In this document: piece by piece, positions 1 to 64,000 of the stretch
How positions within the stretch are numbered: position 1 is the stretch's first letter
Layout: each line of letters begins with the position of its first letter
DNA from: an uncultured Clostridia bacterium
GTDB lineage: Bacteria > Bacillota > Clostridia > Oscillospirales > Ruminococcaceae
DNA length: 64,000 nt
Direction: 5' to 3'
NCBI GenBank assembly: GCA_947624675.1
Contig: CANQLI010000006.1
Location: 62,001-126,000, forward strand
Notes under the pieces: generated by a model
Told to the model about the DNA's origin: nothing
Database searches by the model: none
The model's input: only the letters and a program-made list of their open reading frames with translations
Program-made: the position numbers and the translations under genes

Positions 1-395
1 TTTTCGGGTATTATAACGGTTAGTTCATTTTCTTCAAAGTTAAGGTTGAAAATTCTGTTGTACCATTTTCTCGTATCTCTTTCGTATATCCTCAGACAGT
101 TGTCATTATTTCCTATTTCATACATAAAGCTTTCGTTTTCATAACAGGTTATTTTTATAGCCTCTTGATCGTTGTCTTTAGATTTTATTATTCTGACATC
201 GCTGCCCGAGGTTTCAATCGAAATATCTTCAGCGCCGTTTCGGGAAATAGAGTAATCTGTTTTCTTGAGGTCCTTTTGAGTATTAAACCTAGTTATATCA
301 AAGCCGCTTGTTAAAAATGCTGTAAAACAAATTATAAGTCCTGAAAAGGTTAAAACAACAGCGGCAATAAGCCATTTTTTTGTCGAGCTTTTCAT
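1..395 (-). CDS. DUF4097-like membrane-anchored protein, partial
   Basis: This gene runs off the left edge, so only the first 131 or so codons are visible. The ATG at 395-393 overlaps the TGA of the upstream DUF1700 gene (ATGA overlap), which fixes the start and implies translational coupling. The visible product begins with a positively charged stretch and one membrane segment (about residues 8-30). An extracytoplasmic region follows that contains ETSGSDVRI-like beta-strand text typical of DUF4097 (adhesin-like beta helix) proteins. In Firmicutes such proteins sit downstream of PadR and DUF1700 genes, as here. Function is unknown; a role in envelope or stress sensing is inference. The C-terminal end is not visible. 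Confidence 0.75.
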   Translation of the reverse strand, partial: MKSSTKKWLIAAVVLTFSGLIICFTAFLTSGFDITRFNTQKDLKKTDYSISRNGAEDISIETSGSDVRIIKSKDNDQEAIKITCYENESFMYEIGNNDNCLRIYERDTRKWYNRIFNLNFEENELTVIIPE

Positions 396-991
396 TGTGC
401 GAACCTCTCCTTTCCCGAAGTTATGTAAGCTATTTTGCGTATAAAGAATTTTGTTGCTTTAATAATGAGCCTAATAAAAAGTACCGAACCGAATACAGCT
501 AAAATTCCAAGCCCGACAAGTGTAAGACCTGAGCCTAAGGCAAATATGCCCGCCAATAAGTTTTGAAACATTATTACGGGCGATGCCACAACAGCGAAGA
601 TCCCGCCTAGAATAAACGAAATAACTATGGAAACAAGCGCGACAGCTATTCCGAATGCGGCAGAGTATATTGAGATAATTACAGAAATTATTGCAAGTAA
701 AATGGACAGCCAGATCGGAGAGCCAATTATAATGAGAATTATTGTTACCGTATTTAGATTAAATCGCTTTTTTATAGATTGCTTTTTATTTACATCGGGG
801 TATTGCGACATTATATTTTCCGCTATCTCCTCAATACCTCCTAAGGCGCCTATCGCCTCATCCTCACTTGCGCCTTCTTCGATTCTGTCATCTATCATTT
901 CAAGATAGTAGTTTATCGACTTGTTTTTTTCATTTTCAGGCAGTTTGTCAAGGCGCTCAGAAAGAGCTTTTAAGAATTCCTGTTTGTTCAT
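392..991 (-). CDS. DUF1700 (HAAS domain) membrane protein
   Basis: The 199-residue product starts with a soluble alpha-helical HAAS-like domain (about residues 1-75, beginning MNKQEFLKALSERL and containing an acidic EEGASEDEAIGALG turn). Four or so hydrophobic segments follow between about 78 and 185. This is the layout of DUF1700 proteins, whose N-terminal domain is thought to be an accessory or interaction module for PadR-type regulators. Both ends overlap neighbours by four bases (ATGA), so padR, this gene and the DUF4097 gene form one tightly coupled operon. Its biochemical activity is unknown; an anti-regulator or membrane-sensor role for the PadR protein is inference. Confidence 0.8.
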   Translation of the reverse strand: MNKQEFLKALSERLDKLPENEKNKSINYYLEMIDDRIEEGASEDEAIGALGGIEEIAENIMSQYPDVNKKQSIKKRFNLNTVTIILIIIGSPIWLSILLAIISVIISIYSAAFGIAVALVSIVISFILGGIFAVVASPVIMFQNLLAGIFALGSGLTLVGLGILAVFGSVLFIRLIIKATKFFIRKIAYITSGKERFAQ

Positions 992-1308
992 TTTTTATCC
1001 TCCGTTTCATAAGTAATGTATTTATAAACATTCATCACATCATCCCAGCCGGATAAAAAATCACTTATCTTGTCTTTTCCCGACTTGGTTATTTTATAGT
1101 ATTTACGAAGCCTTCCGTTGTGTTCGACCGAATATACGCTTAAGTAGTTTCCTGCCTCAAGACGCCTTAAAATAGGATAAAGCGTTGATTCGGATATTTT
1201 TATATAGGGACTTATGTCCTTAATAATTCTATATCCGTATGAGTCCTCTTTATAAAGCGCTGTCAGAACGCAAACCTCCAACAGCCCGTGTCTTATCTGA
1301 GCATCCAT
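988..1308 (-). CDS. PadR family transcriptional regulator
   Basis: The 106-residue product is a short PadR protein of the PadR-s2 size. It has an N-terminal winged helix (LEVCVLTALYKEDSYGYRI, then SESTLYPILRRLEAGNYL as recognition helix and wing) and a C-terminal dimerisation helix (residues 75-105). The family represses its own operon and responds to small molecules or envelope stress. The start is supported by AGAGGTG eight bases upstream. The gene is first in a three-gene operon and its promoter contains a perfect inverted repeat (1329-1351), consistent with autoregulation. The ligand cannot be told from the sequence. Confidence 0.9.
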   Translation of the reverse strand: MDAQIRHGLLEVCVLTALYKEDSYGYRIIKDISPYIKISESTLYPILRRLEAGNYLSVYSVEHNGRLRKYYKITKSGKDKISDFLSGWDDVMNVYKYITYETEDKK

Positions 1309-1328
1309 CTTAACACCTCTTCTTACAT

Positions 1329-1360
1329 AATACTATATCACGCATAGTATTATTTGTCAA
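1329..1360 (-). promoter_or_regulatory. padR promoter with overlapping inverted-repeat operator
   Basis: On the minus strand TTGACA (1360-1355) is separated by 17 bases from TATAGT (1337-1332). A perfect 8-bp inverted repeat, AATACTAT (1329-1336) and ATAGTATT (1344-1351) with a 7-base spacer, covers the -10 box and half of the spacer. A dimer bound there would block RNA polymerase. PadR proteins are known to bind such AT-rich palindromes in their own promoters. Confidence 0.8.
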
Positions 1361-1398
1361 GAGGTATTTTTTATTTTTGCTATTTTTCCTTAAAACAC

Positions 1399-1427
1399 TT
1401 GAAATTTATTTTGAAATTTGATAAAAT
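1399..1427 (+). promoter_or_regulatory. putative lepB promoter
   Basis: TTGAAA (1399-1404) and TAAAAT (1422-1427) are separated by exactly 17 bases and lie upstream of lepB. The region is AT-rich, so the call is moderate. Confidence 0.5.
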
Positions 1428-1502
1428 AAATATGTATGTAAATATAACTTACGCTAAATTATGTTTGAAAGGAGATCCGTCGTATATTCGGCGCGCTATA
1501 TT

Positions 1503-2102
1503 ATGGAAACAAATCAGGAATCGACAAGTTTAAACGATATTGTAAATACAGAAAATATCAACAGGAAAAGCAGTTTCGGCGGAGATGTTCTTGAATGGCT
1601 TGAGGCGATAGCTATTGCTGTTATGATAGTGCTTCTTGTGTTTACCTTTGTACTGAGACAGGTCATAGTACAGGGAGAGTCTATGGTGCCCACGCTTCAG
1701 AGCGGAGATAAGCTTATAATTTCACACCTTTTTTACACACCGAAGCAGGGCGATATTGTTGTCGTAAACTGCGAAGGAACCAATAAACTCAATAAAACGC
1801 TTATAAAAAGAGTTATCGCAACAGAAAATCAGGTTGTAGATATAGATTTTACAGAGGGTACGGTTACAGTTGACGGAAAGGTCCTAAAAGAGGATTATAT
1901 CAACGCTCTTACTACAAAGAATGACGGTGGCTTCAGTTATCCTGTAACAGTTCCGAAGGGAAGTCTGTTTGTAATGGGAGATAACAGAAATCACTCTACG
2001 GATTCAAGAAACAGCGAAGTAGGATTTTTAGATGTGGATGATGTTTTAGGAAAAGCGATATTCAGAATTCTTCCGATCTCAAAGTTCGGATTTGTGGAGT
2101 GA
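1503..2102 (+). CDS. lepB: signal peptidase I
   Basis: This membrane serine protease cleaves signal peptides from proteins exported by Sec. The product (199 residues from this ATG) has a short cytoplasmic N-terminus, one membrane anchor (about 32-52), the catalytic serine in GESMVPTL (Ser60), the general-base lysine in LIKRVIA (about Lys101) and the box-E motif MGDNRNHSTDSR. An upstream in-frame ATG at 1461 would add 14 residues. An AGGAGA sequence lies at about 1470, between the two starts and some 30 bases from this one, so neither start has an ideal ribosome binding site. I prefer 1503 because the extra residues look unlike the family. The order lepB-rbgA-rnhB is common in Firmicutes. Confidence 0.9.
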   Translation: METNQESTSLNDIVNTENINRKSSFGGDVLEWLEAIAIAVMIVLLVFTFVLRQVIVQGESMVPTLQSGDKLIISHLFYTPKQGDIVVVNCEGTNKLNKTLIKRVIATENQVVDIDFTEGTVTVDGKVLKEDYINALTTKNDGGFSYPVTVPKGSLFVMGDNRNHSTDSRNSEVGFLDVDDVLGKAIFRILPISKFGFVE

Positions 2103-2106
2103 TCCT

Positions 2107-3003
2107 ATGAGTGAGGCGATAAGCGTACAGTGGTTTCCCGGGCATATGGCGAAAACAAGGCGCATAATGACAAAAAGTCTTGGGCTTGTTGACGCGGTGG
2201 TGGAAATAATCGACGCAAGAATACCATTTTCAAGCCGAAATCCTGAGATGGACAGGCTTGTCGGTAAAAAGCCGAGGCTTATTATACTAAATAAATCCGA
2301 CGCTGCCGATGAGGCTGTTACAGCACGATGGCTTGATTTTTTCAAAAGGAGAGGAGTTTCAGCTATTGCGGCGGACTGTAAAAGCGGCAGGGGAGTAAAT
2401 CGGTTTATACCTGCTTTAAAGGAGCTTTTAAAAGACAAAATCGACAAGTGGCAGTCAAGCGGTATGGTCGGCAGACCTATAAGAATAATGATAGTCGGAA
2501 TTCCTAATGTAGGAAAGTCGTCGTTTATAAACAGGCTTTCGGGTAAAAGATCCGCTAAGGTTGAGGACAGACCCGGAGTAACAAGAGGTAAACAGTGGGT
2601 TAGTCTTTCTCAGGGACTTGAGCTTCTGGATATGCCGGGAGTTCTGTGGCCTAAATTCGATGATAAGCAGGTCGGGGAAAATCTTGCGTTTACGGGTGCG
2701 ATAAAAGACAACATAATGGATATAGAATATCTTGCTTGCAGACTTCTTCAGCTTTTATATAATGACTATTCCGATAGGATAATGGAACGCTATGGTATTG
2801 AGCTTGATGGGATAGAACAGGATTTAAACTCCTTGAGCGATCTGAGCGAAGGATTTGAGATCTTAAACAGAATAGGAAAAAAACGCGGCTTTTTAATATC
2901 CGGGGGAGAGGTCAATACCGAGAGGGCAGCAATAACGGTAGTTGATGAGTTCCGTTCCGGAAAGCTCGGAAGAATATCCCTTGAAAAGCCGGAAAGTGAA
3001 TAA
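2107..3003 (+). CDS. rbgA: ribosome biogenesis GTPase RbgA (YlqF)
   Basis: This circularly permuted GTPase acts late in 50S subunit assembly. The motif order in the 298-residue product is permuted: G4 NKSD (about 62-65) comes before G1 GIPNVGKSS (131-139), then G3 DMPG. The N-terminal VQWFPGHMAK is diagnostic of YlqF. The start at 2107 has GGAG seven bases upstream; a start at 2092 would lie inside that site and inside lepB. The gene begins four bases after the lepB stop, so it is in the same transcript. Confidence 0.95.
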   Translation: MSEAISVQWFPGHMAKTRRIMTKSLGLVDAVVEIIDARIPFSSRNPEMDRLVGKKPRLIILNKSDAADEAVTARWLDFFKRRGVSAIAADCKSGRGVNRFIPALKELLKDKIDKWQSSGMVGRPIRIMIVGIPNVGKSSFINRLSGKRSAKVEDRPGVTRGKQWVSLSQGLELLDMPGVLWPKFDDKQVGENLAFTGAIKDNIMDIEYLACRLLQLLYNDYSDRIMERYGIELDGIEQDLNSLSDLSEGFEILNRIGKKRGFLISGGEVNTERAAITVVDEFRSGKLGRISLEKPESE

Positions 3004-3004
3004 A

Positions 3005-3619
3005 ATGGAGCTTTTTGAATTTGACAATGAAGTAAAAATTAAAAACGCTGCATCCTTGATATGCGGAGTTGACGAGGCGGGGAGAGGTCCACTTGCGGGT
3101 GATGTTTATGCCGCCGCAGTGATTTTTCCAAACGGAGTTTTGATAGAGGGAATAAACGACTCAAAAAAGTTAAGCGAGAAAAAGCGTGAGGAGCTTTTTT
3201 CGGTCATCACAGAAAAGGCTATGTCCTATTCGATAGCTACTGCAAGTGTGGAAGAAATCGAAGAGATAAACATCTTAAACGCAGCTATGCTTGCTATGAA
3301 AAGGGCAGTTGAAGCGCTCTCGGTAACACCTGAGCTTGTGCTTGTAGACGGAAACAAAACGCCGGATATATCCCCGAAGGCTTTGGCTGTAATCAAGGGC
3401 GACGCAAAGAGTCAGTCGGTCGCGGCAGCATCAATTCTTGCAAAGGTCGCAAGAGATAGGTATATGAGAGAAATAGATTTAAAGTATCCACAGTATCAGT
3501 TTTCAAAGCACAAGGGCTACGGCACGAAGCTGCATTATGAAATGATAGATAAATACGGCGTTTCTGACATTCACAGAATGAGTTTCTTAAAAAAGCATTT
3601 TGAAAAGAAAAATGGATAA
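3005..3619 (+). CDS. rnhB: ribonuclease HII
   Basis: This enzyme cuts the RNA strand of RNA-DNA hybrids and removes misincorporated ribonucleotides. The 204-residue product has the N-terminal GVDEAGRGPLAG motif with the Asp-Glu metal ligands near residue 22, the ELVLVDGNK strand, and the SVAAASILAKVARD helix. I chose the ATG at 3005, one base after the rbgA stop, rather than an upstream start inside rbgA, because the family begins close to this residue. Its 3' end overlaps the next gene by eight bases. Confidence 0.93.
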   Translation: MELFEFDNEVKIKNAASLICGVDEAGRGPLAGDVYAAAVIFPNGVLIEGINDSKKLSEKKREELFSVITEKAMSYSIATASVEEIEEINILNAAMLAMKRAVEALSVTPELVLVDGNKTPDISPKALAVIKGDAKSQSVAAASILAKVARDRYMREIDLKYPQYQFSKHKGYGTKLHYEMIDKYGVSDIHRMSFLKKHFEKKNG

Positions 3620-3974
3620 GAAAATTATAGGAAACATCGGAGAGAACTCGGTGTGTCTTTATCTTAAAAATAAGGGATGCGAGATAGTTAAGCGTAACTT
3701 TACCGTAAGAGGCGGAGAAATCGACATTATTGCAGCAAAAGACAAAAGGCTGTTTTTTGTAGAGGTAAAGACGAGAATGAAAAATCCGCTTGTTTCGGGA
3801 GAGAAAGCTATAACACAAAGAAAAAAGGAGCATATAATAAAAACCGCAAGAATGTATCTTAGCACTCTTGATTACATACCTATTTGCCGATTTGATGTTG
3901 CGGTGGTAACGCTTGACGGCGGAAGGGTTACGGAGATAAAGTATTATCCGAATGCTTTTGACGCAAGCAGATAA
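3612..3974 (+). CDS. yraN: YraN family protein (UPF0102)
   Basis: The 120-residue product carries the restriction-endonuclease-like core of the UPF0102 family: GENSVCLYLKNKGC, then RNFTVRGGEIDIIA and FFVEVKTR, which supply the Asp, Glu and Lys of a PD-(D/E)XK fold. Its cellular role is not settled; DNA processing has been proposed from the fold. The ATG at 3612 lies inside the end of rnhB, giving an eight-base overlap. A TTG at 3600 is a less likely alternative. The genomic pairing with rnhB is common in bacteria. Confidence 0.9.
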   Translation: MDKKIIGNIGENSVCLYLKNKGCEIVKRNFTVRGGEIDIIAAKDKRLFFVEVKTRMKNPLVSGEKAITQRKKEHIIKTARMYLSTLDYIPICRFDVAVVTLDGGRVTEIKYYPNAFDASR

Positions 3975-4027
3975 GGATTTATAACAAAGCGCAGATGCTC
4001 AAATAGCCTAATGAAATACTACGGAGC

Positions 4028-4080
4028 TTAAGCCGCCGCAGCTTGATTAAGCGAGCTTATCAGGGCTTTCTCAGGCTTAA
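4028..4080 (+). repeat. inverted repeat in the thrC leader
   Basis: TTAAGCC (4028-4034) is complementary to GGCTTAA (4074-4080). Inside lies a second small hairpin, GCTT-GATT-AAGC (4041-4052). There is no T-run, so this does not look like a simple terminator. It fills the 153-base gap between yraN and thrC and may be a structured leader; its role is unknown. Confidence 0.4.
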
Positions 4081-4127
4081 ATAAAATAAACTACTGTATT
4101 TGAAAATTTTTTATCGGAGGATTTTAT

Positions 4128-5618
4128 ATGTATTACAAAAGCACAAGAGACTCAAGCGTGAAGGTCACTTCCGCTGAGGCAATCGCACAAGGAATTTCTA
4201 AGGACGGAGGACTTTTCGTTCCAAGCGAGATACCAAAGCTTTCGCTTGATGAGATAGTAAGCCTTGGGGATATGTCTTATCCCGAGAGAGCGGCTTTTAT
4301 TTTTTCAAAGTATCTGACCGACTTTACGGACAAAGAGATCCACTACTGTACAGATAACGCATATACGGACAAGGCATTCGATACGGAAAATATATGCGAA
4401 ATAGCCCACCTTTTCGACGGTACATATATGCTTGAGCTATGGCACGGTCCGACCTGTGCCTTTAAGGATATGGCTCTCCAGATACTTCCGTACCTTGTTA
4501 CGACATCAATCAAAAAGCTCGGAGTTTCAAAAAAGGTGGTAATACTTGTTGCTACCTCGGGAGATACCGGAAAAGCGGCTCTTGAAGGCTTTAAGGATGT
4601 TGAAGGCACTCAGATAATGGTATTTTATCCGGAAGACGGCGTTTCTGAAATGCAGAAAAAACAGATGACGACTCAGGAGGGCAAAAATGTCGGAGTATGT
4701 GCGATAAAAGGAAACTTTGACGATGCTCAGAACGGTGTTAAAGCAATTTTTACCGATGAAGAGGTAGTGTCTTATCTTGACAAAAACGGAAAGATGTTTT
4801 CATCGGCAAACTCGATAAACTGGGGAAGACTTGCACCGCAGATAATATATTATGTTTCAAGCTATGCTCAGCTTGTAAAGAATGGTGAAATAAAACCAGG
4901 CGAAAAGATAAACATTGTAGTTCCGACAGGAAATTTCGGAAATATTCTCGCAGGATATTACGCTAAGAAAATGGGTGTTCCCGTAAATAAGCTTATCTGT
5001 GCTTCAAACTCAAACAATGTTCTTACCGATTTCATTGAAACGGGCGTTTATGACAGAAACAGAAGCTTCTATACAACTATTTCTCCGTCTATGGATATTC
5101 TGATCTCTTCAAATCTCGAAAGACTGCTTTATCTTCTTTCAGGAGAAAATGATGCTCTTATCAGAGAATGGTTTACATCTCTTAAGGAAACGGGTAGATA
5201 TAAGGTAAACGACGAGGTGTTTGAAAAAATCAAAGAGGACTTCTGTGCCGGATATTGTGATGATTCACAAACAAAAGACCTTATAAAGAGAATTTTTGAA
5301 AAGTATTCTTACTTGTGTGATACGCATACTGCGGTAGCTGTAAAGGTTTATGAGGATTATGTCAAGAAGACAGGCGACAAGACAAGAACGCTTATAGCGT
5401 CTACCGCAAATCCTTACAAGTTTTCGGGAAGCGTTCTTGATGCGCTTGGCGAGAGGGATAGCGAAACAGATGAATTCGGTCTTGTTGATAAGCTTAATAA
5501 GGTGTCGGGTATGGATGTCCCGAGGTCGCTTTCAGAGCTTAAGGAAAAGGAAGTCCGCTTTACCGAGTCTATTGACAAAAACGAAATGAAGCAGTATGTT
5601 ATAAAAACACTTGCTTAA
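4128..5618 (+). CDS. thrC: threonine synthase
   Basis: This PLP enzyme converts O-phosphohomoserine to threonine. The 496-residue product is of the long bacterial and yeast type. PLP-binding lysine is in GPTCAFKDMALQ (Lys113), the phosphate-binding loop is VATSGDTGKAA, and FSSANSINWGRLAPQ and VPTGNFGN are further family motifs. The start has GGAGG seven bases upstream. The gene stands alone between a structured leader and a strong terminator. No T-box or Thr/Ile-rich leader peptide is visible. Confidence 0.95.
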   Translation: MYYKSTRDSSVKVTSAEAIAQGISKDGGLFVPSEIPKLSLDEIVSLGDMSYPERAAFIFSKYLTDFTDKEIHYCTDNAYTDKAFDTENICEIAHLFDGTYMLELWHGPTCAFKDMALQILPYLVTTSIKKLGVSKKVVILVATSGDTGKAALEGFKDVEGTQIMVFYPEDGVSEMQKKQMTTQEGKNVGVCAIKGNFDDAQNGVKAIFTDEEVVSYLDKNGKMFSSANSINWGRLAPQIIYYVSSYAQLVKNGEIKPGEKINIVVPTGNFGNILAGYYAKKMGVPVNKLICASNSNNVLTDFIETGVYDRNRSFYTTISPSMDILISSNLERLLYLLSGENDALIREWFTSLKETGRYKVNDEVFEKIKEDFCAGYCDDSQTKDLIKRIFEKYSYLCDTHTAVAVKVYEDYVKKTGDKTRTLIASTANPYKFSGSVLDALGERDSETDEFGLVDKLNKVSGMDVPRSLSELKEKEVRFTESIDKNEMKQYVIKTLA

Positions 5619-5632
5619 ATACACATATATGT

Positions 5633-5664
5633 AAATCGTCTGCCTTATAGGACAGACGATTTTC
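5633..5664. terminator. bidirectional intrinsic terminator after thrC
   Basis: AAATCGTCTG (5633-5642) pairs with CAGACGATTT (5653-5662) around a ten-base loop; T-rich sequence flanks both sides. It separates thrC from the convergent DUF1540 gene. Confidence 0.8.
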
Positions 5665-5669
5665 TGTGA

Positions 5670-5834
5670 CTACTGATTTCTGGGTTCAAAGGTTCTGCAA
5701 ATTGTCTCATCACAGCAGTTAGGCTTATCGCAACAGCAGCAAATGTCTATGCTTCCCGCAACACATTCGCACTGATTTCTGTTGTGAATACAATTTGCAA
5801 CATCACAGTTGATTCCACGGATTTTATTTTCCAT
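5670..5834 (-). CDS. small Cys-rich DUF1540 protein
   Basis: From the ATG at 5834 the product has 54 residues and contains eleven cysteines, including a run of four (DICCCCDKPNCC). The motif series INCDVANCIHN, QCECVAGSIDI and TICRTFEP matches DUF1540, small proteins of spore-forming Firmicutes thought to bind metal through cysteines. A longer upstream reading exists, but GAAAGGGG just before this ATG and the family start favour 5834. It is divergent from the metallophosphoesterase gene. Function is unknown; metal binding is inference from the cysteines. Confidence 0.8.
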   Translation of the reverse strand: MENKIRGINCDVANCIHNRNQCECVAGSIDICCCCDKPNCCDETICRTFEPRNQ

Positions 5835-5936
5835 CACAAAAACCCCTTTCGCAGAAAAATTTTTTCCCTGCGTTATTATTTTAAGCAGCATTTTGATTAT
5901 TATAAAAGTAAATTTTTTGAAATCGGGTGGATAATT

Positions 5937-6638
5937 TTGGCAATATTTACAATAGCTGATCTTCATCTTTCCTTTGGCGTTGATAAGCCTATGGATATTT
6001 TCGGAGGTTGGAGCGACTATGTAAAAAGGATTGAAAAAAGCTTTAAGGAGTATATCAAAAACGGTGACACAGTCGTGATTCCCGGTGATATTTCCTGGGG
6101 AATAAATCTTTTGGAAGCAAAGCCTGATTTTGAGTTTTTAAATTCTCTTCCCGGAGAGAAGATACTTCTTAAAGGCAATCACGATTACTGGTGGGAAACA
6201 AAGACAAAGCTTGAGAGATTTTTTTCGGAAAATGGATATGATACGCTGAAGATTTTATTCAACAATCATTATCGTTATAAAGACTTTGGAATATGCGGAA
6301 CTCGCGGTTGGATAAACGAGAAAAAAGGTGAAACTGCCGATAAAAAGGTGCTTATGCGTGAGGCGGCAAGACTTGAGACATCAATAAAATTAGCGCTTTC
6401 CGACAGCTTGAAGCCAGTGGTGTTTTTGCACTATCCGCCGATATATTACAACGAGAGAAACTACGAGATATTAGAGGTGCTGCACAGGTACGGAATTAAA
6501 AAGTGCTTTTACGGTCATATACACGGTTCGGCACAGAACTACGCTATCGACGGCATTGTTGACGGAATAGATTTCAGGCTCATCTCAGCTGATTATCTTA
6601 AATTCGTTCCGCTTGATATTACAGATGAGCTTGAGTGA
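5937..6638 (+). CDS. metallophosphoesterase (calcineurin-like fold)
   Basis: The 233-residue product has the full set of metal-binding motifs of the calcineurin-like superfamily: ADLHLS (D8, H10), PGDISW, GNHDYWW, FLHYPP and GHIHG. It resembles a Firmicute subfamily of predicted phosphohydrolases; its substrate is unknown. I chose the TTG at 5937 because GGGTGG lies seven bases upstream and the core beta strand begins immediately. Upstream in-frame starts would extend across the divergent DUF1540 gene and encode an implausible N-terminus. Confidence 0.85.
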   Translation: MAIFTIADLHLSFGVDKPMDIFGGWSDYVKRIEKSFKEYIKNGDTVVIPGDISWGINLLEAKPDFEFLNSLPGEKILLKGNHDYWWETKTKLERFFSENGYDTLKILFNNHYRYKDFGICGTRGWINEKKGETADKKVLMREAARLETSIKLALSDSLKPVVFLHYPPIYYNERNYEILEVLHRYGIKKCFYGHIHGSAQNYAIDGIVDGIDFRLISADYLKFVPLDITDELE

Positions 6639-6673
6639 AAATGTGCTTTGATTTTAATATGTTTAAAACAATA

Positions 6674-6697
6674 AAGCCGCAGAGATCTCTGCGGCTT
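6674..6697. terminator. perfect 24-bp palindrome, terminator
   Basis: AAGCCGCAGA-GATC-TCTGCGGCTT is a perfect palindrome 35 bases after the phosphoesterase stop. The plus-strand tail is AT-rich rather than T-rich; the minus strand tail is TATTGTTTT. Confidence 0.7.
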
Positions 6698-6819
6698 GAA
6701 TTATTAGTCAAAAGCTTAGATTCTGCGGAATTTACAGTTGTCAACTTTTGGATCGCTAAAGCCGTGAAATACATTGTTATCGCCTACCAATATTAAAATG
6801 GAGATAGCACAAGAAATAT

Positions 6820-6925
6820 GAACAAACTATGAATATTATGAATTGTTTGTAAACATATTGTATTTATTTTGTGAAGAATGTACGTTTGCGTACATTTTTT
6901 CCTGATTTTGCGCTGTTAGTAGAGG
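6820..6925 (-). repeat. TGTACG intergenic repeat, copy 1
   Basis: Read on the minus strand, this shares a core of about 65 bases with 37141-37245 and a shorter core with 24234-24327. The centre is the inverted repeat TGTACG-CAAA-CGTACA (6879-6894), followed by ATTCTTCACAAAATAAATAC. Outer blocks CCTCTACTAA and TTCATAGTTTGTTC are also shared. It is intergenic. Confidence 0.8.
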
Positions 6926-6953
6926 AAGGTTAAAAAATAATTTTTAAAATGCT

Positions 6954-6996
6954 AAATCTATAAATGTCACTATGTCGGTGACGCCAGTATAGATTT
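6954..6996. repeat. nested inverted repeat
   Basis: AAATCTATA (6954-6962) pairs with TATAGATTT (6988-6996). Within it GTCAC (6966-6970) pairs with GTGAC (6978-6982) around TATGTCG. There is no T-run after it, so it is not a typical terminator. Confidence 0.6.
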
Positions 6997-7043
6997 GTCA
7001 ATGATAAGTTACAAAAAATAAGAAAAAAGAATTGAAAAAAGTC

Positions 7044-7072
7044 TTTTCAAAATAAACGATATGTGGTATAAT
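7044..7072 (+). promoter_or_regulatory. putative pcrA promoter
   Basis: TATAAT (7067-7072) is preceded at 17 bases by TTTTCA (7044-7049). The -10 is perfect and the -35 weak. The start codon lies 78 bases downstream. Confidence 0.5.
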
Positions 7073-7149
7073 ATTAAATGTATATCATAATTGGATATTT
7101 ATGGGCATTTTCAGCAGTATAAATGTAAAAAAGTATCGGGAGGATAACG

Positions 7150-9513
7150 GTGCCTAAAGTAAATGACAGCGAAGAATTAAAAAGAAAAGCGCTTGAAAGA
7201 TTTTTTAACGGACTAAATAAAGAACAGCAAAGAGCTGTGTTTCAGATAAACGGACCGGTATTGATCCTTGCGGGAGCGGGAAGCGGAAAGACAACTGTTT
7301 TGGTAAACAGGATAGCGAATATGGTGTATTTCGGAGATTCGTACAATTCAAAAGCTCCTGATTTTACTCAAGATCAAAAGGAATTTTTAAATAATTATAT
7401 AAACGGAAGTGTTGATGACAGGGAAAAGCTCAGGGATATTTTAAAGCTTTCTCCGATAGCTCCTTGGAACATACTCGCGATTACCTTTACAAATAAGGCG
7501 GCTGAAGAGCTTAAGGAGCGAATTTCAACAATGCTTGGCGAACAAGCGTCAGGAATAACCGCCGCGACATTTCACTCTGCCTGTGTAAGGATATTAAGGC
7601 GTGAAAGCAAAAACACGGAATACGGCTCAAACTTTACTATATACGATGCCGATGACCAGAAGAGGTTTATGAAGGCTCTTATGAAAGAGCTTGATATAAG
7701 TGAGAGAATGTTTCCTGTCAGAAGTGTTCTGTCGGTAATATCAAACTGTAAGGAATCTCTTATAACACCTGAGCAGTATGAGAGCGAAGTTGGTCAGGAT
7801 TATCGAAAGCTGATAACTGCGAAGCTGTACCGTGAGTATCAGAAGCGTCTTGTTGAAGCTAACGCTATGGATTTTGACGATATAATAGCAGTTACCGTAA
7901 GGCTTTTTGAGGAAAATCCCGATGTTCTGTCACACTATCAGAATTTATATAAATATATAGTTGTAGATGAGTATCAGGACACGAATATGATGCAGTACCG
8001 GCTTATCTCAATGCTGTCTAAAAGGCATCAGAATCTTTGCGTTGTCGGAGATGATGACCAGAGTATATATAAGTTCAGGGGCGCGACGATAGAAAACATT
8101 CTGAGCTTTGAGAATCAGTTTGAAAATACTGTTGTCATAAGGCTTGAGCAGAATTACCGCTCTACCCAAAACATACTCACCTGTGCAAACTCTCTCATAA
8201 GTAACAATCGAGGAAGAAAAGGAAAAACTCTTTATACTTTGTCAGGAGACGGAGAAAAGGTGACGGTTTACACTGCAAACACCGAAAAAGGTGAGGCTAA
8301 GTTTATTGCCGACACTGTTTTAAGCGGACTCGGCGAGGGCAAAAGGCTTAGTGATTTTGCCGTTTTGTACAGAATGAATTCACAGTCTAACGCTGTGGAG
8401 CAGGCGTTCATACAAGGAGGAGTTTCTTATAAAATTTTCGGTGGCACAAAATTCTATGACAGAAAAGAGATAAAAGATATACTTTCATATCTGTCTGTTA
8501 TCGACAACCCAAGCGATGCTCTAAGGCTCAGGAGGATAATAAATGAGCCTAAGAGAACGATAGGCGATGCTACCGTGACGGCTATTGAACAGATAGCGTC
8601 GGATCTCGAACTTACACCTGTTGAGGTTATGCTTGAAAGTGAGTCGATAATGCCTCTTTCTAAAAAGTCAAAGGTTTTGGTGCCGCTTGCCAAAATGTTT
8701 TGTGAGCTTTCAGAGCTTTCGGAGGAGATTTCGCTAAGCGAGCTTCTCGACACACTTATGGAGCGTTCCGGATACGGAGATTATCTGAGCGCACAGGGCG
8801 ACGAAGGACTGTTGATGCTTGAGAATATTGAAGAGCTAAAAAGTACTATGACAAACTATGAAGAAACGGCTGAACAACCGTCGCTTTCCGGATTTTTAGA
8901 GGAAATATCGCTGTTTACAGATATGGACGAGCTGGACGAAAGCGGAGATTATGTAACGATGATGACGATGCATTCCGCAAAGGGACTTGAATTTGATACG
9001 GTGTTTGCGGTCGGAATGGAGGAAAACATTTTCCCGTCACAGCGAAGTATTCTTGATGACGCCGATATTGAGGAAGAACGCCGCTTGTGTTATGTTGCGG
9101 TCACAAGGGCAAAGAAAAAGCTTTATCTTATAAATGCCGAAAAGAGACTTCTGTACGGAATGACAAACTCAAATCCTCCGTCAAGATTTCTTTCGGAGCT
9201 TGATGGGGCGGGCGTTGAAAAGCTTCGCGAACAGTCTGTTGTCCGTTCGGCTGAACTAAAAAGCTATGTGGGAGATATAGGAAGTAAAAAGAGCACATCC
9301 TTTGAAGATATGTTTAAGAGAAGCATTGCTACAAAAGCCGAGGTAAACACAGAAACATTTTCCGAGGGCGACAGGGTAAAGCACAATGTTTTTGGTGAAG
9401 GAATTGTTTTAAAAGCCACTAAAATGTCAAATGACACATTGCTTGAGATCGCCTTTGATGAAAGAGGCACAAAAAAAATTATGGCGAATTTTTCTAAAAT
9501 AAAAAAGATATAA
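7150..9513 (+). CDS. pcrA: ATP-dependent DNA helicase PcrA/UvrD
   Basis: This superfamily 1A helicase acts in nucleotide excision repair and plasmid replication. The 787-residue product has Walker A AGAGSGKTT (41-49), motif II VVDEYQDTN, motif III GDDDQSIYKFRGA, motif V MTMHSAKGLEFDTVF and motif VI VAVTRAKK. The C-terminal Tudor-like domain (GDRVKHNVFGEGIVL) marks PcrA. An insert of about 40 residues follows motif I, between FGDSYNS and NILAITFTNKAA. The start is GTG with GGGAGG seven bases upstream. aroF follows after 27 bases, so the shikimate genes may be co-transcribed with it. Confidence 0.95.
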   Translation: MPKVNDSEELKRKALERFFNGLNKEQQRAVFQINGPVLILAGAGSGKTTVLVNRIANMVYFGDSYNSKAPDFTQDQKEFLNNYINGSVDDREKLRDILKLSPIAPWNILAITFTNKAAEELKERISTMLGEQASGITAATFHSACVRILRRESKNTEYGSNFTIYDADDQKRFMKALMKELDISERMFPVRSVLSVISNCKESLITPEQYESEVGQDYRKLITAKLYREYQKRLVEANAMDFDDIIAVTVRLFEENPDVLSHYQNLYKYIVVDEYQDTNMMQYRLISMLSKRHQNLCVVGDDDQSIYKFRGATIENILSFENQFENTVVIRLEQNYRSTQNILTCANSLISNNRGRKGKTLYTLSGDGEKVTVYTANTEKGEAKFIADTVLSGLGEGKRLSDFAVLYRMNSQSNAVEQAFIQGGVSYKIFGGTKFYDRKEIKDILSYLSVIDNPSDALRLRRIINEPKRTIGDATVTAIEQIASDLELTPVEVMLESESIMPLSKKSKVLVPLAKMFCELSELSEEISLSELLDTLMERSGYGDYLSAQGDEGLLMLENIEELKSTMTNYEETAEQPSLSGFLEEISLFTDMDELDESGDYVTMMTMHSAKGLEFDTVFAVGMEENIFPSQRSILDDADIEEERRLCYVAVTRAKKKLYLINAEKRLLYGMTNSNPPSRFLSELDGAGVEKLREQSVVRSAELKSYVGDIGSKKSTSFEDMFKRSIATKAEVNTETFSEGDRVKHNVFGEGIVLKATKMSNDTLLEIAFDERGTKKIMANFSKIKKI

Positions 9514-9540
9514 CAAAATTTTTCAGGAGGGATCAGACAA

Positions 9541-10563
9541 ATGATAATCGTATTAAAAGACAGTGCCACACAAAGTCAGATAAAAGAGCTTACAAAGTGG
9601 CTTGAAAAATTTGATGTAAAGACAAATATGGTGATAGGTCTCCATTCAAAAATAATAGGACTTGTAGGTGATACAACAAAGATCGACCTTGAGAGCATTC
9701 AGGCGAAGGAAATGGTCGATGAGGTAAAAAGAGTACAGGAGCCTTATAAACAAGCCAACAGAAGATTTCATCCGGACGATACGGTAATAGAGGTATGCGG
9801 AAGAAAGATAGGAAGCGGAACGCTCAATGTAATAGCCGGTCCCTGTTCGGTAGAAAACGAAAAGCAGATAATCGAAACGGCTATTGCCGTAAAAAGGGCA
9901 GGGGCAACGATGCTCAGGGGAGGCGCATATAAGCCGAGGACATCTCCTTATTCGTTCCAGGGCCTTGGACAGGAGGGACTTAAATATCTCATTAAGGCAA
10001 GAGAGGAAACAGGACTTCCGATAGTTACCGAGATAATGTCGCTTGCCCATCTTGATCAGTTTGAGGATATAGATGTTTTACAGGTCGGTGCGAGAAATAT
10101 GCAGAATTTCGAGCTGTTAAAGGAGCTTGGAAAAACAAATAAACCTATTCTTTTAAAAAGAGGACTTGCAAATACCTTAGAAGAACTTTTGATGAGCGCG
10201 GAATATATTATGAGCAACGGGAATAAAAATGTTATGCTCTGTGAAAGAGGAATAAGAACCTTTGAACCGATGACAAGAAATACACTTGATATTTCCGCCG
10301 TACCGCTTTTAAAGCAGAAATCCCATCTTCCTGTTGTTGTTGACCCTAGCCACGCAACGGGAATGACTACCCTTATAGAGCCTATGAGCCTTGCGGCAGT
10401 AGTTTCAGGAGCTGACGCTCTTGAAATAGAGGTCCACCTTGACCCGAAAAACGCTTTCAGTGACGGAGCACAGTGCCTTACTGAGGATAGCTTTGCTTCT
10501 GTAATGAAAAGGGTAAAGTCTTGTGCGGAGTTTATGGGAAGAAAAATTGATATACAGGATTAG
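9541..10563 (+). CDS. aroF: 3-deoxy-7-phosphoheptulonate synthase (type I beta)
   Basis: This enzyme condenses phosphoenolpyruvate and erythrose 4-phosphate, the first step of the shikimate pathway. The 340-residue product has an N-terminal ferredoxin-like regulatory domain (about 1-75), as in the feedback-inhibited Thermotoga enzyme, then the catalytic barrel with NVIAGPCSVE, GGAYKPRTSPYSFQG, ILLKRG and VVDPSHATG. The extra N-terminal domain suggests allosteric control by Tyr or Phe, which is inference from the family. The start has AGGAGGG upstream. Confidence 0.94.
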   Translation: MIIVLKDSATQSQIKELTKWLEKFDVKTNMVIGLHSKIIGLVGDTTKIDLESIQAKEMVDEVKRVQEPYKQANRRFHPDDTVIEVCGRKIGSGTLNVIAGPCSVENEKQIIETAIAVKRAGATMLRGGAYKPRTSPYSFQGLGQEGLKYLIKAREETGLPIVTEIMSLAHLDQFEDIDVLQVGARNMQNFELLKELGKTNKPILLKRGLANTLEELLMSAEYIMSNGNKNVMLCERGIRTFEPMTRNTLDISAVPLLKQKSHLPVVVDPSHATGMTTLIEPMSLAAVVSGADALEIEVHLDPKNAFSDGAQCLTEDSFASVMKRVKSCAEFMGRKIDIQD

Positions 10564-10594
10564 TTATAACCGATAAAAAGAAAGGAGAAATAGT

Positions 10595-10999
10595 ATGTTA
10601 AAAAAAGTATTGTTATTATCATCGGTTTTGGTTATGGCACTTTCTCTTTGCGCTTGTTCAGATGACGGAGATCTTGACATAACATTTAAAAGGAAGGATT
10701 CTGCGAGCACTCTTGCAGATGTTGACAATCAAAGCCTGACTGAGCCTACCGAGGCTGAGACGACAGAGCCGGAAGAAACAACACAAGCGCCTACCGAGGC
10801 TGCGGGAACTATGTATGCGGCAACTCAGGAGGTAAATGTCAGATCACAGCCGAGCTTTGATGCTGATGTTGAGATATTGGGTCAACTTGCGTATGACCAA
10901 CAGGTTTCCGTAAAGGGGATAACAGACGGTTGGGCAGAAATAAGCTATAACGGTCAGACTGCTTATGTATCTGCGGAATATTTAACGCTTGTGAGTTAA
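10595..10999 (+). CDS. SH3-domain lipoprotein
   Basis: The 134-residue product begins with a lipoprotein signal peptide ending in LCAC (probable lipidated Cys22). A Thr/Glu-rich linker follows (about 45-75, with repeated TEPTEAE-type text), then a bacterial SH3 domain (about 80-130; NVRSQPSFDADVEILGQL, VSVKGITDGWAEISYNGQTAYV). Such domains often bind peptidoglycan peptides, so a cell-wall-associated role is likely but not proven. It is lodged between aroF and aroB with short gaps, so it is probably co-transcribed with the shikimate genes, although no metabolic link is obvious. Confidence 0.8.
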   Translation: MLKKVLLLSSVLVMALSLCACSDDGDLDITFKRKDSASTLADVDNQSLTEPTEAETTEPEETTQAPTEAAGTMYAATQEVNVRSQPSFDADVEILGQLAYDQQVSVKGITDGWAEISYNGQTAYVSAEYLTLVS

Positions 11000-11011
11000 A
11001 GGGTATCTGAA

Positions 11012-12124
11012 TTGAAAAGCTTTAATGTAACGCTTAAAAAGGTAGTTGACGATTCATACGATATTGATATCGGATACGGCCTTGAGGACAGACTTATAAA
11101 TGATCTTAAAAACGGTCTTTGCTGCGGATATAAAAGAGCTGCGGTAATAAGCGACAGTATTGTTGCTCCGCTTTATGCTGAGGGCATTTGTGAAAAGCTT
11201 TCTGAAAACGGCTTTTCACAGAAGCTGTTTGTGTTCCCGGAAGGTGAAAAGAGCAAAACCCGAAGGACAAAGGAACAGCTCGAGGACGATATGCTCGCAT
11301 CAGGGTACAGAAGAGATTGCTTTGTTATAGCTGTGGGCGGCGGAGTTGTCACCGATATTTCCGGCTTTTTGGCTGGAACATACGGCAGAGGTGTGCCGTT
11401 TGTAAACTATGCGACAACGCTTCTTGCTGCGGCGGATGCGTCTATCGGCGGAAAGACCGCGGTGGATACGCCTCTTGCCACAAATCTTATAGGAATGTTC
11501 AATCAGCCTAAAAAGGTGTATATAGACCTTGAAACGTGGAAAACTCTTCCAAGAAGGCAGCTTTCCTCGGGACTGTGCGAGACTGTCAAGCACGCTATGA
11601 TGGCAGATAAGGAGTTCTTTGAATATCTGGAAAACAATGTTGAAGGCGTGTTTGAATTTGACAGAACGGTTTGTGAACATATCGCGGAAAAAAACTGTGA
11701 TATAAAGTATTCTGTGGTAATGAAGGATGAAAGAGAAGCGTCGCTTCGTGAGATATTGAATCTCGGTCATACCGTGGGAAGAGCGATAGAGGTAGTTAGC
11801 GATTACAGGCTTTTGCACGGAGAGGCGGTAGCTATCGGGCTTGCAGCCGAGTGTATACTGTCTGAGAGTATGGGACTTATGACGGGCGATGAGGTCAAAC
11901 GGTCAATATCACTTCTAAATAAATGCGGACTGAGCACGAACATCCCCGATTACATCGATAGAGATATTCTTGTTGAAAAGCTTTATACCGATAAAAAGGT
12001 CCGTGACGGTAAGCTGCGTTTCATAGTCCAAGACGGCATAGGAAAAGTTAAGCAATTCGGCGACTCATGGGCAGTTGGTGTCAAAAAGTCGGATATACAA
12101 AAGATTATATATGATATGAAATAA
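11012..12124 (+). CDS. aroB: 3-dehydroquinate synthase
   Basis: This NAD- and metal-dependent enzyme forms 3-dehydroquinate, step two of the shikimate pathway. The 370-residue product has the NAD-binding AVGGGVVTDISGFLAGTYGRG, PTTLLA-equivalent ATTLLAAADASIGGKTAVD, and the metal-ligand regions LRE-ILNLGHTVGRAIE and LLHGEAVAIG. The start is TTG, 12 bases after the lipoprotein stop; an AAAGGG lies upstream. It is one of five shikimate-pathway genes in this operon. Confidence 0.95.
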   Translation: MKSFNVTLKKVVDDSYDIDIGYGLEDRLINDLKNGLCCGYKRAAVISDSIVAPLYAEGICEKLSENGFSQKLFVFPEGEKSKTRRTKEQLEDDMLASGYRRDCFVIAVGGGVVTDISGFLAGTYGRGVPFVNYATTLLAAADASIGGKTAVDTPLATNLIGMFNQPKKVYIDLETWKTLPRRQLSSGLCETVKHAMMADKEFFEYLENNVEGVFEFDRTVCEHIAEKNCDIKYSVVMKDEREASLREILNLGHTVGRAIEVVSDYRLLHGEAVAIGLAAECILSESMGLMTGDEVKRSISLLNKCGLSTNIPDYIDRDILVEKLYTDKKVRDGKLRFIVQDGIGKVKQFGDSWAVGVKKSDIQKIIYDMK

Positions 12125-12139
12125 AAGTCAGAGGTTTTT

Positions 12140-13363
12140 ATGGACATTACAATTACTCCGGCATTGCTTTCCGGAAGGGTAGCTGCCCCACCGTCAAAGA
12201 GCGTCGGACACAGACTTATAATCAGTGCAGCTCTTTCAAGGAGAAAAAGTGTTATTTCAAATATAAGCCGTTCTAATGATATAGAAGCAACGATAAATGC
12301 GATGGTTGCATTAGGTGCTAAGATAGATGTTTCGGGAGATAAGGCTACGGTTTTCGGAATTGAAACTCCGTCAAAAGAAGCTGAGATAGACTGCTGTGAA
12401 TCAGGTTCTACACTCAGGTTTATAATACCGATAGCTGCTGCGCTTGGGGTAAGGACGAGATTTTTAGGAAAAGGAAAGCTTCCTACCCGACCGATAACTC
12501 CTTATCTGCGGGAGCTTACAAAAGGCGGAATAACTTTCGATTATAACGGAAGTATGCCGTTTTCTATAAGCGGACAGCTTAAAAGCGGAGATTATGAGCT
12601 TGAGGGCGATATTTCAAGTCAGTTTGTTACAGGGCTTATTTTTGCGCTTACAATGACTGACGGTAAAAGCAGAATTAAAATGATTTCACCGTTACAGTCA
12701 AAGCCTTATGTAGATATAACGATAGATTGTCTTAAAAAATTCGGCGCAGACATAACTGAGCTATGTGACGGATGGGAAGTAAAGGGAAAAAGGCTCGTTT
12801 CAAGCGATCAGATAATAGAGGGAGATTACTCTCAAGCGGCATTTTTCTATGTAGCCAACGCACTTGGAAGCGATATTGAAATAGAAGGACTTGACCCTTT
12901 AAGCGTACAGGGAGACAGGAAAATCGCAGAAATATGTAGAGAGTCAGTTACCGGAAACGGAAAAGACAAAATTATCAGCCCGTTTTCTCTTGACTGCTCT
13001 GATATTCCCGATCTTGTTCCGATACTCACAGTGCTTGCGTCGTTTGCTGACGGAAAAAGCGAGCTTACAAATATCAGAAGACTAAGAATAAAAGAAAGCG
13101 ACCGAATAGCAGCTATTTCGGAATGTCTTAACAGTGTCGGCGGAAGGGTAAAGGCTTATGACGATAAGCTTGTTATTGAGGGCGTAAAAAATTTATCCGG
13201 CGGTACGGTGGATTCGTATAACGATCACAGGATCGCTATGAGTATGGCGATAGCGGCAATAAAATGTACGGATACTCTTAAAATAACAAATGCAGAGTGT
13301 GTAAAGAAATCGTATCCTGACTTTTTTGAGGTCTACAATAAACTAAACGGAAAAGCGGTTTGA
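12140..13363 (+). CDS. aroA: 3-phosphoshikimate 1-carboxyvinyltransferase (EPSP synthase)
   Basis: The enzyme joins phosphoenolpyruvate to shikimate 3-phosphate. The 407-residue product carries PPSKSVGHRLIISAAL at the N-terminus, ESGSTLRFIIPIAAALG, GDYSQAAFF, RIKESDRI and YNDHRIAMSMAIAA. It is slightly shorter than the E. coli enzyme. In the phosphoenolpyruvate-binding segment the family LGNAGT is replaced by CCESGST, which places it with class II-type bacterial enzymes. It follows aroB by 15 bases and has AGAGG upstream. Confidence 0.94.
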   Translation: MDITITPALLSGRVAAPPSKSVGHRLIISAALSRRKSVISNISRSNDIEATINAMVALGAKIDVSGDKATVFGIETPSKEAEIDCCESGSTLRFIIPIAAALGVRTRFLGKGKLPTRPITPYLRELTKGGITFDYNGSMPFSISGQLKSGDYELEGDISSQFVTGLIFALTMTDGKSRIKMISPLQSKPYVDITIDCLKKFGADITELCDGWEVKGKRLVSSDQIIEGDYSQAAFFYVANALGSDIEIEGLDPLSVQGDRKIAEICRESVTGNGKDKIISPFSLDCSDIPDLVPILTVLASFADGKSELTNIRRLRIKESDRIAAISECLNSVGGRVKAYDDKLVIEGVKNLSGGTVDSYNDHRIAMSMAIAAIKCTDTLKITNAECVKKSYPDFFEVYNKLNGKAV

Positions 13364-13482
13364 TATTTTTGTAAATAAGGACATTCCGGAAAAATTTTGC
13401 GGGCAGCAGAATATTATAAACGACTTTATATCAGGAAAATGATCCTGTTTCAGATAAAATAAAAATTCGGAGGTAAAATAAA

Positions 13483-14577
13483 ATGGCGTCAGTATGGAAT
13501 CATAATTTAAACATTTCAATTTTCGGTGAAAGCCACGGACCTGCAATAGGTGTAGTGATAGATAATCTTCCGTCGGGAGAATATATCGATATGAATGAGC
13601 TTATGCACTTTATGTCAAGAAGAGCGCCAAAAAAGTCAAAGACCTCCACACAGCGAAGAGAAAGCGATATGCCACAGATAATGTCGGGCTTTTTCAACGG
13701 AAAAACTACGGGAACGCCGCTTTGCGCCCTTATTCAGAATACCGACCAGCATTCAAATGATTATTCTAATCTTTCGAGGCTCGCAAGACCCGGACACGCA
13801 GATTATACAGGCGCTGTTCGATACGGCGGATTTAACGATGTAAGAGGCGGAGGACATTTTTCGGGAAGACTTACTGCTCCTCTTGTTTTTGCGGGTGCGG
13901 TTGCCGGACAGATACTTTCAAGGAGAGGTATACATACGGGAGCGCATATTCTTGAGATACACGGAATAAAAGACAGAAGCTTTGATCCGATAAGGACGAC
14001 CCGTGATCAGATTATAAAGATAAAGACAAAGGAGTTTCCCGTTATTGACGATAAAAAGGGCGAACGAATGACAGAAGATATAGATAAAGCTAGAAAATGT
14101 CAGGATTCGGTCGGGGGAATTGTCGAGTGTATTGCGATAAATGTTCCGGCAGGAGTCGGCTCACCGATCTTTGAAGGACTTGAAAACTCAATAGCACAGC
14201 TTATTTTCGGGATACCGGCAGTAAAGGGGCTTGAGTTCGGCGCAGGCTTTAACTGTGCAAAAATGCTCGGAAGTGAAAACAACGACGAGTTTTATGTTGA
14301 CGACAACGGTCATGTTGTAACCAGAACTAACTTTCACGGCGGAATTCTTGGCGGTATATCATCGGGAATGCCGATAACTCTGAGAGTTGCGTTTAAGCCT
14401 ACGCCTTCGATTTCAAGACCGCAGCAGACGGTCGATTATTCGTCAATGAAAAACAAGACGCTGGAAATAAAGGGAAGACACGACCCTTGTGTCGTACCAC
14501 GCGCTGTACCGTGCGTCGAAGCGGCGGTAAATATCGCGCTTTTAGGTCATATGCTTGACTATCCTAATTTTAGGTGA
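13483..14577 (+). CDS. aroC: chorismate synthase
   Basis: This flavin-dependent enzyme makes chorismate, the last shared aromatic precursor. The 364-residue product has the three family signatures: GESHGPAIGVVID near the start, RPGHADYTGAVRYG with DVRGGGHFSGRLTA in the middle, and GRHDPCVVPRAVPCVEA near the C-terminus. GGAGG lies upstream of the ATG. The 119-base gap from aroA contains only a small hairpin (CAGGA/TCCTG, about 13435-13450). Confidence 0.96.
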   Translation: MASVWNHNLNISIFGESHGPAIGVVIDNLPSGEYIDMNELMHFMSRRAPKKSKTSTQRRESDMPQIMSGFFNGKTTGTPLCALIQNTDQHSNDYSNLSRLARPGHADYTGAVRYGGFNDVRGGGHFSGRLTAPLVFAGAVAGQILSRRGIHTGAHILEIHGIKDRSFDPIRTTRDQIIKIKTKEFPVIDDKKGERMTEDIDKARKCQDSVGGIVECIAINVPAGVGSPIFEGLENSIAQLIFGIPAVKGLEFGAGFNCAKMLGSENNDEFYVDDNGHVVTRTNFHGGILGGISSGMPITLRVAFKPTPSISRPQQTVDYSSMKNKTLEIKGRHDPCVVPRAVPCVEAAVNIALLGHMLDYPNFR

Positions 14578-14589
14578 AGAGTGAAAACT

Positions 14590-15156
14590 ATGGATAAGAA
14601 TTTTGAAAAATATGTTACGCCAAATATGCTTAATCTTACGGACAAATATGCGATAAAGATTCTGATCTGTTACTTTTTAAAGCAGATTGACCGTCCGGTG
14701 GACCGCAATCAGCTTACCGAAATAATAACGGGCGATGGAGTTATCAACTATTTTTTGTTTGTAGAGGCGCTTGACGAGCTTTTTGAAAACGAGCTTTTGT
14801 ATTTAAACAACACCGATGGTAAAAGCTATATTGAGATGTCGCCGCTTGCAAATCAGACGGCGGAGGAGTTTAAGGGTATCGTCCCTAAGAGCTTCAGAGA
14901 TAAGGTATTGGCGGCGGGACTTAAGTTTTTCGCGCGACTTAAGTCAGGTGATGTAAAATGCGAGATAGAGGAAAAAAGCAAGGGCGCATCTGTGAGATTT
15001 GTATGCACCGACAAATCTCAGGCGCTTATAGACTTGTCGATTTATGCTCCTGATATAACTCAGGCACAAATGATAAAGGAAAAAATTATGTCAGATCCGG
15101 CACAGTTTTATTCTAGGGTACTGGATTTTGTCACAGAAAATGACGATAAGTCATAA
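14590..15156 (+). CDS. DUF4364 family protein
   Basis: The product (188 residues from this ATG) matches the DUF4364 family of Firmicutes. Its N-terminal half reads like a winged-helix fold (LTDKYAIKILICYFLKQIDRPV, then EALDELFENELLYLNN). The family has no settled function, though a DNA-binding role is plausible. A GTG at 14581 is an alternative start, but it would sit only three bases after the AGGTGA that overlaps the aroC stop. It follows aroC closely and is likely co-transcribed. Confidence 0.75.
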   Translation: MDKNFEKYVTPNMLNLTDKYAIKILICYFLKQIDRPVDRNQLTEIITGDGVINYFLFVEALDELFENELLYLNNTDGKSYIEMSPLANQTAEEFKGIVPKSFRDKVLAAGLKFFARLKSGDVKCEIEEKSKGASVRFVCTDKSQALIDLSIYAPDITQAQMIKEKIMSDPAQFYSRVLDFVTENDDKS

Positions 15157-15189
15157 ATAAAAATTAAATATATTTTGGAGGAATCAGTT

Positions 15190-15696
15190 ATGCTTAGCGA
15201 GGTAGATGTCAAAAAGTTAAAATTTAACCCGTTTGAAAAAATCGGTGATGAATGGGCGCTGCTTATGTCGGGAGATCAAAACGGATATAATTCTATGACG
15301 ATAAGCTGGGGATATATGGGCGTTATGTTTAACAAACCGGTTTTTACAACGGTTGTTCGTCCACAGAGATATACTAAGGAGTTTATTGATAAAAACGAGT
15401 ATTTTACTATATCGTTTTTTGACAGCGAGTACAAAAAAACACTCGCTTACTTAGGCTCTAACAGCGGAAGAGATGTTGATAAAATAAATGTCGAAGGCTT
15501 GACAGTAAAGCACTGTGACGGAACGGTTATGTATGAAGAGGCGTCTTTGGTGCTTGTCTGCAAAAAGCTTTTTTCGATGGAGCAGTCTGCTGCTGAGTTT
15601 TATGACAAGACTATTCCGGATACAATTTATCCTACAAAAGATTATCACACCTTTTACACCGGTGAGATCGTAAAGGCTTATGAAAATAAAAAATAA
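15190..15696 (+). CDS. flavin reductase-like FMN-binding protein
   Basis: The 168-residue product has the split-barrel flavin reductase fold: GYNSMTISWGYMGVMFNKPVFTTVVRPQRYT, then FTISFFDSEYKKTLAYLGSNSGRDVDK. Proteins of this group bind FMN and use NAD(P)H or act as electron-transfer partners; the partner here is unknown. GGAGG nine bases upstream supports the ATG at 15190 over a TTG at 15175. It is the last gene before a new promoter. Confidence 0.85.
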   Translation: MLSEVDVKKLKFNPFEKIGDEWALLMSGDQNGYNSMTISWGYMGVMFNKPVFTTVVRPQRYTKEFIDKNEYFTISFFDSEYKKTLAYLGSNSGRDVDKINVEGLTVKHCDGTVMYEEASLVLVCKKLFSMEQSAAEFYDKTIPDTIYPTKDYHTFYTGEIVKAYENKK

Positions 15697-15728
15697 CGCA
15701 TAAATTATAGAAAATTGTAGAGAAAGCG

Positions 15729-15757
15729 TTGAAAATATTAAAGAGATATAGTATAAT
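15729..15757 (+). promoter_or_regulatory. promoter of the L,D-transpeptidase gene
   Basis: TTGAAA (15729-15734), 17 bases, TATAAT (15752-15757); the start codon is 53 bases downstream. Confidence 0.75.
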
Positions 15758-15810
15758 ATAAATTATAAAGAGGACAAAATTAGGACAACTAAACGGAAAG
15801 GAAATGCTTG

Positions 15811-17700
15811 ATGGGCAAAGATTTTAAAAATTCCGATGATATTGAAGAGATAATAGCGCAGGTAAATAAGCTCAAAAAAGAAAAAGAGGAAATGTTTAAA
15901 AGTAGTAAGGATAATGAGGCACAAAAGGCATCTGAAATGGTGTCGGACGAGAAAAGCGTTATGTCCGGTGAGCCAAAGAGCAAGGCTGAGATAGCTGATA
16001 TGATAAAAAGCTCGCTGAATAACGAAAACGATGACCTTGGAATTGTTCTACCTGCGCCTAACATTCAAAATAATGAAGATAAAGAACAGACGAAAAGCTT
16101 TACTTTGAAAGAGGCATCCGAGGCGATCCGTCAGGCTAACAAGGCTGAAAAAAGTGTTACTAAGAGCAAATCACAGCCGTTTGAGCTTGACAGGAAAAAG
16201 CTTAATAATGCTGAAAAACAGTATAGAAGCAATAAAAAAAGTAAAAAGGCATTGACGGTGGTTTTATTTATAATCGGTATTGTCGTCATACTTGTTGTGG
16301 GAGCATATGTGACCGGACTTGTTATGACAAAGGATACCTTTTTACCTAACACCTACATAAACGGTGTAAAGGTCTCCGGACTGAACGCAGAAGACGCATC
16401 TGAATTGATAGAGGCAAACGGTAATCACATTAACACTCTTAAGTTTTTAAAAAATGACGGAAGCTATATCACGATACCGTATGAAAAATTCGGATATGAA
16501 TTCAATACATCAAAACAGGTAAATAAGCTTCTTGACGATGAAAACAACTATCTTTACTTTTTGAATTATTTTAAGGATACAAAAATAAACATAGACCTTG
16601 ACGGTTCTTATGATGAGAAAAAGTTAAAGGATGAGATATTAAACGCAAGCTTTGGAACCGCAAAGCCTAAAAATGCCAAAATAGTGAGAGACAGCAGCGG
16701 AAAGTTTATTGTCGAGCCGGAAAAAGAAGGTACGACGGTCGACACGGAAAAGGTCGTTAAGGCTGCAATAAAAGCGGTAAATACTAAGACGCCCGAAGTC
16801 GATCTCGTAAAAGAGGATTGTTATATAAAGCCGACGGTAGTGGCGGCGGACCTTGAAGGAAAGCTTGATGAGCTAAACAAGATTTTTGATGTTGTGGTTG
16901 AGCTTGATTTTGACTACACCACCGAAAAGCTCACATATGACGATATAAAAGATGCTTTTAATATCAAGGATGACGGAACCTTTACGATAGATGAGGAGGT
17001 AGTCTGGAACTGGGTAAACGGTCTTAGAAAAAAATATGACACTCTTCACAAGACAAGAAGATTTAAGTCTACGCTTCAGGGCGATATTGAAATAAATTCT
17101 CAGGACGATTATTTCGGACAAAAGGATGCGATATTCGGTTATATGCTTGATGCAGATGAGACTGCGAAGGCTGTCGCTGAGGCATTTAAAAAGGGAGAGA
17201 GTACAAAGCTTAAGCCTATATATTACCACAACGGCGGATATTATTACGACACGATGGGACAGGTAAAGCACGATAAATCAGATGAGGCGGATGTTATAAC
17301 CGACCTTTCAAGGATCAAGTCGTATATAGAGGTCGATCTGACAAATCAAACGCTCTGGTATTATCAGGACGGTAAAAAGCTTTTTGAGTGCGGAGTTGTG
17401 TCGGGACTTCCGACAAAAGAAAGAATGACATACCCCGGAATATATCAGCTCTGGATGAAGGAGCAAAATAAAAAGATGGAGGGAAGGACCACAGAGGGTC
17501 AGTATCAGTCACAATGCAGCTTCTGGAACTACATCTCGGTAAGAAGCATAGGAATTCACGACGCGACCTGGAATTCGTCATTCGGCGGAGACAGATATAA
17601 GTGGGCAGGCTCTCACGGCTGTGTAGGTGTTTCGTATGATTCAGCACAGTATATATTTGACAATATCCCGATAGGTACTGTTGTAATAATGTATTATTAA
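15811..17700 (+). CDS. L,D-transpeptidase with PG_binding_4 domains
   Basis: This membrane-anchored enzyme probably makes 3-3 cross-links in peptidoglycan or attaches proteins to it. The 629-residue product has a charged cytoplasmic region (1-145), one membrane segment (about 148-172), two YoaR-like PG_binding_4 regions (about 180-480), and a C-terminal YkuD domain with SIGIHDATW and the catalytic SHGCVGV (Cys near residue 605). The layout matches the L,D-transpeptidase of Enterococcus faecium. GGAAAGGAAA lies upstream of the ATG. The gene is monocistronic, between a clear promoter and terminator. Confidence 0.92.
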   Translation: MGKDFKNSDDIEEIIAQVNKLKKEKEEMFKSSKDNEAQKASEMVSDEKSVMSGEPKSKAEIADMIKSSLNNENDDLGIVLPAPNIQNNEDKEQTKSFTLKEASEAIRQANKAEKSVTKSKSQPFELDRKKLNNAEKQYRSNKKSKKALTVVLFIIGIVVILVVGAYVTGLVMTKDTFLPNTYINGVKVSGLNAEDASELIEANGNHINTLKFLKNDGSYITIPYEKFGYEFNTSKQVNKLLDDENNYLYFLNYFKDTKINIDLDGSYDEKKLKDEILNASFGTAKPKNAKIVRDSSGKFIVEPEKEGTTVDTEKVVKAAIKAVNTKTPEVDLVKEDCYIKPTVVAADLEGKLDELNKIFDVVVELDFDYTTEKLTYDDIKDAFNIKDDGTFTIDEEVVWNWVNGLRKKYDTLHKTRRFKSTLQGDIEINSQDDYFGQKDAIFGYMLDADETAKAVAEAFKKGESTKLKPIYYHNGGYYYDTMGQVKHDKSDEADVITDLSRIKSYIEVDLTNQTLWYYQDGKKLFECGVVSGLPTKERMTYPGIYQLWMKEQNKKMEGRTTEGQYQSQCSFWNYISVRSIGIHDATWNSSFGGDRYKWAGSHGCVGVSYDSAQYIFDNIPIGTVVIMYY

Positions 17701-17706
17701 ATGTTC

Positions 17707-17734
17707 AAGCGTCTTTATAGGCGCTTTTTCTTTT
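17707..17734 (+). terminator. intrinsic terminator
   Basis: AAGCGTC pairs with GGCGCTT around TTTATA (one G-U pair) and is followed by TTTTTCTTTT. Confidence 0.75.
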
Positions 17735-17758
17735 ACCGTTAAATTGAGAAAAAATGTA

Positions 17759-17787
17759 TTGTAAATTTTACAGAGATGTGTTATAAT
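17759..17787 (+). promoter_or_regulatory. promoter of the aminotransferase gene
   Basis: TTGTAA (17759-17764), 17 bases, TATAAT (17782-17787), 50 bases before the start codon. Confidence 0.7.
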
Positions 17788-17837
17788 TTAATTGATTGTG
17801 AGCAAGTAAAATTTACGGCAAAAAGGAGTAAAAAAAT

Positions 17838-19028
17838 ATGAGTTTTGAGTTTTCAAAAAAGGTATCGGGGCTTCAGGCTTCAGCGATAAGAGAAATACTT
17901 AAGTTTACAAGTGATCCGGAGGTGATCTCTTTTGCTGCCGGAAATCCTGCGCCGGAGGCTTTTCCTGTTGATCAGATAGAAAGAATATCAAAGGAGATAT
18001 TTGAAAAAGATCCGATACTTGCGCTTCAGTATTCGATCACTGAAGGATATACTCCGCTTAGAAACACACTTAAGTCTCGTCTTAAAAAGGACAACTGCTT
18101 TGACAGCGACAAAGACGAGCTTATTATTACATCAGGCGCACAGCAGGCAAACGAGCTTGCGGCTAAGGTTTTGTGCGACGAGGGGGACACTATTGTTTGC
18201 GAGGCGCCATCGTTTATCGGCTCGCTAAATGCGTTTAAGTCGTATAATGTAGACCTTGTCGGAGTAGAGCTTCAGGATGACGGAATAAATCTTGAAAAGC
18301 TTGAAGAGGTTTTAAAAGAAAAAAAAGTAAAGCTTATTTATCTTATACCTAATTTTCAGAATCCAACAGGACTTACGACTAGTTACGAGAAAAGAGTCGA
18401 GGTGTTAAAGCTTGCTGAAAAGTACGACACGGTTATACTTGAGGACAATCCATATGGAGATCTGAGATTTGACGGAGAGGATATTCCATCAATAAAAAGT
18501 ATGGACAAGAGCGGAAGAGTTATTTACTCGGGAACTTTTTCAAAGGTACTTGCCCCGGGAATAAGAGTCGGATATACCTCTGCGCCTAAGGAGATAGTTT
18601 CAAAGATGATAGTCTGCAAGCAGGTCTCGGATGTGCACACAAATATCTGGGCACAGGTTTTAGCGGATAAGTTTTTAAACGAATGTGATATGAATAAGCA
18701 TTTATTGTCTCTTAAAGAGATTTACAGGCACAAGTGTTCACTGATGCTCTCACAGATAGAAAAGAACTTTTCCTCAAAGCTGAGCTTCACAAGACCGCAG
18801 GGCGGACTTTTCATATGGTGTACTCTGCCGGAGGACTGTGATATGATGACATTCTGTAAGAGAGCGGTTGAGGAATATAAGGTAGCAGTCGTACCCGGAA
18901 CGGCGTTTTTAGTTAGCGAAACCGAAAAGACCTCGTCGTTTAGACTTAACTTTTCGACTCCGACTGATGAGGAGATTGTACTCGGCTGTGAAAAGATAGG
19001 AAGACTTTCAAAGGAAATGTTCGGTTAA
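17838..19028 (+). CDS. PLP-dependent aminotransferase, class I/II (LysN/2-aminoadipate type)
   Basis: The 396-residue product is a fold-type I aminotransferase. Visible motifs are FAAGNPAPEAFP, ITSGAQQANELAAKVL, LIPNFQNPTG, LEDNPYGDLRF, the PLP lysine in YSGTFSKVLAPGIRVGY, and the C-terminal SFRLNFSTP arginine. It lacks the MocR DNA-binding domain, so it is an enzyme rather than a regulator. It resembles aminotransferases acting on 2-aminoadipate or aromatic and branched amino acids; the real substrate cannot be told here. AAGGAGT precedes the ATG. Confidence 0.85.
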   Translation: MSFEFSKKVSGLQASAIREILKFTSDPEVISFAAGNPAPEAFPVDQIERISKEIFEKDPILALQYSITEGYTPLRNTLKSRLKKDNCFDSDKDELIITSGAQQANELAAKVLCDEGDTIVCEAPSFIGSLNAFKSYNVDLVGVELQDDGINLEKLEEVLKEKKVKLIYLIPNFQNPTGLTTSYEKRVEVLKLAEKYDTVILEDNPYGDLRFDGEDIPSIKSMDKSGRVIYSGTFSKVLAPGIRVGYTSAPKEIVSKMIVCKQVSDVHTNIWAQVLADKFLNECDMNKHLLSLKEIYRHKCSLMLSQIEKNFSSKLSFTRPQGGLFIWCTLPEDCDMMTFCKRAVEEYKVAVVPGTAFLVSETEKTSSFRLNFSTPTDEEIVLGCEKIGRLSKEMFG

Positions 19029-19106
19029 TAGATTTTTTGAAAAATTATAAGTTTTGTTTGCGAAAAAGCGATGTTAAGTATTTTAGTATTTTAAGGAGAA
19101 ATTGAA

Positions 19107-20111
19107 ATGGACAACAATAAGAAGATCATTTTCAGCGGGATACAACCTACGGGAAACTCGTTTACGCTGGGAAATTATATAGGAGCGGTAAGAAACTGGG
19201 GAACGCTTCAGGACGACTATAACTGTGTTTATTCGATCGTAGACCTACATTCGATAACGGTAAAACAGATCCCTGCTGAGCTTAGGAAAAATTCCCTTTC
19301 AGCGTATGCGCTGCTTATCGCCTGTGGGATAGACCCTGAGAAGTCTATTGTATTCTTTCAAAGCCATAATAAGTGCCACGCAGAGCTTAGCTGGGTCTTG
19401 TCATGTTATACTCAGTTTGGCGAGCTTTCGAGAATGACACAATTTAAGGATAAGTCGGCTAAGCATTCGGATAATGTCAATGCCGGACTGTTTACATATC
19501 CCGTGCTTATGGCTGCGGATATTCTTGCATATAACGCAGACCTTGTGCCGATAGGAATTGATCAGAAGCAGCATCTTGAGCTTGCGAGAAATATAGCTCA
19601 GCGCTTTAATCATATTCACGGAGACTTTTTTACGGTCCCGGAGGCGTATATCCCAAAGGTGGGACAGAAGATAAAATCGCTTGCTGATCCTACTAAAAAG
19701 ATGAGCAAATCGGACGAAAACCAAAACGGAAGCGTATATGTTCTTGATGATAAGGATACGATCATAAGAAAGTTTAAAAAAGCTGTCACCGATTCGGGCT
19801 CGGAGATAAAATATTCAGAGGGTAAGGACGGTATCAATAACCTCATATCGATTTATTCCGTTATAACAGGAAAAACTATCGAGGAGGTCGAAAGTGAATT
19901 TGATGGAAAAGGCTACGGTGACTTCAAGCTTGCGGTAGGTGAAACGGTTGCGGACCACCTCGCTCCGATAAGAGAAAAGCACGCAAGCCTTATGGCTGAT
20001 AAACAGTACCTTAAAGAGTGCTATACAAACGGTGCCGCTCGAGCAATGAGCATTACTCAGAGAACTCTTTCAAAGGTTTACAGAAAGGTCGGCTTTGTTG
20101 ACGCAAGATAA
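19107..20111 (+). CDS. trpS: tryptophanyl-tRNA synthetase
   Basis: This class I synthetase charges tRNA-Trp. The 334-residue product has the HIGH-equivalent in GIQPTGNSFTLGNYIGA, where T replaces the first His as in Bacillus enzymes, and the KMSKS loop KKMSKSDEN. AAGGAGA lies upstream. No T-box leader is visible in the 78-base gap from the aminotransferase gene. Confidence 0.96.
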   Translation: MDNNKKIIFSGIQPTGNSFTLGNYIGAVRNWGTLQDDYNCVYSIVDLHSITVKQIPAELRKNSLSAYALLIACGIDPEKSIVFFQSHNKCHAELSWVLSCYTQFGELSRMTQFKDKSAKHSDNVNAGLFTYPVLMAADILAYNADLVPIGIDQKQHLELARNIAQRFNHIHGDFFTVPEAYIPKVGQKIKSLADPTKKMSKSDENQNGSVYVLDDKDTIIRKFKKAVTDSGSEIKYSEGKDGINNLISIYSVITGKTIEEVESEFDGKGYGDFKLAVGETVADHLAPIREKHASLMADKQYLKECYTNGAARAMSITQRTLSKVYRKVGFVDAR

Positions 20112-20156
20112 AGGTTTATTGACATAAGCAAATTTTGATTATCGGGATAGGATAGT

Positions 20157-22916
20157 ATGAAAAGCGCACTTTTAAAAGACACTTTACTTGAAATAAAAAG
20201 CTCCTTCGGACGCTTTATGTCGATTTTTGTGATAATAGCGCTGGGCTGCGGTTTCTTTGCGGGTATAAAGGCGACTATGCCCGATATGAAGGACTCGGCA
20301 TGGCGTTATTTTAACGAAAACAATCTTGCGGATATAACGCTGAGGTCAAACTACGGGGTAAAGTACGATGATATTGACAGCCTCGTAAAGATAAACGGCG
20401 TCAAAGGAATTATGCCGGGCTATTCAAAGGATGTTTTTTATTCCTATAAAGGTAAAAATATAATTTTAAAGGCTATCTCTTATAAGTCAAAGTCTAATCT
20501 TTCGGACGAAAACAACTTAAACAAGCTTGTTTTAGAGGAGGGAAGACTTCCCGAAAAAAGCGGAGAGTGCGTAGTTGAGAAAAAGATTAGCTCTCCGGAC
20601 ACATTTAAAATAGGAGAAACGCTGAAGCTTATTGAGCCGGACGAAACGGCAAAGCTTTCTGACAGCCTTAAAACAGATGAGTATAAAATCGTCGGAATAG
20701 CATATTCGCCGGCTTATATCGGATATGAGCGTGATAAGACGAATGTCGGTCAGGGAAGTGTTGACAGCAACATTTTTATATTAGAAGATGATTTCGTATC
20801 TGATTATTATACAGAGATCTATTTGACCTTTGACGGTCTGTGCGACCTTGATCCGTTTTCAGAAAAGTACAAAAACAGAGTTTCAGAGCTTTCAGAGAAA
20901 ACGGAAAAAGTGTTTTCTGAAAGTGTGAACGAACGGTATTTGTCTTTAAAAGAACAGTCTGAGAAGAGCATTGATACTCTGGAGAAAAATGCTGATGATT
21001 ACGAAATTCTGCTTGATTCGGATAACGATACGCTTTTATATATGGAAAACAGTCTTAAAACACAGCTTTCAAAGCTTTCGTCAGACAGCTCGGAATTTAA
21101 GTCGGTAAACAATAAGCTTGAAACTATAAAAATGTTGATCGACGCAAGGCAAAGCAATAATAAAAATGTTTTGTCCGAAATGGAAAACGAGCTTACTTCC
21201 TCACGGCTTCAGATAGCCGATGCTAAAGAAAAGCTTGAAAAAATGTCAGAACCGCAGGTCTATGTGTCAAACCGATTTGACAGCGCGGATTACTCTTCTT
21301 ATGATGAGGACAGCAACAGAGTTGATAATATAGCAAAGGTCTTTCCTGTGTTTTTCATAATCGTCGCAGCGCTTGTGTGCCTTACTACGATGACGAGAAT
21401 GATAGATGAACAGCGAATACAGATCGGTACCTACAAGGCGCTTGGTTACAGCGGAACAAAAATAGCCTTAAAGTATATTATCTATGCTTTTCTGGCGACA
21501 ATTCTCGGCAGCACTGTGGGAATAATAATAGGACTCAGGATATTTCCCGTCGTAATATTTAATGCGTACAAAATATTGTACAATCTTCCAATGGTCGATA
21601 CGCCGTTTAAGTGGGATTATTACATACTCTGTACAGTATGTGCTCTTATCGTTACTCTAAGCGCTGTTATGGTGACGCTTAAAAATGTTCTTATTCATCA
21701 GCCTAGCCAGATTATGCGCCCTAAAACTCCGCCTGCGGGAAAAAGAGTTATACTCGAAAAAATCCCGTTTATCTGGAACAGACTTTCGTTCCTTTCTAAG
21801 GTGACAGTCAGGAATCTTCTTAGATATAAAAAGAGATTTCTTATGTCTGTTGTAGGAGTTGCGGGTTGTACTGCGCTTGTGATAACCGGGTTCGGACTAA
21901 AAAACTCAATCTCTTCAATAGCCGATAAACAGTTTAATGATGTGTTTTTATATGATGGTGCTGCGGCGGTAGATACCGATAAACTAAAGAGCGCCGATGA
22001 AATAGAAGCGTCGTTATCAGATTACGGGGATATTTCACAGCATCTTTTACAGTCAAGCCAGAGCTATGATGCTAAAGCCAATAGCTTAAGGCAAACGGTA
22101 AGCGTTACCGTACCGGAAAATCCTCAGGAAATATCGAGGTTTGTTTCCCTTAAGTCTGCTTCAGACGGAAAAACTCTCGATCTGTCATCTGACGGAGCGA
22201 TCATCACAAATAAGCTCTCTAAGCTTCTTAAGATCAAGGTCGGAGACAGCATAACCCTTTCAAAGGGTATGGAATCAGCAAAGGTCAAAGTTGAGGCAAT
22301 AGCAGAAAACTACGCGATGCACTATGTTTATATGACGCCCGAAGCATACAGCAAGGCATTCGGTAAAGATGTAGAATTTAATACGGTGATGTTAAATCTA
22401 AAAGGCGGAGCTGACAGAGATGAGCTTGCCGAAAAGCTGATACAAAGCAAGAATTATCTTGGAATAAGCTATCTTGATGATACCGGGGAAAGCTTTAACG
22501 ACAGTATGGAGAGTCTTGACATAATAATCTGGGTGCTTATAATATGTGCCGCTGCACTTGCGATAGTGGTACTTTATAATCTTGCAAACATAAATATAAC
22601 CGAGCGCGTAAGGGAAATTGCAACAATAAAGGTCCTAGGATTTTATGACGGAGAGGTGTCCGCATATATCTACCGTGAAAATGCTGTTTCGACGCTTATA
22701 GGGATATTATTTGGATTTATTCTCGGAGTATTTCTTCATAAATTTGTTGTTTTGACAGCCGAGATCGACCTTGTTATGTTTGACAGAAGTCTTGTTTGGT
22801 GGGCTTTTCCGCTTTCTGCGGTACTTACCGTTTTGTTTGCGGTAGTTGTAAATTTTGTGCTTTTCTTTAAGCTGAGAAAAATCAAAATGGTAGAGTCACT
22901 TAAATCTGTTGAGTAA
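20157..22916 (+). CDS. FtsX/MacB-type ABC transporter permease
   Basis: The 919-residue product has a first membrane segment (about 16-38), a large extracytoplasmic domain containing an alpha-helical coiled-coil-like stretch (about 240-330), an FtsX block of three membrane segments (about 385-505), a second extracytoplasmic domain and a final FtsX block (about 780-910). This double-FtsX layout is typical of Firmicute permeases for lipids, lipoproteins or antimicrobial peptides. Its likely ATPase partner is encoded at 24391-25092, beyond the small membrane-protein gene and ychF. The substrate is unknown. Confidence 0.85.
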   Translation: MKSALLKDTLLEIKSSFGRFMSIFVIIALGCGFFAGIKATMPDMKDSAWRYFNENNLADITLRSNYGVKYDDIDSLVKINGVKGIMPGYSKDVFYSYKGKNIILKAISYKSKSNLSDENNLNKLVLEEGRLPEKSGECVVEKKISSPDTFKIGETLKLIEPDETAKLSDSLKTDEYKIVGIAYSPAYIGYERDKTNVGQGSVDSNIFILEDDFVSDYYTEIYLTFDGLCDLDPFSEKYKNRVSELSEKTEKVFSESVNERYLSLKEQSEKSIDTLEKNADDYEILLDSDNDTLLYMENSLKTQLSKLSSDSSEFKSVNNKLETIKMLIDARQSNNKNVLSEMENELTSSRLQIADAKEKLEKMSEPQVYVSNRFDSADYSSYDEDSNRVDNIAKVFPVFFIIVAALVCLTTMTRMIDEQRIQIGTYKALGYSGTKIALKYIIYAFLATILGSTVGIIIGLRIFPVVIFNAYKILYNLPMVDTPFKWDYYILCTVCALIVTLSAVMVTLKNVLIHQPSQIMRPKTPPAGKRVILEKIPFIWNRLSFLSKVTVRNLLRYKKRFLMSVVGVAGCTALVITGFGLKNSISSIADKQFNDVFLYDGAAAVDTDKLKSADEIEASLSDYGDISQHLLQSSQSYDAKANSLRQTVSVTVPENPQEISRFVSLKSASDGKTLDLSSDGAIITNKLSKLLKIKVGDSITLSKGMESAKVKVEAIAENYAMHYVYMTPEAYSKAFGKDVEFNTVMLNLKGGADRDELAEKLIQSKNYLGISYLDDTGESFNDSMESLDIIIWVLIICAAALAIVVLYNLANINITERVREIATIKVLGFYDGEVSAYIYRENAVSTLIGILFGFILGVFLHKFVVLTAEIDLVMFDRSLVWWAFPLSAVLTVLFAVVVNFVLFFKLRKIKMVESLKSVE

Positions 22917-22940
22917 TAAATTTTAATCGGAGGAGATTTT

Positions 22941-23099
22941 ATGGAAAAACATAGAGTAAGCTATTTTTGGAAGGGTCTTTCACTGTTTTTATTGGGCTTT
23001 TTGCTTGGAGTTTTGATAGCTCCCGCAAAAAACGGCGTCAGCATCGGAAATAATAACTGTACAGTTACTGGTGAAACAAGCTGCGAGAATGACGGATAA
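22941..23099 (+). CDS. small single-pass membrane protein (52 residues)
   Basis: A perfect AGGAG lies seven to ten bases upstream of this ATG, and the frame is open for 52 codons. The product has a basic N-terminus (MEKHRVSYFWKG), one strongly hydrophobic segment (about 12-28, LSLFLLGFLLGVLIAP) and a short polar tail with two cysteines. It begins 24 bases after the permease gene and is probably co-transcribed. I do not recognise a family. The composition and ribosome binding site make it a credible gene; it could be a small accessory subunit of the transporter, which is inference from position only. Confidence 0.65.
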   Translation: MEKHRVSYFWKGLSLFLLGFLLGVLIAPAKNGVSIGNNNCTVTGETSCENDG

Positions 23100-23135
23100 A
23101 TAACGAAATCTACAATCAGAAAGGAAAGCTTTTAA

Positions 23136-24230
23136 ATGAAACTTGGTATGGTAGGACTTCCTAATGTCGGAAAATCAACTCTTTTTAATGCCTTGACAAA
23201 TGCAGGTGCAGAGTCGGCAAATTATCCCTTTTGTACGATAGAGCCTAATGTCGGAATAGTGTCTGTTCCTGACGAAAGGCTTGAAAAACTCAGGGATATG
23301 TATAATCCGAAAAAGTTTACGCCCGCAACGCTAGAATTTGTGGACATCGCAGGACTTGTAAAGGGTGCGTCAAAGGGTGAGGGACTCGGAAATAAGTTTC
23401 TCTCTAACATAAGAGAGGTGGACGCAATAGTTCATGTTGTAAGATGCTTTGAGGACGATAACATTGTTCATGTTGACGGAAGTATTGACCCTGCCCGGGA
23501 CATTGAAACGATAGAGCTTGAGCTTATTTTTTCAGACCTTGAGATGCTCGAGAGAAGAATCGACAGGACAAAAAAGGCTATGAAGGGCGATAAGTCGCTT
23601 TCAGCTGTTGCGGATTTTCTCGAAAGACTTAAAGAACATCTTGAGGAGGGTAAGCCGGCAAGGTCGTTTGTCTTTAACGAGGACGAACAGGAGTGGATAA
23701 AGGAAACTCCGCTTCTCTCTTTAAAGCCGGTGATCTATGCCGCAAATATGTCTGAAAGCGATTTTGTAAACGACATATCTTCTAACAAGCATTACCTGGT
23801 AGTAAAAGATATTGCCGAGAGGACAGCATCAGCGGTGCTTCCTGTCTGTGCACAAATTGAGGCTGAGATAGCCGATATGTCAGACGAGGACAAGCAGATG
23901 TTTTTAAGCGAGCTTGGACTTGAGATCTCCGGTCTTAACAGGATCATAAAAGAGGGATATTCGCTTTTAGGGCTTATCTCATTCCTTACAGCAGGAGAGC
24001 CAGAGGTAAGAGCCTGGACGATCACAAAAGGCACTAAGGCTCCGCAGGCAGCTGGAAAGATCCACACCGACTTTGAAAAGGGCTTTATTCGTGCCGAGGT
24101 AGTTTCATTTGACGACCTGATGCAATGCGGCAGTATGGCTCACGCTAAGGAAAAGGGCTTGGTAAGGCTTGAGGGTAAGGAATATGTTATGCAGGATGGA
24201 GATATCGTTCTTTTCAGATTTAATGTTTGA
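23136..24230 (+). CDS. ychF: redox-regulated ATPase/GTPase YchF
   Basis: This Obg-family protein hydrolyses ATP and associates with ribosomes. The 364-residue product has G1 GLPNVGKST (6-14), the [20 protein letters not shown] switch region, NMSE at the G4 site (replacing NKxD, which explains ATP preference), a helical insertion (about 130-200), and the C-terminal TGS-like domain ([30 protein letters not shown]). AAGGAAAG precedes the ATG. Confidence 0.96.
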
Positions 24231-24233
24231 TGT

Positions 24234-24327
24234 CCTCTACTAATAACCACTTTTTAGGCAAAAAGTGTACGCAAACGTACATTCTTCATAAAATAAATAC
24301 AAATTGTTAAGTAAATGTTCATAAATG
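24234..24327 (+). repeat. TGTACG intergenic repeat, copy 2
   Basis: It shares CCTCTACTAAT, the palindrome TGTACG-CAAA-CGTACA (24266-24281), the following ATTCTTCATAAAATAAATAC, and a degenerate TTCATAAA block with the copies at 6820 and 37141. Its variable part holds a perfect hairpin, CACTTTTT-AGGC-AAAAAGTG (24248-24267), not seen in the other copies. Confidence 0.8.
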
Positions 24328-24390
24328 GCTTTTGAAATTGTCTTTTTTTATTGCTGTTTATTTTGTTACTTATATCGAGGTAGGGAAACT

Positions 24391-25092
24391 ATGGCATTTG
24401 TTGAGCTTAAAGATGTTTACAAAACATATAAAATGGGCGAGGTCGATATACACGCATCTGACGGAGTCTCTTTTAAAATAGAAAAGGGCGAGTTTGCGGT
24501 TATTGTCGGCGCGTCCGGAGCAGGCAAGACAACGGTTTTGAATATGCTGGGAGGAATGGATACTTCTGACGGCGGGGATATAATTGTTGACGGTGAAAAT
24601 ATTACGGAGTTTTCTAAAAAAAGACTTATTACATACCGCAGGGATGATGTCGGATTCGTTTTTCAGTTTTACAATCTCATAAACAACCTTACCGCTAAAG
24701 AGAATGTTGAGCTTGCAACTCAGATATGCAAAAACACTAAGGATGCGGAGACTGTTTTAAGGGAAGTCGGACTTGATGGCAGGATAAATAACTTTCCTGC
24801 ACAGCTTTCCGGCGGAGAACAGCAGAGAGTATCTATTGCAAGAGCGCTCGCTAAAAATCCGAAGCTGTTACTTTGTGATGAGCCGACCGGCGCACTTGAC
24901 TACAACACGGGAAAAACAATTCTCAAGCTTTTGCAGGATACCTGTCGTAAACAGGGAATGACGGTAATAGTTATAACTCACAACTCGGCTATCGCACCGA
25001 TGGCTGACAGGGTGATCACACTCAAAAATGCAAAAGTTAGCAAGATAACAACTAACTATAATCCTGTATCTGTCGAAACGATAGAATGGTGA
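24391..25092 (+). CDS. ABC transporter ATP-binding protein (MacB/LolD type)
   Basis: The product (233 residues) has Walker A GASGAGKT (40-47), the Q-loop [17 protein letters not shown], the signature LSGGEQQRV, Walker [13 protein letters not shown] and the H-loop VITHN. This is the ATPase type that drives FtsX/MacB permeases, and the 919-residue permease at 20157 is the obvious partner. I chose the ATG at 24391 with GAGGTAGGG upstream; the in-frame ATG at 24325 would add a hydrophobic stretch inside the intergenic repeat. Confidence 0.9.
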
Positions 25093-25125
25093 TATGAGTT
25101 TTGATTTTAATGAGGACTGATATAT

Positions 25126-25767
25126 ATGACGAAAAATCAAAGAGCAGTAAAAGCCGTAGAGCTTTTAAAGGAAAAATATCCTGACGCAGTATGCTCGCTT
25201 GAATATAAAAAGCCCCACGAGCTGCTTATTGCAACACGTCTTTCGGCTCAGTGCACCGACGCGAGAGTAAACATAGTAACAAAAGACCTGTTTAAGCGAT
25301 TTAAGACGATAGATGATTTTGCTGATGCGGACATAAGTGAAATAGAAGAAATTATAAAGCCCTGTGGACTTTATAAGACTAAGGCTAAAAGCATAAAAGA
25401 AATGTGCATTCAGCTAAGAGAAGAATATAACTACATTCTTCCCGACACAATAGAGGAGCTTACTAAGCTCAGCGGCATAGGCCGAAAGACTGCAAACCTC
25501 ATAGTCGGAGATGTTTACCACAAGCCCGCGATAGTGACAGACACTCACTGCATAAGAATATGCTCAAGACTCGGGCTCACCAAAAACAAAGAGCCTAAAA
25601 AGGTCGAGGATGACTTGAGAAGAGTGATCCCACCTGATGAGGGAAATGATTTTTGCCACAGGCTTGTGTTATTCGGCAGGGAAACCTGTAAGGCAAGGGG
25701 AGAAAGGTGCGATGACTGCTGTCTTTTTGAAGTATGTTCTTACGGCGCAAAAAAGATTAAAAAGTAA
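25126..25767 (+). CDS. nth: endonuclease III
   Basis: This DNA glycosylase and AP lyase removes oxidised pyrimidines. The 213-residue product has the helix-hairpin-helix LSGIGRKTANLIVGD with the catalytic lysine, the catalytic aspartate in IVTDTHCIR, and a C-terminal 4Fe-4S motif C-x6-C-x2-C-x5-C (CKARGERCDDCCLFEVC). It follows the ABC ATPase by 33 bases, with weak evidence for a separate promoter. Confidence 0.95.
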   Translation: MTKNQRAVKAVELLKEKYPDAVCSLEYKKPHELLIATRLSAQCTDARVNIVTKDLFKRFKTIDDFADADISEIEEIIKPCGLYKTKAKSIKEMCIQLREEYNYILPDTIEELTKLSGIGRKTANLIVGDVYHKPAIVTDTHCIRICSRLGLTKNKEPKKVEDDLRRVIPPDEGNDFCHRLVLFGRETCKARGERCDDCCLFEVCSYGAKKIKK

Positions 25768-25774
25768 AGCTAAG

Positions 25775-25883
25775 CGGTCTTTTACCTAAGACCGACCAAT
25801 GATTTTGTTACATAAAAGCTGTTTGAATAAATAAATAACCACGACCAATGGGTACTATCTCATTGGCCGTGGTTTGTTTTTTT
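25775..25883. terminator. two hairpins between convergent genes
   Basis: The first, CGGTCTT/AAGACCG (25775-25794), has no T-tail. The second pairs AACCACG-CCAATG (25837-25850) with CATTGG-CGTGGTT (25861-25874) with one mismatch and is followed by TGTTTTTTT. The second is a strong terminator for nth. Confidence 0.8.
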
Positions 25884-25914
25884 ACATTTTGTTAGGTCAC
25901 GGTATTAAAAGCTT

Positions 25915-28035
25915 TTATCCTATCGGCTCTGTGCGATAAATAAACTTTACCTGACCATCTATTTCTTTGCTTTCGCTTGAAAATGACTTATAGTTTTTTG
26001 ATACATCTTTTGTGGCACGCAACCTTGTTACCAAGCCATTTAGATCCCCGTCAAAGGCGTCTATCAATTTTTGTATACCCTTATCATTAAACTCCTTTAA
26101 ACCTTCGGAAAGTTTCTTTGAACCGTCCTTAAGTTGTGTAATGCCGTCCGTTAATGCAGGCATACTTCCCTTTAGAGTGTCAACACCCTTTTTAAGCTCA
26201 GCCGCTCCCGCATTAAGCTGATTAGTTCCGTTTTTAAGCTCGTCAGTACCGCTCTTTAGTTTGTTTGCGCCTGCGGCAGCCTGTGAAACTCCGTCAGTAT
26301 ATGACTTAAGACCCAGATAAAAAGCATTATAGCTGTCCAGTGAAGCCTTCAGCGAAATCACAGACTTTGCGCCCTCTGATGCTGCGGATAGCTGTGCCTG
26401 AACCTCCTTAGATGACATATTATCTGAAATCGCTTTCTGTACCTGTGCCTCAGTATTTTGTTCAACGGTTTTCTTTATGCTATCGCTTTGCATCTGCTCG
26501 TTTGTTTTAGAATCTATTAGCTTAAGCACATCGGAGCTTTTCATCTGATTATCTATTGCTTGTTTGATAGCAGCTTGGGTGTTTTTATCTACAATGCCTG
26601 ATTGTACTGCTGCGTCATAGCTTTCCTTATCCATTTTGACTGCGGAAGCTATTACCTGTTCAGTAACCGACTCCTCAACAGATTGCGTCACCTTTACTTT
26701 AACTTGTTCTTTGACTGTTGATGTGACCTGCTGTTCTATATACGGACGCTTCTCTTCAACCGCTGCTTTGACGGTGCTTAGTGCTTTTTCGTAAACAGCA
26801 CTCTTGTCGAGCGAGGCTATTACATTATTCAAAACCTTATCATAGTTGTCTATCGTTAGTTTTGAGACCTCAAGACCTGCGGCTTTAAGCTGGGTATTTG
26901 CAGTAGTAAGCAGAGTTTCAAATACCTGTTTTGCACCGCCGTTTAACGAGTCGTTTTTGTCTGTGAGCGTATTTAATCCATCGCTTAACTGTTTCGCACC
27001 GGTTTGAAGTTCGAAAGCTCCTGAGTCGAGATCTCCTATTCCGGTTTTCAGTTTTTCAGCTCCATCGGAGAGCTTGTTGATTCCGGCTACCAGTTCTTTT
27101 GAGCTTTCAAGAAGAGCTGAAAGACCGTCATAAAGCTGTGATGAACCGTCAAGCAGCTGACTCATTGCGTCCTTTAGTTCTCCCATAGATCCGTTTAAAC
27201 TGTCAACAGAGCTAAAGCTGTCAGTATCTATCTCACTAAAGAGCTGGTTTGTCGCAATAGTAAGAGTCATACCAAGTTCAAAATTTTTTACGTCAGCAGT
27301 TATCTCAACATAATCGGGTATATCAAGCTTATCATCAGGAAGAGCAAGATTTTCCTGAAGTCCCGGTAATGCGACACCGACGACTGCTGTGCGGCTTCCG
27401 TCATTTAAAAGCTTTCCACCGGTTACTTCTACATTTCTGAACACATCGTTATCCAACACAACTCCGGTAAGCACTGCGAATGGCACATATATTTTTTCTT
27501 TTTTTCCGTTTATCTCAATGTATTCGTACTGCTTGTTAGTATAGTCGTATCGGATTGTAACTTTTCCGCTTTTTCCTATAAGCTCAGAAGGAGGTACTTC
27601 TTTCCCGTCAAGCTTATATGTAACCGACATATCTATCGGCAGCTCTTTTTGGATATTTCCCTGATAGTAAATATCGTTGCCTTGTGCATCCCAGATAACG
27701 GTATTGTCGCTTTCTGATGTATAGCTTTCGTTTCCACCTACATTTTCTATATCGGTCAGTTCTGTCTTATCGTTAATGGTATTACTTGCGAGGGCGTTTT
27801 TTATCCAGTCGCTTACGATTATTTTTTTAACGCCTCCGTCTGCTCCTGATAGCACATAAACCATCTCATCTTTTGACGGAGCATTGTTCTCATCTTTAGC
27901 TGTGACGGATGTTTTTTGTTCCTGATGAGTTTTATCTGTATCAGAAGAAAAGGCATAGGAGGTATATACTACACCGCTTACAGCGACAGCGGCACAAAGG
28001 CTTACAGCAATGGCTTTTGTTATTGATTTTTTCAT
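25915..28035 (-). CDS. exported heptad-repeat (L-x-x-G) protein, YhgE/Pip-like
   Basis: The 706-residue product has a signal peptide (about 1-30, ending near TSYAFS), a beta-rich domain (about 60-260) and two long alpha-helical regions with repeated L-x-x-G heptads (for example LYDGLSALL, LSDGAEKLKTG, LQTGAKQLSDG, and again near the C-terminus). Such repeats occur in YhgE/Pip-like proteins of Gram-positive bacteria. A hydrophilic alpha-helical block rich in Gln, Lys and Val (about 400-540) lies between the two. No C-terminal membrane anchor is seen. It overlaps the MMPL transporter gene by four bases (ATGA), so the pair probably acts together at the membrane. The substrate is unknown. Confidence 0.75.
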   Translation of the reverse strand: MKKSITKAIAVSLCAAVAVSGVVYTSYAFSSDTDKTHQEQKTSVTAKDENNAPSKDEMVYVLSGADGGVKKIIVSDWIKNALASNTINDKTELTDIENVGGNESYTSESDNTVIWDAQGNDIYYQGNIQKELPIDMSVTYKLDGKEVPPSELIGKSGKVTIRYDYTNKQYEYIEINGKKEKIYVPFAVLTGVVLDNDVFRNVEVTGGKLLNDGSRTAVVGVALPGLQENLALPDDKLDIPDYVEITADVKNFELGMTLTIATNQLFSEIDTDSFSSVDSLNGSMGELKDAMSQLLDGSSQLYDGLSALLESSKELVAGINKLSDGAEKLKTGIGDLDSGAFELQTGAKQLSDGLNTLTDKNDSLNGGAKQVFETLLTTANTQLKAAGLEVSKLTIDNYDKVLNNVIASLDKSAVYEKALSTVKAAVEEKRPYIEQQVTSTVKEQVKVKVTQSVEESVTEQVIASAVKMDKESYDAAVQSGIVDKNTQAAIKQAIDNQMKSSDVLKLIDSKTNEQMQSDSIKKTVEQNTEAQVQKAISDNMSSKEVQAQLSAASEGAKSVISLKASLDSYNAFYLGLKSYTDGVSQAAAGANKLKSGTDELKNGTNQLNAGAAELKKGVDTLKGSMPALTDGITQLKDGSKKLSEGLKEFNDKGIQKLIDAFDGDLNGLVTRLRATKDVSKNYKSFSSESKEIDGQVKFIYRTEPIG

Positions 28036-30134
28036 TTTGCAACTAGCTCCTTTACATTTTTTGATTTATTTATCGCTTTCATTCCGAATGTTGTGGCACA
28101 GATCACTTTGTCAAACAACAGCAGTAGTGCAGGCAATATCAGAATTACGGCAAGCATACTTATGATAGCTCCTCTCGCCATCAGCATACACATAGATCCG
28201 ATCATATCTATATCCGAATAAACTGCAACACCGAATGTTGCCGCAAACAGACCCATTCCGGATACGATAATGGAGGGGATCGATGTCCTCAGAGCTATTC
28301 TGGCAGATTCCTTTTTATCATATCCCCGAATGCGTTCGGACTTATAACGCGTCGTCATCAAAATTGCGTAGTCAACTGTCGCTCCGAGCTGTATTGTGCT
28401 TATACATATAGGAGCTATGAACGGTAAGCTTTGCCCAAGATAGTGAGGAAGTCCGAGGTTTATGAAAATAGCGACTTCTATCACAGAAATAAGTATAAAC
28501 GGCAAAGAAATACTTCTTTCCACAAAAGCGATTATCAAGAAAATTGCGATTATTGAAATTGTATTTACTACCTTAAAATCGTGAGATGTCGTATCTATCA
28601 TATCCTTCATACAGGGCGCTTCACCGATAAGCATACCGCTTTTGTCATACTTTTTGAGTATTGTGTTAAGCTTATCGATCTGTTCATTTACATTATCACT
28701 TGCGACCTTATATTCTGAGTTTATCAGAAGAAGCTCCCACTTATCGCTTTTCATAAGACTTGTAATGGACTCCGGCAATATCTCCTCAGGCACACGAGGC
28801 CCGATAAACGATTCCAAACCGATAACATATTTTACTCCGTCTACCTGCTCCATTTCATCTGACATAGTACGAACGGTGCTTGTAGAAAGGTCGGCGTTCA
28901 CCAGCATCATATGGGTGGAAGCTATATCAAATTCTTCTGACAGCTTGCTGTTTGCGATAGCATATTCCATATCCTTCGGGAGACACTCGGCTAAATCGTA
29001 GTAAACCTCATCGTTTGTTTTGCTGTAACCGTAATATGCCGGCGGTATCAGTAATGCAAATATCACTAAGAATACAGGGAAAATACGAACGATTACCTTA
29101 GTAAAACCTTTTAGATTTGGTATAAGGGATCTATGTCTTGTTTTCTGTAAAGGCTTGTCGAGAATAAGTATCATCGAAGGCAGAACCGTAACGCAGCCTA
29201 ACACGCCTAGAATTACGCCTTTTGCCATTACGATTCCTAAGTCACGGCCCATTGTAAAGCTCATAAAGCAAAGAGCAATAAAGCCTGCGACTGTGGTAAT
29301 TGAGCTTCCTACGATAGATGAGAGAGTTTCTTTTATTGCAACCGACATAGCATATTTGTGATCGTCATACCGTCCCCGCTGTTCGTTGTAGCTGTGCCAG
29401 AGGAAGATCGAGTAGTCCATAGTAACGGCAAGCTGTAAAACAGCTGAAAGCGCTTTTGTTATGTAGGAGATTTCCCCCATAAAATAATTTGTACCGAGAT
29501 TTATCAGTATCATCATACCTATGCTTGCGAGAAACACAAACGGCACAAGCCAGCTGTCAAGAAGGATAAGCATAACTAAGCACGCTAAAGCCACGGCTAT
29601 ACCTACATAAATAGGCTCCTCCTTTTCACATAGGTCCTTAAGGTCGGTAACAAGTGCTGACATTCCCGATACGAAGCACTGTTTTCCTGTTATATGGCGT
29701 ATATCCCGTATAGCGTCCATAGTAATATCGGAAGATGTTGATGTGTCAAAGAAAACCGCCATCATTGTTGCATTTTCGTTGTTGAATTCATCGTAGATGT
29801 CATCCGGCAGTAACTCCATAGGAACTGAAATGTCTGCGATCGAATCATACCAGAGGACCGTTTCAACATGGTCTACCTTTTCGACTTTAGCCTTAAGCGC
29901 GGCTACATCATCGACCGGCATATCTTCTACGATAATAAAAGAAAACGCACCTTTTCCAAAATCCTCAAGAAGCTCATTCTGTCCTATGACTGTTTCGGTG
30001 TCCTCAGGCAGATATGTGAGCATATCATAGTTGATCCTTGTCCCTATAATTCCAAGTATCGAAGGTATAAGCAGGATAAGTGCGATGACAACGATCGGTA
30101 CGCGGTATTTTACGACCGCCTTTGAAAATTGCAT
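28032..30134 (-). CDS. MMPL/RND family transporter
   Basis: The 700-residue product has the duplicated RND layout: one N-terminal membrane segment, an extracytoplasmic domain (about 35-165), five or so membrane segments (about 170-345), then the same order repeated (segment at about 355, domain 380-530, segments 535-690). Motifs such as TKALSAVLQLAVTMDYSIFLWHSY and ISTIQLGATVDYAILMTTRY hold the Asp-Tyr pair used for proton coupling in MMPL proteins. Such transporters export lipids or drugs in Actinobacteria and Firmicutes. It is coupled to the heptad-repeat gene and probably controlled by the TetR protein upstream. Confidence 0.88.
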   Translation of the reverse strand: MQFSKAVVKYRVPIVVIALILLIPSILGIIGTRINYDMLTYLPEDTETVIGQNELLEDFGKGAFSFIIVEDMPVDDVAALKAKVEKVDHVETVLWYDSIADISVPMELLPDDIYDEFNNENATMMAVFFDTSTSSDITMDAIRDIRHITGKQCFVSGMSALVTDLKDLCEKEEPIYVGIAVALACLVMLILLDSWLVPFVFLASIGMMILINLGTNYFMGEISYITKALSAVLQLAVTMDYSIFLWHSYNEQRGRYDDHKYAMSVAIKETLSSIVGSSITTVAGFIALCFMSFTMGRDLGIVMAKGVILGVLGCVTVLPSMILILDKPLQKTRHRSLIPNLKGFTKVIVRIFPVFLVIFALLIPPAYYGYSKTNDEVYYDLAECLPKDMEYAIANSKLSEEFDIASTHMMLVNADLSTSTVRTMSDEMEQVDGVKYVIGLESFIGPRVPEEILPESITSLMKSDKWELLLINSEYKVASDNVNEQIDKLNTILKKYDKSGMLIGEAPCMKDMIDTTSHDFKVVNTISIIAIFLIIAFVERSISLPFILISVIEVAIFINLGLPHYLGQSLPFIAPICISTIQLGATVDYAILMTTRYKSERIRGYDKKESARIALRTSIPSIIVSGMGLFAATFGVAVYSDIDMIGSMCMLMARGAIISMLAVILILPALLLLFDKVICATTFGMKAINKSKNVKELVAK

Positions 30135-30280
30135 ATTCTTTACCTGTCCTTTCCTCTAATATTATAAAATTCAGCCTTTTGAGATCTGATATAGGTATCA
30201 TAGAACGCATCTCAATAAAGCCCGACTTTTTAAAAGCCCTCTTATCATTGTATTCTGAATTTATTCTCTTGAAAATAGGC

Positions 30281-30312
30281 AAAAAAAGTCCCGTGCCTGA
30301 TTTTTAGGCACG
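30281..30312 (-). terminator. intrinsic terminator of the tetR gene
   Basis: CGTGCCT (30292-30298) pairs with AGGCACG (30306-30312). On the minus strand the stem is followed by GGGACTTTTTTT. It partly separates tetR transcription from the MMPL gene. Confidence 0.8.
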
Positions 30313-30354
30313 AGGCTATAATATGTCTGAATTTTTGAAAGCGCTTTCAGTATG

Positions 30355-30924
30355 TTATTGTTCCGTTTGATGTATTTCACAGCGTGAGATCATTTCTTCG
30401 ACCATTCCTTTTTTTATTTCACAAATGCGTAAAAGTGTGCCGCGTATATCATCGTTCATACCTGTTCTGAGCCACCCGGAAACTATCCCGAAGCCGACGC
30501 TTTCAAGGTATTTTTTTATGACCTCAATATCGTTGTCGCTTATTTTGCGTCCGTTAAGGATAGTATATATGTATTTGCTTATGACATGATCACAGACATT
30601 CCATAGGTACTGCTCGTATATCTCACGGTTTGCGGAATTATATATGTGGAGCACAGCTCGTTTTTTTGATAATGCGGAATCTATAACAGCTTCAAGGCAG
30701 TCCTCTATTTTTTCCACGGTAGGATACCTTAAAATGATAGCTTCAAGGTCTTCTGTAAAAATCTCTTCTATAAGCTGAGGAATATCGGAAAAATAGTAGT
30801 AAAAAGTATTTCTGTTTATACCACAGTCGGAAGCTATATCCTTAACGGTGATCTGAGACAGTGGACGGTCGCTCAGAAGCTTTAAAAAAGATCCTTTTAT
30901 TGCGCTTTTAGTAAAACTGGCCAT
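30355..30924 (-). CDS. TetR family transcriptional regulator
   Basis: The product (189 residues from this ATG) has the TetR helix-turn-helix near the N-terminus (QITVKDIASDCGINRNTFYYYFSDIPQLIEEIF) and a divergent ligand-binding domain. The C-terminal part resembles TetR_C_7-like proteins of Firmicutes. AAGGAGA lies ten bases upstream of this ATG; an in-frame start at 30972 is less likely. The natural target is probably the MMPL / heptad-repeat operon directly downstream, as in many exporter loci; this is inference from position. Confidence 0.87.
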   Translation of the reverse strand: MASFTKSAIKGSFLKLLSDRPLSQITVKDIASDCGINRNTFYYYFSDIPQLIEEIFTEDLEAIILRYPTVEKIEDCLEAVIDSALSKKRAVLHIYNSANREIYEQYLWNVCDHVISKYIYTILNGRKISDNDIEVIKKYLESVGFGIVSGWLRTGMNDDIRGTLLRICEIKKGMVEEMISRCEIHQTEQ

Positions 30925-30960
30925 TGTGTTTCTCCTTATATTAAGTGTATCACCTTTGAT

Positions 30961-30989
30961 AGTATAGCACAAATTGAAAGAATATACAA
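30961..30989 (-). promoter_or_regulatory. tetR promoter
   Basis: On the minus strand TTGTAT (30989-30984), 17 bases, TATACT (30966-30961), 37 bases before the ATG. Confidence 0.65.
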
Positions 30990-31007
30990 TACATAATATA
31001 GTATGAT

Positions 31008-31105
31008 AAAATGTCTTAGGTTGAGCTTAAGACATTTTAAATATATGCACAGGCTAAAGAAATCAAAATGAAAACCGGGAAATGTATTTACACTTTCCGG
31101 TTTTT
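31008..31105 (-). terminator. tandem terminator hairpins of the amphipathic-repeat gene
   Basis: AAAATGTCTTA/TAAGACATTTT (31008-31038) is a perfect 11-bp stem. AAAACCGG/CCGGTTTT (31071-31105) is a second stem with one bulge. Both have T-rich flanks on the minus strand. Confidence 0.7.
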
Positions 31106-31158
31106 ACAGAATAGCGGTATTAAATTATTAAAAATCAATGATTTTAGAGTAAGGCTTT

Positions 31159-31560
31159 TTAATTATCGGAATCATCGTTTTGACTGTCTTTTATATCAGA
31201 TGTATCGGAAGATGATCCATCTTTTGTATCTTCATAGTTTATCACATCTTTTGTTGAATAGACTTTTATATTATTTCTGTTTTTGTGTTCACTGTATTTT
31301 GTTTTGGCAAAATCCTTTACCTGTGCTCCCGCATCGACCAATTCATCTTTTACATCTTTTGCAAAGCTTTTGACCTTCGGAGCATTTTCCTTAGCAAACT
31401 TCACAGTTTTGTCAGCGCCTTTTTTTGCCATATCTGCAACCTTAGGTGCGTTCTCCTTTGCTATCCTGACACCGGCTTTTGCGCCATCGGATATTTTTTC
31501 TCCTGCCTTACTGGAAAAATCCTTTAAACCGTTAAGAAACTTATCTTTGTCGAATGACAT
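31159..31560 (-). CDS. amphipathic-repeat (LEA/apolipoprotein-like) protein
   Basis: The 133-residue product is charged and alpha-helical, without membrane segments or signal peptide. A repeat of about 22 residues occurs twice (AKENAPKVADMAKKG at 34-48 and AKENAPKVKSFAKDV at 56-70), and the tail (110-133) is rich in Ser and Asp. Such Ala/Lys repeats form amphipathic helices, as in late-embryogenesis-abundant and YtxH-like stress proteins. I do not assign a function. GGAGG precedes the ATG and a strong promoter drives it divergently from secA. Confidence 0.6.
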   Translation of the reverse strand: MSFDKDKFLNGLKDFSSKAGEKISDGAKAGVRIAKENAPKVADMAKKGADKTVKFAKENAPKVKSFAKDVKDELVDAGAQVKDFAKTKYSEHKNRNNIKVYSTKDVINYEDTKDGSSSDTSDIKDSQNDDSDN

Positions 31561-31592
31561 AACCTCAGCCTCCTTATAGCTATCTTTATAAT

Positions 31593-31621
31593 ATTATATT
31601 ACTTTATTTGGCGGGTGTCAA
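31593..31621 (-). promoter_or_regulatory. promoter of the amphipathic-repeat gene
   Basis: On the minus strand TTGACA (31621-31616), 17 bases, TATAAT (31598-31593). Both hexamers are perfect, so strong expression is expected. Confidence 0.85.
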
Positions 31622-31668
31622 TATCATATGAAATTTAAGAGAGGTAATACATATTTCATTAAAAAAAT

Positions 31669-31697
31669 TTGACTTATTATTATTGTTGTAGTATAAT
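31669..31697 (+). promoter_or_regulatory. secA promoter
   Basis: TTGACT (31669-31674), 17 bases, TATAAT (31692-31697). Confidence 0.8.
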
Positions 31698-31760
31698 ATA
31701 TTTTGTATAACTGTAAAGATAGCGGTTATGCCGAATTTTTATAAGGGTGGAAAGTTAATA

Positions 31761-34484
31761 ATGAGTTTAATGGACAAAATTTTCGGAAATTACAGTAAAA
31801 AAGAGCTTAAAAGAATTGACCCGATATTAAACAAGGTACTTTCTCTTGAGGATGAATATAAGGCTTTGTCGGATTCTCAGCTTAAAGCGAAAACCGGTGA
31901 GTTTAAAACAAGACTTGAAAACCTTGAAACACTTGACGATATTCTGCCGGAGGCTCTGGCTGCCTGCCGTGAGGCGGCTGACAGAGTTCTTGGAAAAAGA
32001 CCTTTCCCGGTGCAGATTATCGGTGCGATAGTTTTACATCAGGGAAGGATCGCCGAGATGAAAACAGGTGAAGGTAAAACTCTCGTTGCTTGTCTTGCGT
32101 CATATCTTAATGCGCTCAACGGAAAGGGAGTTCATGTCGTAACGGTAAACGACTATCTCGCTAAGTTTCAGAGCGAGGAGATGGGAAAGGTTTACCGTTT
32201 TATGGGGCTTAGTATCGGATGTATCCTTCACGACCTCAATAATGATGAGAGAAGAGCGGCTTATGCCTGTGATATTACCTATGGAACAAACAATGAGTTT
32301 GGATTTGACTATCTTAGAGATAATATGGTCATATACAAGAAGGATAAGGTACAGAGAGAACACGCCTTTGCTATTGTCGACGAGGTAGACTCGATTCTCA
32401 TAGACGAGGCGAGAACCCCACTTATAATTTCCGGAAGGGGCGATAAGTCTACCGAGCTTTACACCATAGCCGATCGTTTTGCAAAATCACTTACTCCTAC
32501 AAAAGTTGTTGAGCTTGATACAAAAGTGGACAATGACGATGTTGACGGAGACTATATCATAGATGAAAAAGCAAAGACGGCTACAATAACGAAAAAGGGT
32601 GTTAAAAAGGCTGAAAAGGCATTCAATCTCGAAAATCTTATGGATTCGGAGAATGTGACTCTGCTTCATCATATCAATCAGGCGCTTAAGGCTAACGGTG
32701 TTATGAAGCGTGATATAGATTATGTTGTCAAAGACGGCGAGGTAATAATCGTAGACGAGTTTACTGGACGACTGATGCTCGGAAGACGATTTAACGACGG
32801 TCTTCATCAGGCTATCGAGGCTAAGGAGGGCGTGAAGGTAGCTCACGAGTCAAAGACTATCGCTACTATCACCTTTCAAAACTACTTCCGTCTTTACAAA
32901 AAGCTTTCAGGTATGACCGGTACCGCTATGACGGAAGAGGACGAGTTTAAGGAGATATATAAGCTCGATGTTATCGAGATACCTACTAACAAGCCGCTTA
33001 TAAGAATAGATTATGCCGATGTCGTATATAAAACCGAAAAGGCTAAATTCAATGCGGTAATAGACAAGATCGTTGAATGCCACGAAAAGGGTCAGCCGGT
33101 GCTTGTCGGTACTATTTCTATTGAAAAGTCAGAGATTCTTTCGAGAATGCTCAAAAACAGGGGCATAAAGCACAATGTTTTGAATGCAAAGCAGCACGCA
33201 AGAGAGGCTGAGATAGTTGCACAGGCAGGAAAGTTCGGCGCGGTAACTATTGCGACCAATATGGCAGGTCGTGGTACCGATATTATGCTGGGCGGTAATG
33301 CTGAATATCTTGCTAAGTCCGACTTAAGGAAAATGGAAATAGATGAGGATATAATAAGTGAGGCTACGGGATATGCAGAGACGGACAACGAAGAGGTATT
33401 ATCAGTCCGTAAGAAGTACCGTGAGCTTTACGACAAATACAGCGATGAGTGCAGGGAAAAGGCTAAGGATGTAAAAGCTGCCGGAGGACTTATGATAATC
33501 GGTACCGAGCGTCACGAGTCAAGGCGAATTGACAATCAGTTGAGAGGTCGTGCCGGACGACAGGGAGATGAGGGAGGTTCTATATTCTACCTTTCTCTTG
33601 AGGATGATCTAATGAGGCTATTCGGCGGTGAGAGGATCCACGCTATGATGAATACTCTTAAGGTCGACGAGGATATGCCTATACAGTCCAAGATGCTTTC
33701 AAGTGTTATTGAGTCGTCACAGAAAAAGGTCGAGGGAAGAAACTTTAACATAAGAAAGAATGTATTAAATTACGACGATGTTATGAACACCCAAAGAGAG
33801 ATCATATATTCACAGCGTTCTATGGTTCTTGAGGGTGAGGACATTCACGATCACATACTTAAAATGATAACCGACTATGTGACTGATTCCGTAAATACTT
33901 ATATTGTTGACGAGGATGTCCACGACAACTGGAACTTAAACGGCTTAAGAGAACACCTTATGGGTCTTATAACGACCGACGAGGATTTCAGATATGATGC
34001 GGTCGCGCTTGATTCAGTATCAAAGCAGGAAATAATTGATATGCTTAATCAGCGAGCTCTTGAAAAATACGCTAAGCGTGAGGAGGAGCTTACTCCTAAG
34101 ATATTAAGAGAGCTTGAGAGAATAATTCTCTTAAAGGTCGTTGATACAAAGTGGATGGCGCATATCGACGATATGGACGAGTTGAAGCGTGGAATAAGCT
34201 TAAGAGCTTACGGCAACAAAAACCCGGTTGTCGAGTACCGTATCGAGGGCTTTGATATGTTTGACGCTATGATAGCTTCTATCTGTGAGGATACCATAAG
34301 AATGCTGTTCACCGTAAAGGTAAGAAAAGAGGAGGAGCCAAAGCGTGAGCAGGTATTGAAGGCTAATCCGATAAGGGGAGACGGTTCTGTTTCAGGCGGA
34401 AGAACGGTCAAAAAGAAGGTCGGAAGAAACGACCCCTGTCCTTGCGGAAGCGGTAAAAAATATAAGCACTGCTGCGGAAGATAA
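31761..34484 (+). CDS. secA: preprotein translocase subunit SecA
   Basis: This ATPase motor pushes unfolded preproteins through SecYEG. The product (907 residues from 31761) has the MKTGEGKTL Walker [16 protein letters not shown] Walker B, the preprotein cross-linking domain, [14 protein letters not shown], the helical scaffold domain and the C-terminal zinc-binding motif [19 protein letters not shown]. The start at 31761 has GGGTGG upstream; an ATG at 31728 is out of position for that site. The gene is bracketed by a good promoter and a terminator. Confidence 0.96.
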
Positions 34485-34493
34485 TAATTGCAT

Positions 34494-34530
34494 AATAAAA
34501 GACAGTCTGTTTTAAGGCTGTCTTTTATTT
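34494..34530. terminator. bidirectional terminator after secA
   Basis: AATAAAAGACAG (34494-34505) pairs with CTGTCTTTTATT (34518-34529), a 12-bp stem with A/T flanks on both sides, between convergent genes. Confidence 0.85.
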
Positions 34531-34533
34531 ATG

Positions 34534-35673
34534 TCAAACTTTTATATCAAAATGCTGATAGTCCTTAGAGCCGTTTTTCCAATCTCCACCCCATTCAAAG
34601 CCGTAAGATTTAAATAACTTGACCGCTGTATCGCTGCCTGTTATTTTATGGGAAAAATCTGCGCTTCTGTCGGCATATTTCTCGGCACACGGAGGCAGTA
34701 CCTTTCCGTTTTGAATGTATGGGTTGTAGAGCGGATTTATGTCTATCGCAAGCCCTAGAGCGTGATTTGAAAGTGTATCGGTGTTTGCGATCGTGCGCCA
34801 GCAAAAAGAAGATGAATTGTTGTCGGACATACTTTTTTCATCGTCCGCACCGTACTCGTCTATAAGCCTTATTTTTTCTATCATATAACCTTTTTCATAA
34901 AGACTTTTGAAAATTTTAAGGACCCTTTTTGAAATAAGACGGCTTGTTATCATCTCACCATCGTGTTCAAGTCCGTCAAAGCCTATGTAGCGAAGCTTAA
35001 GATAATGAAGCATATCTGTCGTTACCCTGTCATTTTTTTGGTAGGAGATACCGTTTATCCTTTCAAATACCTTGTTGTTTATCGGATGAGCCGAAAAGCC
35101 TTCGCCTAAAGAAATCACCCTTTCGCTTTTATAAAGGTAAGAACGATATTTTTTATTTATTGCCGGGTAGATAAGCCTTATGATTATGATCGCAACAATT
35201 ATACCCTCCGCAGCGCCTGCGACAACATCGGTAAAATAGTGAACACAGAAGTACACTCTCGAAACCGCTACCAGTGCGGCCGCGACATATGTCCATATGC
35301 CGGCTTTTTTATTGAACATAAATATTGCCGTTGCTGCGGCAAACGATGAGGAAGCATGACCAGACGGAAAAGAATAGCTTGAAAGAGGTTGTATCACTGT
35401 GGTTATCCACGGGTATGTGTCGTATGGTCTGGTTCGGTCAAAGGTGTTTTTAAGCGCTTCGTTTAATAGCCATGTGAATAGCAGACATATCAAAACGAAC
35501 AGCCCTATTTTTCTTGTTCGGCGAAAGAACAGAAGGACCAGGCCTAAGATTATCCAACACATTCCGGAATCCGCTGCAGTTGTTATAAGCTCAAGAAAAA
35601 AGCTAAGCGTACTGTTTCTTAAATCAAGAGCTGTGTTAATAAAAAACATATCTATCGTATTTATAAGCTCCAT
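34534..35673 (-). CDS. fusion of PAP2 phosphatase and M15 D,D-carboxypeptidase-like domain
   Basis: The 379-residue product combines two envelope enzymes. Residues 1-170 form a membrane PAP2 phosphatase with KNTFDRTRP (75-83), SFPSGH (101-106) and SRVYFCVHYFTD (138-149), the three motifs of undecaprenyl-diphosphate and lipid phosphatases. Residues about 200-379 match M15 zinc peptidases (VanY/D-Ala-D-Ala carboxypeptidase-like) with SNHALGLAIDIN (His304, Asp311) and WGGDWK...QHFD (His374) as metal ligands. Both active sites should face outward. A combined role in lipid-carrier recycling and peptide trimming is inference. Both catalytic sets look intact. Confidence 0.85.
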   Translation of the reverse strand: MELINTIDMFFINTALDLRNSTLSFFLELITTAADSGMCWIILGLVLLFFRRTRKIGLFVLICLLFTWLLNEALKNTFDRTRPYDTYPWITTVIQPLSSYSFPSGHASSSFAAATAIFMFNKKAGIWTYVAAALVAVSRVYFCVHYFTDVVAGAAEGIIVAIIIIRLIYPAINKKYRSYLYKSERVISLGEGFSAHPINNKVFERINGISYQKNDRVTTDMLHYLKLRYIGFDGLEHDGEMITSRLISKRVLKIFKSLYEKGYMIEKIRLIDEYGADDEKSMSDNNSSSFCWRTIANTDTLSNHALGLAIDINPLYNPYIQNGKVLPPCAEKYADRSADFSHKITGSDTAVKLFKSYGFEWGGDWKNGSKDYQHFDIKV

Positions 35674-35806
35674 TTCTTTATCCTTTCTAAAAACAAATTA
35701 TGTCGTATGTCGAATCTTATCGTAAAAAACAAGATAAATTTATATTAACACAGTTTACTGAGATTTTCAAGGCTATTGACAGCTTTGTTATTAAATCCGG
35801 ATTTTG

Positions 35807-36997
35807 TCACTTGTTGAGTAAAAGCTTTGACAAGCTCTTTCCGAGCAGCTCGCCTGTGTAAAAGGCCTCGTCAAGAGAGTTCCCGTGGCTTCCTATTTCA
35901 ATAAGAAGCGCGCCTGACGAAAGGCTTTGATTGTAATTTCGGTAGTCAAACAACACGGGTCTTGCAAGCTCGGGATAGTCATTTTCAAGCTGCGATTGTA
36001 AAGCTGACGCAAGGTGAAAGTTTTTGATGTAGTCGGGAACATATCCGCTTCCGTCATCGGCACAGGAAATTATCATCAGCTGTGCAGCGCTTTTTCCGTT
36101 TACTTCACAGACCGGTGCGATCCTTGTTCCGTCTGAACGCTCAATAGCATCTCTGTGAATGTCAAGAACCACTTTTATCGAAGGATATTCTTTAAGTATT
36201 GAGGAAACGGTTGCGTAGCTTAAGTCATATGCGGCATTGTAATCCGGATAATCGTGTACAGTCTTTGCGTGTACATATCCTATTCCGTTTTTTCCAAGCT
36301 CTTCGCATATCTTTTCTCCGACCGCTACCATATTCTTTTTCTCATTGGTCGTTTTTGAGTAGAAAGCCGTGTCGTAAAAATCACGGCTGTACGGCTCATA
36401 GCTTTCTGTTGTGTGGGTATGATAAATAAGCACCTGGGGTTCTTTAGTGTTTTTATCTATTTCAAAGTCTGGAGATTTTCGGCTCTCCTCCAACAGATAG
36501 TCGTTTGAAAGCTCAGTGCAGTTTCTTATCTGACCGCCGCTGTCAAGAGTGATAAAGCTTGGATCAGTATAAACTCCGTATGTTGCGTGTTCAATAGGTC
36601 CGCAGTTTTCATCCTGCGGTTCAGGATACGGGATAGGGTTTTCCTTTGCGATACTGTCATCCTTATATATCTTCAGCGGTGCGTTTCGGGTGTCGGTTTT
36701 TGCCTGTGTTTCATTCGGTGCCATATCTATCGCAATAGATGAATTGTTGTTTATCTTTATGTTTCCGTAATCGGTGGAGGGCGTGTTTATGACTTTCTGG
36801 CTTATAACACTGCTTATCTCTTTGAAAACCGCTGTGTTATCACCAAAATTGAGAGCCGCTGATGACCGGCAGGCATCCGCAAAGGCATCGGCAAATCCCG
36901 GAAGTATGTTTACTCTTCCAAGGATTATTGCCGGAACACATATAGCGCTTAGTGTGACCGCCGCAGCTTTGATTGCGTATTTTTTTAGGTTGTCCAT
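35807..36997 (-). CDS. spoIIP: SpoIIP-like N-acetylmuramoyl-L-alanine amidase
   Basis: SpoIIP is a cell-wall amidase and endopeptidase that with SpoIID thins the septal peptidoglycan during engulfment. The product (396 residues from the ATG at 36997) has one N-terminal membrane anchor, a variable linker, and the catalytic domain with VLIYHTHTTESY, VVLDIHRDAI and LLIEIGSHGN, which supply the zinc ligands. AAGGAG lies upstream of this ATG; a start at 37051 would add 18 unsupported residues. No spoIID is visible nearby. Its presence suggests a sporulating ancestor or lineage. Confidence 0.9.
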   Translation of the reverse strand: MDNLKKYAIKAAAVTLSAICVPAIILGRVNILPGFADAFADACRSSAALNFGDNTAVFKEISSVISQKVINTPSTDYGNIKINNNSSIAIDMAPNETQAKTDTRNAPLKIYKDDSIAKENPIPYPEPQDENCGPIEHATYGVYTDPSFITLDSGGQIRNCTELSNDYLLEESRKSPDFEIDKNTKEPQVLIYHTHTTESYEPYSRDFYDTAFYSKTTNEKKNMVAVGEKICEELGKNGIGYVHAKTVHDYPDYNAAYDLSYATVSSILKEYPSIKVVLDIHRDAIERSDGTRIAPVCEVNGKSAAQLMIISCADDGSGYVPDYIKNFHLASALQSQLENDYPELARPVLFDYRNYNQSLSSGALLIEIGSHGNSLDEAFYTGELLGKSLSKLLLNK

Positions 36998-37404
36998 ATT
37001 TTTCTCCTTGTTTTTTTGTAATATATATGCGTAAGATAAAAAAGTATTCACAGTTGACAGGTAAAAAAAAGTGTGGTAAAATTAAATCTGTTAAAGAAAT
37101 ATTATTTGAGCTTTAGCTTATTCTGTTTTTTTATTTTATCCCTTCACTAATAGTGCAAAATCAGGAAAAAATGTACGCAAACGTACATTCTTCATAAAAT
37201 AAATTATGTTTCGTAACAAAATGTTTACAATGTTCATAGTTTATTCACAAATTAACAGTAATTTAATGTATTGTTTTTTGTATTCGTATGAGGGGCTTTC
37301 AGAGTAAGCAATTATAACCTTGATTCCTTAATGGCTGATGCTCTGTTGAGTTGTTAAGTTATGGGGCGATGCCATTATTTAATATCTGAGAGAGGAGATT
37401 TTTT
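36998..37404. other. 407-base non-coding interval
   Basis: It contains the third TGTACG repeat (37141-37245) and an AT-rich stretch before the 49-residue gene. I see no convincing gene. A small hairpin, ATGG/CCAT around GGCGATG (37361-37375), lies just before the ribosome binding site of that gene. Confidence 0.6.
37141..37245 (+). repeat. TGTACG intergenic repeat, copy 3
   Basis: The order is CCTTCACTAATAG, GCAAAATCAGGAAAAAATGTACG, loop CAAA, CGTACATTCTTCATAAAATAAAT, then TTCATAGTTTATTC. The stem here is eight pairs (AATGTACG/CGTACATT). About 40 consecutive bases match the reverse complement of copy 1 with one change. Confidence 0.85.
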
Positions 37405-37554
37405 ATGGAGAACAAAATCGACAAGGGCTTCTGGACGATTATGGGCGCACTGGTTTTGGTGGTAGTGTCGGTATCTTTATTTGTTTATAAGCTTATGAGC
37501 AATAAGGCTTATTATGAAAAATGGAAGGATTATGACGAGTGCGGTTTGATGTAG
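37405..37554 (+). CDS. small single-pass membrane protein (49 residues)
   Basis: AGAGGAG lies seven bases before this ATG, and the frame is open to TAG at 37552. The product has a short N-terminus (MENKIDKGF), one membrane segment (about 11-30, MGALVLVVVSVSLFVYKL) and a charged C-terminus ending KDYDECGLM. A strong terminator follows 20 bases later, so it looks like a complete monocistronic unit. I do not recognise a family. Confidence 0.65.
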   Translation: MENKIDKGFWTIMGALVLVVVSVSLFVYKLMSNKAYYEKWKDYDECGLM

Positions 37555-37573
37555 GAGCATAATTTTACTTATT

Positions 37574-37601
37574 AAGAGGTCGGTGTTCCGACCTCTTTTT
37601 T
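37574..37601 (+). terminator. intrinsic terminator
   Basis: AAGAGGTCGG pairs with CCGACCTCTT around TGTT and is followed by a T-run. Confidence 0.9.
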
Positions 37602-37620
37602 AACACATACGAGGTGGAAT

Positions 37621-38319
37621 ATGACAAAAAAATTTTCGATAATTCTTTTTACAGCTTTGGTTTTTATGATGCTTTTGGTTATGGTTTATTTTTTATATAA
37701 TGCCGATGTTATCCCGAAGCCTGCAAAAAGTGCCGAAAGCTTTGGAATCGAAACTGTAAAGAGCTCTGTTGATTTTAATTCAAACGGAGTTGACGATTAC
37801 AAAGAAATTATGCTCGGCGCAAGAGAGGACGCTCTGAATATGCCTGAATACAACGGAGATTATGTTGCAGGAGGATACCCTCCTGACGATGTCGGTGTAT
37901 GTACCGATCTTGTATGGAGGGCATTTAAAAAAGCGGGGTACAGCCTTAAGGATATGCTCGACAGGGATATTTCGCTTTATCCGTCAGATTATCCGGACGC
38001 TTATCCTCCCGACTCAAATATTGACTTTAGACGGGTAAAAAATCTCAAGGTGTTTTTTGAAAAGTATGCCCAGAGCCTTACCACAAACATTCAAAGCATA
38101 GAAGAATGGCAGCCTGGTGATATTGTTATTTTCGGTGCGGATGCTCACATAGGAATCGTGTCGGACAAGCGCAATAATGACGGTCAGACATATATTTTAC
38201 ACAATGCGGGGCAGAAAAATCGTGAGCAGGATTATTTAAAAAAACACAAGCCAACCGCTCATTACCGATTTGATGCGGCAAAGATACCTCATAAGGTGCT
38301 TTGCGCCTGGGCAGACTAA
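37621..38319 (+). CDS. DUF1287 family exported protein
   Basis: The 232-residue product has an N-terminal membrane anchor (about 5-28) and a DUF1287 domain: AGGYPPDDVGVCTDLVWRAFKKAGY (conserved Cys), then DIVIFGADAHIGIVSDKRN (conserved His) and ILHNAG. The order Cys-His-Asn resembles the NlpC/P60 cysteine peptidases, so a cell-wall or peptide hydrolase role is plausible but unproven. GAGGTGG lies just upstream of the ATG. The preceding terminator indicates a separate, though not clearly identified, promoter. Confidence 0.82.
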   Translation: MTKKFSIILFTALVFMMLLVMVYFLYNADVIPKPAKSAESFGIETVKSSVDFNSNGVDDYKEIMLGAREDALNMPEYNGDYVAGGYPPDDVGVCTDLVWRAFKKAGYSLKDMLDRDISLYPSDYPDAYPPDSNIDFRRVKNLKVFFEKYAQSLTTNIQSIEEWQPGDIVIFGADAHIGIVSDKRNNDGQTYILHNAGQKNREQDYLKKHKPTAHYRFDAAKIPHKVLCAWAD

Positions 38320-38353
38320 AAGGATCATTGGCAGTTATACGGTTTTGCAGCCA

Positions 38354-38382
38354 TTGACATAAGTATTAAAAAGAGTTATAAT
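38354..38382 (+). promoter_or_regulatory. ilvBNC promoter
   Basis: TTGACA (38354-38359), 17 bases, TATAAT (38377-38382), both perfect, 34 bases before ilvB. There is no room for a T-box leader. Confidence 0.85.
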
Positions 38383-38415
38383 AATTAGGATATTATGAAA
38401 AGGAGGCGGCTTTAA

Positions 38416-40035
38416 ATGGCGGAAAAAATAAAGGTATCTGAAGCTATGGTGGAATGTTTAAAGGCAGAGGGCATTAAGGTCGTCTTTGGATATCCGGGTG
38501 CGGCTATATGTCCGTTTTATGATGAGCTTTATAAAAGCAACATAAAAAGCGTGCTTGTAAGACACGAGGTCAACGGCGGTCACGCGGCAAACGGTTATGC
38601 GAGGATCTCGGGTAAGCCTGCTGTTTGTATCGCAACAAGCGGTCCGGGAGCAACGAATCTTTTGACAGCTATCGCAACCGCATATGCCGACAGCATTCCC
38701 ATAGTCTGTATAACCGGTCAGGTGAACTCGGAACAGATAGGCTCTGATGCTTTTCAGGAGGCGGATATTACAGGCTCGGCAGCTCCTTTTATAAAGCACA
38801 CATATTTAGTCAAGGACGGTTCAATGATAGGAAGAATTTTTAAAGAAGCGTTTTATATAGCGGGCTCGGGCAGACCGGGACCTGTGCTTATAGATGTTCC
38901 TATGGATGTCCAGAACGAAATGATCGAGTTTTCATATCCAAAATCGGCTGTTATAAGAAGCTATAAACCGACTAGTAAGGGAAATGCTCTTCAGGTTAAG
39001 CGTGTCATTAAAGAAATAAAGGATGCGAAAAAGCCTCTTTTATGTGTTGGCGGAGGAGTTTTTCTTTCAAATGCAAAAAAAGAGGTTAGAGAGCTTTCAG
39101 AGCGTTTCGACCTTCCTGTTGTGTCAACAATGATGGGTATATCAGTCTTTGAGTCGGATGATGAGAGATTTTTCGGAATGCTCGGTATGCACGGCTCTAA
39201 AACGGCAAACAGGGCAGTTTCAGAATGCGATGTATTGCTTCTTGTAGGCGCGAGAGTAGGCGACCGAGCTATATCTAATCCGGCTATTATAGAAAAGAAT
39301 AAAAGAATAATACATATAGATATTGATCCCGCTGAGATCGGAAAAAACATAACGGCTGATATTCCTCTTGTCGGAGATGTAAAAACCGTTGTTTTGCAGA
39401 TATTAAAGGATGCGCCTAAGCTTAGCCACAGTGATTGGATAAGCGAGATAAAAGGATTTGACAAACAGTCGGATAATAAAAAATCCAAAGAGGGTAAAAT
39501 AGACCCTAAGGAATTTTTGTCCCGCTTAAGCGAGGTTATGGGGGAAAATACCCATGTAGTCGCTGATGTAGGACAGAATCAGATATGGACTGCGACACAC
39601 TATAAGATGAAAAAGGGACGCTTTCTCACAAGCGGCGGTATGGGTACTATGGGGTATGCTGTTCCTGCTGCTATCGGCGCTAAGCTCGCTGATGAGAAGT
39701 CCGAGGTGTTGGCAATATGCGGCGACGGAAGCTTTCAGATGTCATTTATGGAGCTTGCTACAGCTGTTCAGCACGGAGCCGATATAAAAGTCATAGTTAT
39801 GAAAAATAACTATCTCGGAATGGTAAGAGAGGTTCAGGATAAGGCTTACGGCGGAAGGCTTATTGCCGTATCACTTGAGGGTTCGCCGGATTTTATAAAG
39901 CTTGCGGCGGCTTATGGAATAAACGGTGTCAGTGTCAACGACGAAAAGAGTATGACAGAGGCTTTTGAGCTTCTAAAGAAAAACACGCCTTGCGTTATTG
40001 AGTGTGTGGTTGACGATTTTGAAAGCACGCTCTGA
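38416..40035 (+). CDS. ilvB: acetolactate synthase large subunit
   Basis: This thiamine-diphosphate enzyme makes acetolactate for valine and leucine, or acetohydroxybutyrate for isoleucine. The 539-residue product has VFGYPGAAICPFYDEL, the catalytic glutamate in LVRHEVNGGHAANGYAR, ATSGPGATNLLTA, the FAD region, and the thiamine motif ICGDGSFQMSFMELATA...NNYLGMV. AAGGAGG precedes the ATG. It is the first gene of the ilvB-ilvN-ilvC unit. Confidence 0.96.
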   Translation: MAEKIKVSEAMVECLKAEGIKVVFGYPGAAICPFYDELYKSNIKSVLVRHEVNGGHAANGYARISGKPAVCIATSGPGATNLLTAIATAYADSIPIVCITGQVNSEQIGSDAFQEADITGSAAPFIKHTYLVKDGSMIGRIFKEAFYIAGSGRPGPVLIDVPMDVQNEMIEFSYPKSAVIRSYKPTSKGNALQVKRVIKEIKDAKKPLLCVGGGVFLSNAKKEVRELSERFDLPVVSTMMGISVFESDDERFFGMLGMHGSKTANRAVSECDVLLLVGARVGDRAISNPAIIEKNKRIIHIDIDPAEIGKNITADIPLVGDVKTVVLQILKDAPKLSHSDWISEIKGFDKQSDNKKSKEGKIDPKEFLSRLSEVMGENTHVVADVGQNQIWTATHYKMKKGRFLTSGGMGTMGYAVPAAIGAKLADEKSEVLAICGDGSFQMSFMELATAVQHGADIKVIVMKNNYLGMVREVQDKAYGGRLIAVSLEGSPDFIKLAAAYGINGVSVNDEKSMTEAFELLKKNTPCVIECVVDDFESTL

Positions 40036-40052
40036 TTTTAGGAGGAAAAACA

Positions 40053-40559
40053 ATGAATGAAATGAAACACACTATATCTGTTTTGGTGGAAAACCACGCA
40101 GGAGTTTTATCAAGAATATCCGGACTTTTTTCACGAAGAGGCTTTAATATAGACAGCCTTGCAGTCGGGGTAACTGACGATCCTGAGATATCAAGAATAA
40201 CTATTATAGTTTCAGGGGACGAGCATACGGTCGAACAGGTGGAAAAACAGCTCAACAAGTTGGTTGAGGTCATAAAGGTCAAAACTCTTAAAAAGGGTGA
40301 AAAACTGGAGAGACAGCTCGTTTTGATAAAGCTCTCTGTCCCGCTTGAAAAGCGCAGCGAGATCCTTACTATTGCGGACATTACAGGCGCAAGCGTTATA
40401 GATATTTCTCAGACTACTATGACTCTTTTGCTTGCGGATACATATCCGAATGTATTGAGATTTGAAGAGATAACTAAGCCTTACGGTGTTTTAGAAGAGG
40501 TTAGAACGGGAACGATCGCAATCCAAAAAGGCTCGGAAACTATGACATTCAAAAAATAA
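40053..40559 (+). CDS. ilvN: acetolactate synthase small (regulatory) subunit
   Basis: The 168-residue product has an N-terminal ACT domain (HTISVLVENHAGVLSRISGLFSRRGFNIDSLAVG) that binds valine for feedback inhibition, and a C-terminal ALS_ss_C domain. It lies 17 bases after ilvB with GGAGG upstream, so the two subunits are made together. Confidence 0.95.
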   Translation: MNEMKHTISVLVENHAGVLSRISGLFSRRGFNIDSLAVGVTDDPEISRITIIVSGDEHTVEQVEKQLNKLVEVIKVKTLKKGEKLERQLVLIKLSVPLEKRSEILTIADITGASVIDISQTTMTLLLADTYPNVLRFEEITKPYGVLEEVRTGTIAIQKGSETMTFKK

Positions 40560-40606
40560 ACAAGGATTATTCACAATTTGTAAACATTATATATGTAAAA
40601 TATTTA

Positions 40607-40634
40607 GTTAGCGTGAGATTTTTAAATCTCTAAC
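40607..40634 (+). repeat. hairpin between ilvN and ilvC
   Basis: GAGATTT-TT-AAATCTC (40615-40630) is flanked by GTTA/TAAC (40607-40610, 40631-40634). No T-run follows, so it may be a processing or stability element rather than a terminator. Confidence 0.45.
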
Positions 40635-40655
40635 AATAAAACTTAAACAATATAG

Positions 40656-41684
<1,029 letters not shown>

Positions 41685-41693
41685 TAAAAATAT

Positions 41694-41731
41694 CTCAGGG
41701 CGCAGTAATTACTCTGCACCCTGAGTTTTTT
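41694..41731 (+). terminator. intrinsic terminator of the ilv operon
   Basis: CTCAGGGcGCAG pairs with CTGCaCCCTGAG and is followed by TTTTTT. Confidence 0.92.
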
Positions 41732-41758
41732 GTAAATAATATATCGGGAAGTGTTTTT

Positions 41759-42106
41759 ATGACAAAGCAAGAGCTTATTGATTACTTTAATACCTTTGAA
41801 AATTCATCGGTAGACTGTCCGTTTGACGATGACGAGAGCGTTGTCGCAAGGCATAAATCAAACAATAAATGGTATGCGCTTATTATGTGTCTGGATGGAA
41901 GATATATTGTTAATTTAAAATGCGACCCGCTACAATCTCAGTTTCTAAGAGATAACTACAAAAGCATATATCCCGCATATCATATGAACAAAGTACATTG
42001 GAACACTGTGGAGCTTAAAGGGGACGCACCTGATGAACTAATAAAAAGTCTCGTAAACCATAGCTTTGAGCTTACTATAAAAGGAAAAAAACCGAAGAGC
42101 AATTAG
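41759..42106 (+). CDS. MmcQ/YjbR family protein
   Basis: The 115-residue product has the MmcQ/YjbR fold: MTKQELIDYFNTF near the start, WYALIM, VNLKCDPLQSQFLRD and the YHMNKVHWNTVEL motif. The fold resembles DNA-binding proteins with a CyaY-like core, but no function is settled. The stop codon lies in the loop of the following terminator (42087-42123). There is a weak GGGAAG ribosome binding site. Confidence 0.85.
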   Translation: MTKQELIDYFNTFENSSVDCPFDDDESVVARHKSNNKWYALIMCLDGRYIVNLKCDPLQSQFLRDNYKSIYPAYHMNKVHWNTVELKGDAPDELIKSLVNHSFELTIKGKKPKSN

Positions 42107-42123
42107 TTGCTGCTTCGGTTTTT
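42087..42123. terminator. bidirectional terminator overlapping the MmcQ stop codon
   Basis: AAAAACCGAAG-AGCAA pairs with TTGCT-CTTCGGTTTTT; the TTAG loop contains the stop codon TAG (42104-42106). It serves this gene and the convergent htpG. Confidence 0.9.
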
Positions 42124-42134
42124 GTATTTAAAGC

Positions 42135-44012
42135 TTATATCATAAGAGAGCATATCTTGTTTGAAAAGTCCAGCGGATTTTCTATGTCGATCCCCTCAAT
42201 AAGAAGTGCCTGATTGTAAAGAAGCTCTGTGTACAGATCAAGCTTTTCCTTATCGCTTTCAAAAAGCTCTTTAAGCTTTTCAAATATAGGATGATCGGGA
42301 TTTATCTCAAGCGCCTTTTGGCTTTTTACATTTGCGTCGTTGTTCGGCATAGTTTTTAAAACCTTTTCCATTTCAAGAGAAACTTCTCCGTCTGCTGTGA
42401 GGCATACGGGGTGAGTTTTAAGCTTGTTTGAAAGCCTTACATCGCAAACCTTGTCGCCCAGGGACTTTTTCATATGCTCAAGCATTTTCTTTGAATCCTT
42501 AGATTTTTTCTTAGCCTCTTCCTTTTCTGTTTCGGTCGAAAGATCAAGGTCGCTCGCGCTTATAGACTTAAACTCCTTTTCCTTGTAGTTTCCGAGCATT
42601 TTTATCGCAAACTCGTCAACATCATCAGTAAAGTACAAAAGCTCATAACCCTTGTCCTTTACAGCTTCTGCCTGTGGAAGCATATCAATTCTTGCGGTGC
42701 TGTCTCCGCAGGCATAATAGATGTACTTCTGATCCTCAGCCATTCTCGAAACATATTCTGATAATGTAACAGGTTTGTTTTCAAAAGATGATGTGAACAT
42801 CAAAAGTTCCTCAAGTGTGTCTTTTGCGGCGCCGAATGATTGATAGATTCCAAACTTAAGCTGAAGTCCGAATTCCTTAAAGAATTTTTCATAATCTTCA
42901 CGGCGGTTTTTGAGCATTTTTAAAAGCTCATTCTTTATAGATTTTTCAATGTTCCTTGCGATTATCTTAAGCTGTCTGTCGTGCTGAAGTATTTCTCTTG
43001 ATATATTCAGCGAAAGATCCTGAGAATCGACAAGACCCTTGACAAAGCTGAAATAATCGGGAAGCAGGTCCGCACAGCTTTCCATTATCATAACGCCGCT
43101 TGAATAAAGCTGAAGCCCTTTTTCATAGTTTTTTGAGTAATAATTATATGGGGCTTTAGATGGGATGAATAAAAGCGCGTCATATGTTGCCGTACCCTCA
43201 TTTTTTGAATGGATATGAGTGATAGGCGGCTGATAGTCCATAAACTTGTCGGAATAAAAGGAATTGTAGTCCTCGTCCTTAAGCTCTGATTTATTTTTCT
43301 TCCAGATAGGTACCATACTGTTTAAGGTCTTTATCTCTTTTGTGTAGGTGGTTTCTTTGCCCTCTTCAAAATGCGGTGTTTCGACCTCCATTTTGATAGG
43401 GAATCTGATATAGTCAGAGTACTTTTTAATGAGAGATTCTATTTTGTAACGCTCTAAAAACTCATCGTAGTTTTCTTCGTCAGTATTATCCTTTATCTTA
43501 AGTGTGATAACAGTTCCGACATCAGATTTTTCACAGGTGTCTATCGTATATCCGGAAACACCCTCTGACTTCCACACATATGCCTTATCTTCGCCGAACG
43601 CTCTGCTCTTTACCTCAACCTCCTTAGCGACCATAAACGCCGAGTAAAAGCCAACGCCAAACTGTCCGATGATATCGACATCTTCTCCAAGCTCATTGTC
43701 CGACTTGAACGAGAGCGAACCGCTCCTTGCAATAGTTCCGAGGTTGTTTTCAAGCTCATCCTTTGTCATTCCGATTCCGTTATCGGTAATAGTAAGGGTG
43801 CGGCTGTCCTTGTCAAGCTCGATGTAAATCTCAAAATCATCCTTCTTTAGTCCGACAGATGAATCTGTAAGCGATTTAAAGTAAAGCTTGTCAATGGCAT
43901 CGCTTGCATTTGAAATAAGCTCACGCAGAAATATTTCTTTATGAGTGTAGATAGAGTTTATCATCATTTCAAGAAGTCTTTTCGATTCCGCTTTAAATTC
44001 TTTAGTTTCCAT
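42135..44012 (-). CDS. htpG: molecular chaperone HtpG (Hsp90)
   Basis: This ATP-dependent chaperone remodels client proteins. The 625-residue product has the N-terminal GHKL ATPase domain with [28 protein letters not shown] and [15 protein letters not shown], then a middle domain, then a charged linker ([13 protein letters not shown]) and the C-terminal dimerisation domain ([13 protein letters not shown]-like end). AAAGGAAAGGA precedes the ATG. A perfect CIRCE operator lies 26 bases upstream, so expression should be HrcA-controlled. Confidence 0.96.
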
Positions 44013-44037
44013 TTTTTTCTAATTCCTTTCCTTTTAA

Positions 44038-44064
44038 TTAGCACTCTACTAAGATGAGTGCTAA
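44038..44064 (-). promoter_or_regulatory. CIRCE operator (HrcA binding site)
   Basis: TTAGCACTC (44038-44046), nine bases, GAGTGCTAA (44056-44064): an exact match to the CIRCE consensus. It lies directly downstream of the htpG -10 box. Confidence 0.96.
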
Positions 44065-44068
44065 TTAC

Positions 44069-44096
44069 ATTATAGCGCCGGTGAAATAAAAATCAA
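44069..44096 (-). promoter_or_regulatory. htpG promoter
   Basis: On the minus strand TTGATT (44096-44091), 16 bases, TATAAT (44074-44069). The CIRCE element begins five bases downstream, at the start site. Confidence 0.75.
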
Positions 44097-44199
44097 GTGT
44101 TTGCCAAAAAAATACACACTTTATTTACAATTTCGTCACATTTCTGACTAGTATAAAGTATAAAATAAATTTATTGATATAGAAAGGACTGAATCAAAG

Positions 44200-45066
44200 T
44201 TGAAAATATCATCGTTGTTTAACGGAGAAAAGACGGTTTTTTCTCTTGAAGTATTTCCGCCTAAAAAAACATCGGGAAGTGTAGAGACTATTTACAGTAC
44301 ACTCGACGGGCTAAAAAGTGTAAAACCTGATTTTATTTCAGTGACTTACGGTGCAGGAGGAAACAGAGCCGATCTCTCCACCTTTGAGATATGCAGAATA
44401 ATAAAGGAGAAGTACGATACTCCGGCTATCGCACATCTTACCTGTGTGAGCTCCACTAAGGAGGATATAGACTTTATCATAAAAAAACTCAAGGAAAGCG
44501 GGATCGAAAACATACTTGCCTTAAGAGGTGACAGAAAAGCGGGGGTTGAGCCTGAAAAAGATTTTAGCCACGCAAGCGACCTTATAAGGTATATCAAAAC
44601 AAGGGAACCGGGTTTTGAGATAAGCGGAGCTTGTTATCCGGAGGTTCATAATGAGGCTGAAAACTCGATAACAGATATTTTCGCACTTAAGGAAAAAGTT
44701 GATGCCGGCGCGCAGCATCTTATTTCTCAACTGTTTTTTGATAACAATGCCTTTTATTCATTTCTCGAACGCGCAAGGATAGCAGGCATAGATGTCCCTA
44801 TCGAGGCGGGGATAATGCCCGTTGTGAATATCAGTCAGATAACTCGAATGGTTTCAATGTGCGGAGCAAGTCTTCCCAGAAAGTTTTCAAAAATTATGAG
44901 CAGATTTGCAGACAATCCAAAGGCGCTTTTTGATGCCGGGATAGCTTATGCTGTTGACCAGATAGTTGACCTTATTTCAAACGGTGTTGACGGGATACAT
45001 CTATATACAATGAACAATCCAACGGTTGCTTTAAGGATATTTTCCGCCATAAAGTCGATGAGGTGA
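44200..45066 (+). CDS. metF: 5,10-methylenetetrahydrofolate reductase
   Basis: This FAD enzyme makes 5-methyltetrahydrofolate for methionine synthesis or C1 metabolism. The 288-residue product begins SLEVFPPKKT, with SVTYGAGG, AHLTCVSSTKEDI, NILALRGDR, and HLISQLFFDN, all family motifs. The start is TTG, with AAAGGA upstream at a long spacing. The next gene starts six bases after the stop. Confidence 0.95.
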   Translation: MKISSLFNGEKTVFSLEVFPPKKTSGSVETIYSTLDGLKSVKPDFISVTYGAGGNRADLSTFEICRIIKEKYDTPAIAHLTCVSSTKEDIDFIIKKLKESGIENILALRGDRKAGVEPEKDFSHASDLIRYIKTREPGFEISGACYPEVHNEAENSITDIFALKEKVDAGAQHLISQLFFDNNAFYSFLERARIAGIDVPIEAGIMPVVNISQITRMVSMCGASLPRKFSKIMSRFADNPKALFDAGIAYAVDQIVDLISNGVDGIHLYTMNNPTVALRIFSAIKSMR

Positions 45067-45072
45067 GGAGGT

Positions 45073-46095
45073 ATGAATTTTTCTGATGCTTCTGTGCTAA
45101 CGCCAAGGGACATTGAAAAGCAACAACTCAGATTAAGCGCCTCAAAGCTCGGTATTTTGTTGCTGTTATACAACATTCTATTCTTTGTTTATGTTAAAAA
45201 GGCTTTTCTATATGTTTATTATTGGATAGTATCCGGTGAAGTTACTTTTGATGCCGCAAGGATAAACGAATATCTGACAAACAAAGATAATTTTTCATCA
45301 TATACTGCTTTTTCAATGCTGTACTCTTGTTGTGTAGTAGCGGTTGTACTTATTCTCACCGTCATAACTGCGAGACTTATGAGAATAAAGCTTCTGGGAA
45401 TGTTAAGGCTCAATGACAAGAGAGGAATAAAAAGCGCTTTTCTTTCTTTCCCGGTAGTTTTGATTTTGAATAATGTCATAGCGACAATTTGCAATTATAT
45501 CACTGACTTTTTTTCAAAGCACGGTACAGTTATTCCACAAGCTAACTTTTCAATAGACAATCCGACGGTATCGGCTGTGTTATTGGAGATTCTTTATCTC
45601 ATTATAATCGCACCTGTTGCAGAGGAATTTATTTTTCGCGGACTTGTTTTAAAAACAATAGCGCCATACGGAAAAAAGCTCGCTATAATCGTTTCCGCGT
45701 CACTGTTTGGGCTTATGCACGGAAATCTTACGCAGTTTTTAGGTGCATTCGCGTGCGGAATAATATTTGCGGCGGTAGATGTAAAGTACAACTCTATTTT
45801 GCCTTCCATAATAATCCATATGCTTAATAACACATTGCCTATTATGCTTAACATAGGAAATGCGATAGAATCAAAAGCTGTGACCGCAATTTATTTTGTG
45901 CTGTTTTATTCCATTTTACTGGCAGGAGTATTTGTTATAGCAAGACATCTATATTCATTTAAAATTCAGGAGGACAGTCATGAGCTTAGCTATCCCGAGA
46001 GAATAAGGACGGTCGTGTTTAATATTCCGTTGCTTCTGTACACAGCATACCTTATCTATGATATGATATTTGCAATAGTTGCGGCAAACTCATAG
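45073..46095 (+). CDS. CPBP family intramembrane metalloprotease
   Basis: The 340-residue product has about eight membrane segments and the CPBP (Abi) motifs: AEEFIFRGLV (EExxxR), FGLMHGNLTQFL (FxxxH), and HMLNN. Members are Rce1-like glutamate-type proteases involved in bacteriocin self-immunity or protein maturation in Firmicutes; this one's substrate is unknown. GGAGG immediately precedes the ATG, and the gene follows metF by six bases. Confidence 0.9.
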   Translation: MNFSDASVLTPRDIEKQQLRLSASKLGILLLLYNILFFVYVKKAFLYVYYWIVSGEVTFDAARINEYLTNKDNFSSYTAFSMLYSCCVVAVVLILTVITARLMRIKLLGMLRLNDKRGIKSAFLSFPVVLILNNVIATICNYITDFFSKHGTVIPQANFSIDNPTVSAVLLEILYLIIIAPVAEEFIFRGLVLKTIAPYGKKLAIIVSASLFGLMHGNLTQFLGAFACGIIFAAVDVKYNSILPSIIIHMLNNTLPIMLNIGNAIESKAVTAIYFVLFYSILLAGVFVIARHLYSFKIQEDSHELSYPERIRTVVFNIPLLLYTAYLIYDMIFAIVAANS

Positions 46096-46137
46096 AAAAT
46101 CGAATGTTTAAAACTCAACGAAAACGACTTATAATTT

Positions 46138-46171
46138 AGCCGCAGGAGCAGATTTTGCTCCTGCGGCTTTT
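46138..46171 (+). terminator. intrinsic terminator after the CPBP gene
   Basis: AGCCGCAGGAGCA pairs perfectly with TGCTCCTGCGGCT and is followed by TTT. Confidence 0.92.
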
Positions 46172-46178
46172 ATATAGC

Positions 46179-46217
46179 AAAACACACCCGAGCCGATTTG
46201 CGGTCCGAATGTGTTTT
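46179..46217 (-). terminator. intrinsic terminator after amt
   Basis: AAAACACA (46179-46186) pairs with TGTGTTTT (46210-46217), and further pairing continues inward. On the minus strand the tail is TTTTGCTATAT. Confidence 0.75.
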
Positions 46218-46278
46218 ACATAATTTATAAGTGGGATGGGGGCTTTGTTAAAAGTGTAAAAATCCCTTGTACTTATTT

Positions 46279-48048
46279 TTAATCATCCTGTAATGCGTCG
46301 TAACCAACTTCGCCGGTCCTTACCTTTACAACCTCTTCGACAGGGTAAACGAATATCTTACCGTCACCGATATGACCTGTGTAAAGAGCCGACTTAGCTG
46401 TGTCGATAACCTTCTGTACAGGTACCTTGCAAACTACTACTTCTACCTTAGACTTAGGAAGAAGATTTCCTTCGATCTCTACTCCACGGTAGTATTCAGG
46501 CTGTCCCTTCTGCATACCCATACCGAGTACATTCGTTACCGTTACACCTGTTACTGAAATTGATTCAAATGCCGAAAGCAGAGTGTTGAGCATCTGGTTC
46601 TTACAGATAACAACGATTTTTGAGATCTTATTGCTGCCCGGAGCAACATAGCTTTCTACCTCTACCGCCTTTTCAACCGGAACCTTCGGCTTTGCGGGAA
46701 TTGAAGGCTCAGGGATAGAAGAGGTGTGATCAACAGTTGTCGCAGTTATCTCAACAGCCGGTGCAAAGTCAGCATAGGATGATGCAAGACCGTGCTCTGT
46801 AACATCGAGACCGATTATCTCTTCCTCTCTGGAAGCACGAAGTCCTACCGTTGCCTTTATCGCAAAGAATACGATTATCATTGTTATAACAGCCCAAGCA
46901 CCTACCGTAAGTACGCCAAGAGCCTGCTTTCCTAATAGCTCAAATCCTCCGCCATAGAAAAGTCCTTTAGTATCAAGGCTGTATCCAGGAGTTGTACCTG
47001 TTGCGAAAAGTCCTACTGCTAAGGTTCCCCAGATTCCGTTCATCATATGAACAGCAACAGCGCCGACCGGGTCGTCAACATGGAAAACATAGTCGAGAAG
47101 CCATACGCCGAATACTACTAACAATCCTGCGACTGCTCCGATTATAAACGAGCCTGTCGCGTCAACTACATCACAGCCTGCCGTCACAGCTACAAGTCCT
47201 GCGAGCGATGCGTTTAAGCACATTGAAACATCAGGCTTACCGTATTTAATCCATGTAAATATCATACAGGTTACTGTTGCTACTGACGGAGCAATAGTAG
47301 TTGTAACAAAAATCGAACCGAGCTGATCTACGCTGGTTGCGGCAGCACCGTTAAATCCATACCAACCGAGCCATAGAATGAACACACCTAAAGCGCCTAT
47401 CGTAAGGTTGTGTCCGGGGAATGCGTGAACCTTTATTTTTCCGTCCTTACCTTTTGTAAACTTTCCGATACGGGGACCTAAAATTGTTGCACCGACTAAA
47501 GCAGCAATTCCGCCTACCATATGGATCGCACAAGAGCCTGCAAAATCGTGGAATCCCAATTCAGCAAGCCAGCCGCCGCCCCAGATCCAGTGAGCTTCGA
47601 TAGGATAGATAAGTCCCGAAATGACTGCTGAATATACACAGTAGGAAAGGAACTTTGTTCTCTCTGCCATAGCTCCTGAAACGATAGTTGCGGTAGTAGC
47701 ACAGAAAACCAGATTGAATACAAAATTTGACCAGTCAAAATCCTTATAGTTTGTAAGGATGTCAAATCCGGGCTTTCCTATAAAGCCTACCAGGTCTTCG
47801 CCAAGTAAAAGGCTGAAGCCGATGATGATGAACATTACCGTACCGATACAGAAGTCCATAAGGTTCTTCATAATAATGTTTCCGGCGTTTTTCGCTCTGG
47901 TGAAACCTGTTTCTACCATAGCGAAGCCTGCCTGCATCCAGAAAACGAGAGCAGCACCGATCAGAAACCATACGCCGAATATTGTACCGTCGATCTGATC
48001 GATGAACTCTGACATACCGTCAAGAACATTTTCTGCAAATAGTGTCAT
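46279..48048 (-). CDS. amt: ammonium transporter fused to a PII signalling domain
   Basis: The 589-residue product has an Amt channel (about 1-430, eleven membrane segments) with the twin histidines in AIHMVGG and AVHMMNG and the cytoplasmic tail motif IGLDVTEHG. A Pro/Val-rich linker (about 440-475) leads to a C-terminal PII domain (about 475-589) with LLPKSKVEVVV, YTGHIGDGKIFVYPVE and the RTGEVG tail. In most bacteria PII (GlnK) is a separate protein that plugs Amt; here it is tethered. No standard T-loop uridylylation tyrosine is evident in the expected context. The gene lies downstream of glnN, behind a leader terminator. Confidence 0.93.
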   Translation of the reverse strand: MTLFAENVLDGMSEFIDQIDGTIFGVWFLIGAALVFWMQAGFAMVETGFTRAKNAGNIIMKNLMDFCIGTVMFIIIGFSLLLGEDLVGFIGKPGFDILTNYKDFDWSNFVFNLVFCATTATIVSGAMAERTKFLSYCVYSAVISGLIYPIEAHWIWGGGWLAELGFHDFAGSCAIHMVGGIAALVGATILGPRIGKFTKGKDGKIKVHAFPGHNLTIGALGVFILWLGWYGFNGAAATSVDQLGSIFVTTTIAPSVATVTCMIFTWIKYGKPDVSMCLNASLAGLVAVTAGCDVVDATGSFIIGAVAGLLVVFGVWLLDYVFHVDDPVGAVAVHMMNGIWGTLAVGLFATGTTPGYSLDTKGLFYGGGFELLGKQALGVLTVGAWAVITMIIVFFAIKATVGLRASREEEIIGLDVTEHGLASSYADFAPAVEITATTVDHTSSIPEPSIPAKPKVPVEKAVEVESYVAPGSNKISKIVVICKNQMLNTLLSAFESISVTGVTVTNVLGMGMQKGQPEYYRGVEIEGNLLPKSKVEVVVCKVPVQKVIDTAKSALYTGHIGDGKIFVYPVEEVVKVRTGEVGYDALQDD

Positions 48049-48063
48049 AAAAATCTCTCCCTT

Positions 48064-48124
48064 TTAAAAAATAAAAGTGCAAACTCCTTTATGGCAATCG
48101 GCTGCCAAAAGGAAATTTGCACTT
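48064..48124 (-). terminator. attenuator terminator in the amt leader
   Basis: On the minus strand AAGTGCAAA (48124-48116) pairs with TTTGCACTT (48083-48075). Inner stems are CCTTT/AAAGG and GGCA/TGCC, and TTATTTTTT follows. Its 5' arm overlaps the hexaloop hairpin 48118-48133. Confidence 0.85.
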
Positions 48125-48133
48125 CTTTGTACA
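48118..48133 (-). promoter_or_regulatory. candidate ANTAR-target hairpin (antiterminator), amt leader
   Basis: On the minus strand UGUAC-AAAGAA-GUGCA: a five-pair stem with one G-U pair and a six-base loop with A at position 1 and G at position 4. It shares bases 48118-48124 with the terminator, so the two folds are mutually exclusive. Confidence 0.6.
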
Positions 48134-48167
48134 TCAGTTATTATGTTTTATCGAATGTGCCTATGAT

Positions 48168-50249
48168 TTAAACATAGAACAGCATTTTTCCGTATGTCGG
48201 ATATGGCCAATACTTTTCGCCGCAGAGCTTTTCAGCCTCATCAGCCGGAGCTCTAAGCTCGCCCATAGCGGTAAATACCTCATCGTGATAGAAGTTTGCC
48301 TTATCCTGAATATCAGTGATTCCCGCTGCATTTGCAGTGATAGTTTCAAGACTTGTAAGCTTTTCGTAGATCTCACTTTCGAGAGCCGAAAGCTTCTTGA
48401 CCACTTCGACTTCAAATTTAGCCTCGGCACCGCATTCTTTAGCAAGCTTCGCAGTCTTTCCAAGCTCCTTTACATATGTCGATATAGCAGGCAGAATATC
48501 CTTTTTAGCCATATCAATCATTGTCAATGCTTCGATGTTAAGTATCTTTACATATTCCTCTAAAAGTATCTCGATCCGTGAGTGTATTTCCGCCTCGGAA
48601 TAAACGCCGTGCTTCGTAAATACTTCTACATTTTTTGGATCAGCAAAGTGCGGTATAGCCTCCGGAGTGGACTTAAGATTTAAAAGTCCTCTCTTTTCTG
48701 CGATTAACGGCCATTCAGAGCTGTAACCGTCACCGTTAAAGATTATGTTCCAGTTTTCGTTGATAGTTTTCTTGATAAGGTCGTGAAGAGTAGCGTTAAA
48801 GTCATCTGCGTCCTTCAATACCTCATAAAACTCATCAAGCGCCTCTGCAACTATCGTATTAAGCACTGTGTTAGGTCCTGCGATAGAGAGCTTCGATCCC
48901 GGCATTCTGAACTCAAACTTATTACCTGTGAAGGCAAATGGAGACGTTCTGTTTCTGTCGGTGTTGTCGATCGGGAAGCTGGGAAGAACATCTACGCCGA
49001 TCTGCATTTCACCCGAACCGTGTCCGGCATATTGCTTGTCGTCCTTGATAGCTTCTAAGATAGCGGTCAGCTCATCGCCTAAGAACATTGAGATGATTGC
49101 CGGAGGAGCTTCGTTAGCACCAAGACGGTGATCGTTTCCGGCCGTTGCAACAGAAAGACGAAGCAGATCCTGATATTCATTAACAGCTTTGATAACCGCA
49201 ACGAGGAAGGTCAGGAACTGTGCGTTTTCGGCGGGAGTTTTTCCCGGCTCAAGGAGGTTTACACCTGTGTCGGTCGAAATAGACCAGTTGTTGTGCTTAC
49301 CTGAACCGTTTACACCTGCAAAAGGCTTTTCGTGAAGAAGGCACTTGAAGCCGTGCTTCTTAGCAACCTTTCTCATAGCCTCCATCATAAGCTGGTTGTG
49401 GTCGGTTGCGATATTGGTAGTCGAGAATATAGGCGCAAGCTCGTGCTGAGCAGGAGCGACCTCGTTGTGCTTTGTTTTAGCCATAATTCCAAGCTTCCAA
49501 AGCTCTTCGTCCAGATCTTTCATATAGGCTGAAATTCTCATCTTTACAGAGCCGAAGTAGTGATCCTCGAGCTCCTGACCCTTTGGAGCAGGTGCGCCGT
49601 AAAGTGTTCTTCCCGTATATATAAGGTCTTTTCTCTTTGCGTAGTCTTCTCTTTCGATAATAAAGTATTCCTGTTCCGCTCCGACAGTTGAAGTAACTCT
49701 CTTAGCATCGCTGCCGAAAAGCTTTAAAATCTTAAGCGCCGATTTATTGACCGCTTCCATCGAACGCAGAAGGGGAGTCTTTTTGTCAAGCGCCTCACCT
49801 GTGTAGGAGCAGAAAGCTGTCGGGATGCAAAGCGATCCGTCCTTAATAAACGCATATGATGTAGGGTCCCACGCCGTGTATCCTCTGGCTTCAAATGTAG
49901 CTCTGAGTCCTCCGGAAGGGAACGAAGATGCGTCAGGCTCTCCCTTAATAAGCTCCTTACCCGAAAACTCCATTATCACCTGTCCGTCTGCTGATGGCGA
50001 TATAAAGCTGTCGTGCTTTTCTGCGGTGATTCCGGTCATCGGCTGGAACCAGTGGGTAAAGTGGGTCGCGCCCTTTTCAATAGCCCAGTCCTTCATAGCA
50101 TTAGCCACCACATTTGCCACATTTGTGTCAAGCGGTGTGCCGTCCTCAATAGTTTTCTTCAAAGCCTTGAATGTTTCTTTCGGAAGCCGTGCCTTCATAA
50201 CCTTTAGGTTGAACACATTTTCTCCGAATAGCTCAGGAATGTTGCTCAT
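48168..50249 (-). CDS. glnN: glutamine synthetase type III
   Basis: The enzyme forms glutamine from glutamate, ammonia and ATP. The product (693 residues from the ATG at 50249) has the GSIII size and motifs: THWFQPMTG near the N-terminus, [48 protein letters not shown] and [23 protein letters not shown] eight bases upstream supports 50249 over the ATG at 50264. GSIII is typical of Ruminococcus and Bacteroidetes. The gene has its own promoter and an attenuator. Confidence 0.95.
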
Positions 50250-50272
50250 TTCCAAGTCCTCCATTCTAAATT

Positions 50273-50317
50273 AAATAAAAAGGCACTGCGAGCATTGATA
50301 TTGCTCACAGCGCCTTT
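50273..50317 (-). terminator. attenuator terminator in the glnN leader
   Basis: On the minus strand AAGGCGCTGTGAGCA pairs with TGCTCGCAGTGCCTT (50316-50280; two mismatches) and is followed by TTTATTT. Its 5' arm overlaps the hexaloop hairpin 50307-50322. Confidence 0.85.
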
Positions 50318-50322
50318 GCTGT
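50307..50322 (-). promoter_or_regulatory. candidate ANTAR-target hairpin (antiterminator), glnN leader
   Basis: On the minus strand ACAGC-AAAGGC-GCTGT is a perfect five-pair stem with a six-base loop, A at position 1 and G at position 4. It shares bases 50307-50316 with the terminator. Confidence 0.65.
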
Positions 50323-50332
50323 TTACATTATT

Positions 50333-50361
50333 AGTATATTCTTGTGTAATTGATTTGTCAA
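50333..50361 (-). promoter_or_regulatory. glnN promoter
   Basis: On the minus strand TTGACA (50361-50356), 17 bases, TATACT (50338-50333). Transcription would begin just before the hexaloop hairpin. Confidence 0.8.
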
Positions 50362-50601
50362 GTCCTTTTTTGTAATTTTATTATATTTGTTAAAAAAGCA
50401 TAACATTAAAAAACTACTGTTTAAAAATTTACTGCAAATCTTACAAATTCACTTTGATTTGGCATAGAAATCGCATAAGATAGCCTGTATTTTTTGCAAT
50501 TTATAATGTTAAATCCTGCAAAAAAATTTAGATGAGTCGTGAGATATAAACGGTTTAAAGCACAAAATGAATTTTTATATCAAATATTATGCAAACAGGG
50601 G

Positions 50602-50630
50602 TTGACAAAAGCATATTAGTATGATAATAT
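50602..50630 (+). promoter_or_regulatory. glutamate synthase operon promoter
   Basis: TTGACA (50602-50607), 17 bases, TAATAT (50625-50630). Confidence 0.75.
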
Positions 50631-50636
50631 ATTTAA

Positions 50637-50822
50637 GGCGCTCGACAGCGCGTTATAACTTGTTGGAACAAAGGCGTTCATAAAAGCTTTTTGCCTCGTC
50701 ATATTATAAAGGTATCAGGTATACTATTTATAATACGCGTGTAAGAGGAAAAGGGCTTTGATGATCGCATTTTTTATTTTTATGTCAGCAGATGAAACAT
50801 AATTTATAAGGAGGAGAGAGTA
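50637..50822 (+). promoter_or_regulatory. structured leader of the glutamate synthase operon
   Basis: Three foldable elements are seen: GCGCT-CGAC-AGCGC at the 5' end (50638-50651), GAAC-AAAGGC-GTTC (50666-50679), whose loop is identical to that in the glnN leader, and ATTATAAA/TTTATAAT (50703-50733) enclosing a smaller GTAT/ATAC stem. A T-run (50770-50783) follows, but no clear terminator stem precedes it. The role as an ANTAR target is inference. Confidence 0.5.
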
Positions 50823-51920
50823 ATGCTTAAAGAGGGACAAGTAAGGATCCCATCGGGCTGCGCTATTTCGGGAATCATCTCAAAAAGCGGAAAAAAGATA
50901 AACGGTGAAAGGATAGTAAAGAGCATTGCGACCATGCACGATCGATCAAACGGTCTTGGGGGAGGCTTTGCGGGATATGGCATTTACCCGCAGTATAAGG
51001 ACCTTTATGCTTTTCATGTTTTTTACGACGGAAACAGCGCAAGAGAGGAATGCGAAAGATTTTTAGACCGCCATTTTGACATAATAAATCTGTCGAAGAT
51101 TCCGGTAAGACCCAGCAGTAAGATAACTGCAGAGCCACTTATATGGAGATATTTTGTCAATCCGCTTCCGACAAAGCTCACCGACAGTCACCTTGATGAA
51201 AAGGAGTTTGTGTCAAGAAGCGTTATAAGGATAAATTCGCAGATAGACGGCGCTTATGTTTTCTCATGTGGAAAAAATATGGGCGTGTTCAAAGCGGTAG
51301 GTTATCCTGAGGATGTCGGAGATTATTTCAGACTTGAGGAATATGACGGATACGCATGGACCGCACACGGAAGATATCCGACAAACACTCCGGGCTGGTG
51401 GGGAGGAGCTCATCCGTTTGCTATGCTTGATTATTCGATAGTTCATAACGGAGAGATCTCAAGCTATGACGCAAACAGAAGAGATATTGAAATGTACGGT
51501 TATAAATGCACCCTTCAGACGGACACTGAGGTAATTACATATATTATTGACTATCTTCTGAGAAAGCAAAAGCTTTCTTTAAAGGATGCTGCAAGCGTTA
51601 TCGCAGCGCCATTCTGGTCGACTATTGAGAATCAGCCTAAGGCGCAGAGAGAAAAGCTCACATATTTGAGAAGCGCTTTTCCGGGACTCCTTATAACAGG
51701 ACCTTTTTCTATAATTCTGGGCTTTGAGGGCGGACTTATGGCACTTAACGATCGACTTAAGCTAAGATCTATGGTCATCGGCGAAAAGGACGATATGGTC
51801 TATATGGCGAGTGAAGAATGTGCTATAAGGATAATTGAGCCTGAGCTTGATAAGCTATGGTCACCTAGGGGCGGAGAGCCTGTGATAGTTACACTGGATT
51901 CAATGAAAAGCAGTAAGTAA
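50823..51920 (+). CDS. glutamate synthase, glutamine amidotransferase domain subunit
   Basis: The 365-residue product is a class II glutamine amidotransferase of the stand-alone glutamate synthase type. The likely catalytic cysteine is in PSGCAISGI (Cys14), exposed after removal of a short propeptide. AHGRYPTNTPGWWGGAHPF and DYSIVHNGEISSYDANRR are family motifs, and RTDTEV-type text appears as LQTDTEVI. It would release ammonia for the FMN subunit encoded next. AGGAGGAG precedes the ATG. The gene opens a five-gene operon encoding a split glutamate synthase. Confidence 0.9.
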   Translation: MLKEGQVRIPSGCAISGIISKSGKKINGERIVKSIATMHDRSNGLGGGFAGYGIYPQYKDLYAFHVFYDGNSAREECERFLDRHFDIINLSKIPVRPSSKITAEPLIWRYFVNPLPTKLTDSHLDEKEFVSRSVIRINSQIDGAYVFSCGKNMGVFKAVGYPEDVGDYFRLEEYDGYAWTAHGRYPTNTPGWWGGAHPFAMLDYSIVHNGEISSYDANRRDIEMYGYKCTLQTDTEVITYIIDYLLRKQKLSLKDAASVIAAPFWSTIENQPKAQREKLTYLRSAFPGLLITGPFSIILGFEGGLMALNDRLKLRSMVIGEKDDMVYMASEECAIRIIEPELDKLWSPRGGEPVIVTLDSMKSSK

Positions 51921-51934
51921 AAGGAGAAAAAATA

Positions 51935-53440
51935 ATGGCTATTGATTTTTTATATCCTGAATATGAGATAAAAAGGGATAGAGATAAATGTATATGCTGC
52001 CGTGTCTGTGAAAGGCAGTGTGCAAACGAAGCTCACTGGTATGATCCGGAGCTTCAGATGATGATGTGCGACAGCGCAAAGTGTGTAAACTGTCACAGGT
52101 GTGTGGCGCTTTGTCCGACAAGAGCGCTTAAAATAGTAAAGACTGATCACACATTTAAAGAGAATGCAAACTGGACAGGTGAGCATATTGCGGAAATTTA
52201 TCGCCAGGCAGGAACTGGCGGAGTTTTACTGTCATCAATGGGAAATCCTAAGAAGTATCCGATCTACTGGGATAAGATGCTAATCAATGCTTCTCAGGTC
52301 ACAAACCCGCCTATTGACCCGCTGAGAGAGCCAATGGAAACAAAGGTGTTTTTGGGTGCAAAGCCGGGAAAGGTCGAGTTTAATTCTAAGGGAGAGATAA
52401 AGAATAATCTCCCTCCTCAGCTTAAGCTTGAAGTACCTATAATGTTTTCTGCTATGAGCTACGGCTCTATAAGCTACAACGCTCACGAATCTCTCGCAAG
52501 AGCGGCAAGAGAGCTAGGAACATTTTACAACACAGGTGAGGGAGGACTTCACGAGGACTTTTATAAGTACGGTGCGAACACGATAGTTCAGGTGGCTTCG
52601 GGAAGATTCGGTGTACATAAGGATTATCTTAATGCAGGAGCTGCTATCGAAATAAAAATGGGACAGGGAGCAAAGCCGGGAATCGGCGGACACCTTCCCG
52701 GAATAAAGGTCCGTGAGGACATTTCAAGAACGAGAATGATCCCGGAGGGCTCTGACGCTATATCGCCCGCGCCGCACCACGATATTTATTCTATTGAGGA
52801 TCTAAGACAGCTCGTTTATTCACTTAAGGAAGCGTCAGACTATAAAAAGCCTGTTATAGTAAAGATCGCTGCCGTGCATAATGTTGCGGCAATAGCTTCA
52901 GGTATTGCAAGAGGCGGAGCGGATATTATCGCAATAGACGGATACCGGGGCGGAACGGGAGCTGCTCCTACAAGAATAAGGGATAATGTGGGTATTCCGA
53001 TAGAGCTCGCTTTAGCTGCTGTTGACCAGCGCTTAAGAGAAGAGGGAATAAGAAACAATGTATCTATCGTTGTCGGAGGTTCTATACGCTCTTCAGCTGA
53101 TGTAGTAAAGGCGATAGCACTTGGCGCGGATGCCGTATATATCGCAACGAGTGCGCTTATGGCACTTGGCTGTCATCTTTGCAGAAGCTGTCAGAAGGGC
53201 AACTGTAACTGGGGAATAGCTACACAACGCCCTGAGCTTGTAAGAAGACTTAATCCCGACATAGGATATAAACGGCTTGTAAACCTTGTTACCGCATGGA
53301 ATCACGAAATCAAGGAGATAATGGGCGGAATGGGTATCAACTCTATCGAGTCGCTAAGAGGAAACCGTTTGATGTTAAGAGGAATAGGACTTACTGAAAA
53401 AGAGCTGTCAATACTCGGCATCAAGCACGCAGGCGAATAG
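51935..53440 (+). CDS. glutamate synthase FMN-binding (central) subunit with ferredoxin domain
   Basis: The 501-residue product has an N-terminal 2x[4Fe-4S] ferredoxin-like domain (CICCRVCERQC and CVNCHRCVALC, residues 17-60), then a Glu_synthase barrel with TGEGGLHEDF, MGQGAKPGIGGHLPG, SPAPHHDIYSIEDL, KIAAVHNVAAIASG and a 3Fe-4S type motif CHLCRSCQKGNC. This is the archaeal-type arrangement in which the barrel, amidotransferase and GXGXG domains are separate proteins. It is the catalytic heart, aminating 2-oxoglutarate to glutamate. It starts 14 bases after the amidotransferase gene. Confidence 0.93.
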   Translation: MAIDFLYPEYEIKRDRDKCICCRVCERQCANEAHWYDPELQMMMCDSAKCVNCHRCVALCPTRALKIVKTDHTFKENANWTGEHIAEIYRQAGTGGVLLSSMGNPKKYPIYWDKMLINASQVTNPPIDPLREPMETKVFLGAKPGKVEFNSKGEIKNNLPPQLKLEVPIMFSAMSYGSISYNAHESLARAARELGTFYNTGEGGLHEDFYKYGANTIVQVASGRFGVHKDYLNAGAAIEIKMGQGAKPGIGGHLPGIKVREDISRTRMIPEGSDAISPAPHHDIYSIEDLRQLVYSLKEASDYKKPVIVKIAAVHNVAAIASGIARGGADIIAIDGYRGGTGAAPTRIRDNVGIPIELALAAVDQRLREEGIRNNVSIVVGGSIRSSADVVKAIALGADAVYIATSALMALGCHLCRSCQKGNCNWGIATQRPELVRRLNPDIGYKRLVNLVTAWNHEIKEIMGGMGINSIESLRGNRLMLRGIGLTEKELSILGIKHAGE

Positions 53441-53459
53441 TTTAAGGAGGACAAGGCTG

Positions 53460-53891
53460 ATGAAGCGTATATATGTTAATGAAAAATGGTGTCTTGGATG
53501 TCACCTTTGTGAATATTACTGTGCATTTGCAAATTCGGGAAAGGACAGTATGGTAAAGGCTCTTAAAAATGTCACTATAAATCCAAGAATAAGAATTGAA
53601 GAGCACGGCGGTATCTCCTTTGCGGTTTCCTGCCGTCACTGTGAGGAGCCTATCTGCACAAAGAGCTGTATAACAGGTGCTTTGACTGTAAATGACGGAG
53701 TTATTCAGATCGACAAGGATAAGTGTGTTGGCTGTTATACCTGTATCCTTACCTGTCCATACGGTGCGATAGTTCCGTCAGATACGGGAGCTATACAAAA
53801 GTGCGAGCTTTGTATCAACAATTCCTCCGGTAAGCCTGCCTGTGTTGCCGGCTGTCCAAACAAGGCTATTGTATTTGAGGAAAAGGAATAG
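53460..53891 (+). CDS. 4Fe-4S ferredoxin-type electron-transfer subunit
   Basis: The 143-residue product has several cysteine clusters: CLGCHLCEYYC, CRHCEEPICTKSC, CVGCYTCILTC and a final CELCINNSSGKPACVAGC. This is the HycB/DmsB-like four-cluster pattern. It probably carries electrons from the NAD(P)H oxidoreductase encoded next to the FMN subunit; the partner is inferred from operon order. GGAGG precedes the ATG. Confidence 0.9.
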   Translation: MKRIYVNEKWCLGCHLCEYYCAFANSGKDSMVKALKNVTINPRIRIEEHGGISFAVSCRHCEEPICTKSCITGALTVNDGVIQIDKDKCVGCYTCILTCPYGAIVPSDTGAIQKCELCINNSSGKPACVAGCPNKAIVFEEKE

Positions 53892-53905
53892 GGGGGCGGA
53901 TGAGT

Positions 53906-55132
53906 ATGTCAAAGTATGTTATTATAGGAAACTCCGCAGCGGCGATAGGCTGTGTAGAGGGAATAAGACAGATCGATAAGAAGGGCGACATAACTCTTAT
54001 AGCGTCTGAGCCCCATCACACCTATTCAAGACCTCTTATTTCATATCTTCTCTATGGAAAGACCGATGAACAGAGAATGAAATACCGCCCGAATGATTTT
54101 TATAAAAAGAATAAGGTAACAAAAAAGCTTGGCGAAACAGTTGTAAGTATAGACAAGAAAAATAAAACCGTCACTCTTAAAAGCGGAGAGGTCATAGGAT
54201 ATGAAAAGCTTATGGTAGCTACTGGGTCTAATCCTTTTATTCCGCCGATGGAGGGACTTGACAGTGTTAAGAATAAGTTTACATTTATGACGCTTGACGA
54301 TGCTAAGGCTCTTGAAAAGGCGATAAGCAAAAACACAAGAGTGCTTATAGTAGGAGCCGGACTTATCGGACTTAAATGCGTTGAGGGAATTCTCGACAGG
54401 GTCGCAAGCGTGGATGTTGTTGATCTTGCAAACAGGGTGTTACCGTCTATACTTGATGAGACAGGCTCGGAGCTTGTTAAGAAATTCCTTGAGAAAAAGG
54501 GAGTAAGGTTTTACTTAAACGACAGCGTTGAGAAATTTGATAAAAATAAGGCTATTTTAAAAAGCGGTAAATCCGTTGGCTATGATGTGGTAGTTATTGC
54601 AGTGGGCGTGCGTCCGAATATTTCTCTGATTAAGGATATTGGCGGAAAGTGTCAAAGAGCAATTATTACAAACAACAAATGTGAGACCTCTATAAAGGAC
54701 ATATACGCAGCAGGCGACTGCACCGAATCAATCGACTGTGCATCCGGCGAGTATAAAGTAATGGCTCTTTTGCCTAATGCCTATATGCAGGGAGAAACTG
54801 CCGGAATAAATATGGCCGGAGGCACAAAGCTTTATGATAACGCGATTTTGATGAACGCGATAGGATTTTTCGGCTATCATATGATAACTGCCGGTGATTA
54901 TGTGGGAGAGACTTATGAATCACTTGATGGAGAAAACTACAAAAAGCTGTTTTATAAGGACAATCGACTTATGGGCTTTATAATGATAGGAGATGTTATG
55001 AGGGCCGGAATTTATACAAGCCTTATAAAAAATAAGACAGACCTTAATACTATCGACTTTGAGCTTATTAAGGAAAAGCCGCAGCTTATGGCTTTTTCAA
55101 AGAAGAAGAGAAGCGAATTTTTAGCAAAGTAA
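53906..55132 (+). CDS. FAD-dependent NAD(P)H oxidoreductase
   Basis: The product (408 residues) has two Rossmann motifs, YVIIGNSAAAIGCVEGI for FAD and VLIVGAGLIGLKCVEGI for NAD(P)H, with VATGSNPFIPPM and IYAAGDCTE. It resembles the NADH-nitrite reductase/rubredoxin reductase group and likely supplies electrons to glutamate synthase. I use the ATG at 53906, nine bases from a GGGGGG site, rather than the one at 53900, only three away. Confidence 0.9.
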   Translation: MSKYVIIGNSAAAIGCVEGIRQIDKKGDITLIASEPHHTYSRPLISYLLYGKTDEQRMKYRPNDFYKKNKVTKKLGETVVSIDKKNKTVTLKSGEVIGYEKLMVATGSNPFIPPMEGLDSVKNKFTFMTLDDAKALEKAISKNTRVLIVGAGLIGLKCVEGILDRVASVDVVDLANRVLPSILDETGSELVKKFLEKKGVRFYLNDSVEKFDKNKAILKSGKSVGYDVVVIAVGVRPNISLIKDIGGKCQRAIITNNKCETSIKDIYAAGDCTESIDCASGEYKVMALLPNAYMQGETAGINMAGGTKLYDNAILMNAIGFFGYHMITAGDYVGETYESLDGENYKKLFYKDNRLMGFIMIGDVMRAGIYTSLIKNKTDLNTIDFELIKEKPQLMAFSKKKRSEFLAK

Positions 55133-55147
55133 GGAGATGGGGAAAAT

Positions 55148-55870
55148 ATGAAGATAACAGCAGGAGAAATGCACTTTCAGTTGCTTAACAAGAAAATAAA
55201 GGCTTGTAAAAAAGAGCCGGTAACTATTGACAACTGTCTTGGTCAAAGATATATCGCAGCAGGCAGAAACGGTACGGATATTATAATAAACGGAACTCCG
55301 GGCAATGCGCTGGGAGCATACCTCGACGGCTGCAACATTACCGTAAACGGGAATGCTCAGGATGCAACGGGAGACACTATGAACGATGGAGTTATCACGA
55401 TTTACGGTTCGTCGGGAGATGCTACGGGATACGCTATGAGGGGCGGAACTATTTATGTTCGTGACAGCGCCGGATACCGTGCCGGAATACATATGAAGAG
55501 CTATATGGACAAAACTCCTGCGCTTATTATTGGCGGAAAGGCAGGAAGCTTTCTTGGCGAGTATCAGGCGGGAGGCTATATTGTGGTCCTGGGACTAGGA
55601 TATGAAGGAGAGAGTATAGTAGGAAATTTCTGCGGAACGGGAATGCACGGCGGAAGGATATATTTAAGAACGGATAAACTTCCTTACGATCTTCCGAAAC
55701 AGGTAAAGGCGGAAAAGGCGACTGCGGAGGATATGGCATTGATAAACAGCTATATCACAGCTTTTTGCAGGAAATTTAAGATCAAAAAGCAGGATGTGTT
55801 AAACTCGGAATTTTATGTTTTGACGCCTGACACAAAAAATCCTTATAAACGACTTTACACAGCGAATTAA
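55148..55870 (+). CDS. glutamate synthase GXGXG-domain subunit
   Basis: The 240-residue product is the right-handed beta-helix (GltB C-terminal, GXGXG) domain as a separate protein. Repeats of the NGTPGNALGAYLDG, NGNAQDATGDTMNDG and YGSSGDATGYAMRGG kind, spaced by about 20 residues, are clear. It acts as a structural support and channels contacts in glutamate synthase. GGAGATGGGG precedes the ATG. A putative promoter and terminator for the following glnA begin at its 3' end. Confidence 0.92.
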   Translation: MKITAGEMHFQLLNKKIKACKKEPVTIDNCLGQRYIAAGRNGTDIIINGTPGNALGAYLDGCNITVNGNAQDATGDTMNDGVITIYGSSGDATGYAMRGGTIYVRDSAGYRAGIHMKSYMDKTPALIIGGKAGSFLGEYQAGGYIVVLGLGYEGESIVGNFCGTGMHGGRIYLRTDKLPYDLPKQVKAEKATAEDMALINSYITAFCRKFKIKKQDVLNSEFYVLTPDTKNPYKRLYTAN

Positions 55871-55882
55871 ATATGGTAAAAT
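55854..55882 (+). promoter_or_regulatory. putative glnA promoter
   Basis: TTTACA (55854-55859), 17 bases, TAAAAT (55877-55882), at the end of the upstream gene. Confidence 0.45.
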
Positions 55883-55906
55883 AATACTAACGATAAATTT
55901 TACCAT
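55873..55906 (+). repeat. inverted repeat in the glnA leader
   Basis: ATGGTAAAAT (55873-55882) pairs perfectly with ATTTTACCAT (55897-55906). It overlaps the putative -10 box and may be an operator or an RNA stem. Confidence 0.5.
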
Positions 55907-55924
55907 CATATGTATCCAAAATAC

Positions 55925-55959
55925 AGGGGATTGGTTTTTAAATCACTCCCCTTATTTTT
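55925..55959 (+). terminator. terminator in the glnA leader
   Basis: AGGGGA pairs with TCCCCT, with inner pairing of TGGTT/AAATCA, and is followed by TATTTTT. It lies between the putative promoter and glnA, so it may act as an attenuator. The hairpin before it (TGTAT-CCAAA-ATACA) does not have the A1/G4 hexaloop. Confidence 0.7.
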
Positions 55960-55977
55960 AAGTGTAGGAGGTTAAGT

Positions 55978-57294
55978 ATGCTTTACACAGAAAAGGATGT
56001 GCTTCAATATGTTGAGGAAAACGATGTTAAATTTGTGAAGCTTCAGTTTTCGGATGTTTTCGGTTTTCAGAGAAATATTTCACTAAACAGCTCTGAACTT
56101 AAAAAAGCGTTTGCCGAGGGCTTTTCGATAGATGTTTCTTATCAGAGATTTCTGTTAAGCCCGAAGGATGATCTTCTTCTGGTCCCTGATGCTTCAACGC
56201 TGTCCATTCTTCCCTGGAGACCTCATCAGGGCGGTGTCGCAAGGCTTATCTGTGACATAAGAAATGTTGACAACACACCGTTTGCTGCCTGCTCAAGGGA
56301 TATTTTAAAAAAAGCCGTGGATTACGCAGCGAAAAAGGGTATCACATTTGAGTTTCAGACTTCCTGTGAGTTTTATTTGTTTAAATGTGACGATGAGGGG
56401 AATCCTACAAAAATTCCGCATGACCATGCGGGGTATATGGATGTAGCTCCGCGTGACAGAGGTGAAAATATACGCAGGGAAATATGTCTTGCACTTGAAC
56501 AGATGGATTTTTCTCCCGATTCTTCACGCCATGAAAGAGGGCCGGGACATAATGAGATAGATTTTCAGTTTTCATCTCCTCTTAAAGCGGCGGATAATTT
56601 TATAACCTTTAAATCAGTTGTAAAAAACATTTCCGACAGAAACGGTCTTTACGCAACTTTTATGCCGAAGCCTTTTGATGATAAACAGGGAAGCGGACTT
56701 CATATAAGTATAAATGTATTTAAAAACCGCAGAAATATATTTAAAAGCTTTGCTCCCGAAAAGGACAGCCTTCAGGCGAGCGTGATAGCGGGTATCATAA
56801 ACAGGATAAAGGATATGACTGTGTTCCTGAACCCGACAGTGAACAGCTATAAACGGTTTGGTATGTTTAAAGTACCTGAATACATTTCATGGAGCACTAA
56901 AAATCTGGCACAGCTTTTGTGTGTTCCCGTTTCGGCGGACGGAAGCGCAAAACTTATTTTGCGTACTCCCGATTGCGCCTGCAACCCGTATATAGCGCTT
57001 GCGCTTATAATCTATGCGTGCGTAGAGGGAATAGAAAACGGCGAGGAATTTGTGGAGGCTGTAAATGAAGACACGGGCTGTCTTGATAAAGAAAGACTTT
57101 CAAAGCTCAGCAGGCTTCCGAAGAATATTGTCGAATCTGCTGAGCTTGCTTCATCAAGTGAGTTTTTGAGCAGGTACATTGATAAAAATGTGATCGACAC
57201 ATATGTGGATATTGCAAAAGAACAGCAGCATAGATACGATGAGGCAACGGATAAGGAGCTTTTTGAAACAGAAAATTATTTTTATAAGCTCTGA
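55978..57294 (+). CDS. glnA: glutamine synthetase type I
   Basis: The 438-residue product has the GSI motifs VKLQFSDVFGFQRN, FYLFK...DHAGYMD, RGPGHNEIDF, FMPKPF, GSGLHISIN, TVNSYKRFG and CACNPYIALA. It has the length of the Bacillus/clostridial alpha-type enzyme, which lacks the adenylylation loop. Together with GSIII it gives the cell two glutamine synthetases in one locus. GGAGG precedes the ATG. Control by the leader terminator is possible. Confidence 0.93.
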   Translation: MLYTEKDVLQYVEENDVKFVKLQFSDVFGFQRNISLNSSELKKAFAEGFSIDVSYQRFLLSPKDDLLLVPDASTLSILPWRPHQGGVARLICDIRNVDNTPFAACSRDILKKAVDYAAKKGITFEFQTSCEFYLFKCDDEGNPTKIPHDHAGYMDVAPRDRGENIRREICLALEQMDFSPDSSRHERGPGHNEIDFQFSSPLKAADNFITFKSVVKNISDRNGLYATFMPKPFDDKQGSGLHISINVFKNRRNIFKSFAPEKDSLQASVIAGIINRIKDMTVFLNPTVNSYKRFGMFKVPEYISWSTKNLAQLLCVPVSADGSAKLILRTPDCACNPYIALALIIYACVEGIENGEEFVEAVNEDTGCLDKERLSKLSRLPKNIVESAELASSSEFLSRYIDKNVIDTYVDIAKEQQHRYDEATDKELFETENYFYKL

Positions 57295-57300
57295 TTTGGT

Positions 57301-57329
57301 TTGACACAGCGGTTTAATATAAATCTAAT
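57301..57329 (+). promoter_or_regulatory. promoter of the ANTAR regulator gene
   Basis: TTGACA (57301-57306), 17 bases, TCTAAT (57324-57329). Confidence 0.6.
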
Positions 57330-57362
57330 ATATTAAATAAGATAATAAGGGGGTGGTGCGAA

Positions 57363-57932
57363 TTGGAGAGCGTTTTGATCGTATCAAACAGCGAAAAGGC
57401 GGCTGATGCTTTGGTGCCTATGTTAAAGGACCTCGGGCATATTAGCGTTGCGATGTCAAAAAGCGGAGCGGAAGCAAAGCGTGCTCTTTCCAAAAATGAA
57501 TATGATCTTGTGATTATCAACGCACCGCTTTCCGATGAATTTGGATTTGATCTTGCCGAGGTTGTAACAAGAGACTATCTGTCAAGCTGTATGGTTATAG
57601 TAAAAGCCGATTATTTTGAGGATGTGAGCGATAAGCTTGAGTCTATTGGTGCGATAAGCGTGCCAAAGCCGGTAAACAGGCTCATACTTTCACAGTCGTT
57701 AAGGTGTATCAGCGCAACAAGAAACAGGCTTTTGGGACTTAAGCAGGAAAATAACAAGCTCCAGAAAAAAATAGAGGAAATGAGAATCATAAACAGAGCA
57801 AAATTTGCGCTTATGCAGTATCTGAGTTACAGTGAGGCACAGGCTCACAGGTATATAGAGAAGCAGGCGATGGATAAAAGGGTAACAAAATATCAGATAG
57901 CGGTACAAATTATCAAGACTTACGAAAATTAA
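57363..57932 (+). CDS. ANTAR-domain RNA-binding response regulator with pseudo-receiver
   Basis: The 189-residue product has an N-terminal receiver-like fold (about 1-110), a coiled coil (about 115-145) and a C-terminal ANTAR domain (about 130-189, ending VTKYQIAVQII-type text), as in AmiR, NasT and EutV. ANTAR proteins bind paired RNA hairpins and prevent transcription termination. The receiver lacks the usual acidic pair and has Asn (IINAPLS) where the phospho-acceptor Asp should be, although the lysine (SVPKPVN) is kept. Signalling is therefore probably by protein contact or ligand. The start is TTG behind AGGGGGTGG. It follows glnA. Confidence 0.88.
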   Translation: MESVLIVSNSEKAADALVPMLKDLGHISVAMSKSGAEAKRALSKNEYDLVIINAPLSDEFGFDLAEVVTRDYLSSCMVIVKADYFEDVSDKLESIGAISVPKPVNRLILSQSLRCISATRNRLLGLKQENNKLQKKIEEMRIINRAKFALMQYLSYSEAQAHRYIEKQAMDKRVTKYQIAVQIIKTYEN

Positions 57933-57966
57933 CAGATTTTTTACAGACAAAATGAAAAAAATGTTG

Positions 57967-57972
57967 TATAAT
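57967..57972 (+). promoter_or_regulatory. possible -10 of a carA promoter
   Basis: TATAAT lies 57 bases before the carA GTG. No convincing -35 hexamer is found at the right distance. Confidence 0.35.
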
Positions 57973-58028
57973 AAATAAGATAACATAACGAATCAGTTGA
58001 TAAAGATTTTTGGAAAGGGGATTTTCTC

Positions 58029-59105
58029 GTGCAGAAAGCGTATTTAATACTTGAAAACGGGACGATTTTTGAAGGAAAAAGTTTTGGAAAAGCCGGAGAA
58101 ACCGTTGGGGAAATTGTTTTTACAACGGCAATGACCGGCTATTTAGAGACCCTTACAGACCCGAGCTATTATGGACAGATAGTTGTTCAGACATTTCCGC
58201 TTATCGGTAATTACGGAGTTATTCCTTCCGATTTTGAAAGCGCTCATCCGTATGTTAAGGGATATATTGTAAGAGATTGGTGTCAGGAACCTTCAAACTT
58301 TCGTTGTGAGGGGGATCTTGACACTTTTTTAAAGCGGTCGGGAATTGTCGGACTTTACGGAATAGACACCCGTGCTCTTACTAAGATAGTGCGCGAATAC
58401 GGAGTTATGAACGGAAAAATATTTGTCGAGGGAATAAACGACTTTGGGCTTACCGATCTTAAAAGCTACAGAATAATAAATGCCGTTGAAAATACGACCT
58501 GTGAAAAGGAAACGGTTATGCCGGCTGTCGGAGAGAAAAAGCGCAGGGTTTGCCTTATGGATTACGGAGCTAAGGCGAATATATGCAGAGAGCTTCAAAA
58601 AAGAGGCTGCGAGGTAACTGTGCTTCCTGCTTTAACACCTGCAAGTAGGGTGAAAGAGCTTTCTCCTGATGGAATAATGCTTTCAAACGGACCGGGAGAT
58701 CCGGCTGATAATACAGAGATAATAAATGAACTGAAAATTATGTGCGGCTTTAACATTCCTATATTCGGTATTTGTCTTGGACATCAGCTGTTAGCGCTTT
58801 CTCAGGGGGCAAAGACAGAAAAGCTCAAGTACGGTCATAGGGGAGCGAATCAGCCGGCGTCATATAAGGATACGGGAAGGGTTTATATAACCAGCCAGAA
58901 CCACGGATATGCGGTGGTTTCCGATACGCTTCCTGACGGTGCGACCGAGAGCTTTTTCAATGCTAATGACGGTACCTGCGAAGGTGTAGAGTACAATTAT
59001 ATGCCGGCTTTCTCGGTTCAGTTTCACCCGGAAGCCTGCGGAGGACCGCTTGATACGGGATTTTTGTTTGATAAATTTATAGATATGATAGATGCTAATA
59101 AGTAA
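58029..59105 (+). CDS. carA: carbamoyl-phosphate synthase small subunit
   Basis: This glutaminase supplies ammonia for carbamoyl phosphate, used for pyrimidines and arginine. The 358-residue product has the N-terminal FEGKSFGKAGETVGEIVFTTAMTGYLE and the class I amidotransferase triad: nucleophile in GICLGHQLLALS and His-Glu in SVQFHPEA. The start is GTG with GGAAAGGGG upstream. carB follows by 37 bases. Confidence 0.95.
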   Translation: MQKAYLILENGTIFEGKSFGKAGETVGEIVFTTAMTGYLETLTDPSYYGQIVVQTFPLIGNYGVIPSDFESAHPYVKGYIVRDWCQEPSNFRCEGDLDTFLKRSGIVGLYGIDTRALTKIVREYGVMNGKIFVEGINDFGLTDLKSYRIINAVENTTCEKETVMPAVGEKKRRVCLMDYGAKANICRELQKRGCEVTVLPALTPASRVKELSPDGIMLSNGPGDPADNTEIINELKIMCGFNIPIFGICLGHQLLALSQGAKTEKLKYGHRGANQPASYKDTGRVYITSQNHGYAVVSDTLPDGATESFFNANDGTCEGVEYNYMPAFSVQFHPEACGGPLDTGFLFDKFIDMIDANK

Positions 59106-59142
59106 TTAAAACAGAAATTTATTGTCAGAAAGGAAATAAATT

Positions 59143-62100
59143 ATGCCTTTAAATAAAGATCTTAAGAGAGTGCTTGTAATAGGCTCGGGACCAATAGTTA
59201 TAGGACAGGCGGCGGAGTTTGACTATGCGGGAACACAGGCCTGCCGCGCACTCAAGGAAGAGGGACTTGAGGTAATACTTGTTAATTCAAACCCGGCAAC
59301 GATTATGACGGATAAGGCTATGGCGGATAAGATCTACATAGAGCCGCTTACGCTTGAAACTGTAAAGAGGATAATAAAAAAAGAGCGTCCGGACAGCCTG
59401 CTGTCAACTCTCGGAGGACAAACCGGACTTACCTTGTCTATGAAGCTTGCAAAAGAGGGCTTTTTGGATGAATATAATGTAAAGCTTCTTGGCGCAAGAC
59501 CTGAAACTATCGACAAGGCGGAGGACCGACAGATGTTTAAGGATACTATGGAGTCTATCGGTCAACCGTGTATTCCTTCTAAGGTCGTGAATACGGTTGA
59601 GGACGCCGTAGCGTTTGCAAATGAAGAGGGTATAGGCTATCCGCTCATAATCCGCCCAGCGTTCACATTAGGAGGAACGGGCGGCGGAATCGTAAACAAT
59701 GAGACAGAACTGAGGGATATTACAAGAAACGGACTTTATCTTTCTCCTATAACGCAGGTGCTTGTTGAAAAGTGTATTGCCGGATGGAAGGAAATAGAGT
59801 TTGAGGTTATGAGAGACAGCAAGGGAAATGTGATAACTGTCTGCTCAATGGAAAACTTTGACCCGGTAGGAGTACATACGGGAGATTCGATTGTTATAGC
59901 GCCTACCGTGACGCTTGCGGACAAGGAGTATCAGATGCTTCGTTCCGCTGCGCTTAAGATAATAGATGCACTTGAAGTAGAGGGAGGCTGTAACTGTCAG
60001 TTTGCACTGAATCCCGACAGCTTTGAATATGCGGTTATCGAGGTCAATCCAAGAGTTTCGCGTTCCTCGGCTCTTGCGTCAAAGGCGACGGGTTATCCGA
60101 TAGCGAAGGTTGCGGCAAAGATAGCTATCGGCTATACGCTTGATGAGATAAAGAACGCGGTAACAGGTAAGACATTCGCCTGCTTTGAGCCGGCGCTTGA
60201 CTATGTTGTAGTAAAGCTTCCTAAGTGGCCTTTTGACAAGTTTGTTTATGCAAAAAGAACTCTCGGCACTCAGATGAAAGCTACGGGAGAGGTAATGGCC
60301 ATAGGTACTACCTTTGAGCAGGCTATTATGAAGGCGGTAAGAGGTGCAGAAATAGGACACGACAGCCTGTTAAGCGAGCCGCTTATGGCACTTTCTGATG
60401 ACGAGGTCAAGGAAAGACTAAAAAGCTGTAACGATGAAAGACTGTTTGTAGTTTTTGAAAATCTTAGAAGAGGAATTTCGCCTGAGTACATACATAATAT
60501 AACAAAGATCGACCCTTGGTTTTTAAACAAGCTTTTAAAGATAATAGATGTCGAAAAAGAGCTTCGCAAGGGAGTCTTGACAGATGAGCTTTATATCAAG
60601 GCGAAGAAGATAGGTTATCTTGACAAAGTCATAAAACAGCTTTCTGGCTGTGAGATAGAAAAGCCGAAAAATGCGTCGTTTAAAATGGTAGATACTTGCG
60701 CTGCGGAGTTTTCTGCACAAACGCCTTATTTCTACTCTACCTTTGACGATGAGGACGAGGCTGGTAAGCACATAAAAGCGTTAGGCTCTAAAAATAAAAC
60801 AGTAATAGTTTTCGGATCGGGACCTATAAGGATCGGACAGGGAATCGAGTTTGACTATGCTTCTGTTCAGTGCGTCTGGGCATTAAAGCGTCAAGGCTTT
60901 GATGTTGTTATTGTGAACAACAACCCTGAAACGGTGTCAACTGACTTTGATACAGCAGACAGACTTTACTTCGAGCCGCTTACAAACGAAGATGTTATGA
61001 ACATCATAAATGTCGAAAAGCCTTACGGAGTGGTTGTAGCGTTCGGCGGACAGACGGCTATAAAGCTTACAAAGTATATGGCTGCAAACGGTGTGAACAT
61101 TTTGGGAACTCCGCCTGACAGTATAGATGCCGCTGAGGACAGAGAGCGTTTTGATGAGCTTTTGGAGCTTCACGGTATAAAGCGTCCACAGGGCTTTACG
61201 GTTATGACTACCGAAGAGGCTCTTGAGGTCGCAAATAAGCTGCATTACCCTGTTTTGATGCGTCCGTCTTATGTTTTGGGCGGTCAGAATATGATAATCG
61301 CATTCAACGATGACGATATAAAGGAATATATGGCTATAATCCTTGCACAGGAGATAGAGAATCCGATACTGATCGACAAGTACCTTTCAGGTCCTGAGCT
61401 TGAGGTGGACGCGATATGTGACGGAGAGGATATACTTATTCCCGGAATTATGGAACACGTTGAGAGAGCGGGAATACATTCAGGTGACTCGATAGCAGTT
61501 TATCCTGCTTGGAATCTTCCTGACGAGATGGTAGAAAGGATAGTTGAGTGTTCCAAGAACCTTGCTGTATCATTGAAAACAAAGGGACTTGTAAATATAC
61601 AGTATCTCATTTATCACGGAGAGCTATATGTAATAGAGGTAAATCCGCGTTCATCGAGAACTATCCCTTATATCTCAAAGGTAACGGGTGTTCCTATGGT
61701 AGAGCTTGCAACACGCGCAATGCTCGGAGAAAAGCTCAAATCAATGGGCTACGGAACGGGTCTTTATCCTCATTCTCCGTATATGGCGGTAAAGGTTCCT
61801 GTATTCTCGTTTGAAAAGCTTATTGATGTAGACAACCACTTAGGTCCGGAGATGAAGTCCACAGGAGAGGTACTGGCTTTGGCAAATACTCTTGAAGAGG
61901 CGCTTTACAAGGGACTTATAGCGGCGGGCTACACTCTTGAGAAAAAAGGCGGAGTATTTATAACCGTAAGAGATTCAGATAAGCCGGAGATTTCAGAGGT
62001 AGCTAAAAAATTTGCAGATCTCGGATTTAAGATATATGCTACAAGAGGAACGGCAAAGACGCTTGAGGAAAACGGTATCACCGCACAGGTAGTCGATAAG

Positions 62101-63192
62101 ATCCACGAGGGTGAGAACAATACGCTTAAGCTTATTGAGAGCGGAGAGATACATTATGTTATATCTACCTCTTCAAAGGGAAGAATGCCTTCAAGAGATT
62201 CCGTTAAGATAAGGAGAAAAACTGTGGACAGAAATATACCTTGTCTAACGTCTATCGATACGGCGAACGCCATTGTATCAAGCATAAAGAGCAAATATTC
62301 GGAACAGTCTACCGAGCTTGTGGATATAAACGATATGAGGACACAGAAGCAGAAGGTAAAGTTTTCAAAAATGCACGGTTGCGGAAATGACTATATTTAC
62401 TTTAACTGCTTTGACCAGAGGATAGATAATCCCGAGGGATTGTCTATAAGGCTTTCTGACAGACATTTCGGTATCGGCGGGGACGGCGTTATACTTATAT
62501 GCCGTTCAAAGGTCGCAGACGGAAAAATGAGAATGTTCAACCTCGACGGAAGCGAAGGAAAAATGTGCGGCAACGGAATAAGGTGCGTCGCAAAGTTTAT
62601 GAGAGACAACGGGCTTGTCGATAAGGATAAGTTTACTATCGAAACGCTTTCGGGAATAATCGGAGTTGAGCTTATGCGCCATTACGGAGAGGTCGTTGGC
62701 GCAAAGGTCGATATGGGTAAGGCGATACTTGATCCTAAGCTTATACCTGTAAGCCTTGAGGGAGAAAAAATAGTAAACCGCACCGTTACGGTAGCGGATA
62801 AGGATTGGGATATAACCTGCGTTTCTATGGGAAACCCGCACTGTGTTTCATTTATAAAAAATGTTGATACATTTGAGCTTGAGAAGTACGGTCCGGTATT
62901 TGAAAATCACCCTATGTTTCCAGAGAGAGTAAATGCTGAATTCATACAGATAGTAGATAAAAATACGCTCAAGATGAGAGTATGGGAAAGAGGAAGCGGT
63001 GAGACATGGGCTTGCGGAACCGGCGCTTGTGCAAGCGTTGTAGCAGCGTGCGAAAACGGGTATTGCAACAAAGATGAGGACATTACCGTAAAGCTTATCG
63101 GAGGAGAGCTTACCGTTCGCTACACATCTGACGGTAAAGTATTTATGACAGGAAATGCCGTTAATGTATTTGACGGAGAGGTCATTATCTGA
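59143..63192 (+). CDS. carB: carbamoyl-phosphate synthase large subunit fused to diaminopimelate epimerase
   Basis: One uninterrupted frame of 1349 codons encodes two enzymes. Residues 1 to about 1064 are CarB: two ATP-grasp halves beginning VLVIGSGPIVIGQAAEFDY and VIVFGSGPIRIGQGIEFDY, and the MGS allosteric domain to about 1060. Residues about 1065-1349 are diaminopimelate epimerase (DapF): FSKMHGCGNDY, GGDGVILI, GKMCGNGIRC (first catalytic Cys) and ACGTGACAS (second). The junction is VDINDMRTQKQKVKF. ATG at 62335 could be an internal start, but no ribosome binding site precedes it. DapF makes meso-diaminopimelate from the LL form, the product of DapL encoded next. A lost stop codon in ancestry or a sequencing error cannot be excluded. 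Confidence 0.9.
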   Translation: MPLNKDLKRVLVIGSGPIVIGQAAEFDYAGTQACRALKEEGLEVILVNSNPATIMTDKAMADKIYIEPLTLETVKRIIKKERPDSLLSTLGGQTGLTLSMKLAKEGFLDEYNVKLLGARPETIDKAEDRQMFKDTMESIGQPCIPSKVVNTVEDAVAFANEEGIGYPLIIRPAFTLGGTGGGIVNNETELRDITRNGLYLSPITQVLVEKCIAGWKEIEFEVMRDSKGNVITVCSMENFDPVGVHTGDSIVIAPTVTLADKEYQMLRSAALKIIDALEVEGGCNCQFALNPDSFEYAVIEVNPRVSRSSALASKATGYPIAKVAAKIAIGYTLDEIKNAVTGKTFACFEPALDYVVVKLPKWPFDKFVYAKRTLGTQMKATGEVMAIGTTFEQAIMKAVRGAEIGHDSLLSEPLMALSDDEVKERLKSCNDERLFVVFENLRRGISPEYIHNITKIDPWFLNKLLKIIDVEKELRKGVLTDELYIKAKKIGYLDKVIKQLSGCEIEKPKNASFKMVDTCAAEFSAQTPYFYSTFDDEDEAGKHIKALGSKNKTVIVFGSGPIRIGQGIEFDYASVQCVWALKRQGFDVVIVNNNPETVSTDFDTADRLYFEPLTNEDVMNIINVEKPYGVVVAFGGQTAIKLTKYMAANGVNILGTPPDSIDAAEDRERFDELLELHGIKRPQGFTVMTTEEALEVANKLHYPVLMRPSYVLGGQNMIIAFNDDDIKEYMAIILAQEIENPILIDKYLSGPELEVDAICDGEDILIPGIMEHVERAGIHSGDSIAVYPAWNLPDEMVERIVECSKNLAVSLKTKGLVNIQYLIYHGELYVIEVNPRSSRTIPYISKVTGVPMVELATRAMLGEKLKSMGYGTGLYPHSPYMAVKVPVFSFEKLIDVDNHLGPEMKSTGEVLALANTLEEALYKGLIAAGYTLEKKGGVFITVRDSDKPEISEVAKKFADLGFKIYATRGTAKTLEENGITAQVVDKIHEGENNTLKLIESGEIHYVISTSSKGRMPSRDSVKIRRKTVDRNIPCLTSIDTANAIVSSIKSKYSEQSTELVDINDMRTQKQKVKFSKMHGCGNDYIYFNCFDQRIDNPEGLSIRLSDRHFGIGGDGVILICRSKVADGKMRMFNLDGSEGKMCGNGIRCVAKFMRDNGLVDKDKFTIETLSGIIGVELMRHYGEVVGAKVDMGKAILDPKLIPVSLEGEKIVNRTVTVADKDWDITCVSMGNPHCVSFIKNVDTFELEKYGPVFENHPMFPERVNAEFIQIVDKNTLKMRVWERGSGETWACGTGACASVVAACENGYCNKDEDITVKLIGGELTVRYTSDGKVFMTGNAVNVFDGEVII

Positions 63193-63214
63193 CAGTAGAA
63201 AGGAAGAGTTAAAA

Positions 63215-64000
63215 ATGGCAACGATAAACGAAAATTACTTAAAGCTCGAAAAGAACTATCTTTTTATCAATATTGCAAAAAAGGTGAATGAGTATAAGGA
63301 GTCTCACCCGGATGCCGATATTATCAGAATGGGTATCGGAGATGTGACTTTGCCTATTGCAAAGTGCGTGGTCGACGCTATGAAAAAGGGCGCCGATGAG
63401 ATGGGAGTTAAGGAAACATTTAAAGGCTATGAGGACAGCGGAACAGGATATGATTTTCTGAAGGAGGCTGTTTCCGGATATTATGAGAGCTTCGGTGTAA
63501 CAGTAAAGCCTAGCGAGATAAGGATAAACGACGGCGCAAAGTCTGACTGCGGAAATATAGTTGACATTTTCGGGGATGACAATATCGTGCTTATCACAGA
63601 CCCCGCATATCCGGTTTATGTAGATACTAATCTTATGAGCGGAAGGAAGGTCATTTATGCCGATTCAAACGAAGAAAACGGCTTTGCGGCAATGCCTGAC
63701 GAAAGTGTTCACGCAGACCTTATATATCTGTGTTCGCCTAACAATCCTACCGGCTCTGCGTACACAAAGGATCAGCTCAAGGTTTGGATAGACTACGCAA
63801 TAAAGAACAACGCAATTATCATATACGACGCCGCATATGAGGCATTTATAACTGATGAGGCAATACCGAGGAGCATATTTGCTGTTGAGGGTGCAAGAAG
63901 GTGCGCAATAGAAATGTGCTCGCTTTCCAAAACTGCCGGCTTTACCGGAATGAGATGCGGTTATACTGTAATCCCCGATGAGCTTACCGTCACCGCAAGC
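63215..64000 (+). CDS. dapL: LL-diaminopimelate aminotransferase, partial
   Basis: The first 262 codons are visible; the gene runs past the right edge. The product begins with the DapL-type NYLFINIAKKVNEYKESHP and has IIRMGIGDVTLPIA, the KGYEDSGTGYDFLKEAV region, NDGAKSDCGN, TDPAYPVYVDTN, YLCSPNNPTGSAYTK and the PLP lysine in EMCSLSKTAGFTGMRCG. This PLP enzyme converts tetrahydrodipicolinate directly to LL-diaminopimelate. GAAAGGAAG precedes the ATG. Next to dapF it completes the aminotransferase route to meso-diaminopimelate. Confidence 0.95.
   Translation, partial: MATINENYLKLEKNYLFINIAKKVNEYKESHPDADIIRMGIGDVTLPIAKCVVDAMKKGADEMGVKETFKGYEDSGTGYDFLKEAVSGYYESFGVTVKPSEIRINDGAKSDCGNIVDIFGDDNIVLITDPAYPVYVDTNLMSGRKVIYADSNEENGFAAMPDESVHADLIYLCSPNNPTGSAYTKDQLKVWIDYAIKNNAIIIYDAAYEAFITDEAIPRSIFAVEGARRCAIEMCSLSKTAGFTGMRCGYTVIPDELTVTAS

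Follow-up and report, generated by a model that had tools for sequence, protein, structure and literature searches.

Ammonia-assimilation genes in the window (the whole 64,000-nt stretch of DNA analysed; all coordinates are positions within it) are preceded by leaders in which a single hairpin with an A1/G4 hexaloop overlaps an intrinsic terminator, and the same locus encodes a NitR-like protein with an ANTAR RNA-binding domain. We consider it probable (roughly 0.8) that this protein is an antiterminator of the ammonia-assimilation genes, acting through one 5′-terminal hexaloop hairpin and without phosphorylation. The chances are about even that the arrangement extends across the Clostridia: a lone 5′-terminal hexaloop hairpin, with no recruiting hairpin, would then be the whole signal read by an ANTAR regulator that is independent of phosphorylation and coupled to glutamine synthetase, and that governs both ammonia assimilation (glnN, glnA, gltS, gltB, amt and gdh) and the use of amide and nucleotide nitrogen (asnA, pyrG and purA). 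ANTAR control of nitrogen genes is already known, as is Clostridium NitR; the anatomy, with a single hairpin at the transcript 5′ end, is new. Searches of an open-access library listed no paper describing ANTAR leaders with a single hexaloop in Clostridia.

Gene content of the locus

The amt-PII, glnN, glnA and ANTAR-regulator genes and the five glutamate synthase genes described in the sequence-only reading lie where it had placed them:

46279–48048, minus strand: amt-PII fusion, ammonium transporter with a PII domain at the C-terminus (ORF and Pfam)
48168–50264, minus strand: glnN, type III glutamine synthetase (GSIII)
50823–51920, plus strand: amidotransferase subunit of glutamate synthase
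51935–53440, plus strand: catalytic subunit of glutamate synthase
53460–53891, plus strand: ferredoxin-like 4Fe-4S subunit, glutamate synthase operon
53900–55132, plus strand: pyridine nucleotide-disulphide oxidoreductase subunit, glutamate synthase operon
55148–55870, plus strand: GXGXG subunit of glutamate synthase
55978–57294, plus strand: glnA, type I glutamine synthetase, immediately 5′ of nitR
57363–57932, plus strand: nitR-like gene (TTG start) for a 189-aa protein with a degenerate receiver and an ANTAR RNA-binding domain (Pfam)

At the Rfam gathering level the window has zero matches. Twelve weak matches (E up to 10) were found at 46–60 kb, and those on leaders were judged to be chance, including the top one, a plant MIR399 match over the amt hairpin (E 0.0013).

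Hairpins and terminators in the window leaders

The leader features are as follows:

48066–48126, minus strand: amt intrinsic terminator, 5′ arm overlapping the hairpin (-27.9, z -6.5)
48118–48133, minus strand: amt leader hexaloop hairpin, TGTAC(AAAGAA)GTGCA
50273–50317, minus strand: glnN intrinsic terminator, 5′ arm overlapping the hairpin (-27 kcal/mol, z -6.5)
50307–50322, minus strand: single hexaloop hairpin of the glnN leader, ACAGC(AAAGGC)GCTGT
50333–50361, minus strand: glnN promoter, TTGACA-17-TATACT, 11/12 consensus positions
50602–50630, plus strand: glutamate synthase operon promoter, TTGACA-17-TAATAT
50638–50651, plus strand: GCGCTCGACAGCGC hairpin close to the transcript 5′ end, A1/G4 hexaloop absent
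50666–50679, plus strand: glutamate synthase leader hexaloop hairpin, GAAC(AAAGGC)GTTC
50674–50781, plus strand: glutamate synthase terminator, long stem GCGTTCAT...ATGATCGC, then ATTTTTTATTTTT

All three leaders are confirmed to carry an A1/G4 hexaloop hairpin that overlaps a terminator, and hairpin and terminator are mutually exclusive in 3/3. For glnN and amt this is the strong terminator overlapping an A1/G4 stem that had been noted from the sequence (z -6.5 in both), and the GAAC-AAAGGC-GTTC element of the glutamate synthase leader likewise stands. The accompanying remark that the latter leader has no clear terminator has to be withdrawn: GCGTTCAT (from 50674) base-pairs with ATGATCGC (50761–50768) with one T-T mismatch, and ATTTTTTATTTTT comes next. 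Folding of 50672–50789 gives -32 (z -3.7), the longer 50640–50789 only z -2.1, and by eye the terminator pair is restored in close relatives as GCGTTCA/TGAACGC (L003) and GCGTTCA/TGAGCGC (L004).

Folded alone, the hexaloop hairpins reach z -2.9 (glnN) and -1.05 (amt), and the glutamate synthase hexaloop folded with its upstream hairpin z -0.5; these low values mean that the case for the last two rests on conservation. The glnN promoter was found in 15/15 genomes of the genus (the window’s own counted) and the glnN hairpin, which starts 10 nt from the -10 box, is kept in 15/15. The amt terminator sits between the glnN stop and the amt start, and an A1/G4 loop is present in 13/13 readable amt leaders of the genus, with stems that vary (by eye). 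Inspection by eye found no A1/G4 hexaloop in the window’s own glnA leader.

Conservation across leaders

The glnN sample comprised 144 leaders from 132/136 genomes; loci L248 and L250 were dropped because the glnN start is missing, and 24 listed places (23 extra copies and a truncated G062 copy), as well as unlisted places, lay outside it. For amt and gltS, leaders were taken from the 30 best matches alone, out of 61 and 55 genomes, respectively. An A1/G4 hexaloop with an overlapping terminator is present in 119/176 leaders of ANTAR-bearing genomes (83 genomes) and in 5/28 leaders of other genomes, where dinucleotide shuffles predict about 0.9 in 204. A loop-agnostic scan of the 176 found some hexaloop overlapping a terminator in 137, A1/G4 in 119 of these; loops of 4, 5, 7 and 8 nt were found 45, 27, 34 and 65 times.

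The sequence-only reading had staked its case on A1 and G4 persisting across homologous leaders while the stem drifts, and this is the pattern found: the loop is AANG and the closing pair C-G in 119/119, and the stem drifts and covaries. For the covariation test, leaders were anchored on promoter and loop, pairing not being used; 120 were anchored and 56/176 left out (42 without a strong promoter, 14 without the loop motif). At stem positions 1–5, pairing is more frequent than in every one of 500 reshuffles, which is not so at position 6, and pairs switch identity among leaders; the 5-bp stem covaries (n = 120). As a caveat, a purine-rich loop motif of this kind is not in itself rare: AANGR occurs after the -10 box in 120 leaders and the permuted AGNAR in 83. 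The scan found no A1/G4 element in 57/176 leaders of ANTAR-bearing genomes (44/117 for glnN); in only 7 of these 44 the genome’s other fetched glnN copy carries the element, and 35/106 ANTAR-bearing genomes have it at no fetched glnN.

One hairpin or two

Strong promoters precede 94/119 A1/G4 leaders, and with transcription starts inferred from promoter sequence the hairpin begins ≤16 nt from the -10 box in 74/94 and ≤25 nt in 84/94. The absence of the second hairpin of the usual pair, first remarked for the window, is borne out: a linked pair with a short linker occurs in 0/3 window leaders, an upstream A1/G4 hairpin in 1/94 strong-promoter leaders, and a first hairpin within 45 nt upstream in 0/25 leaders without a strong promoter. 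Ordinary dual-hexaloop control, in which the first hairpin lies farther upstream because the true transcription start does, or has a degenerate loop, is unlikely. It draws on the one clear upstream hairpin, in amt leader L087, and on the window’s glutamate synthase leader, where the non-hexaloop hairpin lies between start and hexaloop in a 35-nt interval; it has to contend with the 25 partnerless leaders and with promoters very close to the hairpin, where mononucleotide shuffling of the 75 nt upstream yields one in 0.8% of cases. No tandem elements were seen in five 20-kb ANTAR regions, the eut-like G104 locus L361 (eut by eye) included, so L087 and the amt tip loops are the sole validation of the test for a first hairpin (P1).

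Less probable again is dual control with the conserved hairpin as P1 and a second A1/G4 hexaloop inside the terminator. Such a downstream loop exists in 8/119 leaders (six being amt, of 25, at the terminator tip; 1.4 expected) and in 3/59 elements of named genomes, but is missing from 111/119 leaders, all three of the window among them. Median distances from the hairpin to completion of the terminator are 30, 34 and 46 nt.

Association with ANTAR genes and range of targets

Hairpin leaders occur in 71/106 genomes with an ANTAR gene and 4/26 without (kinship of genomes ignored). The four glnN A1/G4 matches in ANTAR-lacking genomes were all counted, and L195 and L244 among them look like coding-sequence chance. 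A blind search for the promoter-plus-loop pattern returned 169 sites in 93/148 genomes, and 7 and 5 sites when G4 was altered to C and A1 to T, respectively. Seven of the 169 are copies of one G006 site, apparently a repeated element. The pattern occurs in 86/109 ANTAR-bearing genomes versus 7/39 others, kinship again being ignored.

A terminator overlaps the hairpin in 32 of 37 blind matches read; downstream of 29 of these 32 lies glnN, amt, gltS, glnA, asnA, pyrG or purA. Matches with a terminator but other genes downstream (L371, L372 and L375) and those with no terminator (L380, L384, L389, L390 and L396) were judged chance or weak; L389 precedes asnA. At named loci, 47/110 elements have no window-type gene downstream; of these, further reading covered the 7 that have a strong promoter.

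That the hexaloop-terminator is a nitrogen attenuator for another factor, nitR being merely adjacent, seems slightly more doubtful than a second loop in the terminator. Good-looking elements in G049, G044 and G066 (completeness 98%, 98% and 66%), where an ANTAR gene was not found, fit this alternative, and linkage and relatedness could create the ANTAR association. However, the A1/G4 hexaloop is the published ANTAR recognition code (PMC3369931, PMC8934654), and 162/169 blind sites are in ANTAR-bearing genomes, as mostly are those at pyrG and purA (one of four purA sites lies in G044). Control by the local ANTAR protein, proposed at the outset, thus gains support from loop conservation, stem covariation, ANTAR co-occurrence and the single ANTAR match in the window’s genome, which makes the NitR-like protein the sole candidate regulator seen.

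The ANTAR protein and its receiver

The protein scores 55 bits for Pfam ANTAR (cut-off 27.3) and 31 bits (30.7) for Response_reg. Its AlphaFold model (pLDDT 95) has RNA-bound EutV (6ww6_B, TM 0.82) as best PDB match in Foldseek. Counterparts of EutV K149, E160 and M172 are identical in 30/30 ANTAR proteins read, that of Y164 is His in 30/30, and that of R142 is Arg in 0/30. AmiR is an ANTAR regulator not of the phosphorylated type. It also has His at the EutV Tyr164 position (PDB 1qo0), as the NitR family does.

At the receiver phospho-acceptor Asp position, 23/30 proteins have N (N53 in the window) and 1/30 has D; of the acidic-pocket positions, one is acidic in 0/30 and the other in 2/30. 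Judged from these residues, the NitR receiver is without a phosphorylation site and is not of the phosphorylatable EutV type. Switching by a histidine kinase through the receiver, as for EutV, is accordingly the least likely alternative, the recognisable receiver fold (Pfam 30.7 bits; Foldseek) and the conserved lysine retained in 26/30 being outweighed by the loss of Asp and acidic pocket. No histidine kinase was found among 11 window proteins run against Pfam.

Proposed mechanism

When active NitR is absent, the terminator stem would take up the hairpin loop and 3′ arm, and RNA polymerase would halt in the leader. NitR, probably activated under nitrogen limitation, would bind and hold the hairpin; with the terminator blocked, transcription would run on into glnN, amt and the glutamate synthase operon. 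A recruiting first hairpin would be dispensed with: the hexaloop hairpin would leave RNA polymerase first, and synthesis of the 30–46 nt that complete the terminator would give NitR time to bind. The glnN leader is predicted to be a minimal protein-switched terminator of roughly 55 nt. Phosphorylation would not switch NitR; the signal most likely reaches it through contact with another protein, for which glutamine synthetase is the foremost candidate.

Comparison with known ANTAR systems

In the Enterococcus faecalis eut leaders, EutV acts on two hexaloop hairpins, and P1 deletion ablated induction (PMC3369931). The window system resembles EutV in its ANTAR domain, A1/G4 hexaloop and hairpin exclusive with the terminator (PMC3369931, PMC8934654), and differs in that EutV is phosphorylated and uses two hairpins, whereas the NitR family has one 5′-end hairpin and no phosphorylation site. 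EutV affinity did not differ significantly between one and two hexaloops, and a crystal structure has an ANTAR dimer on one hexaloop; the authors nevertheless hold that termination is prevented only if both hexaloops of the pair are contacted, and leave the natural role of single hexaloops open (PMC8934654). Klebsiella NasR binds a lone hairpin at about 12 uM, less tightly than a pair, and needs the pair for full affinity (PMC7496416), whereas window leaders hold one A1/G4 hexaloop; like NasR and AmiR, NitR falls outside the phosphorylated type. The family would offer a natural answer on single hexaloops: in 74 leaders the hairpin lies too near the promoter for a first hairpin to fit, and 169 pattern sites are laid out similarly. 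If the Clostridia-wide reading is true, ANTAR dimers would not have to visit two hairpins to stop termination, and the present rule would fall.

Catalogues of ANTAR targets (PMC3369931; actinobacteria, PMC8164766) list matches upstream of ammonium transporters, PII, and glutamate and glutamine synthases. Their search models require two stem-loops and a linker, so single-hairpin leaders would not be expected in them, and two-hairpin surveys would be expected to miss the regulon. An ammonia-sensitive antiterminator role was suggested from expression for the ANTAR gene of the Clostridium thermocellum GS-GOGAT cluster; the Amt-PII fusion is common to that species and the window, and the cited passage gives no RNA element (PMC4676874). 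Clostridium saccharobutylicum NitR is an ANTAR protein reported to induce GS/GOGAT cycle genes when nitrogen is limiting (Stutz 2007, as cited in PMC6316151). The window gene adjoins glnA. A glnA-like gene adjoins the ANTAR gene in 22/30 best-scoring family loci, and gltC in 5/30. The C. saccharobutylicum nitR likewise has a glnA neighbourhood. A Clostridium cuniculi relative (L288) has 46% identity to the window NitR-like protein.

The nitrogen locus and its leaders

The window's genome (G000; 2.08 Mb, 49 contigs) gave a single ANTAR match in a genome search. In the window, the minus strand carries amt-PII and glnN; the plus strand carries the five glutamate synthase genes, glnA and the gene for the receiver-ANTAR protein, here NitR. 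By NitR, the nearest named relative is the uncultured Clostridia genome Lapin-011 (L251; 85% identity), which, judged from its name, is probably of rabbit origin. Coordinates at and around the locus are:

46138-46168: strong 14-pair terminator hairpin, between a frame ending at 46095 and the amt end at 46279
46279-48048, minus strand: one protein, an ammonium transporter fused to PII
57363-57932, plus strand: nitR
59143-63192: CarB-DapF fusion, carbamoyl-phosphate synthase large chain and diaminopimelate epimerase in one 1349-aa frame

Because it is fused to the transporter, the PII of the window could hardly leave the membrane.

Three leaders carry a hairpin with an A1/G4 hexaloop (six-base loop, A at position 1 and G at 4). 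Upstream of glnN, the hairpin ACAGC(AAAGGC)GCTGT comes 10 nt after a near-consensus promoter (TTGACA-17-TATACT), and the loop and 3' arm of this hairpin double as the 5' arm of a terminator of 16 pairs, bearing out the overlap described in the sequence-only reading. The amt leader has TGTAC(AAAGAA)GTGCA and then a long terminator, all within the 119 nt separating glnN and amt, an interval in which no strong promoter was found. The glutamate synthase leader has GAAC(AAAGGC)GTTC 35 nt past the -10. That reading had seen no clear terminator here; the leader does have one, since the 3' arm of the hairpin has a pairing partner 80 nt further downstream, ahead of a T tract. A GC-rich tetraloop hairpin (50638-50651) lies between the start and the hexaloop, where the glt leaders of relatives (L007-L016) have a conserved GGTTAATATTCGG-like stretch. 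No A1/G4 hexaloop was seen in the glnA leader of the window. Its terminator-like stem at 55926-55959 (GGGGATTGG...CACTCCCC-TTATTTTT), present in L251 too, is of another kind, is preceded by a different, non-A1/G4 stem and is perhaps another attenuator.

By eye, promoter, hairpin and terminator are kept in the glnN leaders of 15/15 genus genomes, including the window's. The loop of the genus amt leaders is AAAGAA, AATGAA or AAAGAG in 13/13 readable cases, with differing stems, and glutamate synthase leaders adjoining glnN have AAAGGC, AATGGT or AAAGGT in 13/13, on stems GAAC/GTTC or GGAC/GTTC. The remaining two genomes have glnA in the glutamate synthase place beside glnN, and it lacks such a hairpin.

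A constant loop on a covarying stem

An ANTAR match is present in 109 of 148 genomes compared, and 204 leaders from this set (144 glnN, 30 amt and 30 glutamate synthase, gltS) were scanned for hexaloop hairpins with four or more pairs and a G-C or C-G closing pair that share loop or 3'-arm sequence with the 5' arm of a T-tract terminator; no loop letters were imposed. In ANTAR-bearing genomes, the hairpin was found in 85/117 glnN, 27/29 amt and 25/30 glutamate synthase leaders, with an A1/G4 loop in 73, 25 and 21, respectively. Genomes without an ANTAR match gave 6/27 hairpins and 4/27 A1/G4 loops for glnN, and 1/1 of each for amt. Ten dinucleotide shuffles per leader predict means of 22.6 hairpins and 0.9 A1/G4 loops over all 204. 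In ANTAR-bearing genomes, loops of 4, 5, 7 and 8 nt occurred in 45, 27, 34 and 65 leaders, compared with 137 for hexaloops. All 119 A1/G4 leaders, drawn from 83 genomes, have an AANG loop with position 3 free and a C-G closing pair. The scan found no A1/G4 element (hexaloop hairpin overlapping a terminator) in 57/176 leaders of ANTAR-bearing genomes, and 35/106 of these genomes had none at any fetched glnN copy.

Covariation was assessed in the 120 of 176 leaders that could be anchored, with no pairing presupposed, by a strong promoter and AANGR 5-45 nt past the -10. This loop motif is not rare past the -10 as such; permuted AGNAR occurs in 83 leaders. Stem positions 1-5 were paired in 98, 96, 97, 99 and 76 leaders, against means of 85.5, 68.1, 79.2, 52.4 and 49.3 with reshuffled partners, each observed value exceeding the maximum of 500 reshuffles, whereas position 6 gave 34 against 40.9. 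The anchored leaders thus indicate a 5-bp stem that covaries around a constant loop. Pair identity changes with it, position 4 being C-G in 52, A-T in 21 and G-C in 16; A1 and G4 are kept while the stem drifts, as the sequence-only reading had anticipated for a genuine target.

A single hairpin at the predicted transcript 5' end

A promoter with at least 10/12 consensus bases lies within 75 nt upstream in 94/119 A1/G4 leaders, and the hairpin starts at most 16 nt from the -10 in 74 and at most 25 nt in 84 of these 94 (median distances: glnN 11, amt 12.5, glutamate synthase 9 nt). Transcription generally starts about 7 nt past the -10, which would leave only a few nucleotides ahead of the hairpin. 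The earlier observation of one hairpin of the usual pair per leader extends across the family: an A1/G4 hairpin between the -10 and the main hairpin occurs in one leader of the 94 (L087), and within 45 nt upstream in 0/25 leaders without a strong promoter. Eight of the 119 leaders, compared with 1.4 in shuffles, have another A1/G4 hexaloop between the hairpin and the end of the terminator; in six of the eight, all amt leaders, it is the terminator tip. The tip loop is an A1/G4 hexaloop in amt leaders L083, L086, L091, L098, L099, L100, L263, L265 and L267, for example GAAAATGC(AAAGAA)GCATTTTT.

NitR and the proposed mechanism

The NitR model (mean pLDDT 95) has RNA-bound EutV as its closest structure (TM 0.82). 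In an alignment of 30 family members, 23 have N and one has D at the phospho-acceptor position; one of the two acidic-pocket positions carries an acidic residue in none of them and the other in 2. Of the RNA-contact residues given for EutV in PMC8934654, where paper and chain numbering, as we infer, differ by 2, K149, E160 and M172 are identical in 30/30, the Y164 position is His in 30/30, as in AmiR, and the R142 position is never Arg. Among the 30 best-scoring ANTAR loci, one of which (L017) encodes an ordinary EutV-like protein, nitR adjoins glnA in 22 and gltC in 5. Loss of the phosphorylation site together with the glnA neighbourhood points to a protein partner for NitR, glutamine synthetase being a tentative first guess; Bacillus glutamine synthetase binds TnrA (PMC6316151).

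We propose that NitR would hold the hairpin and thereby keep the terminator from forming. The hairpin is the first element to emerge, and transcription must then proceed a median of 30-46 nt further to complete the terminator; we take this interval to stand in for the recruiting step. This differs from known two-hairpin targets: deletion of P1, the first hairpin, ablated EutV induction (PMC3369931), a recruit-then-shift model was proposed for EutV (PMC8934654), NasR bound a single hairpin more weakly than a pair (PMC7496416) and an actinobacterial ANTAR survey required two hairpins (PMC8164766). The affinity of EutV for one hexaloop is 3-6 uM. Nitrogen genes under ANTAR control, among them ammonium transporters, glutamate synthases and glutamine synthases, are already catalogued, with a two-hairpin model, in PMC3369931, and an antiterminator role was suggested for a C. 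thermocellum ANTAR gene (PMC4676874). Relative to searches of an open-access library, the predicted single 5'-terminal hairpin and its breadth are new.

Targets and hosts

Stutz reportedly found in 2007 that C. saccharobutylicum NitR induces GS/GOGAT cycle genes; PMC6316151 cites that work. Around NitR relatives, the element lies ahead of a gene for GS, GOGAT or amt in 41 of 80 named loci, with a strong promoter at most 16 nt away in 37 of the 41. Of seven further strong-promoter elements, five lie before asnA, one before a large glutamate synthase and one before a Glu/Leu/Phe/Val dehydrogenase, probably glutamate dehydrogenase. Among the hosts are Clostridium cuniculi, C. methylpentosum, Sedimentibacter saalensis, Herbinix, Papillibacter and Fusibacter, which do not form one family; C. 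methylpentosum (L277) and Papillibacter cinnamivorans (L296) are cultured relatives.

A blind pattern (TTGACA-16..18-TATANT-5..14-RCAANGRNGY) searched in the 148 genomes gave 169 matches in 93, and its reversed control none; changing loop G4 to C left 7 matches and A1 to T left 5. ANTAR-bearing genomes hold 162 of the 169, and at least one match occurs in 86/109 of them compared with 7/39 others (Fisher p ~2e-11, relatedness ignored). Of 37 matches read, in 30 loci, 32 have an overlapping terminator, followed by glnN, glutamate synthase, amt or glnA (19), asnA (2), pyrG (4), purA (4) or other genes (3), with asnA, pyrG and purA assigned by Pfam (asnA and purA of locus L393 by eye). These three genes are new as predicted targets relative to open-access library searches whose terms did not include them.

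Three genomes (G049, G044 and G066) have elements, and no ANTAR gene was found in them, NitR-profile search included. One G049 glnN copy (L054) has lost the loop (AAAACAGTTTCGGCGCTGT), and its amt and second glnN leaders (loci L140 and L079 with L054) keep theirs; G049 may represent a recent loss. Seven of the 169 blind matches are copies of one G006 repeat, a near-identical promoter and AAAGGA site (e.g. L351); some of the copies lie at contig ends, a pattern like that of a mobile element.
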